The notes under the pieces were generated by a model. That model ran no database searches and was not told the origin of the DNA. It saw nothing but the letters and a program-made list of their open reading frames with translations. A stretch of DNA of 64,000 nt from Nitrosomonas sp. (GTDB lineage: Bacteria > Pseudomonadota > Gammaproteobacteria > Burkholderiales > Nitrosomonadaceae), in contig NZ_JALHQJ010000002.1 of NCBI RefSeq assembly GCF_022842015.1, forward strand, positions 1-64,000, read 5' to 3'. Below, in pieces: positions 1 through 64,000 of this stretch; position 1 is the stretch's first letter, and every line of letters starts with the position of its first letter. A program made the translations under genes and the position numbers.

Positions 1-351
1 ATGACCGATGCTGAACAATTGCTCTGGTCAAAATTGCGCCGCAAGCAAATTCTAGGCGTGCAGTTTTACCGCCAGAAGCCCTTGGCCAACTACATCGTCG
101 ATTTCTATTGCGCAGCAGCCAATCTCGTCATCGAACTGGACGGCTCGCAACATTTTGAACCGGATCACCAGGCCAGCGACGCGGAACGAGACCGGATATT
201 GGAATCATTGGGTTTACGAGTGTTGCGCTTTGACAACCGGCAGGTTATGCAAGAACTGGATGCGGTGATGAGGGTGGTTTTTGCAGCGGTGGAGAAGGGA
301 ATCCTCTTAATCCCCCCTAGCCCCCCTTTTTCAAAGGGGGGTGAAGTATGA
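1..351 (+). CDS. DUF559 endonuclease-like protein (5' end possibly outside window)
   Basis: A 116-residue DUF559 protein, a small relative of the Vsr/restriction-endonuclease fold. The core 'LLWSKLRRKQILGVQFYRQ', then 'YIVDFYC' and 'LVIELDGSQH', and later 'LRVLRF', is the family pattern; the D and E/D residues in these strands are the presumed nuclease site. DUF559 proteins usually carry about 15 more residues before 'MTDAEQLLW', so the true start may lie upstream and the ATG at base 1 may be chance. The last 13 or so residues (IPPSPPFSKGGEV) are not family sequence: they are translated from a palindromic C/G-run repeat. The stop overlaps the hsdS start (ATGA), so the two are co-translated. 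DUF559 genes often sit in restriction-modification loci; the biochemical role here is unproven. Confidence 0.75.
   Translation: MTDAEQLLWSKLRRKQILGVQFYRQKPLANYIVDFYCAAANLVIELDGSQHFEPDHQASDAERDRILESLGLRVLRFDNRQVMQELDAVMRVVFAAVEKGILLIPPSPPFSKGGEV
311..341. repeat. C/G-run palindromic repeat, copy 1
   Basis: C-run, TAG, C-run, CTTTTTCAAAG, then G-run. It encodes the tail of the DUF559 protein. Its G-run lies just upstream of the hsdS ATG and probably serves as the Shine-Dalgarno sequence. Confidence 0.8.
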
Positions 352-2366
352 GCGCTGAAACTCCGGGAATTGATTCTGACAAAAATCGGGACACTAAAAC
401 ATCCACATCAAAAACACCCCCCGCAACACCCACAATCACCATCCCCCCCTTTGAAAAAGGGGGGCCAGGGGGGATTATTCCAAAGGAGCTAGGGTGGATT
501 CACCACCTCGACATCTGGACTGCCGCCGAAACAGAAAAGAAATCAGGCCGTGGCCGTAGTAGTGGCAATGGCGTCAGCGTGTACGGCATCCAAAAACTGC
601 GCGAACTGATTCTTGAACTGGCGGTGCGCGGAAAATTAGTGCCGCAAGATCCGAACGATGAACCGGCTGGTGAGTTAATCAAGCGGATGCAGATAGAAAA
701 AGCAAAGCTGATAGCGGAAGGCAAGATTAAGAAAGACAAACCATTGCCGCCAATTTCGGATGAGGAAAAATCGTTTGAATTGCCGCAGGGGTGGGAGTGC
801 GCTCGACTAACTGATCTTGTAAATATCTTAAATGGACGTGCTTACAAAAAAGAAGAACTACTCGATACAGGAACACCAGTTCTGCGTGTTGGCAATTTGT
901 TTACCTCAGAACACTGGTATTACTCTGATCTTACTTTAGAAGATGAAAAATATTGTAATAAGGGAGATCTATTGTTTGCATGGTCAGCATCTTTTGGGCC
1001 ATTTATTTGGGAAGGTCCTAAGGTGATATTTCATTATCACATATGGAGGCTTGATCTATATGGTTGTGATTTTATTTACAAGAATTATCTTTATACTTTT
1101 CTTCTCGAACAGGCACAAAAAATAAAAGCTTCCGGTCACGGTGTAATGATGGTGCACATGACTAAGGAGAAAATGAAAAAGTTAATTATTTTTCTGCCCC
1201 CCCTTGAAGAACAACATCGCATCGTAACCAAAGTCGATGAACTTATGGCGCTGTGCAATCAACTGGAGTCGCAGCACATCTACGCCGCTGAAGCACACGA
1301 AAAACTGGTAAGCCACCTGCTCGGCACACTCACCCAATCGCAAAACGCGCATGACTTCAGCGCCAATTGGCAGCGCATTGCTGCGCATTTTGATACCTTG
1401 TTCACCACCGAAGCCAGCATCGACGCACTCAAGCAAACTCTGCTGCAACTGGCGGTGATGGGCAAACTCGTGCCGCAAGACCCAACCGATGAACCGGCCA
1501 GTGAATTGTTGAAACGCATACAGGCGGAAAAAGCCAGGTTGGTGGCTGAGGGGAAGATCAAGAAAGGAAAATCCCCCCTAACCCCCCTTTTACCAAGGGG
1601 GGGAACAGGTTCAGCTGCAGCAACATCAATCAATCCCACTACGATCACCCTTTCTACACCCCCTCTTTCTAATTCCACCCCTAACCCTAACTCTACCCCC
1701 CCCTTTGAAAAATGGGGGTCGGGGGGGATTCAACGGGGAATTTCAGAGGAGGAAAAGCCGTTTGGATTACCACAAGGGTGGATGTGGGTAGCACTCGATG
1801 AAATCTCACTGGTTGGAACAGGAGCAACACCATTGCGAACCAAACCTGAGTATTTTAATCCAGGGGTTATTAGCTGGGTAACAAGTGGAGAGACTTCGAA
1901 ACCATATATTTTTGAAACTGTACAATGTGTGTCACCATTAGCACTTAAAGAAACAAACCTGAGTGTGTATCCAGAAGGCACTCTTATCGTTGCAATGTAT
2001 GGACAAGGGAAAACACGAGGTCAAATTACAGAGCTAATGATAGAAGCTGCTACTAATCAAGCGTGTGCGGCTATCAGACTTATTGATCCTGATGAATGTC
2101 ATAGACAATATGTGAAGCTATTTTTTGAGAAAATATACGATGAAATTCGTGAATTGGCTGCTGGCGGGGCGCAACCAAATTTAAATCTAAGCAAAGTTAA
2201 AGAAACTGTAATCTATCTTCCCCCCCTCCCAGAACAACACCGCATCGTCGCCAAAGTCGACGAACTCATGGTTCTCTGTGACCAACTCAAATCCACGATC
2301 ACGCAAGCCAGCCAATTACAGAAAAAACTGGCGGATGTGGTGGTTGAGCAGGCGATAGCTTCCTGA
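348..2366 (+). CDS. hsdS: Type I restriction-modification specificity subunit HsdS
   Basis: HsdS recognises the target DNA through two target recognition domains (TRDs) and assembles with HsdM and HsdR. The 672 residues show the two-fold layout clearly. Each half has a conserved helix (LRELILELAVRGKLVPQDP; LKQTLLQLAVMGKLVPQDP), a lysine-rich stretch (AEGKIKK), a TRD opening with 'LPQGW', and a closing block (LPPLEEQHRIVTKVDELM; LPPLPEQHRIVAKVDELM). It is longer than most HsdS proteins (400-600 residues). The excess is an N-terminal linker of about 60 residues and an insertion of about 50 residues before TRD2, both rich in P, T, S and G and encoded by palindromic repeats. The start overlaps the DUF559 stop. 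hsdM and hsdR are not in the window and are probably upstream. Confidence 0.92.
   Translation: MSAETPGIDSDKNRDTKTSTSKTPPATPTITIPPFEKGGPGGIIPKELGWIHHLDIWTAAETEKKSGRGRSSGNGVSVYGIQKLRELILELAVRGKLVPQDPNDEPAGELIKRMQIEKAKLIAEGKIKKDKPLPPISDEEKSFELPQGWECARLTDLVNILNGRAYKKEELLDTGTPVLRVGNLFTSEHWYYSDLTLEDEKYCNKGDLLFAWSASFGPFIWEGPKVIFHYHIWRLDLYGCDFIYKNYLYTFLLEQAQKIKASGHGVMMVHMTKEKMKKLIIFLPPLEEQHRIVTKVDELMALCNQLESQHIYAAEAHEKLVSHLLGTLTQSQNAHDFSANWQRIAAHFDTLFTTEASIDALKQTLLQLAVMGKLVPQDPTDEPASELLKRIQAEKARLVAEGKIKKGKSPLTPLLPRGGTGSAAATSINPTTITLSTPPLSNSTPNPNSTPPFEKWGSGGIQRGISEEEKPFGLPQGWMWVALDEISLVGTGATPLRTKPEYFNPGVISWVTSGETSKPYIFETVQCVSPLALKETNLSVYPEGTLIVAMYGQGKTRGQITELMIEAATNQACAAIRLIDPDECHRQYVKLFFEKIYDEIRELAAGGAQPNLNLSKVKETVIYLPPLPEQHRIVAKVDELMVLCDQLKSTITQASQLQKKLADVVVEQAIAS
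442..476. repeat. C/G-run palindromic repeat, copy 2 (inside hsdS)
   Basis: C-run, TTTGAAAAA, G-run, CCA, G-run: the reverse-complement orientation of copy 1. Translated in frame as 'IPPFEKGGPGGI' in the N-terminal linker of HsdS. Confidence 0.8.
1571..1603. repeat. C/G-run palindromic repeat, copy 3 (inside hsdS)
   Basis: Same orientation as copy 1 with small changes (TTTTACCAA centre). Translated as 'SPLTPLLPRGG', directly after the AEGKIKKGK stretch preceding TRD2. Confidence 0.75.
1694..1730. repeat. C/G-run palindromic repeat, copy 4 (inside hsdS)
   Basis: Same orientation as copy 2, with one change in the G-run arm (ATGGGGGTCG). Translated as 'TPPFEKWGSGGI'. Together with copy 3 it brackets a low-complexity T/S/P/N segment. 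Confidence 0.75.
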
Positions 2367-2374
2367 AAGAAGGT

Positions 2375-3235
2375 ATGAGCAACACTCAGCTTGTCCTATT
2401 CACCCTCGCCAGCGGCCGTTCCGGCACGAGTTATCTCGCTGATTTCTTTGCCAAGAACATCACACACTGCTACAGCACACACGAGCCTTATTTCACGCCA
2501 GGCAATCCCACGCTGTTCGGCAAGCCGATCGCCTGGAATACGCAGCATAACGACAGCGCCTTATTACCGGAATTGGAGCGCAAGTGCCGTTTTATTGCCA
2601 GCCGCAAGGAGCCAGTTTATTTTGAATCCAACCATGCTTTCCTCAAGGCCTTCAATCGCCATGCCGGGGCGCTGTTAAACAACCCCGGTTTTATCCATCT
2701 GGTGCGCCATCCATTGCGGGTGGCCAAAAGCGAATATATGCGCGAGCAGATGATGCGCAAGTGGCATTTTCCATTTGCCGATTACACCAGCGATACCGGC
2801 GAGCGCTATTTCCGTTGGGCATTGACCGGGCGGGAAGACGTATTCCGGCACTATCCGCCATCACTCAGCCGCTTTCAGTTTTATCTGCTGCAGTGGCTGG
2901 AGATTGAGTACCGCGCGATGCAATTGATTCGGGATAATCGCTGGCAGGAACGCGTATTTTTTATCGATGTCGATGTGGATCTGAAACAGGAAGCGGTGCT
3001 GAAGAACATGGTCAGATTTTTTGATTTGCCGCATCAGCCGGTCTTTAAAATGGATCTGCGCCGCAACCAAACTCCGTTTATCGGCCCGACCCTCGTGACG
3101 CAACAGGACAAACAGGAATTCCAGGCGATTGCGCACCATTTACCCGAACGTTATAAAGAGCTGCTACAAAATAGACTTTATCGTGATTGCAGCTGGTTCA
3201 CCGAAGTGAACCAGCTAATGATTGATGGCAACTAA
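2375..3235 (+). CDS. Sulfotransferase-family protein
   Basis: A 286-residue cytosolic protein with the P-loop-like PAPS-binding start of sulfotransferases, 'ASGRSGTSYLADFF' (about residues 12-25, the 5'-phosphosulfate loop). A second match, 'HLVRHPLRVAKSEYMRE' (about 107-123), fits the 3'-phosphate-binding Arg/Ser motif. These would use 3'-phosphoadenylylsulfate to sulfate a sugar, lipid or peptide; the acceptor cannot be told. It starts 8 bases after the hsdS stop but is unlikely to be functionally related to restriction. It is convergent with cusA, whose stop is 23 bases away. No signal peptide or membrane segment is visible. Confidence 0.7.
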   Translation: MSNTQLVLFTLASGRSGTSYLADFFAKNITHCYSTHEPYFTPGNPTLFGKPIAWNTQHNDSALLPELERKCRFIASRKEPVYFESNHAFLKAFNRHAGALLNNPGFIHLVRHPLRVAKSEYMREQMMRKWHFPFADYTSDTGERYFRWALTGREDVFRHYPPSLSRFQFYLLQWLEIEYRAMQLIRDNRWQERVFFIDVDVDLKQEAVLKNMVRFFDLPHQPVFKMDLRRNQTPFIGPTLVTQQDKQEFQAIAHHLPERYKELLQNRLYRDCSWFTEVNQLMIDGN

Positions 3236-3258
3236 GTATGAATTTGCTTGGGTTCGTC

Positions 3259-6200
3259 TTATCCACGCCGCAGCGGTATCTCCTTCACTAAAGCATACAC
3301 CGCCGGGAAAATGATCAATGTCAGGATCGTTGCGGAAACCATGCCGCCGACCATGGGAGCGGCGATGCGGCGCATCACTTCGGAGCCGGTGCCGGTGCTG
3401 AGCATGACTGGCAGCAGGCCGACCACGCTGCCGGCGATGGTCATCATCACCGGGCGGATACGGTAAACCGCGCCCTGCACCACGGCGTCATACAAATCGG
3501 TCAGGGTTACTTGCTCACCCATCGCTTTGCGTTGCCGGGCGATGGTGGCGAGTGATTGATCAATGAAGGTCAGCATCACCATACCGGATTCCGCGGCGAT
3601 GCCGATCAGACCGATGAATCCGACCACCGCGGCAATGCTCAGGTTGTAGTCAAGCCAGTACATCAGCCAGATGCCGCCGACCACAGAAAACGGTATCGAT
3701 AGCATGACAATCAGCGTTTCGGTCAGGCGGCCGAAATTCAGGTACACCAGCAGGAATACCAGCGATAGGGTCAGCGGTATCACCAGTTTCAATTTCTCGG
3801 TGGCGCGCTGCATGTATTCAAATTGCCCGCTCCAGGTGGCATAGTATCCTGGCGGAAATTGCACCTGTTCTTGCACGGCTTGCTGCGCGTCGGCAATGTA
3901 ACCGCCGATATCGCGGTCGCGAATATCGATGAAAATATAGGCGGACAGCAGCGCGTTTTCGGTGCGGATACTCGGCGGCCCTTGCATCAGCTTGACCTGC
4001 GCTAATTGACCCAGTGGAATCATAGTGCCGCCCATCGCAGGCACCAGGACTTGCGTGGCGATGGCCTGCGGGTCGCTGCGTAGTTCGCGCGGATAGCGGA
4101 TCGCGACATCAAAGCGCTCCCGCCCCTCCACCGTGGTAGTAATCACTTCTCCGCCCAATGCCACGGAAATGACTTCGAGCAAATCACCCACTGCCAGGCC
4201 GTAGCGTGCCAACGCCAGCCGATCCGGCTCTATATCCAGATAATAGCCGCCGGTGATGCGCTCGGCATAGGCGCTGGTGGTGCCGGGTACGGTTTTCACC
4301 ACGGCTTCGATTTGCCGGGCGATGGTTTCGATTTCAGTCAAATCATTGCCGAACACCTTGATGCCAACCGGCGTGCGGATGCCGGTGGCAAGCATATCGA
4401 TGCGATTCTTGATCGGCATGGTCCAGGCGTTGGCGACACCGGGGATTTGCAGTGCCTGATCGAGTTCGGCGATCAGCTGGTCGATGTCCATGCCGGGGCG
4501 CCATTCATGTTCCGGTTTCAGATTGATGATGGTCTCAGTCATTTCCAGCGGCGCCGGATCGGTCGCGGTATCGGCACGTCCCGCCTTGCCGAACACCGAA
4601 GCCACTTCCGGAAAACTCATGATGATTTTGTTTTGTGTCTGCATCGTTTCTGCCGCCTTGGTCACCGAAATGCCCGGCAACGTGACGGGCATGTACAGCA
4701 ATGTGCCCTCGTTTAAGGTCGGCATGAATTCTGTGCCCAGCCGCATGGCCGGATAAACTGTCACAGCCAGTACGCCCAATGCAATCACCAGAATGGACTT
4801 TTTCCAGTGCATCACACCCGCGACTATAGGTTGATACCCGCGAATCATCAGGCGGCCCAGCAGATTGTCTTCTTCACGCGGAATGCGGCCGCGAATCAGC
4901 AGCAGTATCAGCACCGGCACCAGCGTAATCGACAGAACGGCAGCGCCGGCCATGGCAAAGGTTTTGGTATACGCGAGTGGCTGGAACATACGCCCTTCCT
5001 GCGCTTCCAGCGCGAACACCGGCAGAAACGATACCGTGATGATCAGCAGGCTGAAGAACAGCGACGGCCCGACTTCCTTACACGCGGCGATTACCGCGTC
5101 GGTGCGCGATTCCCCCGGTTTAAGCCGCGCCAGATGCTTGTGCGCATTTTCCACCATGACAATGGCGGCATCGGTCATTTCCGCAATCGCCAGTGCAATA
5201 CCGGCCAGGCTCATGATGTTGGAGTTAATGCCAAGCTGCGCCATGGCAATAAACGCGATCAGTACGCCGATGGGCAGCATGATGATCGCCACCAGCGCAC
5301 TGCGCACGTGCATCAGAAACACTGCGCAAACCAATGCCACGATGATGATTTGCTCGATGAACACGGTTCTCAGTGTCGCAATGGCGCGATGAATCAGTTC
5401 GGAACGGTTGTACACCGATTCGACCGATACATCCTGCGGCAGGCCGGATTTAATCTGGTCAATTTTTGCTTCGAGATTGTGAATGACCTCCAATGCATTC
5501 TCGCCATAGCGCGCCACCGCGATACCGGAAACCGCTTCCCCTTCGCCATTCAGCTCGGTGATGCCGCGGCGTTCACTGGGCACCAGTTCCACGCGGGCAA
5601 TATCCCGCAACAGTACAGGCATGCCAATATGCGCCCGCACCACCAGGTTCTCCAGATCGCTGATGCTGCGCAGATAACCTCGGCCACGCACCATGTATTC
5701 AGTTTCTGCCAGCTCGATTACGCGCCCGCCGACATCGCGGTTGCTGGCGGCGATCACTTCCGTAATGCGTTTCAACGGAATGTCATAGGCTTGTAGACGG
5801 CGCGGGTCGACCGTGATCTGATAAGTTTTGACAAATCCGCCGACACTGGCAACTTCGGATATGCCGTGCGTGGTGGTTAATTGATAGCGTAGAAACCAAT
5901 CCTGAATGGTGCGTAATTCGTCCAGCGAGCGGTCTTTCGCGGTTACGACATACTGATAAATCCAACCGACGCCGGTTGCATCCGGACCCAGCGCAGGCCG
6001 CACATCCTGAGGCAGTTGGTTCGCCGCAAAACTCAAATATTCCAGCACGCGCGACCGCGCCCAGTAAATATCGGTGCCGTCTTCAAAAATGACATAAATG
6101 AACGAAACTCCAAAAGCCGACTGACCACGCACGACCTTTGCGCGCGGCACCGCTAGCATGGCGGTGGTGAGCGGATAGGTGACCTGGTCCTCGACAACCT

Positions 6201-6375
6201 GCGGCGCCTGGCCGGGATATTCGGTATAAATGATGACTTGCACATCGGACAAATCGGGAATCGCGTCAATCGGCATTTTCCATAACGAGTAAACACCCCA
6301 ACCGACGATCAATGCAGTGCCCAGCAATACCAGAAAAACATTGCGAATCGACCATTCAATCACGTATTTGAGCAT
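3259..6375 (-). CDS. cusA: Heavy-metal efflux RND pump CusA (Cu(I)/Ag(I))
   Basis: Inner-membrane proton-driven pump of the CusCBA tripartite exporter, 1038 residues, the full length for the family. The N-terminus (EWSIRNVFLVLLG) begins TM1, and 'MTDAAIVMVENAHKHL' is the TM4 signature of the heavy-metal RND group. The three methionines that bind Cu(I)/Ag(I) in E. coli CusA have counterparts in 'GTLLYMP', 'APLEMTET' and 'IDMLATGI', supporting copper/silver rather than cobalt/zinc/cadmium as substrate. A strong ribosome site (AGGAGG) precedes the ATG. It is the last gene of the cusC-cusB-cusA run, 12 bases after cusB. A 329-residue antisense open frame across it is a shadow. Confidence 0.95.
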   Translation of the reverse strand: MLKYVIEWSIRNVFLVLLGTALIVGWGVYSLWKMPIDAIPDLSDVQVIIYTEYPGQAPQVVEDQVTYPLTTAMLAVPRAKVVRGQSAFGVSFIYVIFEDGTDIYWARSRVLEYLSFAANQLPQDVRPALGPDATGVGWIYQYVVTAKDRSLDELRTIQDWFLRYQLTTTHGISEVASVGGFVKTYQITVDPRRLQAYDIPLKRITEVIAASNRDVGGRVIELAETEYMVRGRGYLRSISDLENLVVRAHIGMPVLLRDIARVELVPSERRGITELNGEGEAVSGIAVARYGENALEVIHNLEAKIDQIKSGLPQDVSVESVYNRSELIHRAIATLRTVFIEQIIIVALVCAVFLMHVRSALVAIIMLPIGVLIAFIAMAQLGINSNIMSLAGIALAIAEMTDAAIVMVENAHKHLARLKPGESRTDAVIAACKEVGPSLFFSLLIITVSFLPVFALEAQEGRMFQPLAYTKTFAMAGAAVLSITLVPVLILLLIRGRIPREEDNLLGRLMIRGYQPIVAGVMHWKKSILVIALGVLAVTVYPAMRLGTEFMPTLNEGTLLYMPVTLPGISVTKAAETMQTQNKIIMSFPEVASVFGKAGRADTATDPAPLEMTETIINLKPEHEWRPGMDIDQLIAELDQALQIPGVANAWTMPIKNRIDMLATGIRTPVGIKVFGNDLTEIETIARQIEAVVKTVPGTTSAYAERITGGYYLDIEPDRLALARYGLAVGDLLEVISVALGGEVITTTVEGRERFDVAIRYPRELRSDPQAIATQVLVPAMGGTMIPLGQLAQVKLMQGPPSIRTENALLSAYIFIDIRDRDIGGYIADAQQAVQEQVQFPPGYYATWSGQFEYMQRATEKLKLVIPLTLSLVFLLVYLNFGRLTETLIVMLSIPFSVVGGIWLMYWLDYNLSIAAVVGFIGLIGIAAESGMVMLTFIDQSLATIARQRKAMGEQVTLTDLYDAVVQGAVYRIRPVMMTIAGSVVGLLPVMLSTGTGSEVMRRIAAPMVGGMVSATILTLIIFPAVYALVKEIPLRRG

Positions 6376-6387
6376 GTCGATGCCCTC

Positions 6388-7962
6388 CTAGTGATCGTGA
6401 AAAGTATCGGCGGGTTGAATGCGCACAATGACGAATTCACCCGCCGATTCTTCGGCGATTTCAAAAATGACTTTCTGCCCCGGCTTGAAGGATTGCAATA
6501 ACGCTGGTTCCAGGGTACGAAAATCCATCGTCATTGCGGGCCACTTGAGGCTTGCAATCGGACCGTGCGCAAGTGTAACCGTCGCATGCGCGAAATCGAT
6601 CGCCTCAATGCTGCCTTCACCGCGATATTGCACTTGTGAAGCAGACAAAACTGCTGCGCTGGATGCGATTTCCTGCTCGCCGGACACCGGATAGTATGCA
6701 GTGTGGCCAAAACTGTTGAGCGCGCTTTTAAAGTTACTTTCCGCGTCTATCAGAAAATTCGCCTTGACCACCACGGCCTCGCCGACCCTAAGTCCACCCA
6801 GCACTTCGGCAAAGCCGTCGGCATGCATGCCCAGCTTTACCGTGCGCGGTTCATAGCGGCCAGTCCCCAAACTCACCAAGACCACGCGGCGGGTTCCAGT
6901 ATCCAGCACAGCCGAATCCGGCACGGTCAGCACTTTATTTTTGCTATGAAACGATGCAAATTCGGCGCGTGCATACATGGCGGGCTTCAGTAGCCCATCA
7001 GGATTGGACAGCACGATGCGCACAATCGCGGTGCGCGTCTCCGGCGTCACTGCCGGATAAATAAACGCCACTTCACCGTTAAAAACCTTGTCGGGATACG
7101 CATCCACGCGAATGGTCACCAGTTGGCCGGGATGAATCATGCCCAAATCCTGCTCGAACACATCAGCCAGCATCCACACGCTCGACAAATCGGCGATTTG
7201 GTACAGCGTTTCTCCCGGCATGAAGCGTTGCCCTTCAATGGCTTTCTTTTCCAGCACCACGCCATCGGCTTGTGCGCGCAATGCCAAGTACTGGCGGACT
7301 TCGCTAGTCTGCTGCAGACGCCGTAATTCAGTTTCCGCGACATCCCAGTTGCGCAGTTTTTGTAATGCGCTGGTAACCAGTCGTTGCATCGCGGCGCGCA
7401 CATCCGGATCGCCATCGGCGACGGATTGCAGGCCGCGTACGGCGATTAAATATTCCTGCTGCGCGGCAATCAGATCAGGACTGTAAACATCCATCAGTAC
7501 ATCACCCTTTCTGACCGCTTGCCCCGTGGTATTAACATACAGCCGTTGTATCCACCCTTCAAACTTGGTCACTACGGTGTATAGCTTGCGTTCATCGGTC
7601 TGCACTGTCGCCACCGCGTGCACAGTGCGTATCAGTTCACGCAACTCCGCCGTTTCGGTGCGCACACCGAGTTTTTGCACCTTTTCGGTGCTGAGAGTCA
7701 CAATGTTTTGATCCGATGGCGCTTCTTCGCCGTCGAAAACCGGCAGATAATCCATACCCATCGGATCTTTTTTGGGCACTGGAGAAGTATCTGGCAAACC
7801 CATTGGGTTACGGTAATACAGAATCTTGCGTTCCCCGTTGGTCGTTATCGTTGCGGTCGTTGCCACGGCTGTTTGTGATTGTGTATAACCCCACCAATAG
7901 CCTACGCCCAGTAGGGCTAACAGCGCGATTGCGGATAAGACCTGTTTAATCATGAATGACAT
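6388..7962 (-). CDS. cusB: RND periplasmic adaptor CusB with C-terminal CusF-like domain
   Basis: Membrane-fusion protein linking CusA to CusC, 524 residues. Order of parts: N-terminal membrane anchor (ALLALLGVGYWWGYTQ); a metal-binding segment of the YHS/HMBD type (YYRNPMGLPDTSPVPKKDPMGMDYLPV region); hairpin and barrel domains (WIQRLYVNTTGQAVRKGDVL; QIADLSSVWMLADVFEQDLG); and, after about residue 430, an extra domain. That domain carries 'GSIEAIDFAHATVTLAHGPI', 'LKWPAMTMDF' and 'FKPGQKVIFEI', the pattern of the periplasmic Cu(I)/Ag(I) chaperone CusF (W plus Met pair). CusF is separate in E. coli; here it is fused to the adaptor. The start has a good AGGAGC site. It sits between cusC and cusA. 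Confidence 0.93.
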   Translation of the reverse strand: MSFMIKQVLSAIALLALLGVGYWWGYTQSQTAVATTATITTNGERKILYYRNPMGLPDTSPVPKKDPMGMDYLPVFDGEEAPSDQNIVTLSTEKVQKLGVRTETAELRELIRTVHAVATVQTDERKLYTVVTKFEGWIQRLYVNTTGQAVRKGDVLMDVYSPDLIAAQQEYLIAVRGLQSVADGDPDVRAAMQRLVTSALQKLRNWDVAETELRRLQQTSEVRQYLALRAQADGVVLEKKAIEGQRFMPGETLYQIADLSSVWMLADVFEQDLGMIHPGQLVTIRVDAYPDKVFNGEVAFIYPAVTPETRTAIVRIVLSNPDGLLKPAMYARAEFASFHSKNKVLTVPDSAVLDTGTRRVVLVSLGTGRYEPRTVKLGMHADGFAEVLGGLRVGEAVVVKANFLIDAESNFKSALNSFGHTAYYPVSGEQEIASSAAVLSASQVQYRGEGSIEAIDFAHATVTLAHGPIASLKWPAMTMDFRTLEPALLQSFKPGQKVIFEIAEESAGEFVIVRIQPADTFHDH

Positions 7963-7982
7963 GGGAAGCTCCTGGATTGTTA

Positions 7983-9329
7983 TCAGTGCGCATGTTTTTT
8001 ACCCACCAGCCAATCAATCTCAGCCAGCGCTTTGTTGTAATTGGCCATCGCAGTGATGCGATTGGCCTCAAAATCAAATACTGTCATCTGATTATCCAGT
8101 AGTGTCAGAAAATCAACCCGGCCTACCTGATACGCAGTTAATGCGGATTCAACAGTCAACTGCGCCTGCGGCAGAATGGTGGTTTGATAGAGTTTGACTG
8201 ATTTAAGGCTTTGTTCGGCCATCGCAATCTGCTGCCGCAATCTTGCTGCCACCTCGTTACTTTGAGCCTGATACAGACTAGCTATTTGGTCACGTAGCGC
8301 TTGCGCTTCCAGGATGCGTGGTTCGATTTTATTGCCGCGCCATACCGGCAGATTGATAGCCACCGTCATGCTGACCATATCGTCGCGTCGGCTGCCATCG
8401 AGCATGCTGTCGCGCTGGCCATAAGAGAACCGCACATCGAGATCCGGATAATATGCCCGGCGCGCCAAATCAACGGATTTTTCATTGCGTGCAATCAGGC
8501 TTTGCAATGCCAACAGTTGCGGACGTTGTGCCATGGCTTCCTGCTGTAGCGCCTCCAGAATCAGGGGCGTTTCCTGAACGTGCAGCAGCACTGGAACCAG
8601 AGTCCCGGTCTTGGTGTTGTGTCCCAGTGCGCGAATCAGTTCCGCCTCAAACACGGGCTGCTCACGCGACAGCTCCAGCAATCTGTCCAGCATTCTTGAG
8701 ACTTGTGTCTGCGCCTTCAGCACATCCGCCTGGCTGCCTTGCCCTACCTGATAACGCTCTTCCGTGATGCGCAAAAAATGTTCCAGCGTCTGCCGGTTTT
8801 TTTCAACCAATTGAATCATCTCGAGCGTAAGGCCCAAATCAAAGTAAGCCGTCTTCAAATCGTGAATCACGCGATTAACTGTTTCCTGATAGCCATATTC
8901 AATGGCTTGCGCATCCTTGCTGGCAACTTCCTTGCGCAGACCACGTTTCCCCGGAAAGGGGAGACGCTGGGACAGGCCGATCATTTTCATCGTCATATCT
9001 TCACGGTTAAATGGCGACGACGCCAACGGCGCATTGATCACACCCGCTTCGAGCATGGGATCATCCAGCGCCTCAGCCGGTGCGATTCTTTGCTGCGCTG
9101 CTGTGCGTTCTTGATGTGCCGCTCGGATTTCTGGATTGTTTTCTAGTGCTTCCCTGATCAGACCGGGTAATAACGTGGTATTGCCCACAGGCGATACGGT
9201 TGCGAGTTTCTGTGGAATTGAGTGGGTGAACACCGTTGATCCGCTTTTGTTTACATCCCCATCTGCATATACAAAAGATGTCATCACAATCGCAGCCAGA
9301 GTAATGACAACCATGTAAGCGCGCTTCAT
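7983..9329 (-). CDS. cusC: TolC-family outer membrane factor CusC
   Basis: Outer-membrane channel of the copper exporter, 448 residues. It has a cleavable-type signal (MVVITLAAIVMTSFVYA), the TolC repeat pattern of long coiled helices (EERYQVGQGSQADVLKAQTQVSRM and, in the second half, TAYQVGRVDFLTLLDNQMTVFD), and 'GLSQRLPFPGKRGLR' typical of metal-efflux TolC homologues. No clear lipobox cysteine was seen, unlike E. coli CusC. A GGAGG site sits before the ATG. It is the first of three tightly spaced genes (20 and 12 bases between stops and starts). Confidence 0.92.
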   Translation of the reverse strand: MKRAYMVVITLAAIVMTSFVYADGDVNKSGSTVFTHSIPQKLATVSPVGNTTLLPGLIREALENNPEIRAAHQERTAAQQRIAPAEALDDPMLEAGVINAPLASSPFNREDMTMKMIGLSQRLPFPGKRGLRKEVASKDAQAIEYGYQETVNRVIHDLKTAYFDLGLTLEMIQLVEKNRQTLEHFLRITEERYQVGQGSQADVLKAQTQVSRMLDRLLELSREQPVFEAELIRALGHNTKTGTLVPVLLHVQETPLILEALQQEAMAQRPQLLALQSLIARNEKSVDLARRAYYPDLDVRFSYGQRDSMLDGSRRDDMVSMTVAINLPVWRGNKIEPRILEAQALRDQIASLYQAQSNEVAARLRQQIAMAEQSLKSVKLYQTTILPQAQLTVESALTAYQVGRVDFLTLLDNQMTVFDFEANRITAMANYNKALAEIDWLVGKKHAH

Positions 9330-9540
9330 CGCAGCCTCCGGATGAAATTTTGTTGCTGTTGATGCGTTTTAATAACGAATAAAATTAACATGCTAGCCTC
9401 CTGATAGGTAATCTCGCCTGTTCGATTAAGAATGAGCAGACACCGCGGATAGTTTGCGACATTGCACTTCATACGCAACACGTATTGAAGCGCAGCGTTT
9501 CTGCAAAAAATTCGCTTTTTTGCCTAAGCAACCGGCAAAT
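9330..9540. other. Intergenic region before cusC
   Basis: No gene seen. An A/T-rich hairpin (GCAAAAAA-TTCGC-TTTTTTGC, near 9505-9525) just downstream of the preceding minus-strand gene may end or attenuate transcription before cusC. I found no CueR-type operator here. Confidence 0.35.
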
Positions 9541-9939
9541 TTATAGGAAGGCGGGTAATGGAGGGCGTTGCGGCTGTTCCGGAACAAATGAGGTGAATCC
9601 GGAATTTAATGATGGTACTACTGAAGTGATCTTGATTAGCATCGGTGCAGTGTAGCCGGAGAGAACGGGCGTGCTGCTATAAGCATTACAAGAAGCATCG
9701 TCGCAGGGCAGGCTGGTCAACAGATGATTGATTGTGCCATCAGGTGCTTGCTTATGACAGTCGTCATGATGATGGCTGTCGATGGTTGTCATTGATTTGT
9801 CAGCATGATTGCTGAGATTATTTTCTTGCGCACACACGGACAAAACGGCTGCTGCAGCGCCTTGCAGAGGCAGCCACAGCATAAAAAAAACCAATAACCA
9901 TTTGTAATTGTATGCTTTCATGTTTTTTATTATAAACAA
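9541..9939 (-). CDS. Small secreted Cys/His-rich protein of the copper locus
   Basis: A 132-residue protein with a signal peptide (YKWLLVFFMLWLPLQGAAAA) and a mature part rich in His and Cys: 'SHHHDDCHKQ', 'LPCDDASCNAY'. It ends with 'VPEQPQRPPLPAF'. Proteins of this shape often sit beside cus/cop operons and are annotated as hypothetical or DUF2946-like; I am not sure of the family name. The clustered His/Cys suggests periplasmic metal binding, which is inference. An internal ATG at codon 7 (start 9921) is an equal candidate; neither has a clear ribosome site. It lies between the TPR gene and cusC with a 211-base gap on the cusC side. Confidence 0.7.
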   Translation of the reverse strand: MFIIKNMKAYNYKWLLVFFMLWLPLQGAAAAVLSVCAQENNLSNHADKSMTTIDSHHHDDCHKQAPDGTINHLLTSLPCDDASCNAYSSTPVLSGYTAPMLIKITSVVPSLNSGFTSFVPEQPQRPPLPAFL

Positions 9940-9985
9940 TTTCCAGATTTGACAAAGAAAATCTTCAAATAATTTCTGCTTCTGA

Positions 9986-11584
9986 TCAACGCAACTGATT
10001 GGACGTCATCAATTGCTGATACTGTTGCTCATAGTGGTCGGCCTTCAATTGATCTCCGGCAAGCTTGGCTGCCTCTGCTGCACGATAAAGGGCATTACGA
10101 CGATTGGGAGTGCGCTTTAGTGAAGCTTCGAGTTCCTGCAGCGCTTCACTCGGCCGTTTCAGTTCAAGCTGCAGTTCTCCCAGCAATTCCCTGGCGGGAA
10201 TGATTGCACCTGGCGTGACATTGTCCTTTTCGGTTGAATCTTCCAGCTCAGCCGAAGCACGCATAAGTTTCAACGCATCCTCTGTTTCGCTTTTCGCGTG
10301 CGCTACCCAGGCTGCAACTGCCAAACGCTGGATTTCGATTTGATCAGCGGTATAGTCTTTATTGGCAGCCCGGTCGGCATCACGCAACGTTTCCAGTCGT
10401 TGCAGGCTATTTTGGGCCACAGTTAATTTTCCAGCTCTTGCCGCTCCCAAACCACGGGCAAAGTGTGTGATGGCTTCGCACCAGCCGAATTGTTGCCACG
10501 GAAAATCGCTTGGATTGACGTTGAGTTCAGCGGCCTCGTGCCATTGGGCACGTTCTATCGCATAGCGTGCTGGAATTGCCGCGTACGAATAAGCGGTCGT
10601 GGTGTTTTCCGGCTGCACTTTTTTAATCGATTGCAGCTCTTGTAAGATTTTCCGAGCTTTTTCTGTCTCTCCGATCTGCAGATAAGCGTAGATCGTGTAA
10701 TCCATGAAGTGAAATTGCTGATCCCAGGTTGCGGTCAATGCGTTTTCTCGTGCATATTCTTTTGCTGCATGATGGGCCGTCAGATTGGATTGTATCGCAT
10801 CTTGCCAATGGCCTAATCGAATGAAGATGTGCGATGGCATGTGCAACGCATGCGGCACTGCCGGTGCAATGCGTGTATATGCCCGCGCTGCATCCAGTCC
10901 CAGCCCGGCTAGTTCGGGATAATCGCTACTGTGGATGATGTAATGGGTCACACCCGGGTGATCCGGTTCATGTTCCAGTACCTTTTGCAGAATACCCAAT
11001 GCTTTTTTCTGGCTGGCAAAAGTCTTGTCGCTTGGAGAAGCCGTAGAAATCAAAGCCAGCGCATAAAACACGGCAGCTTCGTGATCATCAGGATTTTGCG
11101 TCATGATCCGCTCCATCGCGCTCTGGTACGCCAGCTTTCTTGCGCCGTAATCTGCTTTTTCGTCGACTTGATACAAGGATTCAATAGCTTCAAGATAGGC
11201 TGCTTCTCTTTTCGTTTTGATCGCTTGTTTGCTTACTTGTTGTAATGCCTCTCGCCCTTTTTGCAATTCTGTTGCAACCGGAGGCGTCGCCCATAACTGG
11301 TGATAAAGGCTCATCGCGACGCCCCAGTATCCCATACCGCAATCCGGATCAATCACAGTAACTTGGCGAAATGTCTTTTCCGCCTCTTCATACCAAAACG
11401 AATGCAGCATCGCCACTGCCTGATTAAATTGCGCTTGCGCCATCGGTGTGCAGGAAACTGGAAAGTTTACCTTACCTAATTTCTCCTGGTCGAAAGCGCC
11501 TGAATGATGATGACCCTCGTCCGCTTGTAATGTACCAGCAAACAAAGTGACTGTGATGGTAATCATGGTTATGAATGTTTTCAT
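9986..11584 (-). CDS. Secreted TPR-repeat protein of the copper locus
   Basis: About 532 residues from the preferred start. A signal peptide (TMITITVTLFAGTLQADEG) is followed by a His-rich bit (GHHHSG) and tetratricopeptide-type helical repeats, for example 'AMLHSFWYEEAEKTFRQVTVIDPDCGMGYWGVAMS' and near the end 'PSEALQELEASLKRTPNRRNALYRAAEAAKLAG'. TPR arrays usually hold protein partners. This one is probably periplasmic and sits between cueR and the small Cys/His-rich gene, so it may be part of the copper response; its function is unknown. The start was moved from 11596 to 11584 because GAGGTG lies 4 bases before that ATG. Confidence 0.75.
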   Translation of the reverse strand: MKTFITMITITVTLFAGTLQADEGHHHSGAFDQEKLGKVNFPVSCTPMAQAQFNQAVAMLHSFWYEEAEKTFRQVTVIDPDCGMGYWGVAMSLYHQLWATPPVATELQKGREALQQVSKQAIKTKREAAYLEAIESLYQVDEKADYGARKLAYQSAMERIMTQNPDDHEAAVFYALALISTASPSDKTFASQKKALGILQKVLEHEPDHPGVTHYIIHSSDYPELAGLGLDAARAYTRIAPAVPHALHMPSHIFIRLGHWQDAIQSNLTAHHAAKEYARENALTATWDQQFHFMDYTIYAYLQIGETEKARKILQELQSIKKVQPENTTTAYSYAAIPARYAIERAQWHEAAELNVNPSDFPWQQFGWCEAITHFARGLGAARAGKLTVAQNSLQRLETLRDADRAANKDYTADQIEIQRLAVAAWVAHAKSETEDALKLMRASAELEDSTEKDNVTPGAIIPARELLGELQLELKRPSEALQELEASLKRTPNRRNALYRAAEAAKLAGDQLKADHYEQQYQQLMTSNQLR

Positions 11585-11635
11585 GTAACACCTCAAAATA
11601 AAATATTGTGATATCTCGATACGATTAGGTAGGCC

Positions 11636-12103
11636 TTATTTCTTCACGGGAGGTTTTGAGCGAATGCGCGGATGGCTGGCGCCATGAAGCTCGAGAAATT
11701 TTTTTGCGTCATCATCTTCCCCAGCCAAAGTATCCAGAATCGGACAATCCTGACGCTCATCACCATGACACTGCGCAATTAATTGCGATAAGGCCTGAGC
11801 AATCAATTCCAACTCGGATATACGCGCTTTTAACTCGGTTAAATGCCCAGCTGCCAGTTGTTTCACTTCGCGGGCAGGCCGCTGCCGATCCTGCCATAAT
11901 GAGAGCAGTTTTTTAATTTGCGCCGTGCTAAAACCGGCCACACGCGCCCGGCGAATGAAACGCAATGTGTGTATATCGCGTTCAAGAAAATGACGGTAAC
12001 CTGAATAAGCGCGTGCCGCCTTGGGAATAAGACCCGTTGCCTCATAATGACGAATCATTTTTGCGGAAACACCAGAAGCTTGCGCTGCCTGTCCAATATT
12101 CAT
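11636..12103 (-). CDS. cueR: Cu(I)-responsive MerR-family regulator CueR
   Basis: MerR-family activator that bends its promoter DNA on binding Cu(I)/Ag(I)/Au(I), 155 residues. The N-terminal helix-turn-helix 'MNIGQAAQASGVSAKMIRHYE' and wing 'SGYRHFLERDIHTLRFI' are typical. A long dimerisation helix follows. The metal loop 'CHGDERQDCPIL' has two cysteines separated by seven residues, exactly the CueR spacing. A C-terminal tail of about 25 residues beyond the usual end is lysine-rich. It lies 9 bases downstream of the DUF4396 gene and upstream of the TPR and cus genes, so it is probably co-transcribed with them from the operator at 12624-12655. Confidence 0.93.
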   Translation of the reverse strand: MNIGQAAQASGVSAKMIRHYEATGLIPKAARAYSGYRHFLERDIHTLRFIRRARVAGFSTAQIKKLLSLWQDRQRPAREVKQLAAGHLTELKARISELELIAQALSQLIAQCHGDERQDCPILDTLAGEDDDAKKFLELHGASHPRIRSKPPVKK

Positions 12104-12112
12104 TTCAACACC

Positions 12113-12589
12113 TCAATGATGCGCGTGGACTAATGCATGACCGCGGCCTCGCGCAATAAGCCAGCGGTTAACTGGAAAAGCAGCCATGCCTGCAATGATC
12201 AATGCAACTGCAAGACTGCCCCAAAACAACATCGAATCGAGCGCTGCATCCATCGCTCCCGGAATTATCAACATCACCAGATTATCAGCGATTTCCATGA
12301 TCGTAATCGAAACCGTATCGGCCGCGAAGGCAATACGCATCGCAGCTTTATAGTTGTACCCCGCACGCAGAAAGGGTAGCATGGTCAACAGATAACCGGA
12401 AAGGAATGCGAGTCCTATTGCAAGCGCAATTGTGGCCACATTGCTCCATCCCATTGTTGTTCCAATCACCATTCCGGCAATCTCGCCGATCGCGCAGCCC
12501 GATAAGCAATGCACGGTGGCCCTCAATGTAACACTGTGCAACGACTGTTCTGTCAATGAAGAATGATTGTGATGCAAATGATCTTTCAT
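12113..12589 (-). CDS. DUF4396 membrane protein
   Basis: A 158-residue integral membrane protein. It has a His-rich head (MKDHLHHNHSS), about four membrane helices, the conserved 'HCLSGCAIGEIAGMVIG' with two cysteines, 'AADTVSITIMEIADNLVML', and the end 'PVNRWLIARGRGHA'. This is the DUF4396 pattern, a family often found next to copper and other metal genes. The conserved Cys/His residues suggest metal handling, but its role is not known. The start at 12589 was chosen over 12640 because AGGAGTT lies 4 bases before it, and because 12640 would overlap the CueR promoter. It is the first gene of the copper block. Confidence 0.85.
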   Translation of the reverse strand: MKDHLHHNHSSLTEQSLHSVTLRATVHCLSGCAIGEIAGMVIGTTMGWSNVATIALAIGLAFLSGYLLTMLPFLRAGYNYKAAMRIAFAADTVSITIMEIADNLVMLIIPGAMDAALDSMLFWGSLAVALIIAGMAAFPVNRWLIARGRGHALVHAHH

Positions 12590-12623
12590 GTTCAACTCCT
12601 GTAAATTTGTATAAGGAGTATTA

Positions 12624-12655
12624 ATGCTGAAGCTTCCCATCGTTGGAAAGTCAAG
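12624..12655 (-). promoter_or_regulatory. CueR-type promoter/operator
   Basis: On the minus strand the sequence reads CTTGACTTTCC-AACGATG-GGAAGCT, then CAGCAT. TTGACT is a good -35. A 19-base spacer, longer than normal, holds an inverted repeat (TTCC...GGAA). This is the layout of E. coli copA/cueO promoters activated by CueR. The -10 (CAGCAT) is weak, as expected for an activator-dependent promoter. It lies about 35-65 bases before the DUF4396 start and probably drives that gene, cueR and perhaps the cus genes. Confidence 0.8.
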
Positions 12656-12986
12656 CGTCAGTTTGAGTGTATTGCAATAATTTAATCAAATATTGGGGAA
12701 CATCATTAATTCTGTGTCTGACCAGCCTGTGATTTTTGCTATAGTTTTTAAGTAATAGAACACAATTCGCAACACAGGAAATAAGAAAAATAATTCAAAA
12801 GCTGACAGAGTTCGGTCTGGAATTAGGTAATCAGTTTAATGAAGCTAACTTGGCTAGCCAACATCAGGCGGCAAATCACGATGAATTGTTGCGCTCTATA
12901 CTTGAATCCGCAGTACAAAAAACAACATCCTCAGAGTTTTGCTGTAATCTATAGTCTTGGAATTCAGCTCGATATAGGATTTTCGT
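12656..12986. other. Intergenic region with a start-less open frame
   Basis: On the + strand the frame from 12745 to the TAG at 12952-12954 is open and reads like protein (KLTEFGLELGNQFNEANLASQH, then an E/L/S-rich tail), but it has no ATG/GTG/TTG start at its head. It may be the 3' remnant of a lost gene. The last 30 bases hold the ribosome site of the next gene. Confidence 0.3.
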
Positions 12987-14078
12987 TTGAAAACTTTCCA
13001 GTGTCATTGTGGAAATAATCTGCATTTTGAGAATAGTCAGTGTTTCTCCTGCAGTCGGATGGTGGGTTATTTACCGGATGAAAGCCAGCTAAGCGCTTTG
13101 GAGCCATCTGCTGATGGTAATTGGTTGGCTTTACTTAATAAACAAACCTACCGCTTGTGTAAGAATAATGTGGATTATAATGTTTGTAATTGGATGGTGT
13201 CAGTTGATGATCAACATCGTCTATGCGTTTCATGTCGTCTTAACCATATTATTCCAAATCTCAGTACGGCGCAAAATCTGACCTTATGGTATCGCGTTGA
13301 ACTTGCGAAACGGCGCTTACTGTATACCTTGTATAGCCTGAGATTGCCGGTAGTCAGTCGAGAGCAAGATCCGTCTAAAGGAATGGGTTTTGAATTCTTG
13401 CAGGATGAAGCTGTAGGAGGAGAATTCAGTAATGAATTGACTGTCGGTCATAGTATTGCAACAGGCCATAATTTGGGCATGATCACTATTAACCTGCTTG
13501 AAGCAGAACACGGCTCTCGCATAGAGATGCGGGACAAAATGAATGAGCGCTATCGTACTTTGCTGGGCCATTTCAGGCATGAATCCGGGCACTACTATTG
13601 GGATTTCTTGATAAAAGGAACAGACAGGATTGACAGTTTTCGTGAATTGTTTGGTGATGAACGCTTAGATTATCAACAATCGCTAAAATCCTACTATGAT
13701 CAAGGCCCGCCAACATTTTGGCGGGATATTTGGATTAGTGCCTATGCCAGCACGCATGCTTGGGAAGACTGGGCGGAGACATGGGCGCATTATTTGCATA
13801 TGGTGGATACGGTCGAAACCGCACATGATTTTGGATTTAGAATCCATGGACATGATGTTTCTCCACCTGTAATAATCGATAACACTCAAATGAGCAGCGG
13901 TTATTGTACCCCTGCTTCGTTTGATGAGTTGTTCGATGATTGGTGTCGTTTATCGGTTGCATTGAATGCACTTAACCGCAGTATGGGTATGGACGATGCC
14001 TATCCCTTCGTGATTTCCAATACTTCGTTGAATAAACTTCGATACATTCACCAAATCGTAACCGAAATCAGTCATTAA
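12987..14078 (+). CDS. Zinc-ribbon putative zinc metallopeptidase (PF15887 type)
   Basis: A 363-residue protein. The N-terminus holds a zinc ribbon (CHCGN...CFSC, then CNW...CVSCR). The catalytic-type motif 'HFRHESGHYYWDFL' supplies HESGH (HExxH), about residue 195, followed by 'EDWAETWAHYLHM' with the downstream acidic/His residues of this family of putative metallopeptidases. The start is TTG at 12987 with AGGAT six bases upstream; no ATG fits. The gene ends in a 4-base overlap with the convergent Anbu gene. These peptidases recur beside Anbu, transglutaminase and ATP-grasp genes, so a shared peptide-processing role is likely but unproven. Confidence 0.85.
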   Translation: MKTFQCHCGNNLHFENSQCFSCSRMVGYLPDESQLSALEPSADGNWLALLNKQTYRLCKNNVDYNVCNWMVSVDDQHRLCVSCRLNHIIPNLSTAQNLTLWYRVELAKRRLLYTLYSLRLPVVSREQDPSKGMGFEFLQDEAVGGEFSNELTVGHSIATGHNLGMITINLLEAEHGSRIEMRDKMNERYRTLLGHFRHESGHYYWDFLIKGTDRIDSFRELFGDERLDYQQSLKSYYDQGPPTFWRDIWISAYASTHAWEDWAETWAHYLHMVDTVETAHDFGFRIHGHDVSPPVIIDNTQMSSGYCTPASFDELFDDWCRLSVALNALNRSMGMDDAYPFVISNTSLNKLRYIHQIVTEISH

Positions 14079-14830
14079 TCACTCTTTACTTGTGCGTTTT
14101 CCCACTCAAAGCGGGGCAGGCGGGCGCAAGCTCTGCGCATTCCCTCATTCCATTGTTTCTGCATTGACTTGTACATTGGGGAGTTGAGTGTTAGCTTTAA
14201 ATGATAGGGTTCTTGAATAGTATCACTGGTGTGCATTGCCAGTTCGATGGGTGGACCTACAGAGATATTGCTGCGGATAGTGGATTCCACAGATACCAAC
14301 GCACAACGTGCAGCGTCTTCGATTGAAGTGGTGGTCGTAATGATGCGATCCAGAATCGGTTTGCCATATTTATTCTCACCGATTTGCAGATAAGGTGTTT
14401 CCGGTGAGGCACTGATATAATTCCCCTGCGGATAAATCAAGAAAATCTCTGAGGGTTGCCCGGCAATTTGCCCACCTAAAATAAAACTGGCTTCAGCACC
14501 GCCATTAGCGCTTTTTTTCATTGCATCAGCATGCTGGCGTTGCTCTTCTTGGCTGAGCTGGCCAATATAGTGCGCCACCTCATATAAATGAAGGCCCTTA
14601 CGTAAATTCATTTTGGCATTTGGTTTTTCCAAATCAGTTCGAATGTTGTTGAGAACTGCTTGTGAGGTAGCTAGATTGCCAGCCGTCAACACAACACAGA
14701 TGCGCTCATCAGGCCAGACAAACGTACTCATTTTGCTATAAGTCGTTACATAATCAACGCCAGCGTTGGTTCTTGAGTCAGAGGCAAACACCAGTCCTTT
14801 GTTAACACTGATGGCGAGGCAATAAGTCAT
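14075..14830 (-). CDS. Anbu-type proteasome-like peptidase (ancestral beta subunit)
   Basis: A 251-residue member of the HslV/20S beta-subunit superfamily called Anbu or bacterial proteasome homologue. It begins 'MTYCLAISVNKGLVFASDSRTNAGVDYV', with the N-terminal nucleophile Thr after Met, the S/D residues of the fold, and the conserved 'TYSKMSTF' lysine region and 'LTAGNLATSQ' strand. It ends 'RFEWENAQVKSD'. Anbu proteins form open helical or ring assemblies and self-process poorly; the substrate is unknown. It is upstream-facing with the transglutaminase gene 115 bases away on the same strand, and its stop overlaps that of the zinc peptidase. Confidence 0.92.
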   Translation of the reverse strand: MTYCLAISVNKGLVFASDSRTNAGVDYVTTYSKMSTFVWPDERICVVLTAGNLATSQAVLNNIRTDLEKPNAKMNLRKGLHLYEVAHYIGQLSQEEQRQHADAMKKSANGGAEASFILGGQIAGQPSEIFLIYPQGNYISASPETPYLQIGENKYGKPILDRIITTTTSIEDAARCALVSVESTIRSNISVGPPIELAMHTSDTIQEPYHLKLTLNSPMYKSMQKQWNEGMRRACARLPRFEWENAQVKSD

Positions 14831-14945
14831 ATGTTTTATATAAAAATAAATCAGAGTGGTTATGTCACAATTTTTTTATCTGAAACCGGACACTATTCAT
14901 GTAATGCGTTTGTTACGGGTGCAGTAGGGAAAACAATTTAATTCC

Positions 14946-15767
14946 TTAGAGTTCTATTATTTTTACTTCCGTTTCCAATCTTGAACTTACACCGCCCCGA
15001 TAGGAACCATACACGGGTAAAGTTTTCTTTGGATCTTTACTAGCGGCAACTGGTATATACGCTTCATTGGTAAAAATACCAGCGCTTGGATCTACGCCGA
15101 CCCATCCTGCTCCTGGTGCTATGAATTCCACCCAGGCATGTAGTTCATGCCCTTCTCCTAATTCCGGATTGAAGGCGTATCCGCTAACAAAGCGCGCGGG
15201 TATCCCCAGAGATCTAAGCATGGTGATCATCATCCATGATAAGTCACGACACGATCCATTTTTTCTCTGAAAGCAATCGGAGGGTTCGTGTATGTCTTCA
15301 GCATATCTTACCGTATGATCCCAATGTTGATTGATTAATTGCAAAATTTCATTTACCGGTGTCAGTAATTCGTTAGGTGGCAGCGACCTATAGGGCAACA
15401 ATAGGGCTTGCATTTCAGGTGAAATAGACTGATTGATGCTCAAATATCCAAAGTGTTCTTGACGGTTCATTTCCAGGGCATTCATATCTATGAAGAAACC
15501 AAAAGGGTTAAATTGAGTAGAGTGCACCTTAATGGATGCATTAATCTCAAGATGCTTCACAGTTTTATTAAACCAACATTGATATTGTAATGAATTCTCA
15601 ATATTCAATAAGGGGAAGAGCCCGTCTGAGATGGGATCTACTTTGAGATCGAAGGCTTCAACTTGCAAGTAAGATCGATGTTGAGGGTAAAAATTAAGAT
15701 AATGAGGTTCAAGAAAAACCGAATCATCATAGTAGTATCGAGTGATATGGTGTATATGTAACCGCAT
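14946..15767 (-). CDS. Transglutaminase-like cysteine protease family protein
   Basis: A 273-residue bacterial transglutaminase-like protein. The N-terminal part 'MRLHIHHITRYYYDDSVFLEPHYL' is the usual beta domain of this family. The Cys-His-Asp triad is visible: Cys in 'NGSCRDLSWMMITMLRSLGI', His in 'GHELHAWVEF', Asp in 'WVGVDPSAG'. Such proteins may cleave or cross-link peptide bonds at Gln/Asx residues. It lies upstream of the Anbu gene on the same strand and divergent from the ATP-grasp/alpha-E pair, the arrangement that defines Anbu clusters in many proteobacteria. Confidence 0.9.
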   Translation of the reverse strand: MRLHIHHITRYYYDDSVFLEPHYLNFYPQHRSYLQVEAFDLKVDPISDGLFPLLNIENSLQYQCWFNKTVKHLEINASIKVHSTQFNPFGFFIDMNALEMNRQEHFGYLSINQSISPEMQALLLPYRSLPPNELLTPVNEILQLINQHWDHTVRYAEDIHEPSDCFQRKNGSCRDLSWMMITMLRSLGIPARFVSGYAFNPELGEGHELHAWVEFIAPGAGWVGVDPSAGIFTNEAYIPVAASKDPKKTLPVYGSYRGGVSSRLETEVKIIEL

Positions 15768-16393
15768 AAAGTAACCTTTAACCCAGAGTTATGGAAATTG
15801 CGAAAGCTTTGTTCAAGACTTCGTGGGTATAACATTTGATCTGTTGGTGTTGGAAGCTGCCGATTAATCCATGACCTTTAGTCATTGACTAAAATCTTTC
15901 GTCTTGTTGTTACATGTTTTTGCAACAAATGATGCATTGCCTAAAAATCTATTTTTTTCAGCATCCTAAATTAATTAGTGTATTTCCGTATTGACGTGTG
16001 TGCCTGATAGTTTACATCGTTAGCAAGAATCGTGTGGCACCAAAAGGAGAGCTGGTCATATGAACAAACTTAAATGAAGGTGGGCTTAATAGTCAACCGC
16101 AGCCATTGATAGTGGTTAAGGTGTTGGAGAAAACCGAAAGGTTATACAGGTAATTGAATGTTGAAGAAGTAAGAAACTATAATTTTCACTAAAATAGATG
16201 CTCTGAATGAATCGGGTTTGATAAACCGTTAGCCTTGTCGAACGTCGGAAAATGTATAATTATTAAAGAGTTGCAATCTATTCTGAATGCCAAGATATAT
16301 GGAAGAATGAAAAATAGATAACACGCACATTTGTATTTTGCTTTAGATGCATGTTACTTTGAAATTATCTATACGATACATGATGAGAACATA
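15768..16393. other. Divergent promoter region between transglutaminase and ATP-grasp genes
   Basis: About 625 bases without a credible gene. A 5-codon frame (MNKLK) with a strong AGGAG site occurs at about 16060 and looks like the start of a lost gene. The rest is A/T-rich and must hold the promoters of both flanking units; I could not assign boxes. Confidence 0.4.
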
Positions 16394-17848
16394 ATGACCA
16401 TTCGTTGGGGAAGTTACAAGGTAAAAAATCTGTATGACGAAATGCTGCGGGCTAGTGGGAGACCGCGCCCTGCTGCGCAGACTTTATGTAGTTATTTGCG
16501 TGCCTTGAAAGACGAAGATATTGAAGAGTATAAGTTGGCAGCAGAATCCGCTATCCATGTCATGGGCGTCACATTCACGGTTTATACGGAAGAAGAAGGT
16601 TCTATAGATCGTGCTTGGCCGTTTGATATCATTCCACGCATTATTGATAAAAAAGAATGGCAACAAGTGGAAGCTGGCCTTAAACAACGTGTGCAGGCTT
16701 TGAATCTTTTTATTGATGATTTGTACCATAAGCAACACATTGTTAAGGATAATATTTTTCCTGCTGAATTGCTTAAAGACTCTAAAAACTTTCGCCCGGA
16801 ATGTGTGGGCGTAAATCCACCATTGAATATCTGGGCGCATATTTGTGGTTCAGATTTGGTGCGTGACAAAGATGGCACATTTTATGTGCTGGAGGATAAT
16901 CTGCGTGTTCCATCAGGCGTTTCGTACATGTTGGAAAATCGCCTGGTAATGAAGCGATTGTTTCCTGAAATGTTTGACCAATGCAATATCCTGCCCGTCG
17001 ACGATTATCCCTCGCAGTTATATGACACATTAGCCGCTTTATCACCACGGCCCGGAGATCAGCCTGAAATTGCTGTGCTGACACCAGGTATTTTCAACTC
17101 TGCTTATTTTGAACATGCCTATTTAGCGCAGCAAATGGGGGCAGAATTGGTTGAGGGCAGTGATCTGATTGTGGACAAGAATGACGTTGTGTACATGCGT
17201 ACCATCGAAGGACTTACGCGGGTCGATGTGATCTATCGTCGCATTGATGACTTGTTCCTTGATCCGGAAGCGTTTCAATCCGATTCCTTGCTGGGCGTGC
17301 CCGGAATCATGCGCGCTTGGAAAGCGGGTAAAGTTGCATTAGCCAATGCACCCGGAGCCGGGGTGGCTGACGATAAGGTGGTATACGCTTTTGTGCCGGA
17401 TATGATTAAATATTATCTGGATCAAGACGCTATTTTGCCGAATGTGCCAACCTATAAATGTATCGATAAACAGGAGCGCGAACATGTTGTTGAGCATATT
17501 CATGAAATGGTTGTTAAGCCAGCCAATGAATCAGGTGGTTATGGCATGCTCATCGGGCCACAAGCGAGCAAGGAAGAGCGTGAAAAATTTGTAAATCTGA
17601 TCCGTCGAGACCCGCGCAATTATGTTGCACAACCGATGCTAACACTTTCTACCGCACCCACCTTGATAGGCAATCGCGTGGAGCCACGCCACTTGGATTT
17701 GCGTCCTTTTGTTTTGAGTGGAAAGCAAACCATAGTTACAACCGGCGGCCTGACACGTGTGGCACTACGCAAAGGTTCAACAGTTGTTAATTCCTCGCAA
17801 GGGGGCGGTAGTAAGGATACCTGGGTCGTTGATATGGAGACAGTTTAA
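16394..17848 (+). CDS. Circularly permuted ATP-grasp type 2 enzyme
   Basis: About 484 residues from the preferred start. It matches the circularly permuted ATP-grasp family predicted to make peptide or amide bonds: 'NIWAHICGSDLVRDKDGTFYVLEDNLRVPSGVSYML' (nucleotide and metal site), 'EIAVLTPGIFNSAYFEHAYLAQQMG', 'VVKPANESGGYGMLIGP' and, late, 'APTLIGNRVEPRHLDLRPFVLSG'. The start at 16394 (MTIRWGSYKVKNLYDEM) fits the family N-terminus better than 16331, whose 21 extra residues are unlike the family. The alpha-E gene follows 2 bases after its stop, a near-universal pairing. Confidence 0.92.
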   Translation: MTIRWGSYKVKNLYDEMLRASGRPRPAAQTLCSYLRALKDEDIEEYKLAAESAIHVMGVTFTVYTEEEGSIDRAWPFDIIPRIIDKKEWQQVEAGLKQRVQALNLFIDDLYHKQHIVKDNIFPAELLKDSKNFRPECVGVNPPLNIWAHICGSDLVRDKDGTFYVLEDNLRVPSGVSYMLENRLVMKRLFPEMFDQCNILPVDDYPSQLYDTLAALSPRPGDQPEIAVLTPGIFNSAYFEHAYLAQQMGAELVEGSDLIVDKNDVVYMRTIEGLTRVDVIYRRIDDLFLDPEAFQSDSLLGVPGIMRAWKAGKVALANAPGAGVADDKVVYAFVPDMIKYYLDQDAILPNVPTYKCIDKQEREHVVEHIHEMVVKPANESGGYGMLIGPQASKEEREKFVNLIRRDPRNYVAQPMLTLSTAPTLIGNRVEPRHLDLRPFVLSGKQTIVTTGGLTRVALRKGSTVVNSSQGGGSKDTWVVDMETV

Positions 17849-17850
17849 CC

Positions 17851-18771
17851 ATGCTTTCACGTGTTGCCAACAAAATCTACTGGATGGCACGATACTTGGA
17901 GCGTGCCGAAAACACTGCGCGGTTGATCAATGTCAATACACACCTATTGCTTGATTTTCCAAAACGGGTGAAATTGGGATGGGAGCCCATCATCGATATC
18001 ACAAGCCGTAAAGACAATTTTTATAGCTTATATGAAGAGGCGGATGAGCGCAGCGTGATACGATTTATGGTCACCGATCTTCGTAATCCTGGCTCAATCC
18101 TCTGTGCGCTTAACATGGCGCGCGAGAATACTCGTAACATTCGTGACATTATTCCACGAGAGGTTTGGGAACAAGTGAATGCGCTTCATTTGACCGCAAA
18201 AACAAATGCGAGGAGCGTGCAAACACAGCGGCACCGCTATGATTACTTGCGTTCTATCATACTGGGTGTACAAACCATTAGCGGAATGCTAGCCGGTACT
18301 ATGACGCACGATGCAGGGTATGATTTTTTGCGCATGGGGCGTAACCTGGAACGTGCTGATATGACAACACGTATTGTTGATGTTCGCTCCGCTACACTAC
18401 TGCCGGACATGTCGGAAGCCTTATCTCCATTTGAGAATTTGCAATGGGTCAGTGTGCTCAAATCACTCAGCGCTTATCAGATGTACCGCCGTGAAATGCG
18501 TTTGCGCATAAGCCGTTCGGATGTTCTGAAATTCTTATTGCAGGAGGAGCGCTTTCCACGTGCTTTTTATCATGCCATATGTCAAGTGCATAATTGTTTG
18601 GAGAGTTTGCCGAGCAACGAGAAAACGCTACTGTTAATCACCAAGTTGCAACAAAAAGTGCAGAATTCCAAACTGGGAGCATTTGATCAGGAAAAACTAC
18701 ATGAATTTATTGATGAGCTCCAACTTGGAGTGATTAAGATACATGATAGTATTAATAAAACCTATTTCTGA
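17851..18771 (+). CDS. Alpha-E domain protein
   Basis: A 306-residue all-helical protein of the alpha-E family. The start 'MLSRVANKIYWMARYLERAENTARLINV' is diagnostic, and 'GTMTHDAGYDFLRMGRNLERADMTTRIVDVR' is the second conserved helix block with repeated E/R residues. Genes of this family are almost always paired with circularly permuted ATP-grasp genes and are thought to act with them in making or modifying a peptide tag. The biochemical function is not known. It is probably translationally coupled to the gene before it. Confidence 0.92.
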   Translation: MLSRVANKIYWMARYLERAENTARLINVNTHLLLDFPKRVKLGWEPIIDITSRKDNFYSLYEEADERSVIRFMVTDLRNPGSILCALNMARENTRNIRDIIPREVWEQVNALHLTAKTNARSVQTQRHRYDYLRSIILGVQTISGMLAGTMTHDAGYDFLRMGRNLERADMTTRIVDVRSATLLPDMSEALSPFENLQWVSVLKSLSAYQMYRREMRLRISRSDVLKFLLQEERFPRAFYHAICQVHNCLESLPSNEKTLLLITKLQQKVQNSKLGAFDQEKLHEFIDELQLGVIKIHDSINKTYF

Positions 18772-18826
18772 TAGATTAGAAGTATCGTCCAATTGATGAT
18801 AGGCCCAAAGTAAGTATCCGCTTAAC

Positions 18827-19648
18827 TTAGTTATTTCGGCAAATACGCATCCAGAAAATACTGCCATGCTGTTCGATTGCCCCTGGAGGCCAATTTGACC
18901 AAAGGGGCTTGAGAATGTCTGATAACTCAGGATCCACAGAAGCAAAAACGCTTGGTAGAATGACCTCCAGCCAAGAACAATCTCCCAGCAGATAACAAGC
19001 AAGCAAATATTGCTCTGACCAAAACCAGTCCACAGTACTTTCCGGGTAGTCAAAAGGCAAGCAGATATCATGAATGCCTACCCACACGTCGTGTGGCAGC
19101 TGCGGTAATATGTCGAGAAAAAATACAGTCGTGTCGGTATGCATAAAACAACGATGTGAGCCATCCATAAAGATGATGTCACCCGCTTTGATCTGATCAA
19201 ATAGGGATAGATCCACTTCCTCCAATGGTTTGCGGTGTATTTCATTACATAGGTTGTCGCACATGGCTCGTGGAGCTGGATCGATTGAAATCAATCTTGT
19301 TGCTGGGCTATGTTCCCGCATGGCTTTCGCGATGAAGCGCGTAGAATTGCCTGATCCAATTTCCAGAAATGTCTTTGGTTTAAGGTTCGCAGTCATGCTA
19401 TAAAGGGTTGCCCCGTCCATACCTGGGATGAAGCCGTTGACCCAATAAGGGTTTATCCCTTCAGGGTCATCATTGCATGCGATCGTTTTTAAATCATCGA
19501 CATATTCCAGACATATCTGGAGTGTGGCTTTGTAGGTATGGCGATTTTTATTTAGCTTGGTTGCCAATAAGGGGTGAGGCTTGTCCAGCAGCGGATATCT
19601 TGGAGGCCTTCCTACCGGATAATCAATTGTCAATTTGTTGGTAAGCAT
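18827..19648 (-). CDS. Class I SAM-dependent methyltransferase
   Basis: A 273-residue soluble protein. The Rossmann-type SAM-binding motif I is 'TFLEIGSGNSTRFIAKAM', followed by 'RLISIDPAPRA' (motif II acidic residue) and 'GDIIFMDGSHRC' with the aspartate/His common to the Methyltransf_24 group. The acceptor is unknown; such genes are common in glycan clusters. It is convergent with the alpha-E gene and separate from it, so a link to the Anbu cluster is not implied. Confidence 0.75.
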   Translation of the reverse strand: MLTNKLTIDYPVGRPPRYPLLDKPHPLLATKLNKNRHTYKATLQICLEYVDDLKTIACNDDPEGINPYWVNGFIPGMDGATLYSMTANLKPKTFLEIGSGNSTRFIAKAMREHSPATRLISIDPAPRAMCDNLCNEIHRKPLEEVDLSLFDQIKAGDIIFMDGSHRCFMHTDTTVFFLDILPQLPHDVWVGIHDICLPFDYPESTVDWFWSEQYLLACYLLGDCSWLEVILPSVFASVDPELSDILKPLWSNWPPGAIEQHGSIFWMRICRNN

Positions 19649-20107
19649 AGCTCATCTGATTCAACGATATAAGCACTGATGGAGTCAGCACTAGTGTGGA
19701 ACGGCATTTTACCGTTTACAAAACCAAACAACAAGGCAAATCATAACATCCTTACGGCCACCCCAAAACTCAACCCAAGGCACGGCTTGATCCAGTACAG
19801 TAATTATTCATCTAATACATTTGGACTATTTGTTGTGTTATACCTTAAACCAGTCGGCAGCATGACATTGGATCTGGTTCGAGGGTCGGAGATGTGTACA
19901 ATAGCGCAAAAAAGCTAACCAAGAACCATCGTGCCTTCGTGTTTACCGATCAATAATCGATATACTTTCCGTAGACTGATGCACTTAGTCATTGAATTCA
20001 GACTACAGATCTCCAGAAAATTTTAGAAAAGCGTTTTGCGCGCCGCTTATTGTTAATATAACAGATGCAATTATGTGACAAGATATGGAAACTCAAGGAA
20101 ACCATCT
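19649..20107. other. Intergenic region, no gene recognised
   Basis: 459 bases. The only open frame (19679-19918, 79 residues) has no family features, no ribosome site and a biased composition; I consider it noise. Confidence 0.4.
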
Positions 20108-20743
20108 ATGAGCGATAGCAACCATAACAGCAATAACAGTAGCGGACGCTCCACATCTGAATTGCTGGAAAACGTGGTCGTTGTGTATCGCAGCGACACT
20201 CTGAAAGTGGGGGAGATCAAGAACACCTTGCATGAACGCGGTTTTGGCGTTCTGCTGGCTATTGCCGCACTACCACTTTGTCTTCCCGTACCCGTGCCAC
20301 CTGGGTACACAACATTCTTTTCCATTCCGCTATTCATATTTTCGGTACAAATGATACTTGGTATGCGGGCGCCTTGGCTGCCGGTCTGGATCGAAAATAA
20401 AGAAATCAAACGCTCCAGTATAGAAAAATTGATCGTCAAGGCTAACCCTTGGCTCAAGAAAATTGAAAAACGCTTGCAACCTCGGTTGACGTATATCAGC
20501 GTACACACTTGGGAAAGAATTATTGGCATTTTTACATTCGTTTTTGCTTTATCCATAGCGCTCCCTATTCCTCTGACCAATTTCCCGCCTGGCTGGGGAA
20601 TTCTGATTATGTCATTGGGTTTGCTTAGTAAGGATGGCATCACCATACTCATTGGCATGATCGTCGGTACGATAGGGGTTGGTATTACCATGATTATCCT
20701 CGCGCTGCTCTGGATGGGTATGGCTCTGCCAACATTTTATTAA
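20108..20743 (+). CDS. exoD: ExoD family membrane protein
   Basis: A 211-residue inner-membrane protein of the ExoD family, named for a rhizobial gene affecting exopolysaccharide and alkaline stress. Recognisable parts: 'LHERGFGVLLAIAALPLCLPVPVPPGYTTFFSIPL', 'RAPWLPVWIENKEI', 'ERIIGIFTFVFALSIALPIPLTNFPPGWGILIMSLGLLSKDG', with about five membrane helices. The molecular function is unknown. The start at 20108 (MSDSNHNS) follows AAGGAAACC and is preferred over 20075. A Ser/Asn-rich leader of about 15 residues precedes the domain. Confidence 0.85.
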   Translation: MSDSNHNSNNSSGRSTSELLENVVVVYRSDTLKVGEIKNTLHERGFGVLLAIAALPLCLPVPVPPGYTTFFSIPLFIFSVQMILGMRAPWLPVWIENKEIKRSSIEKLIVKANPWLKKIEKRLQPRLTYISVHTWERIIGIFTFVFALSIALPIPLTNFPPGWGILIMSLGLLSKDGITILIGMIVGTIGVGITMIILALLWMGMALPTFY

Positions 20744-20936
20744 GTAAGACTGAATGGATGAGCATGTTTCTTGCAGTGTACAAATCCAGACAAGCAGCAA
20801 AGCAACGTATGTATCACCCCATTGCTTTTTCCAGGATTCGAACTTAAAATGCCATCTGTTACGTGCTTTTTGTATGCCAATCAAACAATGCAGCAATTGT
20901 TGGCATAGCCGCTAAGAAAGCTGTACATCAATGGGA

Positions 20937-21033
20937 AACTAGGGTTCCGGCCAATGTAAGTGAGGTGACTGGTCCAAGAGTTTCCGGTCTCATGATAATG
21001 AGGCTCCACGGAGGGATAAAAGCCCGGGAGATC
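20937..21033 (+). ncRNA. Guanidine-I riboswitch (ykkC-yxkD class), aptamer
   Basis: The strongly conserved blocks of the guanidine-I aptamer occur in order: CTAGGGTTCCGG, GACTGGTCCAAGAG, a variable hairpin (CTCAT-GATA-ATGAG), and CACGGAGGGATAAAAGCC continuing CGGGAGAT. It sits about 60-160 bases upstream of the permease start. This class binds free guanidinium and turns expression on. The downstream genes (permease, two DUF1989 proteins, carboxylase, allophanate hydrolase) are the known guanidine-use set. The exact 5' edge is uncertain by about 10 bases. Confidence 0.93.
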
Positions 21034-21061
21034 TGGTCGTGTATCGCTGATACACGGATCT
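21029..21061 (+). terminator. Riboswitch expression platform hairpin
   Basis: A stem AGATC...CGTGTATC-GCT-GATACACG-GATCT with a 4-base bulge starts inside the 3' end of the aptamer, so forming it competes with the aptamer. It is followed by only a short T stretch (CTTT), so it is either a weak intrinsic terminator or another type of switch. Confidence 0.6.
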
Positions 21062-21094
21062 TTCGGTATTATTTCTCAATCAAGGAGACTTGTT

Positions 21095-22528
21095 ATGTTC
21101 AAAACTTCGAAACCAGCTGGTGAGTTAGCGACGTCGGCGGTACATTCGATGCGTCCCAGCATGAACATCTGGCACAGCTTTACGCTGGGCTTTGCGGTGG
21201 TGTCCCCAATCGTGGGGCTCTATGCCATCATCGGTGTGCAGACTACTGTGACGGGTGGTGGGTGGTTTGCTGCACTGGTGATTTGTTTGTTGATGCAATT
21301 GCTGGTTGCAACCGTTTATGCGGAATTGTCGTCGCAATATCCGATTGCCGGTGGTGCGTACAAATGGGCAAGGCAGCTTTATGGCACCACTGCCGGTCAT
21401 TATGCCGGGGTCATTTATGTCAGTTCCACCATTGCTATGCTGACCACGACAGCATATGCAGGCGGCATTTGGTTTGCCGGTTTTTTTGGATCGGAGGGCG
21501 AAAGTGGTGGTGAGAAAGTTTTATGGGCAATAATTTTTCTGGCTTTGTGCACTCTGTTGAATCTGGTGCATGTCAATGTTTTCAAGCTCATTATCAAGCT
21601 CGGAGTGTATGCTGAAGTAGTCGGATCACTGGGTATTGCGGTGCTGTTATTCTTGTTTTTCCGCCAGCACTCTTTCATGGAATTGTTTCAGCATTTAGGT
21701 ACCGGTACTGCACCCAGTAGTATCGCTGCTTTTCTCGCGGCACTTGCTATCGCCGGTTGGGCATTCATTGGTTTTGATGCTTGCTCGACTACCGCAGAAG
21801 AAACGCATCAACCAGAGCGCGCGGTACCACGGGCGATATTTTTTTCGCTATGCGCAGTCGGTACGGTGGTGATTTTCAATTCAGCCTCACTGGTATTAGC
21901 TTTTGATCATGATATTTTGATTAACAGCAGCGTGACTGCCGATCCGATTACGCCGTTAATTGCCAGCCATTTCGGAACATGGATTGAAAAACCGTTTCTG
22001 GCGATTGTCATGATTGCATTTCTTGCTTGCGGGGCATCGGTAGTCAAATACACTTCACGCATTGTTTTCTCAATGGCACGTGAAGGCAATTTACCCAGCA
22101 TGCTCAATCGAGTCACACCCGCCGATACACCGCGTAATGCCATTCTCTTCACTGTCCTGATGGCAAGTTGCGGGTTAATTTTTGGACTTAACGACGATGC
22201 GGTAGCTACCATTATCGCATTTGGTACCGGCGGTCTTTACGCCATGTTCGCATTCACCACCGGAATCGCGTTGTTTGCCAGATTAACCGGCCGCTGGAAT
22301 CCGGATTTGGGGCAACTAAAGCTGGGAAAATGGGGATTAGTCATTAATAGTCTGGCATTTTCCTGGGCATTGTTCGAGCTCATCAATATTGCCTGGCCAC
22401 GCCCTTATGCCATAGCAGCCGATGCGCCATGGTGGCAGCTATGGGCTACGCCACTGGTGCTGGGCAGCATTCTGAGCGTTACGACAATTTATCTGTTTTT
22501 TAGTAAATTATTGAGGAGTCGACCATGA
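21095..22528 (+). CDS. APC-family permease of the guanidine operon
   Basis: A 477-residue amino acid/polyamine/organocation permease with about 12 membrane helices. Landmarks: 'FTLGFAVVSPIVGLYAI' (TM1 with the APC glycine/serine break), 'ELSSQYPIAGGAYKWARQLYG' (TM3 loop of the family), and 'AFIGFDACSTTAEETHQPERAVPRAI' (TM6/7 loop). The strong site AAGGAG precedes the ATG. It is the first gene under the guanidine-I riboswitch, so the likely substrate is guanidine or a guanidine-containing compound. It overlaps the next gene by 4 bases (ATGA). Confidence 0.9.
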   Translation: MFKTSKPAGELATSAVHSMRPSMNIWHSFTLGFAVVSPIVGLYAIIGVQTTVTGGGWFAALVICLLMQLLVATVYAELSSQYPIAGGAYKWARQLYGTTAGHYAGVIYVSSTIAMLTTTAYAGGIWFAGFFGSEGESGGEKVLWAIIFLALCTLLNLVHVNVFKLIIKLGVYAEVVGSLGIAVLLFLFFRQHSFMELFQHLGTGTAPSSIAAFLAALAIAGWAFIGFDACSTTAEETHQPERAVPRAIFFSLCAVGTVVIFNSASLVLAFDHDILINSSVTADPITPLIASHFGTWIEKPFLAIVMIAFLACGASVVKYTSRIVFSMAREGNLPSMLNRVTPADTPRNAILFTVLMASCGLIFGLNDDAVATIIAFGTGGLYAMFAFTTGIALFARLTGRWNPDLGQLKLGKWGLVINSLAFSWALFELINIAWPRPYAIAADAPWWQLWATPLVLGSILSVTTIYLFFSKLLRSRP

Positions 22529-23247
22529 ATCAGCCAATAATCATCTGGAAACCAACCATCCCGGGCGGGTGCCACTGGTCGGGTATTATCCGTCGCGGAA
22601 CTACACTGCGTTTAATCGATGTCGATGGAGGCGCGAATGCAGCGGTATTGTTTTTTAATCAGGAAGAAAAGCTTGAGCGCTACAACATGGCAGACACCCT
22701 GAAATCGCAGCACACTTTTCACTTAACCAAGGGCCATGCCTGTCACTCAGACATGGGACGCATTTTCTGTTGCATCACGGCGGACACCTGCGGCTGGCAC
22801 GATACTGTGTGCGGCTTAAGTGATACCAGTCTGATCCAACAAAAATATGGTACCGCGCGTTTTCAGGAACATCGCAATCAAATGTTTCGCAGTGGTCTGG
22901 ATGGTCTATTGATCGAACTGGGCAAGTGGGATTTGGGTATGCGCGACATCGTAGCCAACATCAATTTTTTCAGTAAAGTCACAGCCGATACTTCGGGTGA
23001 ATTGGCTTATCAGTTTGATCATAGTAAGGCGGGTGATTATGTCGATTTGAGTTTTGTAATGAATACGCTTGTTGTACTATCCACGGCACCGCACCCGCTG
23101 GATCCCAAGAAGCCGTATCAACCAGGCGCAGTCAATTTGGAGCTGTTTAATACACCGCCGCAGGTCATCAAAGAATGCCTGCATATCAGTGAAAATATCC
23201 GTGCGTTACAGAACGTGCAAAACTTTTATTGTGAAGGTGCGAAATGA
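22525..23247 (+). CDS. DUF1989 protein, urea amidolyase-associated protein 1 (CgdA-like carboxyguanidine deiminase subunit)
   Basis: A 240-residue DUF1989 protein. Typical blocks: '[32 protein letters not shown]', '[10 protein letters not shown]', '[16 protein letters not shown]' with the Cys/His residues that are probably a metal site, and 'NINFFSKV'. In bacteria with the guanidine pathway this protein and the next form the deiminase that turns carboxyguanidine into allophanate plus ammonium. It overlaps the permease and the next gene by 4 bases each, so it is tightly coupled in translation. Confidence 0.9.
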
Positions 23248-23903
23248 ATACTTCTTATCTGCATACCAGCCTACTCGATCCCAAACATGCCGTGATCGAT
23301 GAAATTTGTGCCGCCGGAGAATCTTGGGTAAAACAGGTCAAACAGGGGCAAACCTTTCGCATTGTCGATCTGGAAGGCAACCAAGCGGTCGATACTCTGT
23401 TCTATAACGCTCATAACGCACAAGAACGTTATAGCGCAACCGACACCATTAGCCGGCAAAATAAAGTGTATTTGTCGACTGGCAGCAAACTTTATTCCAA
23501 TCTTGGTCATGTCATGCTCAGCGTCATCGCGGATACTTGTGGGCAGCATGATACGTTGGGCGGTGCCTGCTCGGCGGAGAGTAATACCGTGCGTTATGGG
23601 TTGGAGAAACTTCCTATGCACAGTTGCCGCGACAATTTTCTGCACGCATTGGCGCACGATCCGTTGTGCCAGCAACTGGGCATGAGCAAGCGAGATTTGC
23701 CCAGCAACATCAATTTCTTCATGAACGTCCCTGTCACGGAAGCCGGTGGCTTGGAATTTGCCGATGGCGTATCTGCACCAGGCAAATATGTCGAAATGCG
23801 TGCGGAAATGGATGTCGTCGTACTGATTTCCAACTGCCCTCAGCTCAACAATCCGTGTAACGCGTATAACCCGACGCCGATCCAGTTGTTGATTTGGGAT
23901 TGA
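23244..23903 (+). CDS. DUF1989 protein, urea amidolyase-associated protein 2 (CgdB-like carboxyguanidine deiminase subunit)
   Basis: A 219-residue paralogue of the preceding gene. Conserved blocks: '[17 protein letters not shown]', '[48 protein letters not shown]' region, and '[18 protein letters not shown]'. The 'ADTCGQHD' motif parallels 'ADTCGWHD' in its partner. The two are expected to form a heteromeric deiminase acting between carboxylase and allophanate hydrolase. The carboxylase start lies 4 bases after its stop. Confidence 0.9.
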
Positions 23904-23907
23904 TTGC

Positions 23908-26900
23908 ATGTTTAGCAAAGTACTCATCGCCAACCGTGGTGCCATTGCGTGCCGTATTATCCGCACCCTACGCCGCATGCAAATAACCAGCGTAGCTGTT
24001 TATACCGAAGCCGATGCGTTATCGCGTCATGTTAGCGAAGCAGATGAAGCGTACTGTATTGGAGAAGGAGTTGCAGCGGAAAGCTACTTGCGCCAGGATA
24101 AAATTCTTACAGTTGCGAAACAATCCGGCGCTCAGGCAATTCATCCAGGCTACGGATTCTTAAGCGAAAATTCTGATTTTGCGGCGCAATGTGCAGCGCA
24201 GGACATTTGTTTTATTGGCCCCACGCCACAGCAAATGCGTGCTTTTGGTCTGAAGCACACGGCACGGGCTTTGGCGATGGAAAATCAGGTACCGTTGCTA
24301 CCCGGAACCGGCTTGCTGGAAAATCTGGAAGTCGCTTGCCATCAGGCCAAGCATATTGGTTATCCCGTTATGCTGAAAAGTACTGCCGGAGGTGGCGGTA
24401 TCGGCATGCGCTTGTGTTGGAATCAGGATGAATTGATTGGCGCCTACGAATCCGTTAAATCCCTTGCACAAAACAATTTCAAGGATGCCGGTTTATTTTT
24501 GGAAAAATATGTCGACCAAGCACGCCATATTGAAGTGCAAATTTTTGGTGATGGTAAGGGTCAGGTTGTCGCATTGGGTGAGCGCGATTGTTCGATGCAA
24601 CGGCGCAACCAAAAAGTCATCGAGGAAACGCCCGCTCCCAACCTTGCACCCAATCTGCGGCAGGCATTGCTGGATACGGCAGTACGTCTCGGAAAAGCCG
24701 TTAATTATCAATCTGCCGGCACAGTTGAATATATTTTTGATGCTGCCAATAGTCAGTTTTATTTTCTCGAAGTCAATACGCGCCTGCAAGTTGAGCATGG
24801 CATCACTGAAGAAGCTACCGGCTTTGATCTGGTGGAATGGATGGTGCGGCAGGCAGCTGGAGACTTGCCTTCACTCGATTCTTTCACGATCAGTCCTAGC
24901 GGTGCTTCCATTCAGGTACGGGTGTATGCCGAAAATCCGTCAAAAGACTTCCAACCTTCCAGCGGCACACTGACTGGAGTGGAATTTTCTGCTGCTGCGC
25001 GTGTTGAAACCTGGATCGAACGCGGCATTGAAGTATCGGCGTTTTATGACCCGATGCTGGCGAAAATTATCGTCCATGCGCCGGAGCGGCAAGCCGCCAT
25101 TGCCAAGCTGCTGACTGCATTGGAGAACACATCGTTGCAAGGGATTGAAACCAATCTCGCTTATCTCGAGCAAATACTGCATAGCACGGTGTTCCGTAAC
25201 GGACAATCAAACACACAGTTTCTCAACGGATTCCATTTTCAGCCACACAGCATCGACGTTCTGAATCCCGGTGTGCAGACTATGATTCAAGATTATCCGG
25301 GACGTATCGGTTACTGGAATGTTGGTGTTCCGCCTTCCGGGCCGATGGATAGTCTGGCTTTTCGTATTGCCAACCGGCTGGTTAATAATTCCGATGATAG
25401 CGCCGGGCTGGAAATTACAATTGCGGGTCCGATACTGCGCTTTAATTGCGATAGCATCATCGCAATTTGCGGCGCACCGATTGATGTGCTGCTGGATAGC
25501 GAGCCGCTGTCGCAATGGCAATCGCATTTTGTCAAAGCAGGTTCACTGTTGCAATTTGGCAAAATCAAACAGGGCGGCAGCCGGGCTTATCTCGCCGTGC
25601 ATGGCGGCTTTCAGGTGCCGGATTACCTGGGCAGTAAATCCACTTTCACGCTTGGACAGTTTGGCGGACACGCCGGACGTGTATTGCGTGCCGGCGATGT
25701 GTTGCATATTCCTCTGCTTCCATCTCCTCACCCTTCCGTTTCACAGCGCTTGCCACACGAATTGATTCCACAATATTCCAACCGCTGGGAAATTGCAGTG
25801 TTGTATGGTCCGCATGGCACGCCTGATTTTTTCACTCCAGCAGATATCGATCATTTTTTTGCTGCGGAATGGAAGGTACACCACAACTCCAGCCGCACCG
25901 GCGTACGTCTGATCGGCCCTAAACCACAATGGGCGCGTAGCGACGGCGGGGAGGCTGGTCTGCATCCTTCCAATATTCACGATAATGCTTACGCTATTGG
26001 CGCCGTGGATTTTACCGGAGATATGCCGATCATATTGGGTCCTGATGGCCCCAGCCTAGGCGGCTTCGTTTGCCCAGTCACCATTATTCAAGCAGAACTA
26101 TGGAAAACCGGGCAACTCAAACCCGGCGACAGTATCCGCTTCTACCCCGTATCAATAGAACAGGCGATTGCACTGGAACAACAGCAAAATCGATTAATTC
26201 AGGATTTTCAGGTAGATAACCAACAACCGGTTCATTCCATTGCCGGGAAACTGGAAAGCCCGATTTTACATTGTATCCCCGAAAGTAAAGAACAGATACA
26301 AGTGGTTTATCGCCAATCCGGTGACAAATATCTGTTGATCGAATACGGTCCGCCAGTACTTGATCTGAATTTGCGCTTTCGTGCTCATGCCTTAATGACT
26401 TGGTTACAGCAGCGTATCGACGACGGGCTTCGCGGCATACTGGATTTGACCCCTGGTATCCGCTCCTTGCAAATCCATTTTGAATCCCGGCAGTTGCCGC
26501 GCGAGGCATTATTGGAATTGCTGATTAAGGCCGAAAAGCAACTACCTGCGATTGATGACATGGAAGTGCCGTCCCGCATCGTTCATCTTCCTTTATCCTG
26601 GGATGATGCCGCGACACAACTGGCTATTGAGAAATACATGCAGTCGGTACGCAGTGACGCACCTTGGTGTCCGAGCAACATTGAATTTATCCGCCGTATT
26701 AACGGATTGGACAGCATTGAGGATGTTCAACATATCGTTTTCTCAGCCTGTTATTTGGTAATGGGATTGGGAGATGTTTATTTGGGCGCGCCTGTGGCTA
26801 CCCCACTAGATCCTCGCCATCGTTTAGTAACTACCAAATACAATCCGGCCCGTACTTGGACGCCTGAAAATGCGGTTGGTATAGGCGGCGCTTATTTGTG

Positions 26901-27531
26901 CGTGTATGGCATGGAAGGTCCCGGTGGCTATCAATTCGTCGGACGTACGATACCGATGTGGAATCGCTACCGTCAAACAGAGGATTTCACAGATGGCAAA
27001 CCCTGGCTACTACGTTTTTTTGATCAGATCCAATTCTATCCGGTCAGTGCAAATGAATTGCTCAAGTTACGTAAGGATTTTATTAGTGGACAGCTGAAAC
27101 TACGCACTGAAGCAACAGTTTTGAACCTGAAACAATACAATACCTTCCTGCGCCAGCAGGCTGCCAGCATTAATACCTTTAAGACTATGCAACAAGCGGC
27201 ATTTGAAGCCGAGCGGCGAGACTGGGAAGCGAGCAATCTGTCCCACTACGCCAACGAAGATATGTTGGATGAAGCGGACGCACAAGGTGAACTGGATTTG
27301 CCGGAGGATGCGCAAGCGATCAGTGCGCAAGTAACGGGCACAATATGGAAACTATTGGTTAAAGAGGGTGAGCGTATTGAGGCAGGCAAGCCCGCAATCA
27401 TAATTGAGTCGATGAAAATGGAATTTGCAGTAGATTCACCGGTTACCGGCACGATACGGCAGTTGTTTTGCAAACAAGGAGGATACGTATCAGCCGGACA
27501 GGTGCTGTTCGTCATTCAGGAAGAAAAGTGA
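23908..27531 (+). CDS. Biotin-dependent guanidine/urea carboxylase
   Basis: A 1207-residue multidomain enzyme that carboxylates guanidine (or urea) using ATP, bicarbonate and a tethered biotin. Domains: biotin carboxylase, about 1-445 (start 'MFSKVLIANRGAIACRIIRTL'; ATP loop 'KSTAGGGGIGMRLC'; 'FYFLEVNTRLQVEHGITEEATG'); AHS2/KipA-type carboxyltransferase, about 447-770 ('VLNPGVQTMIQDYPGRIGY', 'GPMDSLAFRIAN'); AHS1/KipI-type, about 790-1000 ('YGPPVLDLNLRFRAHAL'); then a biotinyl domain with the acceptor lysine near residue 1170 in 'IESMKMEFAV'. Many such proteins were annotated as urea carboxylase. The riboswitch and DUF1989 neighbours argue for guanidine as the substrate. Stop and next start overlap (TGATG). 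Confidence 0.93.
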   Translation: MFSKVLIANRGAIACRIIRTLRRMQITSVAVYTEADALSRHVSEADEAYCIGEGVAAESYLRQDKILTVAKQSGAQAIHPGYGFLSENSDFAAQCAAQDICFIGPTPQQMRAFGLKHTARALAMENQVPLLPGTGLLENLEVACHQAKHIGYPVMLKSTAGGGGIGMRLCWNQDELIGAYESVKSLAQNNFKDAGLFLEKYVDQARHIEVQIFGDGKGQVVALGERDCSMQRRNQKVIEETPAPNLAPNLRQALLDTAVRLGKAVNYQSAGTVEYIFDAANSQFYFLEVNTRLQVEHGITEEATGFDLVEWMVRQAAGDLPSLDSFTISPSGASIQVRVYAENPSKDFQPSSGTLTGVEFSAAARVETWIERGIEVSAFYDPMLAKIIVHAPERQAAIAKLLTALENTSLQGIETNLAYLEQILHSTVFRNGQSNTQFLNGFHFQPHSIDVLNPGVQTMIQDYPGRIGYWNVGVPPSGPMDSLAFRIANRLVNNSDDSAGLEITIAGPILRFNCDSIIAICGAPIDVLLDSEPLSQWQSHFVKAGSLLQFGKIKQGGSRAYLAVHGGFQVPDYLGSKSTFTLGQFGGHAGRVLRAGDVLHIPLLPSPHPSVSQRLPHELIPQYSNRWEIAVLYGPHGTPDFFTPADIDHFFAAEWKVHHNSSRTGVRLIGPKPQWARSDGGEAGLHPSNIHDNAYAIGAVDFTGDMPIILGPDGPSLGGFVCPVTIIQAELWKTGQLKPGDSIRFYPVSIEQAIALEQQQNRLIQDFQVDNQQPVHSIAGKLESPILHCIPESKEQIQVVYRQSGDKYLLIEYGPPVLDLNLRFRAHALMTWLQQRIDDGLRGILDLTPGIRSLQIHFESRQLPREALLELLIKAEKQLPAIDDMEVPSRIVHLPLSWDDAATQLAIEKYMQSVRSDAPWCPSNIEFIRRINGLDSIEDVQHIVFSACYLVMGLGDVYLGAPVATPLDPRHRLVTTKYNPARTWTPENAVGIGGAYLCVYGMEGPGGYQFVGRTIPMWNRYRQTEDFTDGKPWLLRFFDQIQFYPVSANELLKLRKDFISGQLKLRTEATVLNLKQYNTFLRQQAASINTFKTMQQAAFEAERRDWEASNLSHYANEDMLDEADAQGELDLPEDAQAISAQVTGTIWKLLVKEGERIEAGKPAIIIESMKMEFAVDSPVTGTIRQLFCKQGGYVSAGQVLFVIQEEK

Positions 27532-29363
27532 TGACAAAAAAACTTCTCCCGCTTGGCGACATCGCATCTTTGCTGCAGTGTTATGCGAACGGCAGACTAT
27601 CACCGACTCAGTTGGTAGAAGCAATTCACATCGAGATTCAGAGTGATCCCGATCACGCTTGGATTTCCACGCTCTCACTGGAATCATTGCGAGGCTATGC
27701 CCGCACAGTGGAGACTAAAGGTATGGCGGCGCTCCCACTATATGGCATACCTTTCGCCATCAAAGATAATATAGATTTGGCGGAGTTATCAACCACGGCA
27801 GCTTGTCCGGCCTTTGCCTACACACCTTCGCATAGCGCAACTGTGGTGCAAAGATTGATAAATGCAGGTGCAATTCCCATCGGCAAAACCAATCTCGACC
27901 AATTCGCTACTGGACTCAATGGTACACGATCTCCCTATGGCGCTTGCCGCAATGCATTCAATCCCACTTATATTTCTGGCGGCTCAAGTTCAGGTTCAGC
28001 TGTCGCCGTAGCCAAGGGGCAGGTATGTTTCAGCCTCGGCACCGATACTGCAGGCTCAGGCAGAGTTCCTGCCGCTTTTAATAACCTGGTCGGATATAAA
28101 CCCACTCGAGGCTGGATTTCGACACATGGCGTAGTCCCCGCCTGCCGTTCTCTTGATACAGTGTCCATCTTCGCCTTCACTGCTGCTGATGTAGCGCGCA
28201 TCCTGGCAATATCAGCCGGCTATGACGCAGCAGATATCTATTCTAGAGAAAGAAAAAAGCATGGTTTCAATTTTGGTGCTGCTCCCCATTTTCGCTTTGG
28301 CTTTCCGCGCAAACAACAATTGAAATTTTTCGATAATCATCATAACGAACAGTTGTTTAATAAAATAATCACTCGCATGCAAGCGCTAGGTGGAGAAGCT
28401 GCCGAGATTGATTTTGAACCCTTTCTTGAGGCCGCTAAGCTTCTTTACGAAGGTCCTTGGGTAGCTGAACGTTATGCAGCGATTCAGTCATTCTTCGAGT
28501 CGCATGGGGATCAAATTATTGCACCGGTGCGTGAAATCATCGCAAGCGCTAAACAACGCTCGGCTGCCGATGCCTTCAATGGGATTTATCAATTACGCCA
28601 CTTTAAACAACATGCAGATCAGATTTGGGCCAGCGTTGATTGTCTGTTAACCCCCACTGCTGGAACGATCTACCCCATTCAAGCCATACTGCAAGATCCA
28701 ATCCGTCTTAATGCCAATCTGGGTTATTATACCAATTTCATGAATTTGCTCGACTATGCAGCAGTCGCTGTTCCTGCTGGCTTTCAAACTAATGGACTGC
28801 CCTTTGGCATCACGCTGGCAGCTCCGGCCCACCAAGATGAGCCATTGCTGCATCTTGCCAACCGATTGCAGCAAGTTCAATCACTACCTCTGGGCGCAAC
28901 CGGTATTACATTACTTCAGGACACGTATTTTCCTGCTACATCTCAATCGGGACAAGTGCGGATAGTTGTTTGTGGCGCACATTTATCCGGCTTGCCTTTG
29001 AATGAGCAATTAACCAGCCGTCGAGGCCGGTTAGTGACAAGCACCACTACTTCATCCGACTACAGACTCTACGCATTACCAGGCAATCCTCCACAACGTC
29101 CTGGCTTGGTTCGGGTTAACAAAAATGAACAGGGCGTTGCGATTGAAGTGGAAGTTTGGGAGCTACCAGTACGTGAATTAGGAGATTTTGTAGCCAATAT
29201 TCCAGCGCCGCTAGGAATCGGCACAATTATGTTGGCAAATGGTGAGGCGCTGCTAGGCTTTATTTGCGAGCGTTACGCCGTCGAGAATACAATAGATATC
29301 AGTCAATTTGGGGGATGGCGTAACTACCTGCAACAACTAAATATCACCATAATAAAACCCTAA
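27531..29363 (+). CDS. atzF: Allophanate hydrolase (AtzF type)
   Basis: A 610-residue amidase-signature enzyme that hydrolyses allophanate to ammonium and CO2. The Ser-cisSer-Lys triad is visible: Lys in 'FAIKDNIDLAE', the serines in 'ISGGSSSGSAVAVAKG', and 'LGTDTAGSGRVPAAFNN'. After the amidase domain (about 1-450) a C-terminal domain of about 150 residues (from 'VRIVVCGAHLSGLPLN' to 'GEALLGFICE') is the allophanate hydrolase-specific part. The start is the ATG overlapping the carboxylase stop, not the longer frame from 27468. It is the last gene of the guanidine operon; its stop overlaps the convergent acyltransferase by 4 bases. Confidence 0.93.
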   Translation: MTKKLLPLGDIASLLQCYANGRLSPTQLVEAIHIEIQSDPDHAWISTLSLESLRGYARTVETKGMAALPLYGIPFAIKDNIDLAELSTTAACPAFAYTPSHSATVVQRLINAGAIPIGKTNLDQFATGLNGTRSPYGACRNAFNPTYISGGSSSGSAVAVAKGQVCFSLGTDTAGSGRVPAAFNNLVGYKPTRGWISTHGVVPACRSLDTVSIFAFTAADVARILAISAGYDAADIYSRERKKHGFNFGAAPHFRFGFPRKQQLKFFDNHHNEQLFNKIITRMQALGGEAAEIDFEPFLEAAKLLYEGPWVAERYAAIQSFFESHGDQIIAPVREIIASAKQRSAADAFNGIYQLRHFKQHADQIWASVDCLLTPTAGTIYPIQAILQDPIRLNANLGYYTNFMNLLDYAAVAVPAGFQTNGLPFGITLAAPAHQDEPLLHLANRLQQVQSLPLGATGITLLQDTYFPATSQSGQVRIVVCGAHLSGLPLNEQLTSRRGRLVTSTTTSSDYRLYALPGNPPQRPGLVRVNKNEQGVAIEVEVWELPVRELGDFVANIPAPLGIGTIMLANGEALLGFICERYAVENTIDISQFGGWRNYLQQLNITIIKP

Positions 29364-30502
29364 ATTAACTTGATCGATTTAAGAATTGCGCAGATTTTAG
29401 AGCGCATTGGATCACTTTTTCCCTGCTGAATCCAGCTTTTCTCAATCAAGTGGTAGGTAACAGATGCGAGTATCACGGTACATGCTAAGGTTGCGAGAAG
29501 AAAGACCAAGCCGGCATTGATATTTAAATTCTTTAGACTCAAGATGATGGGCAGGTGCCATAGATAAATGCCATAACTAATTTTTCCCAAATAATCGATA
29601 ATTCCGGAAAACCACCCAAGCGCCGTATTCGGCAGTGCAATCAGGAAGATTATTATCGCTGCGGCGCTTAAGCCAGTCAGAACTCTGAAAAAGCCCACAT
29701 AATACACAGAGCCCCAGTAGTTAGGCGTCACCCACAAAAGCTTGATCATGATAAAGCCTGCGCTGATAGCAATCAGCGCTTTGATTCCTAAGTGAGCCAA
29801 ATCATTGCGATTGCCTTTAACCAGAACCCATTTGCATGCGGCAATGCCAAATCCGAATACATCCAGTGAGCCGGGTAATTGAGCAGTTGCAAACCATAGC
29901 TTATGCGCACCTGCTGAGTGCAGCACGTAAAATGCCGCTATCTTCCACATGCAGGCGATTGCGCTAAACACCAACAGAATTTTCAGTGGCGAAGCACGTT
30001 TGATCCATTCCCAGAAAATAAGAATGAGGAGATAAAACTGCATTTCCACAGCGATGGTCCAATTTACGCCATTGATTGCGCCTTGAGTACTAGGAAAAAA
30101 ATTATGAAAGAATAAAAGGTGTGAAATGAATTGAAAGAAAATGTTAGATAGAGGCGTAAATAGGATTTGTGGCTGAATGAGGAAAACAAAAATAATGCAG
30201 GTAAAGAAATATAGGGGGGCGATTCTAAAAAAGCGATGGGAGGCATAGACCGATTTCCATGCAGATCCATAAGATTTCTCCAGTGAGAATGCACTAAAAT
30301 AAATGACAAATCCACTGATCACAAAAAATAAATCAACACCTAACCACCCGGTTCGCCACCATAAGTTGAGTCCTGTCACGGGAAAAGACGACCAGCTCGT
30401 ATGTTCAATTACGTGATAAACGACAACACTGATCGCTGCAAATGCGCGCAACTTATCCAGATTTGAAAAACGAATATTAGAGTCCACACGCAAGTTGCTC
30501 AT
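29360..30502 (-). CDS. Acyltransferase family 3 membrane protein (OafA/NodX type)
   Basis: A 380-residue polytopic membrane protein. 'FSNLDKLRAFAAISVVVYHVIEH' carries the catalytic-type histidine of the AT3 family. 'TGWLGVDLFFVISGFVIYFSA' is the second hallmark, followed by 'SHRFFRIAPLYFFTC' with the Arg motif and about ten helices ('KISYGIYLWHLPIIL' near the end). These enzymes O-acylate surface polysaccharides or lipids. It is a stand-alone gene at the edge of the polysaccharide region. Confidence 0.9.
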   Translation of the reverse strand: MSNLRVDSNIRFSNLDKLRAFAAISVVVYHVIEHTSWSSFPVTGLNLWWRTGWLGVDLFFVISGFVIYFSAFSLEKSYGSAWKSVYASHRFFRIAPLYFFTCIIFVFLIQPQILFTPLSNIFFQFISHLLFFHNFFPSTQGAINGVNWTIAVEMQFYLLILIFWEWIKRASPLKILLVFSAIACMWKIAAFYVLHSAGAHKLWFATAQLPGSLDVFGFGIAACKWVLVKGNRNDLAHLGIKALIAISAGFIMIKLLWVTPNYWGSVYYVGFFRVLTGLSAAAIIIFLIALPNTALGWFSGIIDYLGKISYGIYLWHLPIILSLKNLNINAGLVFLLATLACTVILASVTYHLIEKSWIQQGKSDPMRSKICAILKSIKLI

Positions 30503-30580
30503 AAAATCATCTTTTTATGTGCTCGGGAATTCTCGGTTTATGTTTGCCGGTTGACTAACATACCGGAAACAAGTCTAAAA

Positions 30581-31126
30581 TCAGAAACAATGATCAATTT
30601 TTTCCACTTTATATAAGCGCTGGGATAGTGACGCATTTTGATGTGGAGTATATGCAGTCGGTGGATAATCACTCAGTAGATCTTGATTGCTATGGATTTC
30701 GATTTCGGATTGGGTGTGCTGCGGATTGCTGACATCTTTGATGGTCATGATCCAGTTTCCATTGCCATGGGTAATCGTTTCGTTGATTCTCCCAGAATAC
30801 CTTGGGTCGTGAATTTCTGTGATGTAATATGTTTTCGCAGCTTCGTCGTGCATTTGCGGGTATCCGTGGACTTGCAGCGATTCATGATAGATGAAATATG
30901 TCGTGATATCACGCCAGGTATGACGATGCCATTTCGGCAAATGAAAGCCATCATCGCTTTTTAAGCATTCCGCAATTTCTATATAATTTTTACCGCTGCT
31001 GTGGCTATAAATAACCTTCTGGCTTAGTAATGCTTCTCGTGCAGGTGCTGTCATGCAAGCGGGCAACAGGAGCCCGCATAGCCCGCATAGCAGAAATGTG
31101 ATCAGTCTATTCTGGGAGGAGTGCAT
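30581..31126 (-). CDS. Hypothetical lipoprotein
   Basis: A 181-residue protein with a lipoprotein signal: 'RLITFLLCGLCGLLLPACMTAPAR', lipobox LPAC with Cys at about residue 24. The mature part has no family I recognise; it contains 'YIEIAECLKSDDGFHLPKW', 'ITEIHDPRYSGRINETIT' and 'CF' at the very end, so a disulfide between the two mature cysteines is possible. It is probably anchored in the outer membrane. No operon partner is evident. Confidence 0.75.
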   Translation of the reverse strand: MHSSQNRLITFLLCGLCGLLLPACMTAPAREALLSQKVIYSHSSGKNYIEIAECLKSDDGFHLPKWHRHTWRDITTYFIYHESLQVHGYPQMHDEAAKTYYITEIHDPRYSGRINETITHGNGNWIMTIKDVSNPQHTQSEIEIHSNQDLLSDYPPTAYTPHQNASLSQRLYKVEKIDHCF

Positions 31127-31466
31127 ATCAAATTGAAAGTATTTTTATCCGGTTCCGCAGTTGTCGAGTTGCTGAGGATTCGCACTTGATGGAAAAGTCG
31201 AATGGTATCAGATACTCTTTTCTTTTGTATTGTACACTTGGGCGAGGGCCGAAATTTATCAAAGGCCGGTTAGGCAATGCAGGAAGAGACTCGATATGCT
31301 CTGCAGGTAATAACACAATTTTTCAGATTGTTATGAAAAATTCTTGGGCTGTCCATACGGATAATTTTTTGAGCATACCTTGGTTTATAGTAAACTCTCG
31401 TTTTACTAGTTACAATTAATATTTTTCAGAAATTAATCAGACTCTATTATTTACTTAGGATTGTTC
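31127..31466. other. Intergenic region before the aminotransferase
   Basis: About 340 bases separating divergent genes. A 77-residue frame (31186-31419) lacks a ribosome site and family features. I looked for a glycine riboswitch here because of the downstream gene and did not see its conserved blocks. Confidence 0.4.
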
Positions 31467-32684
31467 ATGAATACCGAAGATTTTCGTCCCGAAAAAGAAA
31501 TTAAAGTTTTTTATCCACCGCAACGGGTTTTGATGGGGCCCGGACCATCGGATACGCATCCGCGTGTATTGAATGCTATGGCTCGCCCAACCCTGGGGCA
31601 CTTGGATCCCGTTTTTACCGAGATGATGGAAGAAATCAAAGGCCTGATGCGCTATGCCTTCCAAACCAAAAATCGCATGACTTTCCCGGTTTCTGGGCCT
31701 GGGTCGGTGGGTATGGAGATGTGTTTTGTCAATATGATCGAGCCGGGTGACAAGGTGATTGTTTGCAGTAATGGGGTGTTTGGCGGTCGTATGATCGAGA
31801 ACGTCGAACGACATGGTGGTGTTGCGGTCGCGGTGATGGATAAGTGGGGAGAGCCGGTCGATCCACAGAAAGTTGAAGATGCGCTGAAAAAAAATCCCGA
31901 TACCAAGATTATCGCGTTTGTGCATGCTGAAACCTCAACCGGCGCTTCATCAGATGCCAAAACGCTGTGCGAGCTTGCACATAAGTATGATTGCATGACC
32001 ATTGTTGACACGGTTACATCGCTTGGCGGGACACCCATCAAGGTTGACGAATGGGGAATTGATGCGATCTATTCCGGCAGTCAGAAATGTTTGTCCTGCC
32101 CTCCAGGCCTATCGCCGGTGAGTTTCTCCGATCGTGTGACGGAACTGGTTAAAAATCGCAAAACCAAAGTGCATAGCTGGTTCATGGATATCAGTCTGTT
32201 GTTGAATTACTGGGGATCGGCTGCGCGTACTTATCACCATACTGCGCCGACCAATGCGCTGTATGCATTGCATGAATCTTTGCTGATGCTGGCGGAAGAA
32301 GGTTTGGAGCATTCCTGGGCGCGTCATCGCAATAATTACGAGGCACTCAAAGACGGTTTTGCGGCATTAGGAATGGATTATGTGGTTGCTGAGCAATATC
32401 GTCTGCCGCAATTGAACTCCGTTTTTGTGCCGGCTGGTGTTGATGAAAAAGAGGTACGCCGCCGTCTGTTAGCTGAATATAGCCTTGAAATAGGTGCTGG
32501 ATTAGGTGATTTCGCCGGGAAAGTATGGCGTTTCGGATTGATGGGCACATCTAGCAGGATAGATAAGGTGATTTTCTGCCTGAATGCGCTGGAAACGATC
32601 TTGTCCGATATGGGAGTGAAAGTAGAGCGCGGTGCTGCTGCGGCTGCGGCGCATAAGTGCTATGCTGCAAATCCTATGCTCTAA
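31467..32684 (+). CDS. Serine/alanine--glyoxylate aminotransferase (class V)
   Basis: A PLP-dependent class V aminotransferase, 405 residues from the ATG. 'PPQRVLMGPGPSDTHPRVLNAMARPTLGHLDP' is the family N-terminus, 'AETSTGASSDAKTLCELAHKYDCMTIVDTVTSLGG' holds the PLP aspartate, and 'AIYSGSQKCLSCPPGLSPVSFS' holds the PLP lysine. It moves amino groups from serine or alanine to glyoxylate and serves glycolate/glyoxylate recycling or the serine pathway. The tracked TTG start at 31461 abuts the AGGA site; the ATG at 31467 has the correct 6-base spacing and is preferred. The gene ends in an alanine-rich tail and a strong terminator. Confidence 0.92.
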   Translation: MNTEDFRPEKEIKVFYPPQRVLMGPGPSDTHPRVLNAMARPTLGHLDPVFTEMMEEIKGLMRYAFQTKNRMTFPVSGPGSVGMEMCFVNMIEPGDKVIVCSNGVFGGRMIENVERHGGVAVAVMDKWGEPVDPQKVEDALKKNPDTKIIAFVHAETSTGASSDAKTLCELAHKYDCMTIVDTVTSLGGTPIKVDEWGIDAIYSGSQKCLSCPPGLSPVSFSDRVTELVKNRKTKVHSWFMDISLLLNYWGSAARTYHHTAPTNALYALHESLLMLAEEGLEHSWARHRNNYEALKDGFAALGMDYVVAEQYRLPQLNSVFVPAGVDEKEVRRRLLAEYSLEIGAGLGDFAGKVWRFGLMGTSSRIDKVIFCLNALETILSDMGVKVERGAAAAAAHKCYAANPML

Positions 32685-32718
32685 GACCATATTCAGTTAG
32701 TTGCAATAGGACAATTTG

Positions 32719-32762
32719 AACCACTTTCTTATCGGATGCGATGGGGAAGTGGTTAATTTTTT
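32719..32762 (+). terminator. Rho-independent terminator after the aminotransferase gene
   Basis: Stem AACCACTTTC / GGAAGTGGTT (10 pairs, one G-T) with a loop of about 16 bases, followed by AATTTTTTG. It isolates the aminotransferase from the polysaccharide genes that follow 10 bases later. Confidence 0.85.
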
Positions 32763-32772
32763 GTAATCCAGC

Positions 32773-33786
32773 ATGGATAATCCGGTCATTATGGTTTTGG
32801 GTTTTCCTGTATCGATAGCTGTGGCAGCACCACTGTTGTCATTTTTGTTATCATTCTTCTTCATTTTATGGTTGATTAAAGTAAGAACGGACTGGGTTCT
32901 GGATCGACCCAATGAACGTTCGCTTCATTCTGTGCCCGTTTCGCGTATCGGTGGTTTAGGCCTGCTTCTTGGAGTAGTTGCAGTTTGGTTGTGTTTCTCG
33001 ATTACGATTCCTAATACAGTATTAATTGGTGCCGGGTTGTTGATGGTAATATCATTGGCTGATGATGTTTGGCGAATTCCGGTTTGGTGTCGGCTGATGG
33101 TTCACACGGTAGTTGCCATTGGATTTTCCATCGTATTTTTATTGGATGCCTATGGCTGGGGGCTTGTGATTTTCACGGTTGTAGTAGTTATCTGGATGTC
33201 GAATCTTTACAATTTCATGGATGGTTCTGATGGTCTGGCGGGTGGAATGACGGTGATTGGATTCGGAGTCTACGGATGGCTTGCCTACGTGGCAGGCAAT
33301 AACAATTTTGCTGTGATAAATTTTTCGATAGCTGCGGCGGCAACGGCTTTTTTAATTCATAATTTTTATCCGGCACGTATTTTTATGGGTGATGTGGGAT
33401 CGATCCCTCTGGGATATCTGGCGGCTGTCATAGGCTTGCTGGGGTGGCTTGATCGACTTTGGTCAATATGGGTACCCGTACTTATTTTCTCACCTTTTAT
33501 CGCAGATGCAACGGTAACACTGATAAAACGATTATTTCAAGGAAAAAGAATCTGGCAAGCGCATTGTGAACACTATTACCAACGCATGGTTCAAAGCAGT
33601 TTAGGTCATCGGAATACAGCGTTAGTGGCTTATGGGTTGATGCTGACAACCGGAGCAAGTGCGGTATGGGCTAATGCGCAAGATGTGGCGTTACAAATCC
33701 GGATGGCGATGATTTGGGGGAGTGTGTATTTGGTATTAATGGTTGTTTCTGATTGGCATCACAAAACTCACTCCGATCAAGGATAA
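32773..33786 (+). CDS. Undecaprenyl-phosphate sugar-phosphate transferase (WecA/MraY family)
   Basis: A 337-residue polytopic enzyme that loads the first sugar phosphate onto the lipid carrier for a surface glycan. Landmarks: 'LDRPNERSLHSVPVSRIGGLGLLLG' (first cytosolic loop), 'LADDVWRIP' (DD motif), 'NLYNFMDGSDGLAGGMTVIGFG' (the NxxNxxDGxDGLA core), 'FYPARIFMGDVGSIPLGY', and 'HCEHYYQRM' (His loop). About ten helices. It is followed 5 bases later by the WbpM-like gene, as in O-antigen and EPS clusters. Confidence 0.92.
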   Translation: MDNPVIMVLGFPVSIAVAAPLLSFLLSFFFILWLIKVRTDWVLDRPNERSLHSVPVSRIGGLGLLLGVVAVWLCFSITIPNTVLIGAGLLMVISLADDVWRIPVWCRLMVHTVVAIGFSIVFLLDAYGWGLVIFTVVVVIWMSNLYNFMDGSDGLAGGMTVIGFGVYGWLAYVAGNNNFAVINFSIAAAATAFLIHNFYPARIFMGDVGSIPLGYLAAVIGLLGWLDRLWSIWVPVLIFSPFIADATVTLIKRLFQGKRIWQAHCEHYYQRMVQSSLGHRNTALVAYGLMLTTGASAVWANAQDVALQIRMAMIWGSVYLVLMVVSDWHHKTHSDQG

Positions 33787-33791
33787 GATAA

Positions 33792-35681
33792 ATGTTTTCC
33801 AACCGATACGGAATCCGTACTTTTATTGCTTTTACCCATGACTTTATCGCAGTTGCTGCGGCTTGGTGGGTGGCTTATTTGTGCCGTTTTAATTTTGAAA
33901 TACCACCTTCATCAGTAATATTTTTACTGCAAACCATGCCTTGGATTGTATTGATCCAAGGCAGTTTCTTTTTGTGGTTGGGGCTTTATCGAGGGTTATG
34001 GCGTTATGCCAGTTTGCCTGATTTAAAAAGAATTGTTGTGGCTGTGGCTGTCGGCTCAGTAGCGGTCACGTTAATGTTGTGGTTATTTAACTTGTTGGGC
34101 AATGTTCCCGGTGCAGTAATGATGCTGGCTCCATTGTTATTGCTGCTAATTATGGGCGGTAGCCGCTTGATATACCGGGCGTGGAAAGAACGTCGTCTGT
34201 ACAGCCTGGAAAGTTATGAAGCGAAGCTGGTATTGATTTTGGGTGCTGGCAGAACGGCCGTAAATCTGATGAAAGCTTTAACAGGAAGTCGTGAGTGGCA
34301 TGTGGTGGGTATACTGGATGATGACCCCAGAAAATTAGGTACGCGCTTACAGGGCGTGCGTGTGCGTGGGACGATCAGCGAATTGCCGCAATGGGTGCAG
34401 AAACTGAATGTTGGGCATGTGATTATCGCTATACCATCCGTTTCTCGCCGGATACACCGACAAGCTTTGGAGATGTGTTCGGAAATCGGCGTGAAAGCGA
34501 TGACAGTGCCTTCCTATGCGGATTTGATCAACGGTAAGACGACGGTGTCACAGATTCGTGAAATCCAACTGGATGATTTGTTAGGTAGAGCCCCCGTGGT
34601 TTTGGATGACGAGGGCTTACATGATTTGTTGACAGGAAAGGTGATTCTGGTGACAGGAGCTGGCGGTTCGATTGGCGCGGAGTTGTGTCGCCAACTTGTT
34701 GCATTTGAACCAAAATATATTGTTTTTGTTGAGCTAAGCGAGTTCTCGCTCTACACTGTTCAAGAAGAATTCTTGACTCGTTATCCGGCAATGAATATGT
34801 CATTTGTAATTGGTGACATCAAAGATCATGCGCGGATGACACAATTATTCACGCAATTTCATCCTACAGTAGTTTTTCATGCTGCTGCGTATAAGCATGT
34901 ACCACTGATGGAGCAAGAGAATGCGTGTCAGGCTATTTTGAATAATGTGCTGGGTACTCATGTGCTGGCCCAGGTGGCGATTGATTTTGCGGTGGAAAAA
35001 TTTGTGTTGATTTCCACCGACAAGGCGGTCAACCCTGTGAGCGTCATGGGCGCCAGCAAGCGCCTGGCAGAAATGGTATGCCAAGCTTTGCAGCAATCTA
35101 TCTCAAAGCATGTAAATTTTGATCAGGATCATCCATCGCACCAGACCTGTTTTGTTATGGTGCGGTTCGGCAATGTACTGGGTAGTGCCGGCAGTGTCAT
35201 TCCAAAATTCCGTGAGCAGATTGCAAAAGGCGGTCCGATTACCATCACCCATCCAGAAATGACACGTTATTTCATGTCTATTCCGGAAGCTGCGCAACTG
35301 GTATTGCAAGCCGGGTTGATGGGCGGTACGCAAAGTGGTGGTGAAATATTTGTGCTGGATATGGGGGATCCGGTGAAAATTGTTGATCTGGCCAATGATT
35401 TGATCCATTTGTCCGGTTTGGCGGAAGGTGATATTCGTGTTGAATTTACGGGATTGCGTCCAGGTGAGAAGCTACATGAGGAGTTATTGTCGACAAGCGA
35501 AAGCACACTCCCGACACCGCATCAAAAATTACGTATTGCGCAGGCATGCCAGATGGATGAACAGTGGCTGTCGGAGTTAACGACTTGGCTGGATAAAGTG
35601 ACCGTATTAAGCGATCAGGAAGTTCGTGAGCAGCTGACTAAATGGGTGCCCGAGTATACCCCTAAAGGAGTGGAGCATTGA
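33792..35681 (+). CDS. Membrane-bound nucleotide-sugar 4,6-dehydratase (WbpM/FlaA1/CapD family)
   Basis: 629 residues: four N-terminal membrane helices, a first Rossmann domain of CapD type ('LVLILGAGRTAVNLMKAL', about residue 150), and the catalytic short-chain dehydrogenase domain ('VILVTGAGGSIGAELCRQL', about 285). The catalytic region 'LISTDKAVNPVSVMGASKRLAEM' shows the SxDK...M...SK variant, in which Met replaces the usual Tyr, as in large WbpM-like dehydratases. The reaction is UDP-GlcNAc to the 4-keto-6-deoxy sugar, leading to QuiNAc/FucNAc-type sugars. Co-transcribed with the transferase before it. Confidence 0.9.
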   Translation: MFSNRYGIRTFIAFTHDFIAVAAAWWVAYLCRFNFEIPPSSVIFLLQTMPWIVLIQGSFFLWLGLYRGLWRYASLPDLKRIVVAVAVGSVAVTLMLWLFNLLGNVPGAVMMLAPLLLLLIMGGSRLIYRAWKERRLYSLESYEAKLVLILGAGRTAVNLMKALTGSREWHVVGILDDDPRKLGTRLQGVRVRGTISELPQWVQKLNVGHVIIAIPSVSRRIHRQALEMCSEIGVKAMTVPSYADLINGKTTVSQIREIQLDDLLGRAPVVLDDEGLHDLLTGKVILVTGAGGSIGAELCRQLVAFEPKYIVFVELSEFSLYTVQEEFLTRYPAMNMSFVIGDIKDHARMTQLFTQFHPTVVFHAAAYKHVPLMEQENACQAILNNVLGTHVLAQVAIDFAVEKFVLISTDKAVNPVSVMGASKRLAEMVCQALQQSISKHVNFDQDHPSHQTCFVMVRFGNVLGSAGSVIPKFREQIAKGGPITITHPEMTRYFMSIPEAAQLVLQAGLMGGTQSGGEIFVLDMGDPVKIVDLANDLIHLSGLAEGDIRVEFTGLRPGEKLHEELLSTSESTLPTPHQKLRIAQACQMDEQWLSELTTWLDKVTVLSDQEVREQLTKWVPEYTPKGVEH

Positions 35682-35735
35682 GCTGTCAAAAATATTCTGT
35701 TTTCTATTCACGGTGAGATTTCTGAAAATTGGATG

Positions 35736-37448
35736 CTAATGCTTGGTAAGCCGGCTATCTTGCATTAATTGAGAATGTCCGGAGGTTTTCAAGTTTTCTG
35801 TGATACATCCATTTTCCAGAACTACAATTCGATCAATCTTTTTTAATTGTGGAACCTGCTGATTGAAAATCAACGTGGTGCGTTTTTGCATTAGTGTTTC
35901 TAAAACAAAGAGCAGGTTTGCGGAATCAGGTTCTTGTGTTGTAAATACTTCATCCAGAATCAATATGGGGGCACTTTTTAGAAATGCTCGTGCGATTGCC
36001 AGTTGAATTAATTGTTTACTGCTGATTTCATTGTCATTCTTGTTGATTTGAGTTTGTAAGCCTTCAGGCATGTTCCGGATAAATTCCATAGCATGGGAAG
36101 CATGTGCGGCAGAGGTGATTTTTGCTTCATTGGCGCATCGCATTGCGCCGTAGGCGATGTTGCCGGCAATTCTGTCATCAAGCAGGAAAGGGTCGGCGGA
36201 TACCAGAGCAATATTGGTATGTATATGATTTATCTTGATTTCGTTAAGTGGATATTCATCCAGCAATATTTTTCCGCTAGAGGGTTGTCGCAGACGGAGT
36301 ATTAAATCAATGAGTGCAGTTTTTTCTGCTTCAGTATATCCAGTAAAAACAATGACATCAGATGGTCTGATTGTTAAGTTTATATGATTCAGAATGGATT
36401 TTATTGGAATTTGGCCATTGAGGCGTACTTGTTCAAATTTCAGTTTGCCGCGGAGCTGTTGGATACTGAAAGTGCCTGTATCCTGTTCGGGAGCCAGATC
36501 AAGAAACGAAAAAACGGTTTCTATCATTTCCTGGTCATGTTCAAGTTGCCTGGGAATGCCAGCGATACGGCGAAGCGGAAAAATAAGCAGTAATGCAACG
36601 GTTATCAATGCGCCTGCTTCGGATAGGCTTAGTGCATCATTCGTAGCCTGTAATGCCATAAGGTAAGTAACAGCGATTAGCATTAATGCAGTCATAAACT
36701 GACTTGAGGGAATAGCCATGGCCCTGATCTTTGCGGGTTGCATTTCGGTATGAAACAGCCTCTCGGAAATGCTTCCAAGGCGTTGGCTTTCGTCAGCTTG
36801 CCCGCCATCCAGTCTGATTTTTCGGTAATGTTTGACAGACTGTGTCAGGTGTTTGGTCAGCTCTTCTAAAGTCAATGAGTTATTTTGATTATTTCTGTTG
36901 AAATGGCTGCGGATCATCTCGTGCATTAATACGATGAATGTTGTTACCAACAGCAGCAGTAGCGAGAATTCCTGATTGAGATATAGCGTGCAAATTAATA
37001 ATCCAATGATAGAAAGACAATCTTGGACCAGCAGGGCAATGTAACGAACTGTGGTCTGAGTGATTCGATTGATGTGAGATATCAATGTGTCGATTTGATT
37101 ATTCTGATTAAGATAAGCGTAGTAATCCACCGGTAGCGACAAAAGCTTATCAAAAAAATCCATGCGCAGATCAGCACCCAGCTTCCCACTGACTCTGCTG
37201 ACAAAATAGAGACTTATGTAACCAAAAATCCAACGTACGGCAAATAATGCAATGATGGCCATTGATGTCGTTTGTATCAACAATAAATCTTTCAGAAGGA
37301 ACATGCTTGCAAGCATTTGTTCAATCAGTATGGGTAGGTAAGCCATGCTTGTTGCCAGGATTAACATGGCAATTAATACGCATACGAGTAATTTCCCATA
37401 AGGCGCAAGTTTTTTGAGCAAGCGGAGGTGGAATTGCGGAAAGATCAT
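35736..37448 (-). CDS. ABC exporter-like fused permease/ATPase with degenerate ATPase motifs
   Basis: A 570-residue MsbA-type half-transporter: six-helix membrane domain (about 1-300) and nucleotide-binding domain. Walker B is intact (ILILDE, 495-500) but the other motifs are eroded. Walker A reads GYTEAEKT (370-377; consensus GxxxxGKS/T, last Gly now Glu). The Q-loop Gln is Ala418 (VSADPF). The signature LSGGQ reads ISSKQ (475-479). The switch His is Gln530 (IFNQQ). The frame is uninterrupted and the folding residues look kept, so it is not a simple pseudogene. It faces the rfbA gene divergently. Either it works only with an intact partner subunit, or it is non-hydrolysing. Confidence 0.8.
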   Translation of the reverse strand: MIFPQFHLRLLKKLAPYGKLLVCVLIAMLILATSMAYLPILIEQMLASMFLLKDLLLIQTTSMAIIALFAVRWIFGYISLYFVSRVSGKLGADLRMDFFDKLLSLPVDYYAYLNQNNQIDTLISHINRITQTTVRYIALLVQDCLSIIGLLICTLYLNQEFSLLLLLVTTFIVLMHEMIRSHFNRNNQNNSLTLEELTKHLTQSVKHYRKIRLDGGQADESQRLGSISERLFHTEMQPAKIRAMAIPSSQFMTALMLIAVTYLMALQATNDALSLSEAGALITVALLLIFPLRRIAGIPRQLEHDQEMIETVFSFLDLAPEQDTGTFSIQQLRGKLKFEQVRLNGQIPIKSILNHINLTIRPSDVIVFTGYTEAEKTALIDLILRLRQPSSGKILLDEYPLNEIKINHIHTNIALVSADPFLLDDRIAGNIAYGAMRCANEAKITSAAHASHAMEFIRNMPEGLQTQINKNDNEISSKQLIQLAIARAFLKSAPILILDEVFTTQEPDSANLLFVLETLMQKRTTLIFNQQVPQLKKIDRIVVLENGCITENLKTSGHSQLMQDSRLTKH

Positions 37449-37599
37449 AATGTGTAATTCTACATCAACATACTGTAATTATTGCATCGTGTAATTTGCT
37501 GGAATATGAACCAGATATAGTACAATCGCCGTTCTTTCTAGTAAACGAGTCCGGATGGAAACGAGCTTTAACCAGTTTGTGAACATCACGATGTAATGA

Positions 37600-38532
37600 A
37601 TGCCAATATTATATACTTCTGATAAAACACGAGATTTTCCAGGAGCAGTTGCTCCTCGACGTAAGGGCATTGTTCTTGCGGGCGGTTCCGGGACACGGCT
37701 TTATCCAGTCACACAAACAGTATCTAAGCAATTGTTGCCAGTATTCGATAAGCCAATGATTTATTATCCGCTTAGTACGCTGATGTTAGCGGGTATTCGA
37801 GAGATTCTAGTTATTTCGACTCCGCGTGACGTAGCCAATTATCAACAATTATTGCGAGATGGAAATCAATGGGGATTGAGTATTACCTACGCTGAACAAT
37901 CTTCGCCCGACGGCCTGGCGCAAGCCTTCCTGATTGGCAAGTCGTTCATCGGCAATGATTGTTCAGCACTGGTATTGGGCGATAACATTTTTTATGGGCA
38001 TGATTTTCATCATTTGTTGTTAAACGCAATGCAGCGTATCAATGGAGCCAGTGTTTTTGCCTATCACGTGCACGATCCGGAACGATATGGCGTGGTCGAG
38101 TTTGATGCTACGGGCAAGGTGGTGAATCTGGAAGAAAAGCCCCAACATCCCAAGTCCAATTATGCGGTAACGGGACTCTATTTTTATGATCAGCACGTAG
38201 TTGATTATGCCGAAAGCTTGAAGCCTTCTCATCGCAACGAGCTGGAAATTACTGATTTGAACCGCATTTATCTTGAAAATTCCGCGCTCAGTGTTGAAAT
38301 CATGCGGCGTGGTTATGCCTGGCTGGATACGGGTACTCATGAGTCCTTGCTCGATGCAAGTCAATTTGTTGCGACGATCGAACGTCGGCAGGGATTGAAA
38401 ATTGCTTGTCCGGAAGAAATCGCATTCCTGCGTGGCTGGATTAGTGCCTCTCAGCTGGAGGCGCTGGCGATGCCATTGGCGAAGAATGGCTATGGTCAGT
38501 ACCTGTTGCATGTATTAAAACGTGAATTTTGA
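37600..38532 (+). CDS. rfbA: Glucose-1-phosphate thymidylyltransferase RfbA
   Basis: Makes dTDP-glucose from dTTP and glucose 1-phosphate, the first step to dTDP-rhamnose. '[45 protein letters not shown]' region is the nucleotidyltransferase signature (GGSGTRL plus the K of DKPMIYYPL). '[14 protein letters not shown]', 'LGDNIFYG' and '[14 protein letters not shown]' are all kept. 310 residues, with about 20 extra N-terminal residues ([21 protein letters not shown]) before the usual start; no better start codon is present near the conserved block. rfbC follows after 15 bases. rfbB and rfbD are not in the window. Confidence 0.93.
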
Positions 38533-38547
38533 CTAAGGTACATACGG

Positions 38548-39093
38548 ATGAAGTCGACACCACTTGCAGTTCCAGATGTTCTGCTGATCGAACCTAGAGT
38601 TTTCGGCGATGAACGTGGATTTTTCTATGAGAGCTTCAATCAACGCAGTTTTGAGTCGGTTATTGGAGAGTCAGTGCAGTTTGTGCAAAGTAACCATTCG
38701 CGCTCTGCGCGCAATGTTTTGCGTGGTTTGCATTATCAAATCAAACAAGCGCAGGGGAAACTCGCGCGCGTGGTAGTGGGAGAAGTATTCGACGTGGCTG
38801 TGGATATTCGCCGATCTTCACCAACTTTTGGAAAATGGGTGGGTGGAGTATTGAGCGCCGAGAACAAGAATCAATTATGGATTCCACCCGGTTTCGCGCA
38901 TGGCTTTGTTGTATTGTCCGATTACGCCGAGTTTTTGTATAACACCACTGATTACTGGGCGCCCGAGCACGAACGCTGTATTGTTTGGGATGATCCGGTT
39001 TTGGCCATTAACTGGCCGATTACCGGGGCACCAGTATTGTCCGACAAAGATGCATGTGGCGTAACGTTCGATAATGCTGAGGTATATGATTAA
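38548..39093 (+). CDS. rfbC: dTDP-4-dehydrorhamnose 3,5-epimerase RfbC
   Basis: 181-residue cupin-fold epimerase of dTDP-rhamnose synthesis. 'GFFYESFNQRSFE', 'VLRGLHYQ' with the catalytic His, 'EVFDVAVDIRRSSPTFGKWVG', 'WIPPGFAHGFVVLSD' and 'YNTTDYWAPEHERCI' with the catalytic Tyr are all present. It runs with rfbA; together with rfbB/rfbD elsewhere they would supply activated rhamnose for the surface glycan. Confidence 0.93.
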   Translation: MKSTPLAVPDVLLIEPRVFGDERGFFYESFNQRSFESVIGESVQFVQSNHSRSARNVLRGLHYQIKQAQGKLARVVVGEVFDVAVDIRRSSPTFGKWVGGVLSAENKNQLWIPPGFAHGFVVLSDYAEFLYNTTDYWAPEHERCIVWDDPVLAINWPITGAPVLSDKDACGVTFDNAEVYD

Positions 39094-39143
39094 TTGATAA
39101 TTTTAGTGCAGAAATTGCAAGCCTAATCGAATTTATTTGAATA

Positions 39144-40493
39144 ATGGCCAAACAAAAAACCATTTATTCTTGCACCGAGTGTGGTGGGCAAACTCTGAAA
39201 TGGCAAGGTCAATGTCCGCATTGCCAGGAATGGAATACTCTGGTGGAAACACTCGCAGAGAAGAATGTATCGCGTTTTAGTCCAGTGTCGGAAATTGGTC
39301 AGGTGCAGAACTTAAGCGCTATTGAGACACGAGAAGAGTCGCGTTACCCGACCGGTATCGAAGAGCTGGATCGTGTTCTGGGCGGTGGATTAGTGCGTGG
39401 CGGTGTGCTGCTGCTGGGCGGAGATCCAGGAATCGGTAAATCAACTTTGTTGTTACAAGCGCTATCTTTTATGTCAGTGCAGCATTCAGTATTGTATGTC
39501 AGCGGTGAGGAATCTGCGCAACAGGTGGCGCTGCGTGCTAAACGACTGGCATTGAATGTACAGTCAGTCGATTTGTATGCAGAAATTCAATTGGAGAAAA
39601 TTCAGGCTGTGCTGGCTGAACGTAAACCGTCGGTGGCGGTGATCGATTCGATTCAAACTATCTATTCCGAGATGTTGCAATCCGCGCCGGGTTCGGTTGC
39701 ACAAGTACGTGAATGCGCAGCGCAACTGACGCGCTTGGCCAAATCGAGCGGCACCTGTATTATTTTGGTTGGCCATGTCACCAAAGAAGGGGCGCTGGCG
39801 GGGCCGCGCGTGTTGGAACATATGGTCGACACCGTGTTGTATTTCGAAGGTGATATGCATTCTAGTTTTCGCATGATTCGCACATTCAAAAATCGTTTTG
39901 GTGCGGTTAACGAATTAGGTGTTTTTGCGATGAGCGAGAAGGGATTGCGCGAAGTGAGGAATCCATCGGCATTGTTTCTTTCACATCATGATAAGCAAGT
40001 GCCGGGATCATGCATTATGGTAACGCAAGAAGGTACGCGCCCGCTATTGGTAGAAATTCAAGCTTTAGTCGATGAAGCACGCTCACCAAATCCGCGACGA
40101 CTTTGTGTTGGATTAGAGCAAAACAGGCTGGCTATGTTATTGGCGGTATTACATCGCCATGCAGGTATTCCCTGCTTTGATCAGGATGTTTTTGTCAATG
40201 CCGTAGGGGGTGTAAAAATTACTGAACCAGGTGCGGATCTTGCAGTTATGCTGGCAGTGGTTTCGTCTCTAAAAAATAGACCCATGGCGGAAAAAATGAT
40301 CGTGATCGGCGAGATTGGTTTGGCTGGAGAAATACGTCCCGTGCAACGTGGACAGGAGCGACTCAAGGAAGCCGCAAAACTTGGCTTTAAGCAGGCCATT
40401 ATTCCATTAGCCAATAAACCTAAGCAGGTCATTCCAGGCATCGACATCATCGCCGTTGGTCGCATCGGAGAAGCTGTTGCGCAGATGTATTGA
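39144..40493 (+). CDS. radA: DNA repair protein RadA
   Basis: 449-residue RecA-like branch-migration helicase of recombination. Order: C4 zinc finger 'CTECGGQTLKWQGQCPHC' (9-26), Walker A 'GGDPGIGKST' (about residue 95), the RadA-specific 'KNRFG' motif, and the C-terminal Lon-protease-like domain ('GVKITEPGADLAVMLAVVSSL', 'GEIGLAGEIRPVQRGQERLKEA') without protease residues. Full length for the family. Starts 50 bases after rfbC; a functional link to polysaccharide genes is not expected. Confidence 0.95.
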   Translation: MAKQKTIYSCTECGGQTLKWQGQCPHCQEWNTLVETLAEKNVSRFSPVSEIGQVQNLSAIETREESRYPTGIEELDRVLGGGLVRGGVLLLGGDPGIGKSTLLLQALSFMSVQHSVLYVSGEESAQQVALRAKRLALNVQSVDLYAEIQLEKIQAVLAERKPSVAVIDSIQTIYSEMLQSAPGSVAQVRECAAQLTRLAKSSGTCIILVGHVTKEGALAGPRVLEHMVDTVLYFEGDMHSSFRMIRTFKNRFGAVNELGVFAMSEKGLREVRNPSALFLSHHDKQVPGSCIMVTQEGTRPLLVEIQALVDEARSPNPRRLCVGLEQNRLAMLLAVLHRHAGIPCFDQDVFVNAVGGVKITEPGADLAVMLAVVSSLKNRPMAEKMIVIGEIGLAGEIRPVQRGQERLKEAAKLGFKQAIIPLANKPKQVIPGIDIIAVGRIGEAVAQMY

Positions 40494-40775
40494 AATAATA
40501 CTCAACTGATGATCAGGGGGTAACATTGAGATGTGCAATTATTATAGAATCCAGCATGCATAAAAATCGTGTGATGCAGCCAATATTCTAGGGAGATACT
40601 CATGCGTATTTGGAAAATCGAGCTTATTAGTTAATAATTGCATTATCTCATGTGATTATCCGTCTTTTCTTCATGAAAAGATTGGTAATGGTCAGTGGAC
40701 ATCCACACACGATAGCTGTGATTAATAAATTGATGGATAGCATGGATCCGGTGCGGATAATTTCATTCTGGTTTA
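40494..40775. other. Intergenic region with two very short frames
   Basis: A 10-codon frame (MRIWKIELIS, from 40602) has a GGGAG site 6 bases upstream and looks like a truncated gene or leader peptide. A 36-codon frame (40673-40783, MKRLVMVSGHPHT...) follows and overlaps the next gene's first codons. Neither matches a family I know. Confidence 0.3.
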
Positions 40776-41582
40776 ATGGGTAATTTAAAGTGTTATCGGA
40801 TGAGTTTGCAGCGACAACTTTGGACAATGGGTGGACTGTCAGTTGCGGTCATTATAGCAGCTATGTTGCTGCCGCCCACTCCACAATCCGGCGAATATCA
40901 CTACTTCGCCGATCAGCGTAGTTTCATTGGCATTCCCAATTTCAACGATGTAATATCCAATTTGGCTTTTTTGCTTAGTGGTGGCGTGGGTTTGGTGTTC
41001 TTGTGGCGAGTTCAGGGAATGACAACGCAAACCACATTTCATAACCGTAAAGAAAGCTTGCCATACTGGGTGTTGTTTTTCAGCGTAGTTGCTGTCGCAT
41101 TTGGTTCTATCTATTATCACTGGACGCCAAACATTGATCGTTTGTTGTGGGATCGAATACCTATTGTCATGGCTATAGCCGCGTTGCTGTCGGCGACGCT
41201 GATCGAACGCGTAAGTTTAACTATAGGTTTAAGAGCGCTACCTTTATTGGTAATTTTTGCGGTGCTGAGCGTGTTATATTGGTATTGGGCCGAACAGCAA
41301 GGCGCGGGGAACCTGAATTTTTATATCGTAATGCAGTTTTATTTGATTCTGTTGATTGTCTGGATCAGCTTTTGCTTTCCATCGCGCTACAGTCATGGTA
41401 ACGATGTTTATCAGATTATTGCGTTGTACGCATTTGCGAAGTTTGTGGAACTATTGGATGGATCAATTTTTGTTTGGACGGATGGTTGGATTAGCGGACA
41501 TACGTTAAAACACCTGATTGCTGCGTATGCTGCCTATCGAATTGTGCTGATATTACGGAAAAGGGTATTGTTGGTAGGGTAA
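40776..41582 (+). CDS. Alkaline ceramidase/CREST-type integral membrane protein
   Basis: A 268-residue protein with about seven helices. The motif set fits the alkaline ceramidase-like (CREST) hydrolases: 'FNDVISNLAFLLSGG' (E/D-N block in TM1), 'FGSIYYHWTPNIDRLLWDRIPI' (the S...H and D of the zinc site in TM2-3), and 'ISGHTLKHLIAAYAAYR' (the HxxxH pair in the last helix). These three His, Ser and Asp positions are the family's metal-dependent amidase residues. Bacterial members are mostly uncharacterised. Its position before a sphingolipid-type gene set suggests a lipid amide as substrate, which is inference. The ATG at 40800 (MSLQRQLW) is an alternative start; neither has a good ribosome site. 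Confidence 0.7.
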   Translation: MGNLKCYRMSLQRQLWTMGGLSVAVIIAAMLLPPTPQSGEYHYFADQRSFIGIPNFNDVISNLAFLLSGGVGLVFLWRVQGMTTQTTFHNRKESLPYWVLFFSVVAVAFGSIYYHWTPNIDRLLWDRIPIVMAIAALLSATLIERVSLTIGLRALPLLVIFAVLSVLYWYWAEQQGAGNLNFYIVMQFYLILLIVWISFCFPSRYSHGNDVYQIIALYAFAKFVELLDGSIFVWTDGWISGHTLKHLIAAYAAYRIVLILRKRVLLVG

Positions 41583-41920
41583 TGTGCCAAACAAATAGTT
41601 TATATATCAGTCGCTGACTCAGATGAAGTAAAAGTAAAAGAATATTAATACTAATATTTATAGTCAATTCTGAAAAACATCTGAGCTTAGCTTTTTGTGC
41701 AGCTTCGAAATTCTACTTTGGTATGCATCGAATAAAGGAAGGCTTGATTCAAGTAAAAGGAAGGAGAAATAGAATTATCGATCAAAGGGAGCAGATGCAG
41801 AATGTGATTTGCCCAGAACTCTCATGGCGCAATTTGCGCAAATGTTGTTTTGATACAACACCGATCTAATATTGCCTTGACAGGAAAAAGCACCTTATAT
41901 AAGCTGCTGAGTGGTCAAAT
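41583..41920. other. Intergenic region before the acyl-AMP ligase
   Basis: 338 A/T-rich bases without a gene. TTGACA (about 41877) and TATAAG separated by about 15 bases lie just before the ligase start and may be a promoter with a very short leader. No ribosome site is obvious before 41921. Confidence 0.35.
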
Positions 41921-43915
41921 ATGACACACTTATATTTGTTAAGCAATGTCAGCGGTAAGCGTTTGAATGAAAATTTTCCAGCCAGCAAAAATGCATTATT
42001 TAAAATTGAATATAAAAATTGGCACGCTCAACCAGAATTTCTTGCAAAGAATGAGCAAGATGACAAGTACAATTACTTCGAGGGGAAGATCTTGAGTTCG
42101 ACAATAATCAAGTTGAACGCTCCGCTAACGCAAGCGTTTGATTTTCAGCCTTCAAGCGAATTGCATCTAACACCGACACCGACACTCAATACGCTAGTTC
42201 AGCAGTTAGCTGGTTTTGACACACTAACAAGTGCTTTAGAATATGCAGCAAAGGGTGTAACGGGGTATAACTTTTATGACGCGAAAGGAAATATTCGTTC
42301 TGTTCTGCCATACAAAACACTTAGGCAGAATGCTCGTACTTTAGCTCAGCGTTTGTCTGGCTTTGATTTGCCCCGTGGTAGCCGGGTGGCGATCATCGCT
42401 GATACCTCCCCGGAATTTGTTGAGTTGTTTTTTGCGTGCCGCTATGCTGGGTTAGTTCCATTTGCAATGCCGGTTCCAGTTAATCTTGGAAGCCATGCGA
42501 TATATGTTCAGCAATTGAGGGGGATGCTCGAAAGTAGTCAGGCTAGTATTGCACTAGCTAATATTGATTATATTAATTTTCTTGAAGAAGCTGTAATAGG
42601 TGTTGCCAGCATACGCTGGGCAGGGACACCAGGAAAATTAAATGAGTTTCCTGTCAATGACGCAGAATTGCAGTTTAATCATCCCGATGAAACTGCGTAT
42701 TTGCAATTCACGTCGGGTAGTACACGTACTCCGCGAGGTGTAGTTATAACCGAACGGGCCCTGATGTGTAATTTGCAAGGTATCGTACGTAACGGTTTGG
42801 AAATAAAACCTGATGATCGTTCCGCATCGTGGTTGCCTTTTTACCATGATATGGGATTGGTTGGACTCGTTCTGGCTCCAATGGTTACGCAGATTTCAGT
42901 CGATTATTTAGCAACTAGGGATTTTGCAATTCGTCCGATGCAGTGGTTGCGCCTAATTAGCCGAAATCGCTGTACGGTTGCATTCAGCCAACCATTTGGC
43001 CTTAAACTATGCACTCTTCGTGTGCGGGAATCTGATCTTAAAGAATTGGATTTAAGTTGCTGGAGAGCAGCTGGTATAGGTGCAGAAATGATTCGCCCCG
43101 ATACTTTAAGAAACTTCGCTGAAAAATTTTCATCAGCTGGTTTCGATGCGAATGCTTTTTTGCCATGCTATGGTCTTGCAGAATCAACACTTGCTGTTAC
43201 ATTTTCAAAAATTAATACAGGATGCAATAGTCTGCAAGTAGATAGTAAGACGCTGATTGATAAAAAAATGGCTGCGAGACTGCAGGCTGATGGCCGAAAA
43301 CAAAATGAATTTGTAAACTGTGGACGTCCATTGCCCGGACATATCGTTAAGATAGTTGATGAAGATGGACATCAATTATCTGAGATGATGGTTGGTAGTG
43401 TGCTGGTGCAAGGTGATAGCGTAATGACTGGCTATTATAATAACCCAGAAGAGACGAGCAAGGCACTTAAGCCTGGAAACTGGTTGGATACTGGCGATAT
43501 TGGTTTTCTGTTTGAAGGTGATTTGTTTATAACGGGACGTCGCACCGATGTGATTATCGTTAATGGCCGCAATATTCGAGCGCAAGATATCGAAGAGTTG
43601 GCTGAGCAGCAACCAGAAGTTAGATCACGAGAGGCGTCTGCATTTGGAATTAATGGTGAAGATGGTACAACGACTATTGTGCTGGTAATTGAATGCCGGC
43701 TAACCTCTCCAACAGAGCGTCAATCGCTGACAACTAGATTGCAGCAACTTGTTTATATGGCATTTGGAGTCAATTGTGTTGTTGAACTTGTTCCACCACA
43801 TACTTTGCCTAGGACTTCATCTGGTAAGCTTTCACGTTTTGCGGCCAGGCAAGGATATATTCAAAGAACCAAATTAGTTGATCAATTATCTTTTGTAGAG
43901 TCAGGCGACAGATAA
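41921..43915 (+). CDS. Fatty acyl-AMP ligase (FAAL/FadD family)
   Basis: A 664-residue adenylate-forming enzyme that activates a fatty acid and passes it to an acyl carrier protein. Core motifs: 'YLQFTSGSTRTPRGVVIT' (P-loop), 'SWLPFYHDMGLVGLVLAPM' (typical of FAALs), 'FLPCYGLAESTLAV', 'NWLDTGDIGFLFEGDLFITGRRTDVIIVNGRNI', and the C-terminal 'PRTSSGKLSRF' lysine. An extra N-terminal segment of about 90 residues precedes the usual start near 'TLTSALEYAAKG' and matches nothing I know. The next gene begins 5 bases after its stop. In Caulobacter-type sphingolipid loci an acyl-activating enzyme like this loads the ACP used by serine palmitoyltransferase. Confidence 0.88.
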   Translation: MTHLYLLSNVSGKRLNENFPASKNALFKIEYKNWHAQPEFLAKNEQDDKYNYFEGKILSSTIIKLNAPLTQAFDFQPSSELHLTPTPTLNTLVQQLAGFDTLTSALEYAAKGVTGYNFYDAKGNIRSVLPYKTLRQNARTLAQRLSGFDLPRGSRVAIIADTSPEFVELFFACRYAGLVPFAMPVPVNLGSHAIYVQQLRGMLESSQASIALANIDYINFLEEAVIGVASIRWAGTPGKLNEFPVNDAELQFNHPDETAYLQFTSGSTRTPRGVVITERALMCNLQGIVRNGLEIKPDDRSASWLPFYHDMGLVGLVLAPMVTQISVDYLATRDFAIRPMQWLRLISRNRCTVAFSQPFGLKLCTLRVRESDLKELDLSCWRAAGIGAEMIRPDTLRNFAEKFSSAGFDANAFLPCYGLAESTLAVTFSKINTGCNSLQVDSKTLIDKKMAARLQADGRKQNEFVNCGRPLPGHIVKIVDEDGHQLSEMMVGSVLVQGDSVMTGYYNNPEETSKALKPGNWLDTGDIGFLFEGDLFITGRRTDVIIVNGRNIRAQDIEELAEQQPEVRSREASAFGINGEDGTTTIVLVIECRLTSPTERQSLTTRLQQLVYMAFGVNCVVELVPPHTLPRTSSGKLSRFAARQGYIQRTKLVDQLSFVESGDR

Positions 43916-43920
43916 AAGGT

Positions 43921-44835
43921 ATGCAAAAATTAGTAGCTGTAACAGGTGCTACTGGTTTTATTGGCAGCGTACTAATTCAAAGACTAGTTCAAGATGGATG
44001 GATAGTTCGTGCACTTGCTCGGGCTATCCGCTTCTCAGATACTGAATCGGTACAGTGGATCCAAGGTAACTTAGAGGATTTTAATGCGTTGCATCGTCTG
44101 GTAGATGGTGTGGCGTGTGTGATTCATTGTGCTGCAACGGTAAGAGGAAGTTCTTTTCAAGAATTTGAACGCACCAATATTACCGGCACAGAAAATGTCT
44201 TGCGTGCCCTCGCTAAACAAAAACAATTTCCCCGTTTTTTACTTATTTCTTCTTTAGCTGCACGTCAACCAGAGTTATCCTGGTATGCTCAAAGCAAGTA
44301 TTTATCAGAGCAAAAGCTTATTGAATACTCAAACCAACTGCAATGGATAATCTTTCGCCCTACAGCTGTTTATGGTCCGGGCGATAAAGAAATGAAACCG
44401 CTTTTTCAATCTATGCATCGTGGTTTTTTCCCCGTTGTTGGAAAAATGCAAAATCGATTTGGACTAATACATGTATATGATTTGGTTGCAGCTATATGTG
44501 TCTGGCTTAATTCTGAAAAACCAATCACTGGAATTTTTGAACTCGACGATGGCACACCTGATGGATATAGTTATCAAAGCCTTAAAGTCATAGCTCAGCA
44601 AATATGGAAGCGCCCGGTACATTGTATTGCGATTCCAGATCTGCTTATCCGATGTATTGCATTAACCAATCTTTGGTTTTCCCGCTTGTTTCAGTACTCC
44701 CCCATGCTGACTCCAGGAAAGGTCAATGAATTACAGCATGAAGACTGGGTATGCAATAATACTCCCTTGATTAACGTACTGCCTGGTTGGCATCCGAGAA
44801 TTCGTTTACAAGATGTATTATCTGAAGTAATCTAA
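43921..44835 (+). CDS. NAD(P)-dependent epimerase/dehydratase (ceramide reductase CerR-like)
   Basis: A 304-residue extended short-chain dehydrogenase. 'KLVAVTGATGFIGSVLIQRLVQDGW' is the nucleotide-binding GxxGxxG. The active-site 'YAQSKYLSEQKL' gives YxxxK, with 'LLISSLAAR' supplying Ser. Family membership alone does not fix the substrate. The setting between an acyl-AMP ligase and an ACP plus SPT-like gene matches CerR of Caulobacter, which reduces the keto group of the ceramide precursor. An alternative is a sugar-nucleotide or other lipid dehydrogenase. Confidence 0.85.
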   Translation: MQKLVAVTGATGFIGSVLIQRLVQDGWIVRALARAIRFSDTESVQWIQGNLEDFNALHRLVDGVACVIHCAATVRGSSFQEFERTNITGTENVLRALAKQKQFPRFLLISSLAARQPELSWYAQSKYLSEQKLIEYSNQLQWIIFRPTAVYGPGDKEMKPLFQSMHRGFFPVVGKMQNRFGLIHVYDLVAAICVWLNSEKPITGIFELDDGTPDGYSYQSLKVIAQQIWKRPVHCIAIPDLLIRCIALTNLWFSRLFQYSPMLTPGKVNELQHEDWVCNNTPLINVLPGWHPRIRLQDVLSEVI

Positions 44836-44864
44836 CTTCAAAATTAACTACACTGAAATAACCT

Positions 44865-45122
44865 ATGACTGAAAGTAATTATGATGAGATCATGAAGCTG
44901 CTTTGTGATCGTCTAAGCGACTTGGCCAATGCTGATGTCTTGATTACCCCTGAAACGAACTTGATCAACCAATTGTCCATTGATTCCATCAAACTGCTCA
45001 ATCTGATTATGGAAGTTGAAGATGCTTTTGATATTTCTATTCCTATCAATGTATTAACAGATGTTCAAACAGTTCGTGAGTTAGCTGATTTGGTACATAA
45101 AATTAAAATAACATCATCATAA
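44865..45122 (+). CDS. Acyl carrier protein
   Basis: 85 residues, acidic and helical. The phosphopantetheine serine is Ser41 in 'QLSIDSIKLLNLIMEVEDAFDI' (the family's DS[IL] motif). Its stop overlaps the SPT-like start (TAATG), so the two are coupled. It is a dedicated carrier, not the general AcpP, and would hold the acyl chain made available by the upstream ligase. Confidence 0.92.
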   Translation: MTESNYDEIMKLLCDRLSDLANADVLITPETNLINQLSIDSIKLLNLIMEVEDAFDISIPINVLTDVQTVRELADLVHKIKITSS

Positions 45123-46315
45123 TGAATTTACTTGAAAAGCTAGATGCTGCCGCTGCAGCAAGAAAGGCACTATTACCTAATGGAGTGGGAGCTTTTGGTA
45201 TACCAATCGAAGAGATTTTTTCGGCTACTGAGGCCCGAATTGGGGACCGTCGAGTACTTTTAATGGGTACAAATAATTACCTGGGCTTAACTTTCGCTCC
45301 TGAATGCATTCGTGCGGCACATGAGGCGATTGATAAAGAAGGAACAGGCACCACCGGCTCACGGATGGCAAATGGCAGCTATTTTGGCCATCGAGCATTA
45401 GAGAGAGAATTTGCCGATTTTTATCAATGTAGCTCAAGTATTGTTTTTACAACCGGTTATCAAGCGAACTTAGGTACCATCTCTGGTCTGGTTGGTCCAG
45501 GCGATACGGTTCTGATTGATGGCGATTCTCATGCAAGTATTTTTGATGGTTGTATTCTTAGTGGTGCGAATATTATTCGCTTCAAACATAATGATATGGC
45601 CGACATGGAAAAACGATTGCGTCGCTTGGGGGATAATATTGAAACCACGCTCATTATCGCTGAAGGTATATATAGTATGCTTGGAGATCAGGCGCCTTTA
45701 GCCGATATTGTGCAATTGAAAAATAAATATGGTGGTATATTGCTCCTTGATGAAGCTCATTCACTCGGCGTTTTAGGTAAATCAGGTCAAGGTCTTGTTG
45801 AAACAACAGGTTTGTTAAATGAAGTTGATTTTATAACAGGAACTTTTAGCAAAAGCTTATGCAGTATTGGCGGGTTTTGCGTGAGTAATCACCCTCAACT
45901 GGAACAATTGCGGTATGTCAGTCATCCCTATATTTTTACTGCATCGCCATCACCGGCAACAATTGCCTCAACACGTGCAGCCTTAGAGTTGCTTCGGAAA
46001 GGCAGTCATTTGCGTGACAAATTATGGAGCAACTGTCGACAACTCTATGCGCAGCTTAAAGAAGTAGGCTATCAGCTAGGCCCGGATCCTGGTCCAGTCA
46101 TTGCTGCTGTTGTTGCAACGCCACAACAAGCACTGCTACTCTGGCAACAATTACTCGAACATAATATTTATGTAAATCTAATTTTGCCGCCAGCAGCACC
46201 CGAAGGTAAATCACTCGTTCGGTGCAGCGTAAATGCTGCTCACACAACGGAAGAAATTAGATATGTAGGTGATACTTTTGCAAAACTGTACGGTGCGATA
46301 AATATGCAGACATAA
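45122..46315 (+). CDS. Alpha-oxoamine synthase, serine palmitoyltransferase-like
   Basis: A 397-residue PLP enzyme of the AONS/SPT/KBL/ALAS family that condenses an amino acid with an acyl thioester. 'NNYLGLTFAPECIRAAHEAIDKEGTGTTGSRMANG' region, 'IDGDSHASIFDGCILSG' (His stacking on PLP), 'LLLDEAHSLGVLGKSGQG' (Asp and His of the PLP site) and 'ITGTFSKSLCSIGGF' (PLP lysine) are all present. Four products are possible in principle. The coupled ACP, acyl-AMP ligase and CerR-like gene favour serine palmitoyltransferase over biotin synthesis, since no bio genes are near. It is the last gene of the unit. Confidence 0.88.
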   Translation: MNLLEKLDAAAAARKALLPNGVGAFGIPIEEIFSATEARIGDRRVLLMGTNNYLGLTFAPECIRAAHEAIDKEGTGTTGSRMANGSYFGHRALEREFADFYQCSSSIVFTTGYQANLGTISGLVGPGDTVLIDGDSHASIFDGCILSGANIIRFKHNDMADMEKRLRRLGDNIETTLIIAEGIYSMLGDQAPLADIVQLKNKYGGILLLDEAHSLGVLGKSGQGLVETTGLLNEVDFITGTFSKSLCSIGGFCVSNHPQLEQLRYVSHPYIFTASPSPATIASTRAALELLRKGSHLRDKLWSNCRQLYAQLKEVGYQLGPDPGPVIAAVVATPQQALLLWQQLLEHNIYVNLILPPAAPEGKSLVRCSVNAAHTTEEIRYVGDTFAKLYGAINMQT

Positions 46316-46453
46316 AGTACTTTCTGGTTTGATGTATTATATTTAGCACGTTTGCCAATCTTCAATTGTTAAAGAAGAAGCGGGGAGCAGAACTTGGTTC
46401 TTGAATCGCGTACATTGGGTTAGACATACTTAATTCATACTTGAGGTACTACG

Positions 46454-47104
46454 ATGCAAATAATGCGGGGATTGGTTTTAATATTATTTTCTTTTCTATT
46501 GCAAAGTCATGCCCTGGGATTAAGTATTGTGTACGATGGGTTTAGCTGTCTGAGTGCAGTTGATTCCAATGATCCGACCCCCACTATCACACCGATACAA
46601 AGTAAGTTTGAGGTCATTGAAGATGCCGGAGAAGGCATATATCGTTTAAGCCTAACAGGTGGTATCCCGCGTTTTGTCAATAATAATCAGAATGTGTGTA
46701 TTGATAGTACAACGGCAATTGGATACTCGGGAATTCCTGCGATTGACGGTTTGCCACGCCAACTGGAATTCATTGATGCCACAGCCTATTTTAACGGTAA
46801 AGAATTAATGATTGTTATCAGTTCAATGTATACTGACTTGAGCGCGAGAAGCAATCCATTTTTGCCTTTTACTACGAGTTCTGTGTTTGCACTTACAAAC
46901 ACGCTCATCATGGAATTTAATCCTAATTTGTCTTCGTTTAGTTTAAAGAAAGTATTGCGCAATCGAGGATTTACGCAGACTAATGAATCCACAAATTTAA
47001 TAGCGCCATTCCAAGAAACTGTTTTGCCATCATTTAATGAGACAGCACGAGACAGACCCAAGATACTTACTCCAGTATCCAATATAGACTTTTTTTTGCA
47101 GTAA
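46454..47104 (+). CDS. Secreted protein of unknown function
   Basis: 216 residues with a signal peptide (IMRGLVLILFSFLLQSHALG). The mature part is beta-rich, with two cysteines (FSCLSAV; NVCIDST) that may pair. No PEP-CTERM tail, lipobox or known domain was seen. It has a GAGGTAC site before the ATG. It may be transcribed from its own promoter or read through from the SPT-like gene 138 bases upstream. Confidence 0.65.
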   Translation: MQIMRGLVLILFSFLLQSHALGLSIVYDGFSCLSAVDSNDPTPTITPIQSKFEVIEDAGEGIYRLSLTGGIPRFVNNNQNVCIDSTTAIGYSGIPAIDGLPRQLEFIDATAYFNGKELMIVISSMYTDLSARSNPFLPFTTSSVFALTNTLIMEFNPNLSSFSLKKVLRNRGFTQTNESTNLIAPFQETVLPSFNETARDRPKILTPVSNIDFFLQ

Positions 47105-47239
47105 ATGGCCGTGCAATTTTTCGATCGCAAAGGTGCTGCATCCTGTCCCAGCTAACGTTGAATTGATAATAAAGTCTCATTATCGAGTGCGGATCAGCGC
47201 CCATGCTTTTACAGGTTACGATATCAATAACTTTTAGTC

Positions 47240-48574
47240 TTACAGCAGCTGATTAGCCAAATTCGCAAGGTTTGATCGTTCGCCTTTTTCCAGTCGCACA
47301 TGCGCATAAATTTCGTGATGCCTGATTTTGTCGATTAGATAGGACAATCCGTTACTCTGGGAATCTAGATAAGGAGTATCGATTTGATAAATATCGCCGG
47401 TAAAGACAATTTTTGTATTTTCACCTGCGCGCGTGATGATGGTTTTTACCTCATGCGGCGTGAGATTTTGTGCTTCATCCACAATAAAAAACACATTTGA
47501 AATACTGCGCCCGCGGATATAAGCGAGCGGAGTAATTTTCAGTTTCTCTTGATCAACGGCATCTGTAATCTGTTTATATTCTTTATCTTTCTCGGTAAAC
47601 AAACTCTTAATGAATTTTAGATTATCCCACAGCGGTTCCATATAGGGATTAAGTTTTGAGATAATATCGCCTGGCAAGAAGCCAATATCTTTATTGCTTA
47701 AGGGCACAATTGGGCGTGCTAAATATATTTGTTTGAAATGCCTTTTCTGGTCGAGTGCACCGGCGAGTGCAAGCAATGTTTTTCCTGTCCCTGCAACACC
47801 TTGCAAGGTAACGAGTTTGATATTTGGGTTTGTAATCGCATGCAAAGCGAATACTTGTTCGGCATTTCTGGGGGTAATCCGGAAGGCGGATTCTTTTTCA
47901 ATACGTTCAATTCGGTGTGTTACAGGATTATAAAACACCAGAACAGAAGCCCGGTTGTTTTTTAGAATAAAATAATGGTTAGGTATGGGGTTTTGTATGC
48001 CTATGTCGGCGGACATACAAAAATTCTGGGTATAAACGCTATCGATAATCTCTTTCGATAACCCCTCGATCACGGTTTTACCCGTATACAAAGATTCGAG
48101 ATCTTTGATTTTTCCGGTTTCAAAATCTTCCGCGGGAATATTCAGGGATTTTGCTTTGAGTCTTAGGTTGATATCCTTGGATACCAAGACTACTTTTCTT
48201 TCCGGATATTCCTGGCCCAGCGAAATTACTACATTTAGAATGCGGTGATCGGCGGTGTTTTCTCTGAATATCTCGGTAGCGTCCAGCCCGATGGTCTTTT
48301 CCTGCATGCATACCTTGAACTGGCCATGATTCGGATAATCAATGGGAATCCAGTTTTGCAGCGAATGGCTTGCCGACAATTTGTCCATAATCCGTATGAA
48401 TTCTCTTGCCCCAAAGTTCTTGATGTCATTGCCCTTTTTGAAATGATCAAGTTCTTCCAGCACGGTAATCGGAATGGCTACATCATTATCTTCAAAGCTG
48501 TAAATTGCGTTGTGGTTATATAAGATAACTGAAGTATCGAGAACAAATATTTTCTTTTTTTGCTTTCTTGGCAT
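47240..48574 (-). CDS. PIN-PhoH family ATPase/ribonuclease-like protein
   Basis: A 444-residue two-domain protein (YlaK/PhoH2 type). The N-terminal PIN domain (about 1-150) starts 'IFVLDTSVILYNHNAIYSF' with the acidic residues of PIN nucleases and 'LVSKDINLRLKAKSLNI'. The C-terminal PhoH ATPase has Walker A 'LQGVAGTGKTLLALAGAL', Walker B 'VFFIVDEAQNLTPHEVKTI' and 'TGDIYQIDTPYLD'. Related proteins act as RNA helicase/nucleases. It stands alone on the minus strand. Confidence 0.92.
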   Translation of the reverse strand: MPRKQKKKIFVLDTSVILYNHNAIYSFEDNDVAIPITVLEELDHFKKGNDIKNFGAREFIRIMDKLSASHSLQNWIPIDYPNHGQFKVCMQEKTIGLDATEIFRENTADHRILNVVISLGQEYPERKVVLVSKDINLRLKAKSLNIPAEDFETGKIKDLESLYTGKTVIEGLSKEIIDSVYTQNFCMSADIGIQNPIPNHYFILKNNRASVLVFYNPVTHRIERIEKESAFRITPRNAEQVFALHAITNPNIKLVTLQGVAGTGKTLLALAGALDQKRHFKQIYLARPIVPLSNKDIGFLPGDIISKLNPYMEPLWDNLKFIKSLFTEKDKEYKQITDAVDQEKLKITPLAYIRGRSISNVFFIVDEAQNLTPHEVKTIITRAGENTKIVFTGDIYQIDTPYLDSQSNGLSYLIDKIRHHEIYAHVRLEKGERSNLANLANQLL

Positions 48575-49000
48575 AGGAAATCAAATTAGTAAAAACTATA
48601 TTGGCAAATATTAGATACTGCTACAAGACGAATTTTGAGACTCGCAAAAGTAATGTACCCTGTTTTCTAGAAAGGTGCTACTTTGGTGTAATAGGGAGAG
48701 AATAGATATGAACTACTAGAAGTATTCAAGAAAATTTCAGTAGGCTCTTGAATAGTATCTGCTTTTTTTATTCGTTTCAGGCGGATGCAGCTCTAATATC
48801 ATTCTTTGATGTTGAAATACTACGAATTCAGAATGATTTTGAGCATGTGCAAGTTATTAGTTCATTTGGAAAGGGATCTCATATGATTTCATTGACTCGG
48901 CTATGGTAATTGCACAGTGGATCCGAGACACGGGGTCGATCCATATTTGATTTTGATTTACACTCATAGCCCTATATTTTCTATTTAATGTGACTACAAG
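48575..49000. other. Gene-poor stretch upstream of the PhoH gene
   Basis: A/T-rich, stop-rich in all frames, no gene seen. Probably the eroded upstream part of the PEP-CTERM gene whose tail lies at 49001-49096. Confidence 0.35.
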
Positions 49001-49096
49001 TTTCTCTATGGGGCTTGGGCTTGTGTATGTGGAAGTCAGCCTGTTCCTGAACCAGAAACTTACGCCATGCTGCTGGTCGGGCCTAATCTGATCTGA
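49001..49096 (+). pseudogene. Remnant of a PEP-CTERM protein gene
   Basis: In one frame the DNA reads 'QPVPEPETYAMLLVGPNLI' then TGA. VPEPETYAMLL is the hallmark sorting tail of exosortase substrates in betaproteobacteria. Nothing like the rest of such a protein precedes it, and the tail is cut short by a small CTGAT tandem repeat where the membrane helix and basic end should follow. Hence a decayed copy. Confidence 0.65.
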
Positions 49097-49302
49097 TCTG
49101 ATTTGGCGAGGACGTTCATGTAGGTCTGTTAAACGTTGGGTATCTAGGAACTGATAAGTGAAGTAAAATCCGATATGCTCGGATTCGGAAAAGAATTCAC
49201 CGTCTTTTATTTATTTAATGAGAACTTTGCGCGGCTAGAGTAGTTTTTAGGTGTGGGCGACGATACAATAATTTTTTGAATCATATCGTTGAGTTAATTG
49301 AT

Positions 49303-49649
49303 ATGAGTTTTTCAGAGTTTGATGTCATCCGTAGTACTCGCAAAGGAAACTTTCTCAATCAAATCGATTACCTGATTGATTGGACACCAATAGAAAAAGC
49401 AATCGCTGAACATTATGCCCTCACAACTCATGCCGCCCTGCCTATCCCGGTCTGCTGCTGTTCAAAATGTTGCTGGTAGGAATCTGGCACGGTGGACTCA
49501 GTGATGAATCAGTTGAAGGCATGGCTAATGCGAATCTGAACGTGATGCGGTTTTGGGGCCTGAGTTTGGAAGGCGATGTTCCGGATCATTCGGTACTGTC
49601 TCGTTTCAGGACACGATTAGCACAAGCACATGCCTGGCATACAACCTGA
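49303..49649 (+). pseudogene. IS5-like transposase, N-terminal fragment with frameshift
   Basis: Two overlapping frames together give a transposase N-terminus: 'MSFSEFDVIRSTRKGNFLNQIDYLIDW' then, after a shift near 49435, 'RPAYPGLLLFKMLLVGIWHGGLSDESVEGMANANL' and 'DVPDHSVLSRFRTRL'. The frame breaks in 'HAA-RPAYPG', where a Gly codon appears partly lost. The sequence stops at 'AHAW', about a third of the protein, so the DDE catalytic part is gone. No terminal inverted repeats were identified. Confidence 0.8.
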
Positions 49650-49659
49650 AAAGGTTGTA
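49640..49659. repeat. Perfect 8-bp hairpin at the transposase break
   Basis: TACAACCT-GAAA-AGGTTGTA, a perfect stem with a GAAA loop, exactly where the transposase fragment ends. No T-run follows. Confidence 0.5.
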
Positions 49660-49890
49660 GTTAATAGGCAGGTACAATTGCTATCATAGGACAAATGCGC
49701 TTTCTGTGCCGATAATGATCAATGAAAGTGATTGTTCGCGTGATTTCAGCAAGGAAATGACTAAAAATATCGCGATTCTCACAAAAAAATCAGAAATTGT
49801 AACGAATTTGATAATTTGTTGAATTTTGCAAAAGCCTCCTAATATAATTTATTGTGATTGGCAACATTCTGCGAAGCAAAAAGAAAACCG

Positions 49891-50040
49891 ATGAAAACAA
49901 AATTATTTACTTTAGAACCAAAAAATTTCTTCTTTCGAGAGAACGGCCTGAAACTAAATTCGCGTGTTCACCTTCCCATTATTTTTCCGATGCACATCAT
50001 ATTAATATCAATCGCATTCTTAGTAAGTTTCGATAATTAG
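49891..50040 (+). CDS. Possible small membrane protein
   Basis: 49 codons ending 12 bases before the SGNH gene. Basic N-terminus (MKTKLFTLEPKNFFF) and a hydrophobic C-terminal helix (IIFPMHIILISIAFLVSF). No family match and no clear ribosome site, so it may be noise in an eroded region. Confidence 0.3.
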   Translation: MKTKLFTLEPKNFFFRENGLKLNSRVHLPIIFPMHIILISIAFLVSFDN

Positions 50041-50052
50041 AGAAACAGCGAT

Positions 50053-50616
50053 ATGCATTATCAGAACCTGCTTTGTATTGGCGATAGCCAAACTTTTGGC
50101 GCGCGGACTTATGGTTGTTATCCGTTATATCTGGCCCAAACGCTCACTCAACAAACACCTTATCAATGGCGTACGATTAATCGAAGCGTTAATGGCTATA
50201 CAGCTCGGGAATTATGGTTTCTGCTCAATAATGAGATCGAAGTCATCAGCGATACTTATCAAGTATGTGTGCTCATAGGTACAAACGACGTGGGAAATGA
50301 AACGCCCCTAGATCTTTTTGAAGAATATTACCGGCAGATTGTTCGAGCATTTCTGATCAAAAAATACAAGGCTATATTTTGTGCTGAAATTCCCCCTATT
50401 TTTCCCGATGGCCATATTTTCTTCCGCAAAGAAACAGTAGATCGTCGAAATCAATATAATGACGCGATCAGGAAAATTTCAGCCGAAAATAAAAAAATTC
50501 ATTACGTGCCGATTAACGGATTAAGTCGTGATTGCTATGTGGATTCTGTTCACTTCAACGAGCAAGGAAATCGAGTTGTCGCTGAGACATTTGCTAAGGC
50601 TATTCTAGAACGGTGA
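50053..50616 (+). CDS. SGNH/GDSL-family hydrolase
   Basis: 187 residues with the SGNH blocks: block I 'LLCIGDSQTFGAR' (Ser nucleophile), block III 'CVLIGTNDVGNE' (Asn), block V 'DSVHFNEQGNRVVAE' (Asp-x-x-His). Such enzymes are lipases, esterases or carbohydrate deacetylases. No signal peptide, so it acts in the cytosol. The stop overlaps the next gene's GTG start, and that gene is an amino-sugar epimerase, so a role in sugar or glycolipid deacylation is plausible. Confidence 0.88.
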   Translation: MHYQNLLCIGDSQTFGARTYGCYPLYLAQTLTQQTPYQWRTINRSVNGYTARELWFLLNNEIEVISDTYQVCVLIGTNDVGNETPLDLFEEYYRQIVRAFLIKKYKAIFCAEIPPIFPDGHIFFRKETVDRRNQYNDAIRKISAENKKIHYVPINGLSRDCYVDSVHFNEQGNRVVAETFAKAILER

Positions 50617-51671
50617 AAGTCGGGATTGTAATTGGCACTCGTCCCGAGGTCATGAAAAATTACGCCATTGTTAAGGCTCTGCGCGAAGCGAATTTGGATT
50701 TTGTCGTTCTGCATACTAATCAGCACCAGGATCCATTGCTCCGAGAGGTGGTATTTGCCGAAATGGGCTATGTGCCAAATTTTATTTATCCTCGATCTTA
50801 TAGTATTGGCGCGGCGATTGATTGGGTATGCGACATCATTCGCACGCAGCAGATTGATCTGATCTTGGTGAATGGCGACACTGCGGCGTCAATTGTAGGC
50901 GCCGTTGCTGCTGTCTATTCTGATGTTGGATTAGCTCATGTCGAGGCAGGTCTGCGTGCTTATGATAATCGCATGTATGAGGAACGCAACCGTATCATGG
51001 TCGATAGTGCGGCGCATTATTTGTTTACGTATACGCAGTATCATGCGGAATATTTGAAAAATATTCCGGATTTGCGTGGCCGAATTTTCAATGTTGGCAA
51101 TACTACTGTAGATTTAATTCATGACTTCTCTGCTGAATTGGTTAAACCGCGTTTGGATACTTACGCATATATTACCCTGCATCGAAAGGAATTTACCGAT
51201 AGTCGCACAAGAATGATTGACGTTTTTACAACGCTCAATTCGCTGGCAGATGAATTTGATGCTATGATTTTCCCCATACATCCGCGGACGCGGGATGCTA
51301 TGCAAAATTATAGCCTTAGCTTTGATCTCTTGTCACAGATAACGGTTATTGATCCGGTCGATCCATTTACATCGCTTTCTTACGAGAAATTTGCGGCGCT
51401 AATCATTACCGACAGTGGCTGCATTCAGGAAGAGGCTTATATTTTTGGTGTCCCATGCGTGACCGTGCGAAATAACACCGAGCGACCGGAGACCATAAAA
51501 GTGGGAGCCAATGTGCTAACTGGTTTCTCCCCTGGAGTGATCCAGGATAAAATATGTTCGCAGAAAAGCCTTGGCCATCAGCAGTTCCCGCCCGTCTATG
51601 GTGACATCGGAGTGGGTGAGCGTATTGTCCAAGCTTTACGAAAGCATTTTATAAATTGGCGTAATTATTAA
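50613..51671 (+). CDS. UDP-N-acetylglucosamine 2-epimerase-like protein (WecB family)
   Basis: 352 residues, GTG start overlapping the SGNH stop (GTGA). 'KVGIVIGTRPEVMKNYAIVKAL' is the family N-terminus (GTRPE). 'VLHTNQHQDPLL', 'ILVNGDTAASIVGA', 'HVEAGLRAYDNRMYEERNRIMVD' and 'ITDSGCIQEEAYIFGVPCVTVRNNTERPET' line the UDP-sugar site. The reaction is UDP-GlcNAc to UDP-ManNAc or hydrolysis to ManNAc. The consensus 'PEExNR' reads 'YEERNR' here, a small departure. Probably supplies an amino sugar for surface glycan. Confidence 0.9.
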   Translation: MKVGIVIGTRPEVMKNYAIVKALREANLDFVVLHTNQHQDPLLREVVFAEMGYVPNFIYPRSYSIGAAIDWVCDIIRTQQIDLILVNGDTAASIVGAVAAVYSDVGLAHVEAGLRAYDNRMYEERNRIMVDSAAHYLFTYTQYHAEYLKNIPDLRGRIFNVGNTTVDLIHDFSAELVKPRLDTYAYITLHRKEFTDSRTRMIDVFTTLNSLADEFDAMIFPIHPRTRDAMQNYSLSFDLLSQITVIDPVDPFTSLSYEKFAALIITDSGCIQEEAYIFGVPCVTVRNNTERPETIKVGANVLTGFSPGVIQDKICSQKSLGHQQFPPVYGDIGVGERIVQALRKHFINWRNY

Positions 51672-51735
51672 TTGTGTACGTCGATTTCTTTGATCTATAC
51701 ACAGGGCATCATTACAATCTGAGCTGAGCTTTTTA

Positions 51736-53646
51736 TTAAGTTTTTTGACCTGATTGAGTTTCTACACATTTGTCTCGTAGCATGTTGACTAAGTTGTCAT
51801 CGATGGAAAATTCAGTTTGATTTTCTTCGCTTGGGGTAATAAGAGTCAGAAATTCATGGGGCAAGCAAGTACGGGTTTCTGTCCTTAGGGTGTTAAGGGG
51901 TTCCTTTGCACCATATTTTCTGGAAATCCAGCCCAATGGCAACTGCTCATTCCCACGATATAAGCAGGATTTGCCACCTTGTATGCTAACAAACCATGAC
52001 TTACCTGCGCAATCTATGACAATTTCATCACTCATCATTTCGGCATGTGCATCAACATGCCAGTGCATTGCCAGGGCGTGTTCGCCCGTGCCATCCACGC
52101 GATCCCAAATCATCCACCTTCCGAACCGATGGTCATAGACAAGCGCTCGCCAGTGCATTACTCCACTATCAGCATAGCCATTATGATTGGCCAGGATTAC
52201 AGTCTTGCCATTAAGATTTTCACTGTGCCATATTAGTTTTGCAGTGTATGCGCGTGACCAGCCAAATGCGGATTCCTTATTCTGCAATGCTTGATCAGTA
52301 TCATCCACCACAATTGTGTTATGGGCCGATGTGCCGCGAAAGTAATGCCTGAAATGCGGATTCCCGTCATAAAGATATGTGCCTGGGTCGACTAATAATG
52401 GTTTTCCGTCAAGATCCCAACAAATAGATAAAGCATCGGCGTGCCCATGCCCGAACGCACTTGCTAATCCAAGTTTGCCATGACTGAATCGCATATCGCC
52501 ATGATTTGCCGCTCCTAGAATTCTCGAGTACCCGGATGCTGCAAAAATTTGCAGCGACTGTACTGGTAATTCGGATTCACAAAGGCTATTTTTCCATGAT
52601 AATTGGAGATATGGCGACAATGCATAGCCATCGTCGCTATCCCCTACCGCAGGTAAGTTATCAGGCGATGAAGCAAATGCTTGTAAAAAATTTCTACCAC
52701 GAAGCCAGGCTTGTTCGATATCGCTGGGAGCGGATCTACCATGATGTTTGAGCAGGCAGGTGACCAGTCCGCACAGATCAACCATCATCGCTAGATATCG
52801 GAACGATTGTTCGCGATTTCCTCCATCCGGAAGAATTTGAGCATTTGCTTCCTGCGCCATGATTTTTAAGCCAACAGCCAGCCATTCTTCCGAGTCGGGT
52901 AGTTCGGGAAAGAGTATGCCGGCGTAAATAAGCCCAGCACATTCTCCGAGGGTATGATTCCCGGCGTAAGCAAAAAGACAAAGTCTTCGCCGGATGAAGT
53001 AGGCGTGGTTGTGTACAAGATACACAAGTGCCTGCCAAGTTTGCTGACTAATATTCTCATTTCTTACACTATCAAATGCATGGCAGATACTTATCAGCCT
53101 GAGCGCACATTCCATAGTAGAAATATAATTTACGCCCTTCAGCCACGGATTCGCACTGATCCACGACAGCATTAGTTTTTCCATTCGCCGAATAACTTGG
53201 CGTTTGATGCAAGGATCATCTGTTAGATTGCCAACCAAACTGATGGTGACCAAATTTTGTAACCGGGAACGAGCCCAAACAAATTGAATATCTCCAATCG
53301 GATTGCCCGGTGCAAAAGGGATTTGCGCAAAGAATTTTAGGGGCCAATAGTGTCCGGTGTCTGGCGCTTTGTGCCAACACAGATCGTTTGCGGAGGTTGC
53401 ATGATTTGCTGAATTGGGAATGGCGCAAACTTGCTGGTCACTTTTAGTGACGAGATTCTGTAGCTCTAAGTCCTCAAAATCCCAATGAAGCTGAGGAAGG
53501 CAAGACAGTTCACTGCGGCAGAACGTATGGTTCTCCGGATTGATAGTCTTGTTGAAAGGCAAGCCATAACCTGCGCGCAACTTGATCCACATGCCGACAA
53601 GCGATACCCGTCTCCGGATGCGATATAGAGATTCGCCCAGACTCAT
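51736..53646 (-). CDS. Heparinase II/III family polysaccharide lyase
   Basis: 636 residues. An alpha/alpha-toroid N-terminal half (long helical region to about 340, including 'NHTLGECAGLIYAGILFPEL' with the N/H of the active site) is followed by the heparinase II/III beta domain: 'KLGLASAFGHGHADALSICWDLDGKPLLVDPGTYLYDG' region and 'RGTSAHNTIVVDDTDQ', the conserved His/Tyr block. No signal peptide, so it is probably cytosolic, as for homologues in EPS clusters. It is followed 7 bases upstream by the radical SAM gene on the same strand, forming a pair. Confidence 0.9.
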   Translation of the reverse strand: MSLGESLYRIRRRVSLVGMWIKLRAGYGLPFNKTINPENHTFCRSELSCLPQLHWDFEDLELQNLVTKSDQQVCAIPNSANHATSANDLCWHKAPDTGHYWPLKFFAQIPFAPGNPIGDIQFVWARSRLQNLVTISLVGNLTDDPCIKRQVIRRMEKLMLSWISANPWLKGVNYISTMECALRLISICHAFDSVRNENISQQTWQALVYLVHNHAYFIRRRLCLFAYAGNHTLGECAGLIYAGILFPELPDSEEWLAVGLKIMAQEANAQILPDGGNREQSFRYLAMMVDLCGLVTCLLKHHGRSAPSDIEQAWLRGRNFLQAFASSPDNLPAVGDSDDGYALSPYLQLSWKNSLCESELPVQSLQIFAASGYSRILGAANHGDMRFSHGKLGLASAFGHGHADALSICWDLDGKPLLVDPGTYLYDGNPHFRHYFRGTSAHNTIVVDDTDQALQNKESAFGWSRAYTAKLIWHSENLNGKTVILANHNGYADSGVMHWRALVYDHRFGRWMIWDRVDGTGEHALAMHWHVDAHAEMMSDEIVIDCAGKSWFVSIQGGKSCLYRGNEQLPLGWISRKYGAKEPLNTLRTETRTCLPHEFLTLITPSEENQTEFSIDDNLVNMLRDKCVETQSGQKT

Positions 53647-53653
53647 ATGCGAC

Positions 53654-54832
53654 TCAGTTCATCTTTTTAGGCAACTCACCCGGTTTGCGTATTTTTGCTG
53701 CATTCATGATCCACGCCGGGTTAGACACTTTTTTCCCAGGTATGGGGATTACGTCCGCTTCCCCATAGATGTCGTGATAATGCCGATAAAGATAGTCACA
53801 TACATTCTCATAAGCACATTTTTTGCAATTTTTGGTTTTAATTCTATCTTTGAATACATAGAAGCGGCTGAGTCCTGCTGTACATACTGCTCTGAAGCCA
53901 TATTTGGCAACAAAAGTAAGATACGGTGTTTTAAGAATGCCGAGTATCAGGCAGAGCCAGGTAACGAAACTACCTTTTCTGATCAGGAAACTTGTGAAAT
54001 TGTCCCATTCGTCCGGATCAAAGGTCATTTGATCCATGTTTGTCACATATTGCTCGTAACCGGGAAGGAAGCAAAAGGGCATGTATCTTACATTGAAATG
54101 AGGGAGTTCAGCTTCGCACGACTTGATTGCTTTAATAATCTCTCGGCCTGCATCTGCGTAATTGACATACACTTCTTTAACGATATCAATATTCTTTGCT
54201 TGTAGCACCGGATTGAACATCACGAAATTGATGTTATCGACCTTCTTTTTAATGAGCAACTGCATAATTTCAGTCAGGTACATGAAATTTGTTTTGCAGA
54301 CAACTGTGTTGGTTCGCACCCTTAAACCAAATTCACTTGCGTGGTCAATAGCTTCCAGAATGTGATCAAAACTGCGCGGAACTTTTGTCAGATCATCATG
54401 AGTTGGCGCATCATGGCCATGGATACTGAACAATATATCATCGACACCTGCAGCGACGAGACTGGCGACGTAATCCCGCTTAGATAACCTGATGCCGTTT
54501 GTAATCAAACAGACAATGGAAAAGCCAAGTTCTTTTTTAGCATACGTGATCAATTCGGGTAGATCTTTACGTAGCGTCACTTCTCCTCCGGTAAACTCGA
54601 TTTCTTGTATCCCAAGCATTTTGGCTTGCTTGAGCTGTTTTCTCGCTTGCTCTGTAGTCAGCGTGTTTTCATTGGATTTCGTGATGACGGAATCATAGTA
54701 ATAGCAAAAAGGGCATTTAGCATTGCACGCATAGCCTAAATTAATCTCTACTTTTTTGGTATGGTAAAGCACAGCTAAAGATTCCTTTGTTTTAGAATTG
54801 AAAGTAGTGGGTCGAAGTGAACTGTGCAGCAA
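53654..54832 (-). CDS. Radical SAM protein with SPASM-like C-terminus
   Basis: 392 residues. The [4Fe-4S] motif CxxxCxxC is Cys36, Cys40 and Cys43 ('LGYACNAKCPFCYYYDS'). 'EIEFTGGEVTLRKDLPEL' is the SAM-binding GGE motif. A C-terminal cysteine group ('VCTAGLSRF', 'NCKKCAYENVCDYLY') resembles the SPASM/Twitch auxiliary cluster site. Members of this group modify peptides or sugars; the substrate cannot be told. It precedes the heparinase II/III gene in the same transcript, so the substrate may be a glycan component. Confidence 0.9.
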   Translation of the reverse strand: MLHSSLRPTTFNSKTKESLAVLYHTKKVEINLGYACNAKCPFCYYYDSVITKSNENTLTTEQARKQLKQAKMLGIQEIEFTGGEVTLRKDLPELITYAKKELGFSIVCLITNGIRLSKRDYVASLVAAGVDDILFSIHGHDAPTHDDLTKVPRSFDHILEAIDHASEFGLRVRTNTVVCKTNFMYLTEIMQLLIKKKVDNINFVMFNPVLQAKNIDIVKEVYVNYADAGREIIKAIKSCEAELPHFNVRYMPFCFLPGYEQYVTNMDQMTFDPDEWDNFTSFLIRKGSFVTWLCLILGILKTPYLTFVAKYGFRAVCTAGLSRFYVFKDRIKTKNCKKCAYENVCDYLYRHYHDIYGEADVIPIPGKKVSNPAWIMNAAKIRKPGELPKKMN

Positions 54833-55153
54833 CGCAATCTAAATCTCAGAGGCCCTTTATGCTAGATATTAAGTTATGTATCAAGGCTCAGGTTTATGCT
54901 GTAACAGGATAGTATTTGTTTGAATGTTGAGATTATATTCAATTCTCAGCAATGAAAACCATTTAAGTTGAGAATTCATGCTAATTAAGAAGATCCTACT
55001 TTATCTGAATGATATTGCGATAAAATTATCAGCAGAGATGGATGAAGAAGCATCCGAGATTCACTCGTTGGATGAGTTTGATATGCTTGAATGATTCTAT
55101 GAACTGATAAAAATACAAACAATTTAAGCTCATTAGCTAAAGGAGTTTTTTCT
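54833..55153. other. Divergent promoter region between radical SAM and oxidoreductase genes
   Basis: 321 bases. It contains a 38-codon frame, 54978-55094 (MLIKKILLYLNDIAIKLSAEMDEEAS...), acidic at its C-terminus, with a poor ribosome site (GTTGAG). It could be a small protein but has no supporting match. Confidence 0.35.
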
Positions 55154-56137
55154 ATGGTTGCATTGGTCCGGTGGGGTATATTAAGCGCGGGACTAATGGC
55201 CGATCGCTTTGTTTCTGATCTTAGAAAGACCCCCGGCGCTGAAGTTGTCGCCGTGGCAGCACAATCAATCCAGCGAGCGGAGGCATTCGCAGCAAAGCAT
55301 CGCATTTCTCGCGCGTATGACTCATATGAGGTACTAGCCAAAGATCCGGGTATTGACGTTATCTATGTAGCTACAACCCATAATTTCCACAAGAGTCATA
55401 CGCTTCTGTGTCTGGAAAATGGAAAGCATGTGTTATGTGAGAAACCATTTGCGCTGAATGCGATAGAAGCATGCCAAATGATTGCTTGTGCAGGTGAAAA
55501 GCGGCTTTTTCTTATGGAAGCCATGTGGTCGAGGTTTAATCCTGTGTATAAGCGTGCGATGCAGTGGGTTAAGGACGGGTTGATCGGGGAAGTTCGGATG
55601 CTCAAAGCCGATCTCGGATTCAGGGCATCGTGGGAACCTCAACATAGATTGCTTAATCCTGCTCTTGCCGGTGGGTCAATTCTGGATGTCGGTATTTATC
55701 CTCTTGCTTTGGCATCTCATCTCTTTGGCCCGAAACCTTCAGAAATTCAAGCGCTGGCATTTCTGGGTGCAACCGGTGTCGACGAGCAAGCTGGTATCAT
55801 GCTGCAATATCCACAGGGGCAGCTTGCTTTACTATCAAGCTCCATTCGAACGCGCACTCCGCATAATGCTTTTATTATGGGTACCAAAGGAATGATTTGG
55901 ATTCCCATGTTTTGGCGTGCCCGCTTGGCTGTTCTTTGGCGTTCAAGAAAATTGCCTCGAATCACATGGGGGAGCGCGGGATACGAGCATGAAGCTGCAG
56001 AAGTTAATCAATGCATTCGAGAAGGAAAATTAGAAAGTGCAAGCGTTACTCTTGCTGAATCCTTAGCTTTGATGGAAACGATGGATCAGATTAGGAAAAA
56101 AATCGGCTTGAAATATCCTGGGGATGTGTCGGCTTAA
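55154..56137 (+). CDS. Gfo/Idh/MocA family oxidoreductase
   Basis: 327 residues. 'VRWGILSAGLMADRFVSDLRKTPGAEVVAVAAQ' is the N-terminal Rossmann fold. 'DVIYVATTHNFHKSHTLLCLENGKHVLCEKPFALNAIEA' holds the conserved EKP lysine, and 'GGSILDVGIYPLALASHLFG' is the C-terminal substrate face (D/H). An NAD(P)-dependent sugar or dihydrodiol dehydrogenase; likely acts on a sugar for the surrounding glycan genes. AAAGGAG precedes the ATG. Convergent with the sulfate-binding gene. Confidence 0.9.
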   Translation: MVALVRWGILSAGLMADRFVSDLRKTPGAEVVAVAAQSIQRAEAFAAKHRISRAYDSYEVLAKDPGIDVIYVATTHNFHKSHTLLCLENGKHVLCEKPFALNAIEACQMIACAGEKRLFLMEAMWSRFNPVYKRAMQWVKDGLIGEVRMLKADLGFRASWEPQHRLLNPALAGGSILDVGIYPLALASHLFGPKPSEIQALAFLGATGVDEQAGIMLQYPQGQLALLSSSIRTRTPHNAFIMGTKGMIWIPMFWRARLAVLWRSRKLPRITWGSAGYEHEAAEVNQCIREGKLESASVTLAESLALMETMDQIRKKIGLKYPGDVSA

Positions 56138-56328
56138 TCGCTGGATGACAACAGTCAATTATTTGGATGGTCACTCTAGATTTTAGTGGCAATGCTCATT
56201 ATAAAACATTTAGATGACTGTGATGTTACATCCTGGTTTCCTCGATTTAACTCGCAATTCCCAGAGGTCTTGCCACGGGGATAGGTGCAGGGCGTGCGGA
56301 GCAAATTTATTGCTGATTAGAATTGTTA

Positions 56329-57327
56329 CTATTTCAAAAAGATTTGATCGAATGTTCCGCCATCGGAGAAGTGAGTGTTGTGTGTGGTTTTCCAGTCGCC
56401 AAAGGCGTCATTAATATTGAATAATTCTATTTTGGGAAACTGCGCTGTGTATTTTTCAGCGACTTTAGCACTGGTGGGTCTGAAAAAATGCTTGGCTGCG
56501 ATTTCTTGCCCTTCTTCTGAATAGAGATATTGGAGATAGGCTTCGGCAGCTTTCCGCGTACCTTTCTTATCGACAATTTTGTCAATTAATGCGACGGCTG
56601 GTTCAGCCAGGATGCTTAGAGAAGGAATGACGATTTCAAATTTCCTTGTGCCATATTCTTTAAGTATCTGGAACGCCTCGTTTTCCCATGATATTAAAAC
56701 ATCTCCGGTTTCACGCTCTACGAACGAGGCAGTGGAGCCACGTGCGCTGGAATCTAGTACCGGAACATTCTGATAAATCTTGCGGACGAAATCTTTCGCT
56801 TTATCTTCGCCATAGTGCCGTTTGCCATATTCCCAAGCTGCCAGGTAGTTCCATTGCGCTCCACCGGATGTTTTTGGGTTTGGTGTAATGACCGATACAT
56901 CAGGATGTGCCAGGTCTACCCAATCCTTAATTCCCTTGGGATTTCCTTTGCGTACCAGAAAAATGATGGTCGATGTATAGGGTGTGCTGTTATGACTTAG
57001 GCGTTTTTGCCAATCTTCCGGTAGTAATTGGGTTTTTTCTGCGATTGCATTGATATCATTGGCTAAAGCCAATGATACGATATCGGCCTCCAATCCTTCA
57101 ATAACGGAACGTGCTTGCTTGCCGGAACCGCCGTGAGATTGCTTAATTGTGATTGTTTCATCAGTTTTTGCTAGCCAGTGTCGTGCGAATGCCTGATTAA
57201 ATTCTTGATATAACTCCCGTGTTGGATCGTAAGAAACGTTGAGTAAGGTTTTCTCCGCCAATACGATATTGCTGATCAAGAAACCTACTGCCAAGAAGCT
57301 TATGGTTAGCCATGTTTTAATGCTCAT
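56329..57327 (-). CDS. Sulfate/thiosulfate ABC transporter substrate-binding protein
   Basis: 332-residue periplasmic binding protein of the Sbp/CysP family. Signal peptide '[19 protein letters not shown]', then '[20 protein letters not shown]', '[27 protein letters not shown]' (sulfate-binding loop), '[17 protein letters not shown]' and '[13 protein letters not shown]'. These are the sulfate-binding signatures. The permease and ATPase partners (CysTWA) are not adjacent, so it is an orphan in this window. No regulator is seen beside it. Confidence 0.93.
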
Positions 57328-58077
57328 AATGGTTCCTCACATACAAATTACAAACAATTTATAAGAGATTGATTCGAGATGATTGGATGATAGTGCTGCT
57401 GATATCGGTTTAAAGTTGACTAGACGGAATGAATGCATAGCATACATAGCCATAATACTACGCAGCTGTGGATAAGTCGATCAGACTGGCATGGGTTTCC
57501 TCTCTATGGGGTGCTTTAAACGGCGTCATGTCATTGATAGTAGATAGTAGTGTGAGGTTAGAAATAGCGAGCTTGCAAGGCAGATAATATGCTGTTGTCG
57601 AGAAATAAAGGGAGGTTTTTGCATGCTATATTCCCCAGCATATTTTGCTTATGAGAGTGTTTGCTGCCCAATTTTATTGGCGCAAATTCTCGCTTTTTGG
57701 TTCATTGACTACTTTATAGATGGTTGGTCAGGATGCGTCAATTTATGGTGTCTGTGCCACGATAGTTTATTTCCTGGTTTCATGCACAGTTCTTGCCAGC
57801 TCTGTTATTGATCGGGTGGTGTTAAATGCGTCTTTTTGCGTGTACTCAGCCGATCTCCTTTAACTTGACGAAAACGACGCTAGAGAAATCACAACATTCA
57901 TCTTTGGATAGGGGGCCTGGTGAAATTCCAGGACCCCATAGTTTTCAAGATATCGTTCTTTAACGATTTTCTAGTCAGAAAATAAAACTTAACAGATTGT
58001 TATCACGCTAGTTCTCCTGCTATTACATCAATTTTTACGAGATTTTTCGTAAATCTCTAAAAGTCTATAGTAGCGAT
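57328..58077. other. Gene-poor region upstream of the sulfate-binding gene
   Basis: About 750 bases. A 62-codon frame (57623-57811, Cys/Trp-rich) does have GGGAGG before its ATG but no recognisable product, and the adjacent frame (57720-57863) is also hydrophobic, so this may be a frameshifted small membrane gene. A hairpin GGGGCCTGG-TGAAATT-CCAGGACCCC (57912-57937) followed by a weak T stretch may be a terminator. Confidence 0.4.
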
Positions 58078-58200
58078 TTACTGAGAATCTCCTTGTTTAT
58101 TGCCATCATAGAGGCTTGGTGGATATTGGCCTGGTTTTGGATCACTACAGCCAACTAAAAAGAATGCGAAAATAGCTGCAATTAATAGAGAATATTTCAT
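58078..58200 (-). CDS. Very small lipoprotein (40 residues)
   Basis: Too short for the ORF track. It reads MKYSLLIAAIFAFFLVGCSD, followed by PKPGQYPPSLYDGNKQGDSQ and TAA. There is a full lipoprotein signal with lipobox LVGC (Cys18), then only 22 mature residues rich in Pro, Gly and polar residues. The ribosome site AGGAGATA lies 6 bases before the ATG. Short lipoproteins of this kind are common and mostly of unknown role. No partner gene is adjacent. Confidence 0.75.
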   Translation of the reverse strand: MKYSLLIAAIFAFFLVGCSDPKPGQYPPSLYDGNKQGDSQ

Positions 58201-58459
58201 GTCCGTTATCTCCTATAAAATTATAGTTCTATGATATATGAGTTAAGTGAAACAGCTCTTCGGCCATTCAAAAAAGCGAGAAAGACCGACTTCTTAATAC
58301 CAGAATATGGCAGCCCTGTCCAGAGAAATTCGGAAAATTTTATAAAGATGAACGCATATTTCTGGAGATTATTCAATTAATCTCCAGAAATAAATTACAA
58401 GAGCCTGATACAGAATCGCGCTTGAGATAATAGCTTGCTTTCCAACAGTTAGTTCCCAA

Positions 58460-60160
58460 CTAAATGAGAGTTAGCCGCTCCAACTTAGTCACAGAAGTAT
58501 TTCGTTCAGCAGAACCATAAAGATCCCAATTGACCTCTACTTTATTTTGATCATTCTTTTGTACATTAACCAATGCAAAATTATTGGTTCTACAAGGCTC
58601 CATGAGTAATCGGAATGCTACATTGGGTTCGTTACCATCCTGATCTCTCTGCAAAAAACCGTGATCCTTGATCGCCCAAGCTAGCGCAGATGCTTGCGCC
58701 CAAGGTAGATCATACGTGATAGCGCTCGATGTCAGCTGATAAACATGGGTACCCGGATATTTTTTGTGGCTCATGCGAAACGCTGCCCCAATGTGCACAT
58801 CGCCACTCAGTAAATAGAGTGATTTTCCATTCGTATTGGCTGCTTTGAAAATTGCGCCCAATAGTTCATCGCGCTCTACCCAGTTTGTTTCATGCTCCCA
58901 CTGGTCACGCATATCATCCTTTAAAGCGAGAATATCAAGATAGTTGACTACAAAGCTCTTTACGTGCACGACGGGCACGGGTGAAACTACAAAAACGGAA
59001 GTAGCACGCTTAAATGTGTCAGATTCAAGCCAATCCTTAAAGCGTTGCATTTGAGCTTGACCAAGAATGCGGTCATCGGTCGTGCGTGTATAATCACGTT
59101 GTCCGCGCATGTCGAGCACATAGAAAGCTGCTTCGCCCCAACTAAATGCATAATCAAATTGATTGTCAGGAGTGGTAGGATTATGAACATGCTCGTATTC
59201 GTAATAAGTCAGCTTTGCAGCCTCATACATTTGATAAAAAAGAGAAAGCTTCTCTTCATCGCTATCCCAATCCCACCATGAGTCCAGCAAATTCTGTCTT
59301 TCCTTGGCATCATAAGAGCCCCACCCATCGAGGATTTCATGATCATCCCATATCATATAAGTGGGGAAACGCGACAATACACACCGCAGTTGGCGATGGC
59401 CCCAATAGCCCCGATAGATATCGCGATACCATGAACGCATGACTTCTACACGATCCTCTTGCTTTACTTCCTGCACAAATTCCTTACGGTTCTTTCTCAG
59501 CCACTCCCAAATGCTGACTTTGGAATTGCCATCGACGTAGACCTGATCCCCAACACCTAGAATAAAGTCACCATTACGTTGATCAAGTTCGTCACCAAAA
59601 CGATCCCACATATGAATATTTACAAGATCAAACGAATTTTTCTTATACGGCATGTGGCAACTGAAAAGACCGAATGTCATGGATTCTTGTACTTCATTCA
59701 GAGTTTTGAAACGATTGAATTGATTATTGGGAATAATCTCCCATGGCGTTTTTCTTATTGTCCGATTAAGTGCGAAAGCTGCATAAAAATAGCGTTGACC
59801 TGGCTTTAGCCCGGTGACTTCCCACACCTCCGTAATATCATGGGCATATTTTAGATCTGAGGATGCAGTAAGGAGTGCATTCGGTATTTCGCGAATGCTG
59901 TCCTGATTCGAGACACTCCTCAGAAAAAAAACTTCCTTACCATTTACCGTCCTCGTTTCAGGCGTCCAATCGGTAGCCGCCTCATTGTCAGCTAATATCG
60001 GCTCAGGACAAATAACCATACGGTATGTATTTTCCTGATACGCTCGCATCCACAACTTAGTGCTAGTAGCTGTTGTATGCCCAACGATGACAGCATTAGT
60101 GAGCAGTGGATTAATCCAGGGGCGATTGGAGCCACGGTCATAGAAGTCGAATGTTTTCAT
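58460..60160 (-). CDS. PhoD-like metallophosphatase (alkaline phosphatase D family)
   Basis: 566 residues. An N-terminal fibronectin-like domain ('LTNAVIVGHTTATSTKLWMRAYQ', 'EVTGLKPGQRYFYAAFALN') precedes the metallophosphatase domain: 'FILGVGDQVYVDG' (metal Asp), 'YMIWDDHEILDGWGSYD' (DDHE), 'SLYLLSGDVHIGAAFRM' (GDVH). No signal peptide or Tat motif is visible, so unlike secreted PhoD it may be cytosolic. Substrate unknown; relatives hydrolyse phosphodiesters. Confidence 0.88.
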   Translation of the reverse strand: MKTFDFYDRGSNRPWINPLLTNAVIVGHTTATSTKLWMRAYQENTYRMVICPEPILADNEAATDWTPETRTVNGKEVFFLRSVSNQDSIREIPNALLTASSDLKYAHDITEVWEVTGLKPGQRYFYAAFALNRTIRKTPWEIIPNNQFNRFKTLNEVQESMTFGLFSCHMPYKKNSFDLVNIHMWDRFGDELDQRNGDFILGVGDQVYVDGNSKVSIWEWLRKNRKEFVQEVKQEDRVEVMRSWYRDIYRGYWGHRQLRCVLSRFPTYMIWDDHEILDGWGSYDAKERQNLLDSWWDWDSDEEKLSLFYQMYEAAKLTYYEYEHVHNPTTPDNQFDYAFSWGEAAFYVLDMRGQRDYTRTTDDRILGQAQMQRFKDWLESDTFKRATSVFVVSPVPVVHVKSFVVNYLDILALKDDMRDQWEHETNWVERDELLGAIFKAANTNGKSLYLLSGDVHIGAAFRMSHKKYPGTHVYQLTSSAITYDLPWAQASALAWAIKDHGFLQRDQDGNEPNVAFRLLMEPCRTNNFALVNVQKNDQNKVEVNWDLYGSAERNTSVTKLERLTLI

Positions 60161-60325
60161 GATTGGTTACCAAGAATTTTGAATGAAAGCTATTGTAACT
60201 GCATATTAAAACTATCAGGAAATTGTGAATAAGCCAGATTTTCTTATACAAGCAAATCCGCCCTTAAATACCGGCCCGATCACTCACATTAGCATACTGA
60301 GCGGGTTGTAGCTGTAAGATTTCAG

Positions 60326-61231
60326 TTACTCACGCGGCAACTGGTCACGCTGCAACAAAAAAACAAATTCATCTCCAGCGCTGGTTTCCAGCCAGGTAAA
60401 CGGCAATCCCGGATAGGCTAGTTCCAATGCTGCGCGATTATGCCCGATTTCAACGACCAGGATTCCGTCGCCAGTTAAATGCTTGGCGGCCTGTTGTAGA
60501 ATTTGGCGCGTTGCATCCAGTCCATCCGCACCGCTTGCCAGCGCATTTTCTGGCTCATGCCGGTACTCCTGAGGTAATTGCGCCATCGATTCGGCGTTGA
60601 CATAGGGCGGATTACTGATAATTAGATCGTAGCGCTTCTTCTGTAACGCTGAGAATAGATTGGATTCCATCAGACCAACTCGTACTTCCAGTCCGTAATT
60701 CTGTATATTTTTGTGTGCTACAGCAAGCGCCTGAGCGGAAATGTCGGCGGCATCAATCGTGGCGTTGGGGAAGCTATGCGCCATCAAAATGGCGAGACAA
60801 CCGGAGCCGGTGCAGAGATCGAGTGCGGTGGTTATGACATCCGGATCAATGATCCATGGGGATAGCTGTGTTTGCAGTAATTCGGCAATGAAAGAGCGTG
60901 GAATGATTACGCGCTCATCGACATAAAAGCTGTATTCACCGAGCCAAGCTTCATGCGTCAGATAAGCCGCAGGAATTCTGTCTTTAATGCGGCGCTCAAT
61001 TATTTTTAGTACGTGATTGCTTTCGTCCGTTGTGATACGCGCGTCCAGAAACGATTCTAGTTGATCCAGTGGTAAATATAAGCTTTTCAGAATAAGATAC
61101 GCCGCTTCATCATATGCATTCGCCGATCCATGGCCAAAATACAAACCGGCTTTGTTGAATTGGCTGACCGCGAAACGTAGCAAATCGCGGATGGTATGCA
61201 GTTGCGATTGAACTTGAGTGATCATGGGCAT
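60326..61231 (-). CDS. prmB: Ribosomal protein L3 N5-glutamine methyltransferase PrmB
   Basis: Methylates a glutamine of ribosomal protein L3. The SAM motif 'ALDLCTGSGCLAILMAHSF' and the catalytic 'LIISNPPYVNAESM' (NPPY binds the glutamine amide) are present. 'YGHGSANAYDEAAYLI'-like and 'FYVDERVIIPRSFIAELL' segments fit PrmB rather than PrmC. The longer frame to 61303 adds 24 residues without homology; MPMITQVQSQLHTIRDLLRF aligns with the E. coli PrmB start, so 61231 (or 61225) is preferred. Divergent from tadA. Confidence 0.9.
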   Translation of the reverse strand: MPMITQVQSQLHTIRDLLRFAVSQFNKAGLYFGHGSANAYDEAAYLILKSLYLPLDQLESFLDARITTDESNHVLKIIERRIKDRIPAAYLTHEAWLGEYSFYVDERVIIPRSFIAELLQTQLSPWIIDPDVITTALDLCTGSGCLAILMAHSFPNATIDAADISAQALAVAHKNIQNYGLEVRVGLMESNLFSALQKKRYDLIISNPPYVNAESMAQLPQEYRHEPENALASGADGLDATRQILQQAAKHLTGDGILVVEIGHNRAALELAYPGLPFTWLETSAGDEFVFLLQRDQLPRE

Positions 61232-61313
61232 TAAATTAACCGAGAAGCTGAAATGTTCATGTAGAAGCAGTGGAAATAACTGGCTATATTGATGAAACTG
61301 CAATGTAGCATAA

Positions 61314-62319
<1,006 letters not shown>

Positions 62320-62376
62320 AAAATAAATTGATTTTCCCTTAACATTCAGAATAAGCTATTGCAATTGGGAGGGAAA

Positions 62377-64000
62377 ATGGAATCTCTATTAATCCTTAAA
62401 AGATTCAGATTTGCTCGCTGCATGTTTTTATTAGTCAGTTTGCTTTTATTTTCCACTCGGGTGGTCGCGGATGAATGGATTTATACCGTGAACGCAGGAG
62501 ATAATCTCTGGAATATTTCCGAGCAGCACTTGATCAGTACGCAGTATGCAGCTCGTTTGCAGCAACTCAATAAAATATCTGATGCCTATACAATTCCTCT
62601 CGGCACCAAAATCAGAATGCCCGTTGCGTGGTCAAAAATACAAACTAGCGGAATTTATGCCCAAGTGATTCATGTGCATGGTAGCGTTCATGTAAAACGC
62701 AAGAATGCGACGGAAGTTCCCGCCGAAACAGGAATGAAGTTAAATACAGGCGATGAAGTGCGCAGCGAAAATGACTCCTTTGTCACCCTCAAGTTCTTCG
62801 ATAACTCGCAACTCCGATTACAAGAAAATAGCCAGATTCGTATCAGCGAAATGAATGTGCTGGGTGACAACGGGTCGGTGGATACGCTCATCGAATTGCA
62901 GCAGGGTCGGACCGAGAGTGACGTGCCACAAAAACCAGGGATCGGTACCCGCTTTAGAATTAGAACACCATCTGCCGTCAGTTCCGTGAGAGGTACTGAT
63001 TTTCGGGTTGGAACAGCAACCAAGGATGAGCATACGAGCAGTGAGGTGTTATCCGGTTTAGTGCAAGTCGAGGGTGAGAAAAAGGAAATTGCAGTTTCGG
63101 CGGGTTTTGGAACGATCACAGTACCCGGTGCGCCACCCGGTTCACCGGTTAAATTGTTGTCTGCGCCGGATTTGAGCAATACCCCTGTGCTCTATGAACG
63201 CTTACCTTTGGTGATTTCATTGAATCCGCTTGCGGGTGCTGTGACATATCGTGCCCAAATTGCTAATGATCAAAATTTCCAGAATTTATGGACTGAGTTT
63301 ACTACAGACAAATTACCTTTCCGTGATGGTGATATTCCAGATGGCGACTACTGGCTGCGAGTTCGAGGCATTGATGCTGCCGGTATTGAAGGGCATGACG
63401 CCACGATAACTTTCACACTGAATGCTCGTCCGGAACCTCCTTTTATTATTGCGCCATTACCTGAAGGCATGGTTGACCCGGTCAAGCGCGAATTCCAATG
63501 GTCGATTCAGCCGGAAGCGGCGCATTACCGCGTTATGATTAGTCAGGACCCCGGATTCGCAACAACTGCGATGGATAACGTCGAAGTTACGAACAATACC
63601 TTCCGGTTGGCCGATCCTTTGCCGCCGGGCCATTATTTTTGGCGTATTGCATCGGTTTCCACGACTGAAGGTGTAGGGCCGTTTACAGATGCCATGTCAT
63701 TCCGGATGCCCTTCCCAGGGCCAACTATGGAAGCAACAAAGTTCGATAAAACACAAATGACATTTGCATGGCGAGCCGGTGGCGAAGATCAAAGTTTTCA
63801 TTTCCAGTTAGCACGCGACGAGACATTTAATCAAATTTTATACGATGAGAAAACCCCAGCAACCCAATTGACAGTTGCACGACCTGACGGAGGTCAATAT
63901 TTCTTGCGTACGAAAACGATCGAAGCCGATGGTTATGAAGGGCCTTGGGGACCATCACAAAAAATCGATATCCCTTACGCTAATCCCTATTGGTTGTTGT
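62377..64000 (+). CDS. LysM-FecR domain protein (3' end outside window)
   Basis: The ORF track omits it because it runs off the window; at least 541 residues are visible. GGGAGGG lies before the ATG. Parts: signal peptide ('FLLVSLLLFSTRVVADEW'); LysM domain ('YTVNAGDNLWNISEQHL ... IPLGTKIRMPV'), which binds peptidoglycan; FecR domain ('VHVKRKNATEVPAETGMKLNTGDEVRSENDSF', 'LRLQENSQIRI', 'SAVSSVRGTDFRVG'); then two to three beta-rich fibronectin-like repeats ('RAQIANDQNFQNLWTEF', 'YRVMISQDPGFATTAMDN', 'FHFQLARDETFNQILYDE'). Such LysM-FecR proteins are periplasmic or surface proteins often paired with adenylate cyclase/CHASE2 genes; the rest lies downstream. Confidence 0.88.
   Translation, partial: MESLLILKRFRFARCMFLLVSLLLFSTRVVADEWIYTVNAGDNLWNISEQHLISTQYAARLQQLNKISDAYTIPLGTKIRMPVAWSKIQTSGIYAQVIHVHGSVHVKRKNATEVPAETGMKLNTGDEVRSENDSFVTLKFFDNSQLRLQENSQIRISEMNVLGDNGSVDTLIELQQGRTESDVPQKPGIGTRFRIRTPSAVSSVRGTDFRVGTATKDEHTSSEVLSGLVQVEGEKKEIAVSAGFGTITVPGAPPGSPVKLLSAPDLSNTPVLYERLPLVISLNPLAGAVTYRAQIANDQNFQNLWTEFTTDKLPFRDGDIPDGDYWLRVRGIDAAGIEGHDATITFTLNARPEPPFIIAPLPEGMVDPVKREFQWSIQPEAAHYRVMISQDPGFATTAMDNVEVTNNTFRLADPLPPGHYFWRIASVSTTEGVGPFTDAMSFRMPFPGPTMEATKFDKTQMTFAWRAGGEDQSFHFQLARDETFNQILYDEKTPATQLTVARPDGGQYFLRTKTIEADGYEGPWGPSQKIDIPYANPYWLL

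Follow-up and report, generated by a model that had tools for sequence, protein, structure and literature searches.

A predicted sphingolipid biosynthesis operon in Nitrosomonas and its possible connection with the loss of lipid A genes

Gene content and arrangement of the locus

In the window (the whole stretch of 64,000 nucleotides of Nitrosomonas DNA that was analysed), the genes aasR, cerR, acpR and spt form a tight operon, in which 5 and 29 bases separate the first three genes and the ACP and SPT genes overlap by 1 base, and a gene for a ceramidase-like protein ends 338 bases 5' of it (Table 1). An ORF check confirmed the five ORFs of the initial annotation with their coordinates and spacing. 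The four-gene order was intact in all of 20 further regions from the same genus and was also found in Caulobacter contigs and in E. coli BL21, so that the arrangement is not a product of chance. The annotated identity of the gene set with that of the Caulobacter SPT locus was likewise borne out, the same order being seen in the named Caulobacter contigs.

Table 1. Genes of the ceramide operon and its ceramidase-like neighbour
Feature	Position in the window	Strand	Model match
Ceramidase-like 7-TM protein of the CREST superfamily, 268 aa	40776-41582	+	PF05875, 27.5 bits (cut-off 32.5)
aasR, fatty acyl-AMP ligase, 664 aa	41921-43915	+	NF006624, 849 bits (cut-off 600)
cerR, NAD(P)-binding reductase of the epimerase/dehydratase family, 304 aa	43921-44835	+	PF01370, 91 bits
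acpR, dedicated acyl carrier protein, 85 aa	44865-45122	+	PF00550, 44 bits
spt, serine palmitoyltransferase (PLP enzyme), 397 aa	45122-46315	+	NF047599, 569 bits (cut-off 500)

The closest solved structure to AasR was E. coli FAAL (3pbk, E=1e-155), and the protein is 46% identical to the ligase of the BL21 SPT cluster. The ORFs of its relatives and the E. coli homologue align to AasR only from about residue 38-97; the start codon of aasR is therefore uncertain, and the conserved protein starts at about 42092-42210. CerR is 42% identical over its full length to the enzyme of the BL21 cluster and about 36% identical to that of Caulobacter. AcpR carries the phosphopantetheine serine in a DSI motif and is 44% identical to AcpR of BL21; in each of the 20 genus regions, acpR lies directly 5' of spt, and in the window a FAAL-type acyl-AMP ligase is encoded nearby. 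An identity of the ligase as exosortase-associated acyl-CoA ligase (TIGR03098) was rejected (108.6 bits against a cut-off of 592). Immediately 3' of spt, a secreted-looking protein of 216 residues with no Pfam or NCBIfam match is encoded (46454-47104, + strand), and roughly half of the 20 regions read from the genus have a protein of this type after spt.

Identity of the PLP enzyme

The PLP enzyme, which passed the SPT model (Table 1), scored 323 bits against the bioF model, under the cut-off of 426. Among solved structures, bacterial SPTs were its closest relatives (E=3e-117), with KBL, ALAS and AONS far behind, and its catalytic segments are common to solved SPTs. In a phylogenetic tree that included E. 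coli BioF, E. coli Kbl, the BioF of the same genome and ALAS, with CqsA absent, the protein was placed inside a 28-member SPT clade (support 100/100) together with the SPTs of Nitrosomonadaceae, E. coli BL21 and Caulobacter, and outside BioF. It is 53% identical to the BL21 SPT and 29-32% identical to the two BioF proteins of the tree, and the same genome encodes a separate BioF that scores above the bioF cut-off. The model score and the tree thus uphold the initial description of this protein as SPT-like. The model scores and the tree ruled out BioF/AONS, KBL and ALAS as its identity, and CqsA was ruled out by a model score far under the cut-off.

Alpha-oxoamine synthases have a common fold and chemistry, and sequence does not give their substrate with certainty, so the product of the cluster could in principle be another alpha-oxoamine lipid or signal made by AONS-, CqsA- or KBL-like chemistry, with no sphingoid base. 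We regard this as very improbable: the SPT model is reached and the BioF, KBL and CqsA models are far under their cut-offs, the genome has its own BioF elsewhere, the SPT clade is fully supported, and the genome also has a ceramide synthase gene and phosphosphingolipid genes, which are conserved together with spt, as described below.

Ceramide synthase and putative headgroup genes elsewhere in the genome

The initial annotation noted that the bacterial ceramide synthase (bCerS) is missing, and it is indeed absent from the window; a homologue search with YghO of E. coli BL21, which is the bCerS equivalent (PMC9386255), located it on another contig (C43) of the same genome. The gene (C43:9566-10717) was the sole match to YghO, with 49% identity and E=4e-125 over 9608-10711. 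A search of solved structures with bCerS gave no relative. This gene, which 82 of 85 genus genomes carry, completes the set of five ceramide genes, and there is no reason to expect the product to stop at a long-chain base, as had been suggested. On the basis of these homologies, the four genes of the window very probably encode the opening steps of a full sphingolipid (ceramide) pathway of the bacterial type.

On C43, bCerS is followed by genes for a MobA-like nucleotidyltransferase (CC_1153-like), LptF, LptG, a CDP-alcohol phosphotransferase-like protein (CC_1159-like) and a fusion of a kinase with a CC_1161-like protein, a gene content that this operon has in common with a Caulobacter locus (L133), and a CC_1152-like gene (45% identity) lies on a third contig (C9). 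Homologues of the ceramide phosphoglycerate (CPG) pathway proteins CC_1160 (kinase), CC_1161, CC_1159, CC_1153 and CC_1152 are thus all present in the genome, the CC numbers being assigned from gene order and from the descriptions available from PMC11324152 rather than from the C. crescentus sequence itself. An equivalent of CC_1158 was reported to be absent in N. eutropha and non-essential in Caulobacter (PMC11324152).

The fusion gene (C43 15187-17181, region L052) is an ORF of 664 residues in which a diacylglycerol-kinase domain (ceramide-kinase-like) is joined to a Tam41-like cytidylyltransferase. Other lineages of the family have two separate, neighbouring genes for the kinase and the CC_1161-like protein, and the lineage of the window has a single ORF. 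The kinase half is only 22-28% identical to Caulobacter-type proteins. Of 16 homologues of the C-terminal half, 11 gave a weak Pfam match to Tam41 (best E=2.8e-5), and the top five PDB matches of the predicted structure of this half (pLDDT 86) were chains of the CDP-diacylglycerol synthase Tam41 (best E=2e-8); a domain of the CDP-DAG-synthase type in CC_1161 was noted in PMC11324152. This distant fold match would suggest a CDP-ceramide step, and the fusion with the kinase would favour the order ceramide, ceramide-1-phosphate, CDP-ceramide.

Proposed pathway

The analysis establishes the identity of the genes, the completeness of the ceramide set, its conservation and the structure of the operons, and from these we infer the individual enzymatic steps, the exact headgroup and the transport as follows. 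AasR is predicted to supply the dedicated carrier protein AcpR with a fatty acid that it has activated, and SPT is predicted to make 3-oxo-sphinganine out of L-serine and the acyl-AcpR. N-acylation by bCerS and reduction by CerR, whose predicted substrate is either 3-oxo-sphinganine or an oxidised ceramide, would then give dihydroceramide; should the order proposed for Caulobacter apply, acylation would precede reduction. The ceramide kinase/Tam41-like fusion, the CDP-alcohol phosphotransferase-like protein and the nucleotidyltransferase would add a phosphoglycerate-type headgroup, and, judging from the genes present, a headgroup of the CPG type is likely. LptF and LptG may export the sphingolipid toward the outer membrane. 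SPT, AcpR and AasR of this type have been tested experimentally (PMC9386255). Against the pathway count the dispersal of the genes, two operons and one separate gene being needed, the reported absence of a CC_1158 equivalent in N. eutropha (PMC11324152) and the low identity of the kinase half.

The ceramidase-like neighbour

The protein encoded upstream of the operon, which has the 7-TM fold, scored under the Pfam gathering cut-off for ceramidases (Table 1), but the residues S111, H115, D126, H242 and H246 (SxxxH, D and HxxxH), that is, all of the CREST metal ligands, are invariant in 15 homologues. For its AlphaFold model (pLDDT 90), human ACER3 (6g7o) was the sole PDB match under E=0.001 (E=2.8e-4, TM-score 0.56), and a family profile matched SIDT2 with E=1.6e-4 and ACER3 with E=0.14. 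A protein from N. eutropha served as an intermediate in defining the CREST superfamily (PMC3146951), and it is perhaps the present protein. The motifs and the ACER3 fold make the annotation of a ceramidase-like neighbour plausible as far as a CREST hydrolase is concerned, whereas its position next to the operon is specific to a lineage: a gene of this type was found in 75 of 85 genus genomes and lies beside spt in seven (G000, G037, G076 and G080-G083). It was not found in five SPT-bearing genomes that are at least 93% complete. Membership of this gene in the operon was rejected because so few of the 85 genomes show the adjacency. That it encodes a functional ceramidase turning over the lipid made next door would accord with the conserved ligands, the best solved fold and the reach of the profile. 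Against this stand the score under the ceramidase cut-off, the rarity of the adjacency, the absence from the five near-complete genomes and the inclusion of phospholipases and other proteins among CREST members (PMC3146951), and we consider this reading tentative and rather doubtful.

Distribution in Nitrosomonadaceae and comparison with known systems

Of 85 genus genomes, 81 encode an SPT that scores above the cut-off, as do 119 of 125 family genomes, in four genera; the genomes that fail the cut-off are incomplete assemblies (51-91% complete). In two genus genomes, amoA was observed about 5 kb from the sphingolipid operon or from spt (L036 3398-4150 and L048 14977-15735). The AmoA proteins of these two regions are 84-85% identical to a Nitrosomonas AmoA, a value to be taken as a lead; their presence within 18 kb of spt supports the assignment of the genus to the ammonia oxidisers. 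The window also carries genes for urea carboxylase and allophanate hydrolase (23908-29363, + strand), a possible route from urea to ammonia.

The initial annotation held that sphingolipids are not a known trait of ammonia oxidisers. As a genomic prediction this is out of date, since two papers, of 2022 and 2024, describe sphingolipid genes of a Nitrosomonas (PMC9386255, PMC11324152): Neut_0458-0461 and Neut_1100 of N. eutropha were listed as aasR, epi, acpR, spt and the acyltransferase gene (PMC9386255), and the CPG genes of this species were found in three regions, with CPG and CPG2 as predicted products (PMC11324152). We found no report on the sphingolipid chemistry of any ammonia oxidiser in the open-access literature searched. 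Given these published genes, the present locus adds one more member to a set already described. N. eutropha C91 has the same four-gene order, a separate bCerS gene and CPG genes spread over three regions, and the locus in the window is very likely the orthologue, in a congener, of Neut_0458-0461. In the portions of the two papers available to us (PMC9386255; PMC11324152), N. eutropha is listed among several organisms, and the sole LptF/LptG pair, the loss of lipid A, the kinase fusion and the conservation in the family are not discussed. New here are the family-wide occurrence of SPT, the single LptF/LptG pair beside bCerS, the kinase-Tam41 fusion and the clean loss of lpxD, lpxA and lpxB.

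The gene order of Caulobacter was compared by using a Caulobacter sp. locus (L133) and a Caulobacterales locus (L128). In the former, the ligase, CerR, ACP and SPT genes are followed by genes at the positions of CC_1161, CC_1160 and CC_1159 on the other strand and then by LptG2, bCerS and CC_1153, which is the published Caulobacter order. Homologues of aasR, cerR, acpR, spt, bCerS, CC_1153, CC_1159, CC_1160, CC_1161 and CC_1152 from the CC_1165-CC_1152 region of C. crescentus are present in our genome, but there they are split over three contigs, the kinase is fused to the CC_1161-like protein, and a second LptF/LptG pair is lacking. Caulobacter retains lipid A. In E. coli BL21(DE3), yghO and the genes for FAAL, the epimerase, ACP, SPT, LptG and LptF form one locus; its five ceramide proteins are 42-53% identical to those described here, near full length, and the range is 33-53% once LptF2 and LptG2 are included. 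E. coli differs in its additional housekeeping LptF/LptG and in its lipid A genes.

The LptF/LptG pair

One LptF and one LptG were found in the genome, both encoded in the bCerS operon (C43 11523-13660, L052), and a search of the genome for a second pair next to a housekeeping pair, as in Caulobacter, found none. Exactly two matches to PF03739 were obtained in 83 of 88 family genomes that are at least 95% complete. The bCerS gene lies within about 2 kb of LptF/LptG in 59 of 60 genus genomes; in the sixtieth, the genes are on two contigs, near the contig ends. The same bCerS-LptF/LptG operon occurs in regions from the three other genera of the family.

Other Burkholderiales also have one LptF/LptG pair, of a different type. 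In a phylogenetic tree, LptF of Nitrosomonadaceae grouped with LptF2 of BL21 and with the LptF of one gammaproteobacterial cluster (support 100/99), apart from 27 LptF sequences of Burkholderiales (99/99), and it is 34% identical to LptF2 and 23% identical to the housekeeping LptF of BL21. A tree in which LptF was forced together with that of Burkholderiales was rejected (P = 0.011; P = 0.08 once three rows were removed). The corresponding constraint on LptG was not rejected (P = 0.16), and the LptG tree alone is not decisive. These comparisons support the assignment of the LptF of the family to a putative sphingolipid type.

Lipid A genes and the composition of the outer membrane

In E. coli, the lipid A genes lpxD, lpxA and lpxB lie in the block bamA-skp-lpxD-fabZ-lpxA-lpxB-rnhB. 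The corresponding block of our genome (contig C17; L317 15208-19235) reads rseP-bamA-skp-fabZ-rnhB, with 77 bases at the place of lpxD and 65 bases at the place of lpxA-lpxB, and no match to LpxD, LpxA or LpxB was found in 40 kb. The loss agrees with a report of 2010, in which N. europaea was described with only lpxK and Nitrosospira multiformis with only lpxA and which tied the losses to genome reduction (PMC3087551). No match to LpxC, WaaA or LptD was found in the 1.17 Mb searched, a result that is uninformative by itself as it covers 38% of the genome. In bacteria such as Sphingomonas koreensis, sphingolipids are known to replace LPS partly or wholly (PMC11324152).

One reading accommodates both the published findings and the LptF/LptG result, namely that a phosphosphingolipid stands in place of LPS. 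Since the lipid A genes have been lost from the block where they normally lie, we lean towards such a replacement in the outer membrane of this organism. With similarly modest confidence, we extend it to Nitrosomonadaceae as a whole, the family being without lipid A, the outer leaflet consisting of phosphosphingolipid, and the LptF/LptG pair of the sphingolipid genes serving for export and having displaced the LPS pair. The sphingolipid might instead supplement an outer membrane with normal LPS. Caulobacter is such a case, lipid A and sphingolipids occurring there together, and the fraction of the present genome reached by the search for lipid A genes leaves room for an addition of this kind. 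The clean absence of lpxD, lpxA and lpxB from their canonical place, the single-copy LptF/LptG located with bCerS and the report of only lpxK in N. europaea (PMC3087551) argue against mere addition, which we judge unlikely. In the open-access literature searched, we found no paper joining the loss of lipid A to sphingolipid genes and no report establishing the surface lipid of the outer membrane of ammonia-oxidising bacteria.

Nitrification inhibitors are directed at ammonia-oxidising bacteria, the organisms that control the first step of the process. If replacement of LPS by a phosphosphingolipid is correct, they would be a second case beside the sphingomonads, free-living and globally important, of a change from LPS to sphingolipid with retargeting of the Lpt bridge, and the survival of a free-living Gram-negative lineage without lipid A would be accounted for. 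They would also offer a naturally occurring example of an Lpt bridge that carries sphingolipid alone, making the transport of bacterial sphingolipids testable. Assays for LPS (endotoxin, Kdo) would miss such cells, and ceramides would be a possible biomarker.

Two further features of the window concern the cell surface. An MsbA-like ABC transporter (35736-37448, - strand) scored 377 bits against the MsbA cut-off of 602 and has a degenerate Walker A motif (GYTEAEKTA); in a genome that lacks lpxA, lpxB and lpxD in the canonical block, such a protein might be a relict or else serve as a flippase for sphingolipids. Genes for surface polysaccharides flank the operon (32773-39093 and 50613-54832) and encode a WecA-like transferase, RmlA/RmlC-like proteins, a WecB-like epimerase, and heparinase-like and radical SAM proteins, suggesting that a surface glycan is perhaps made in a cell without lipid A.
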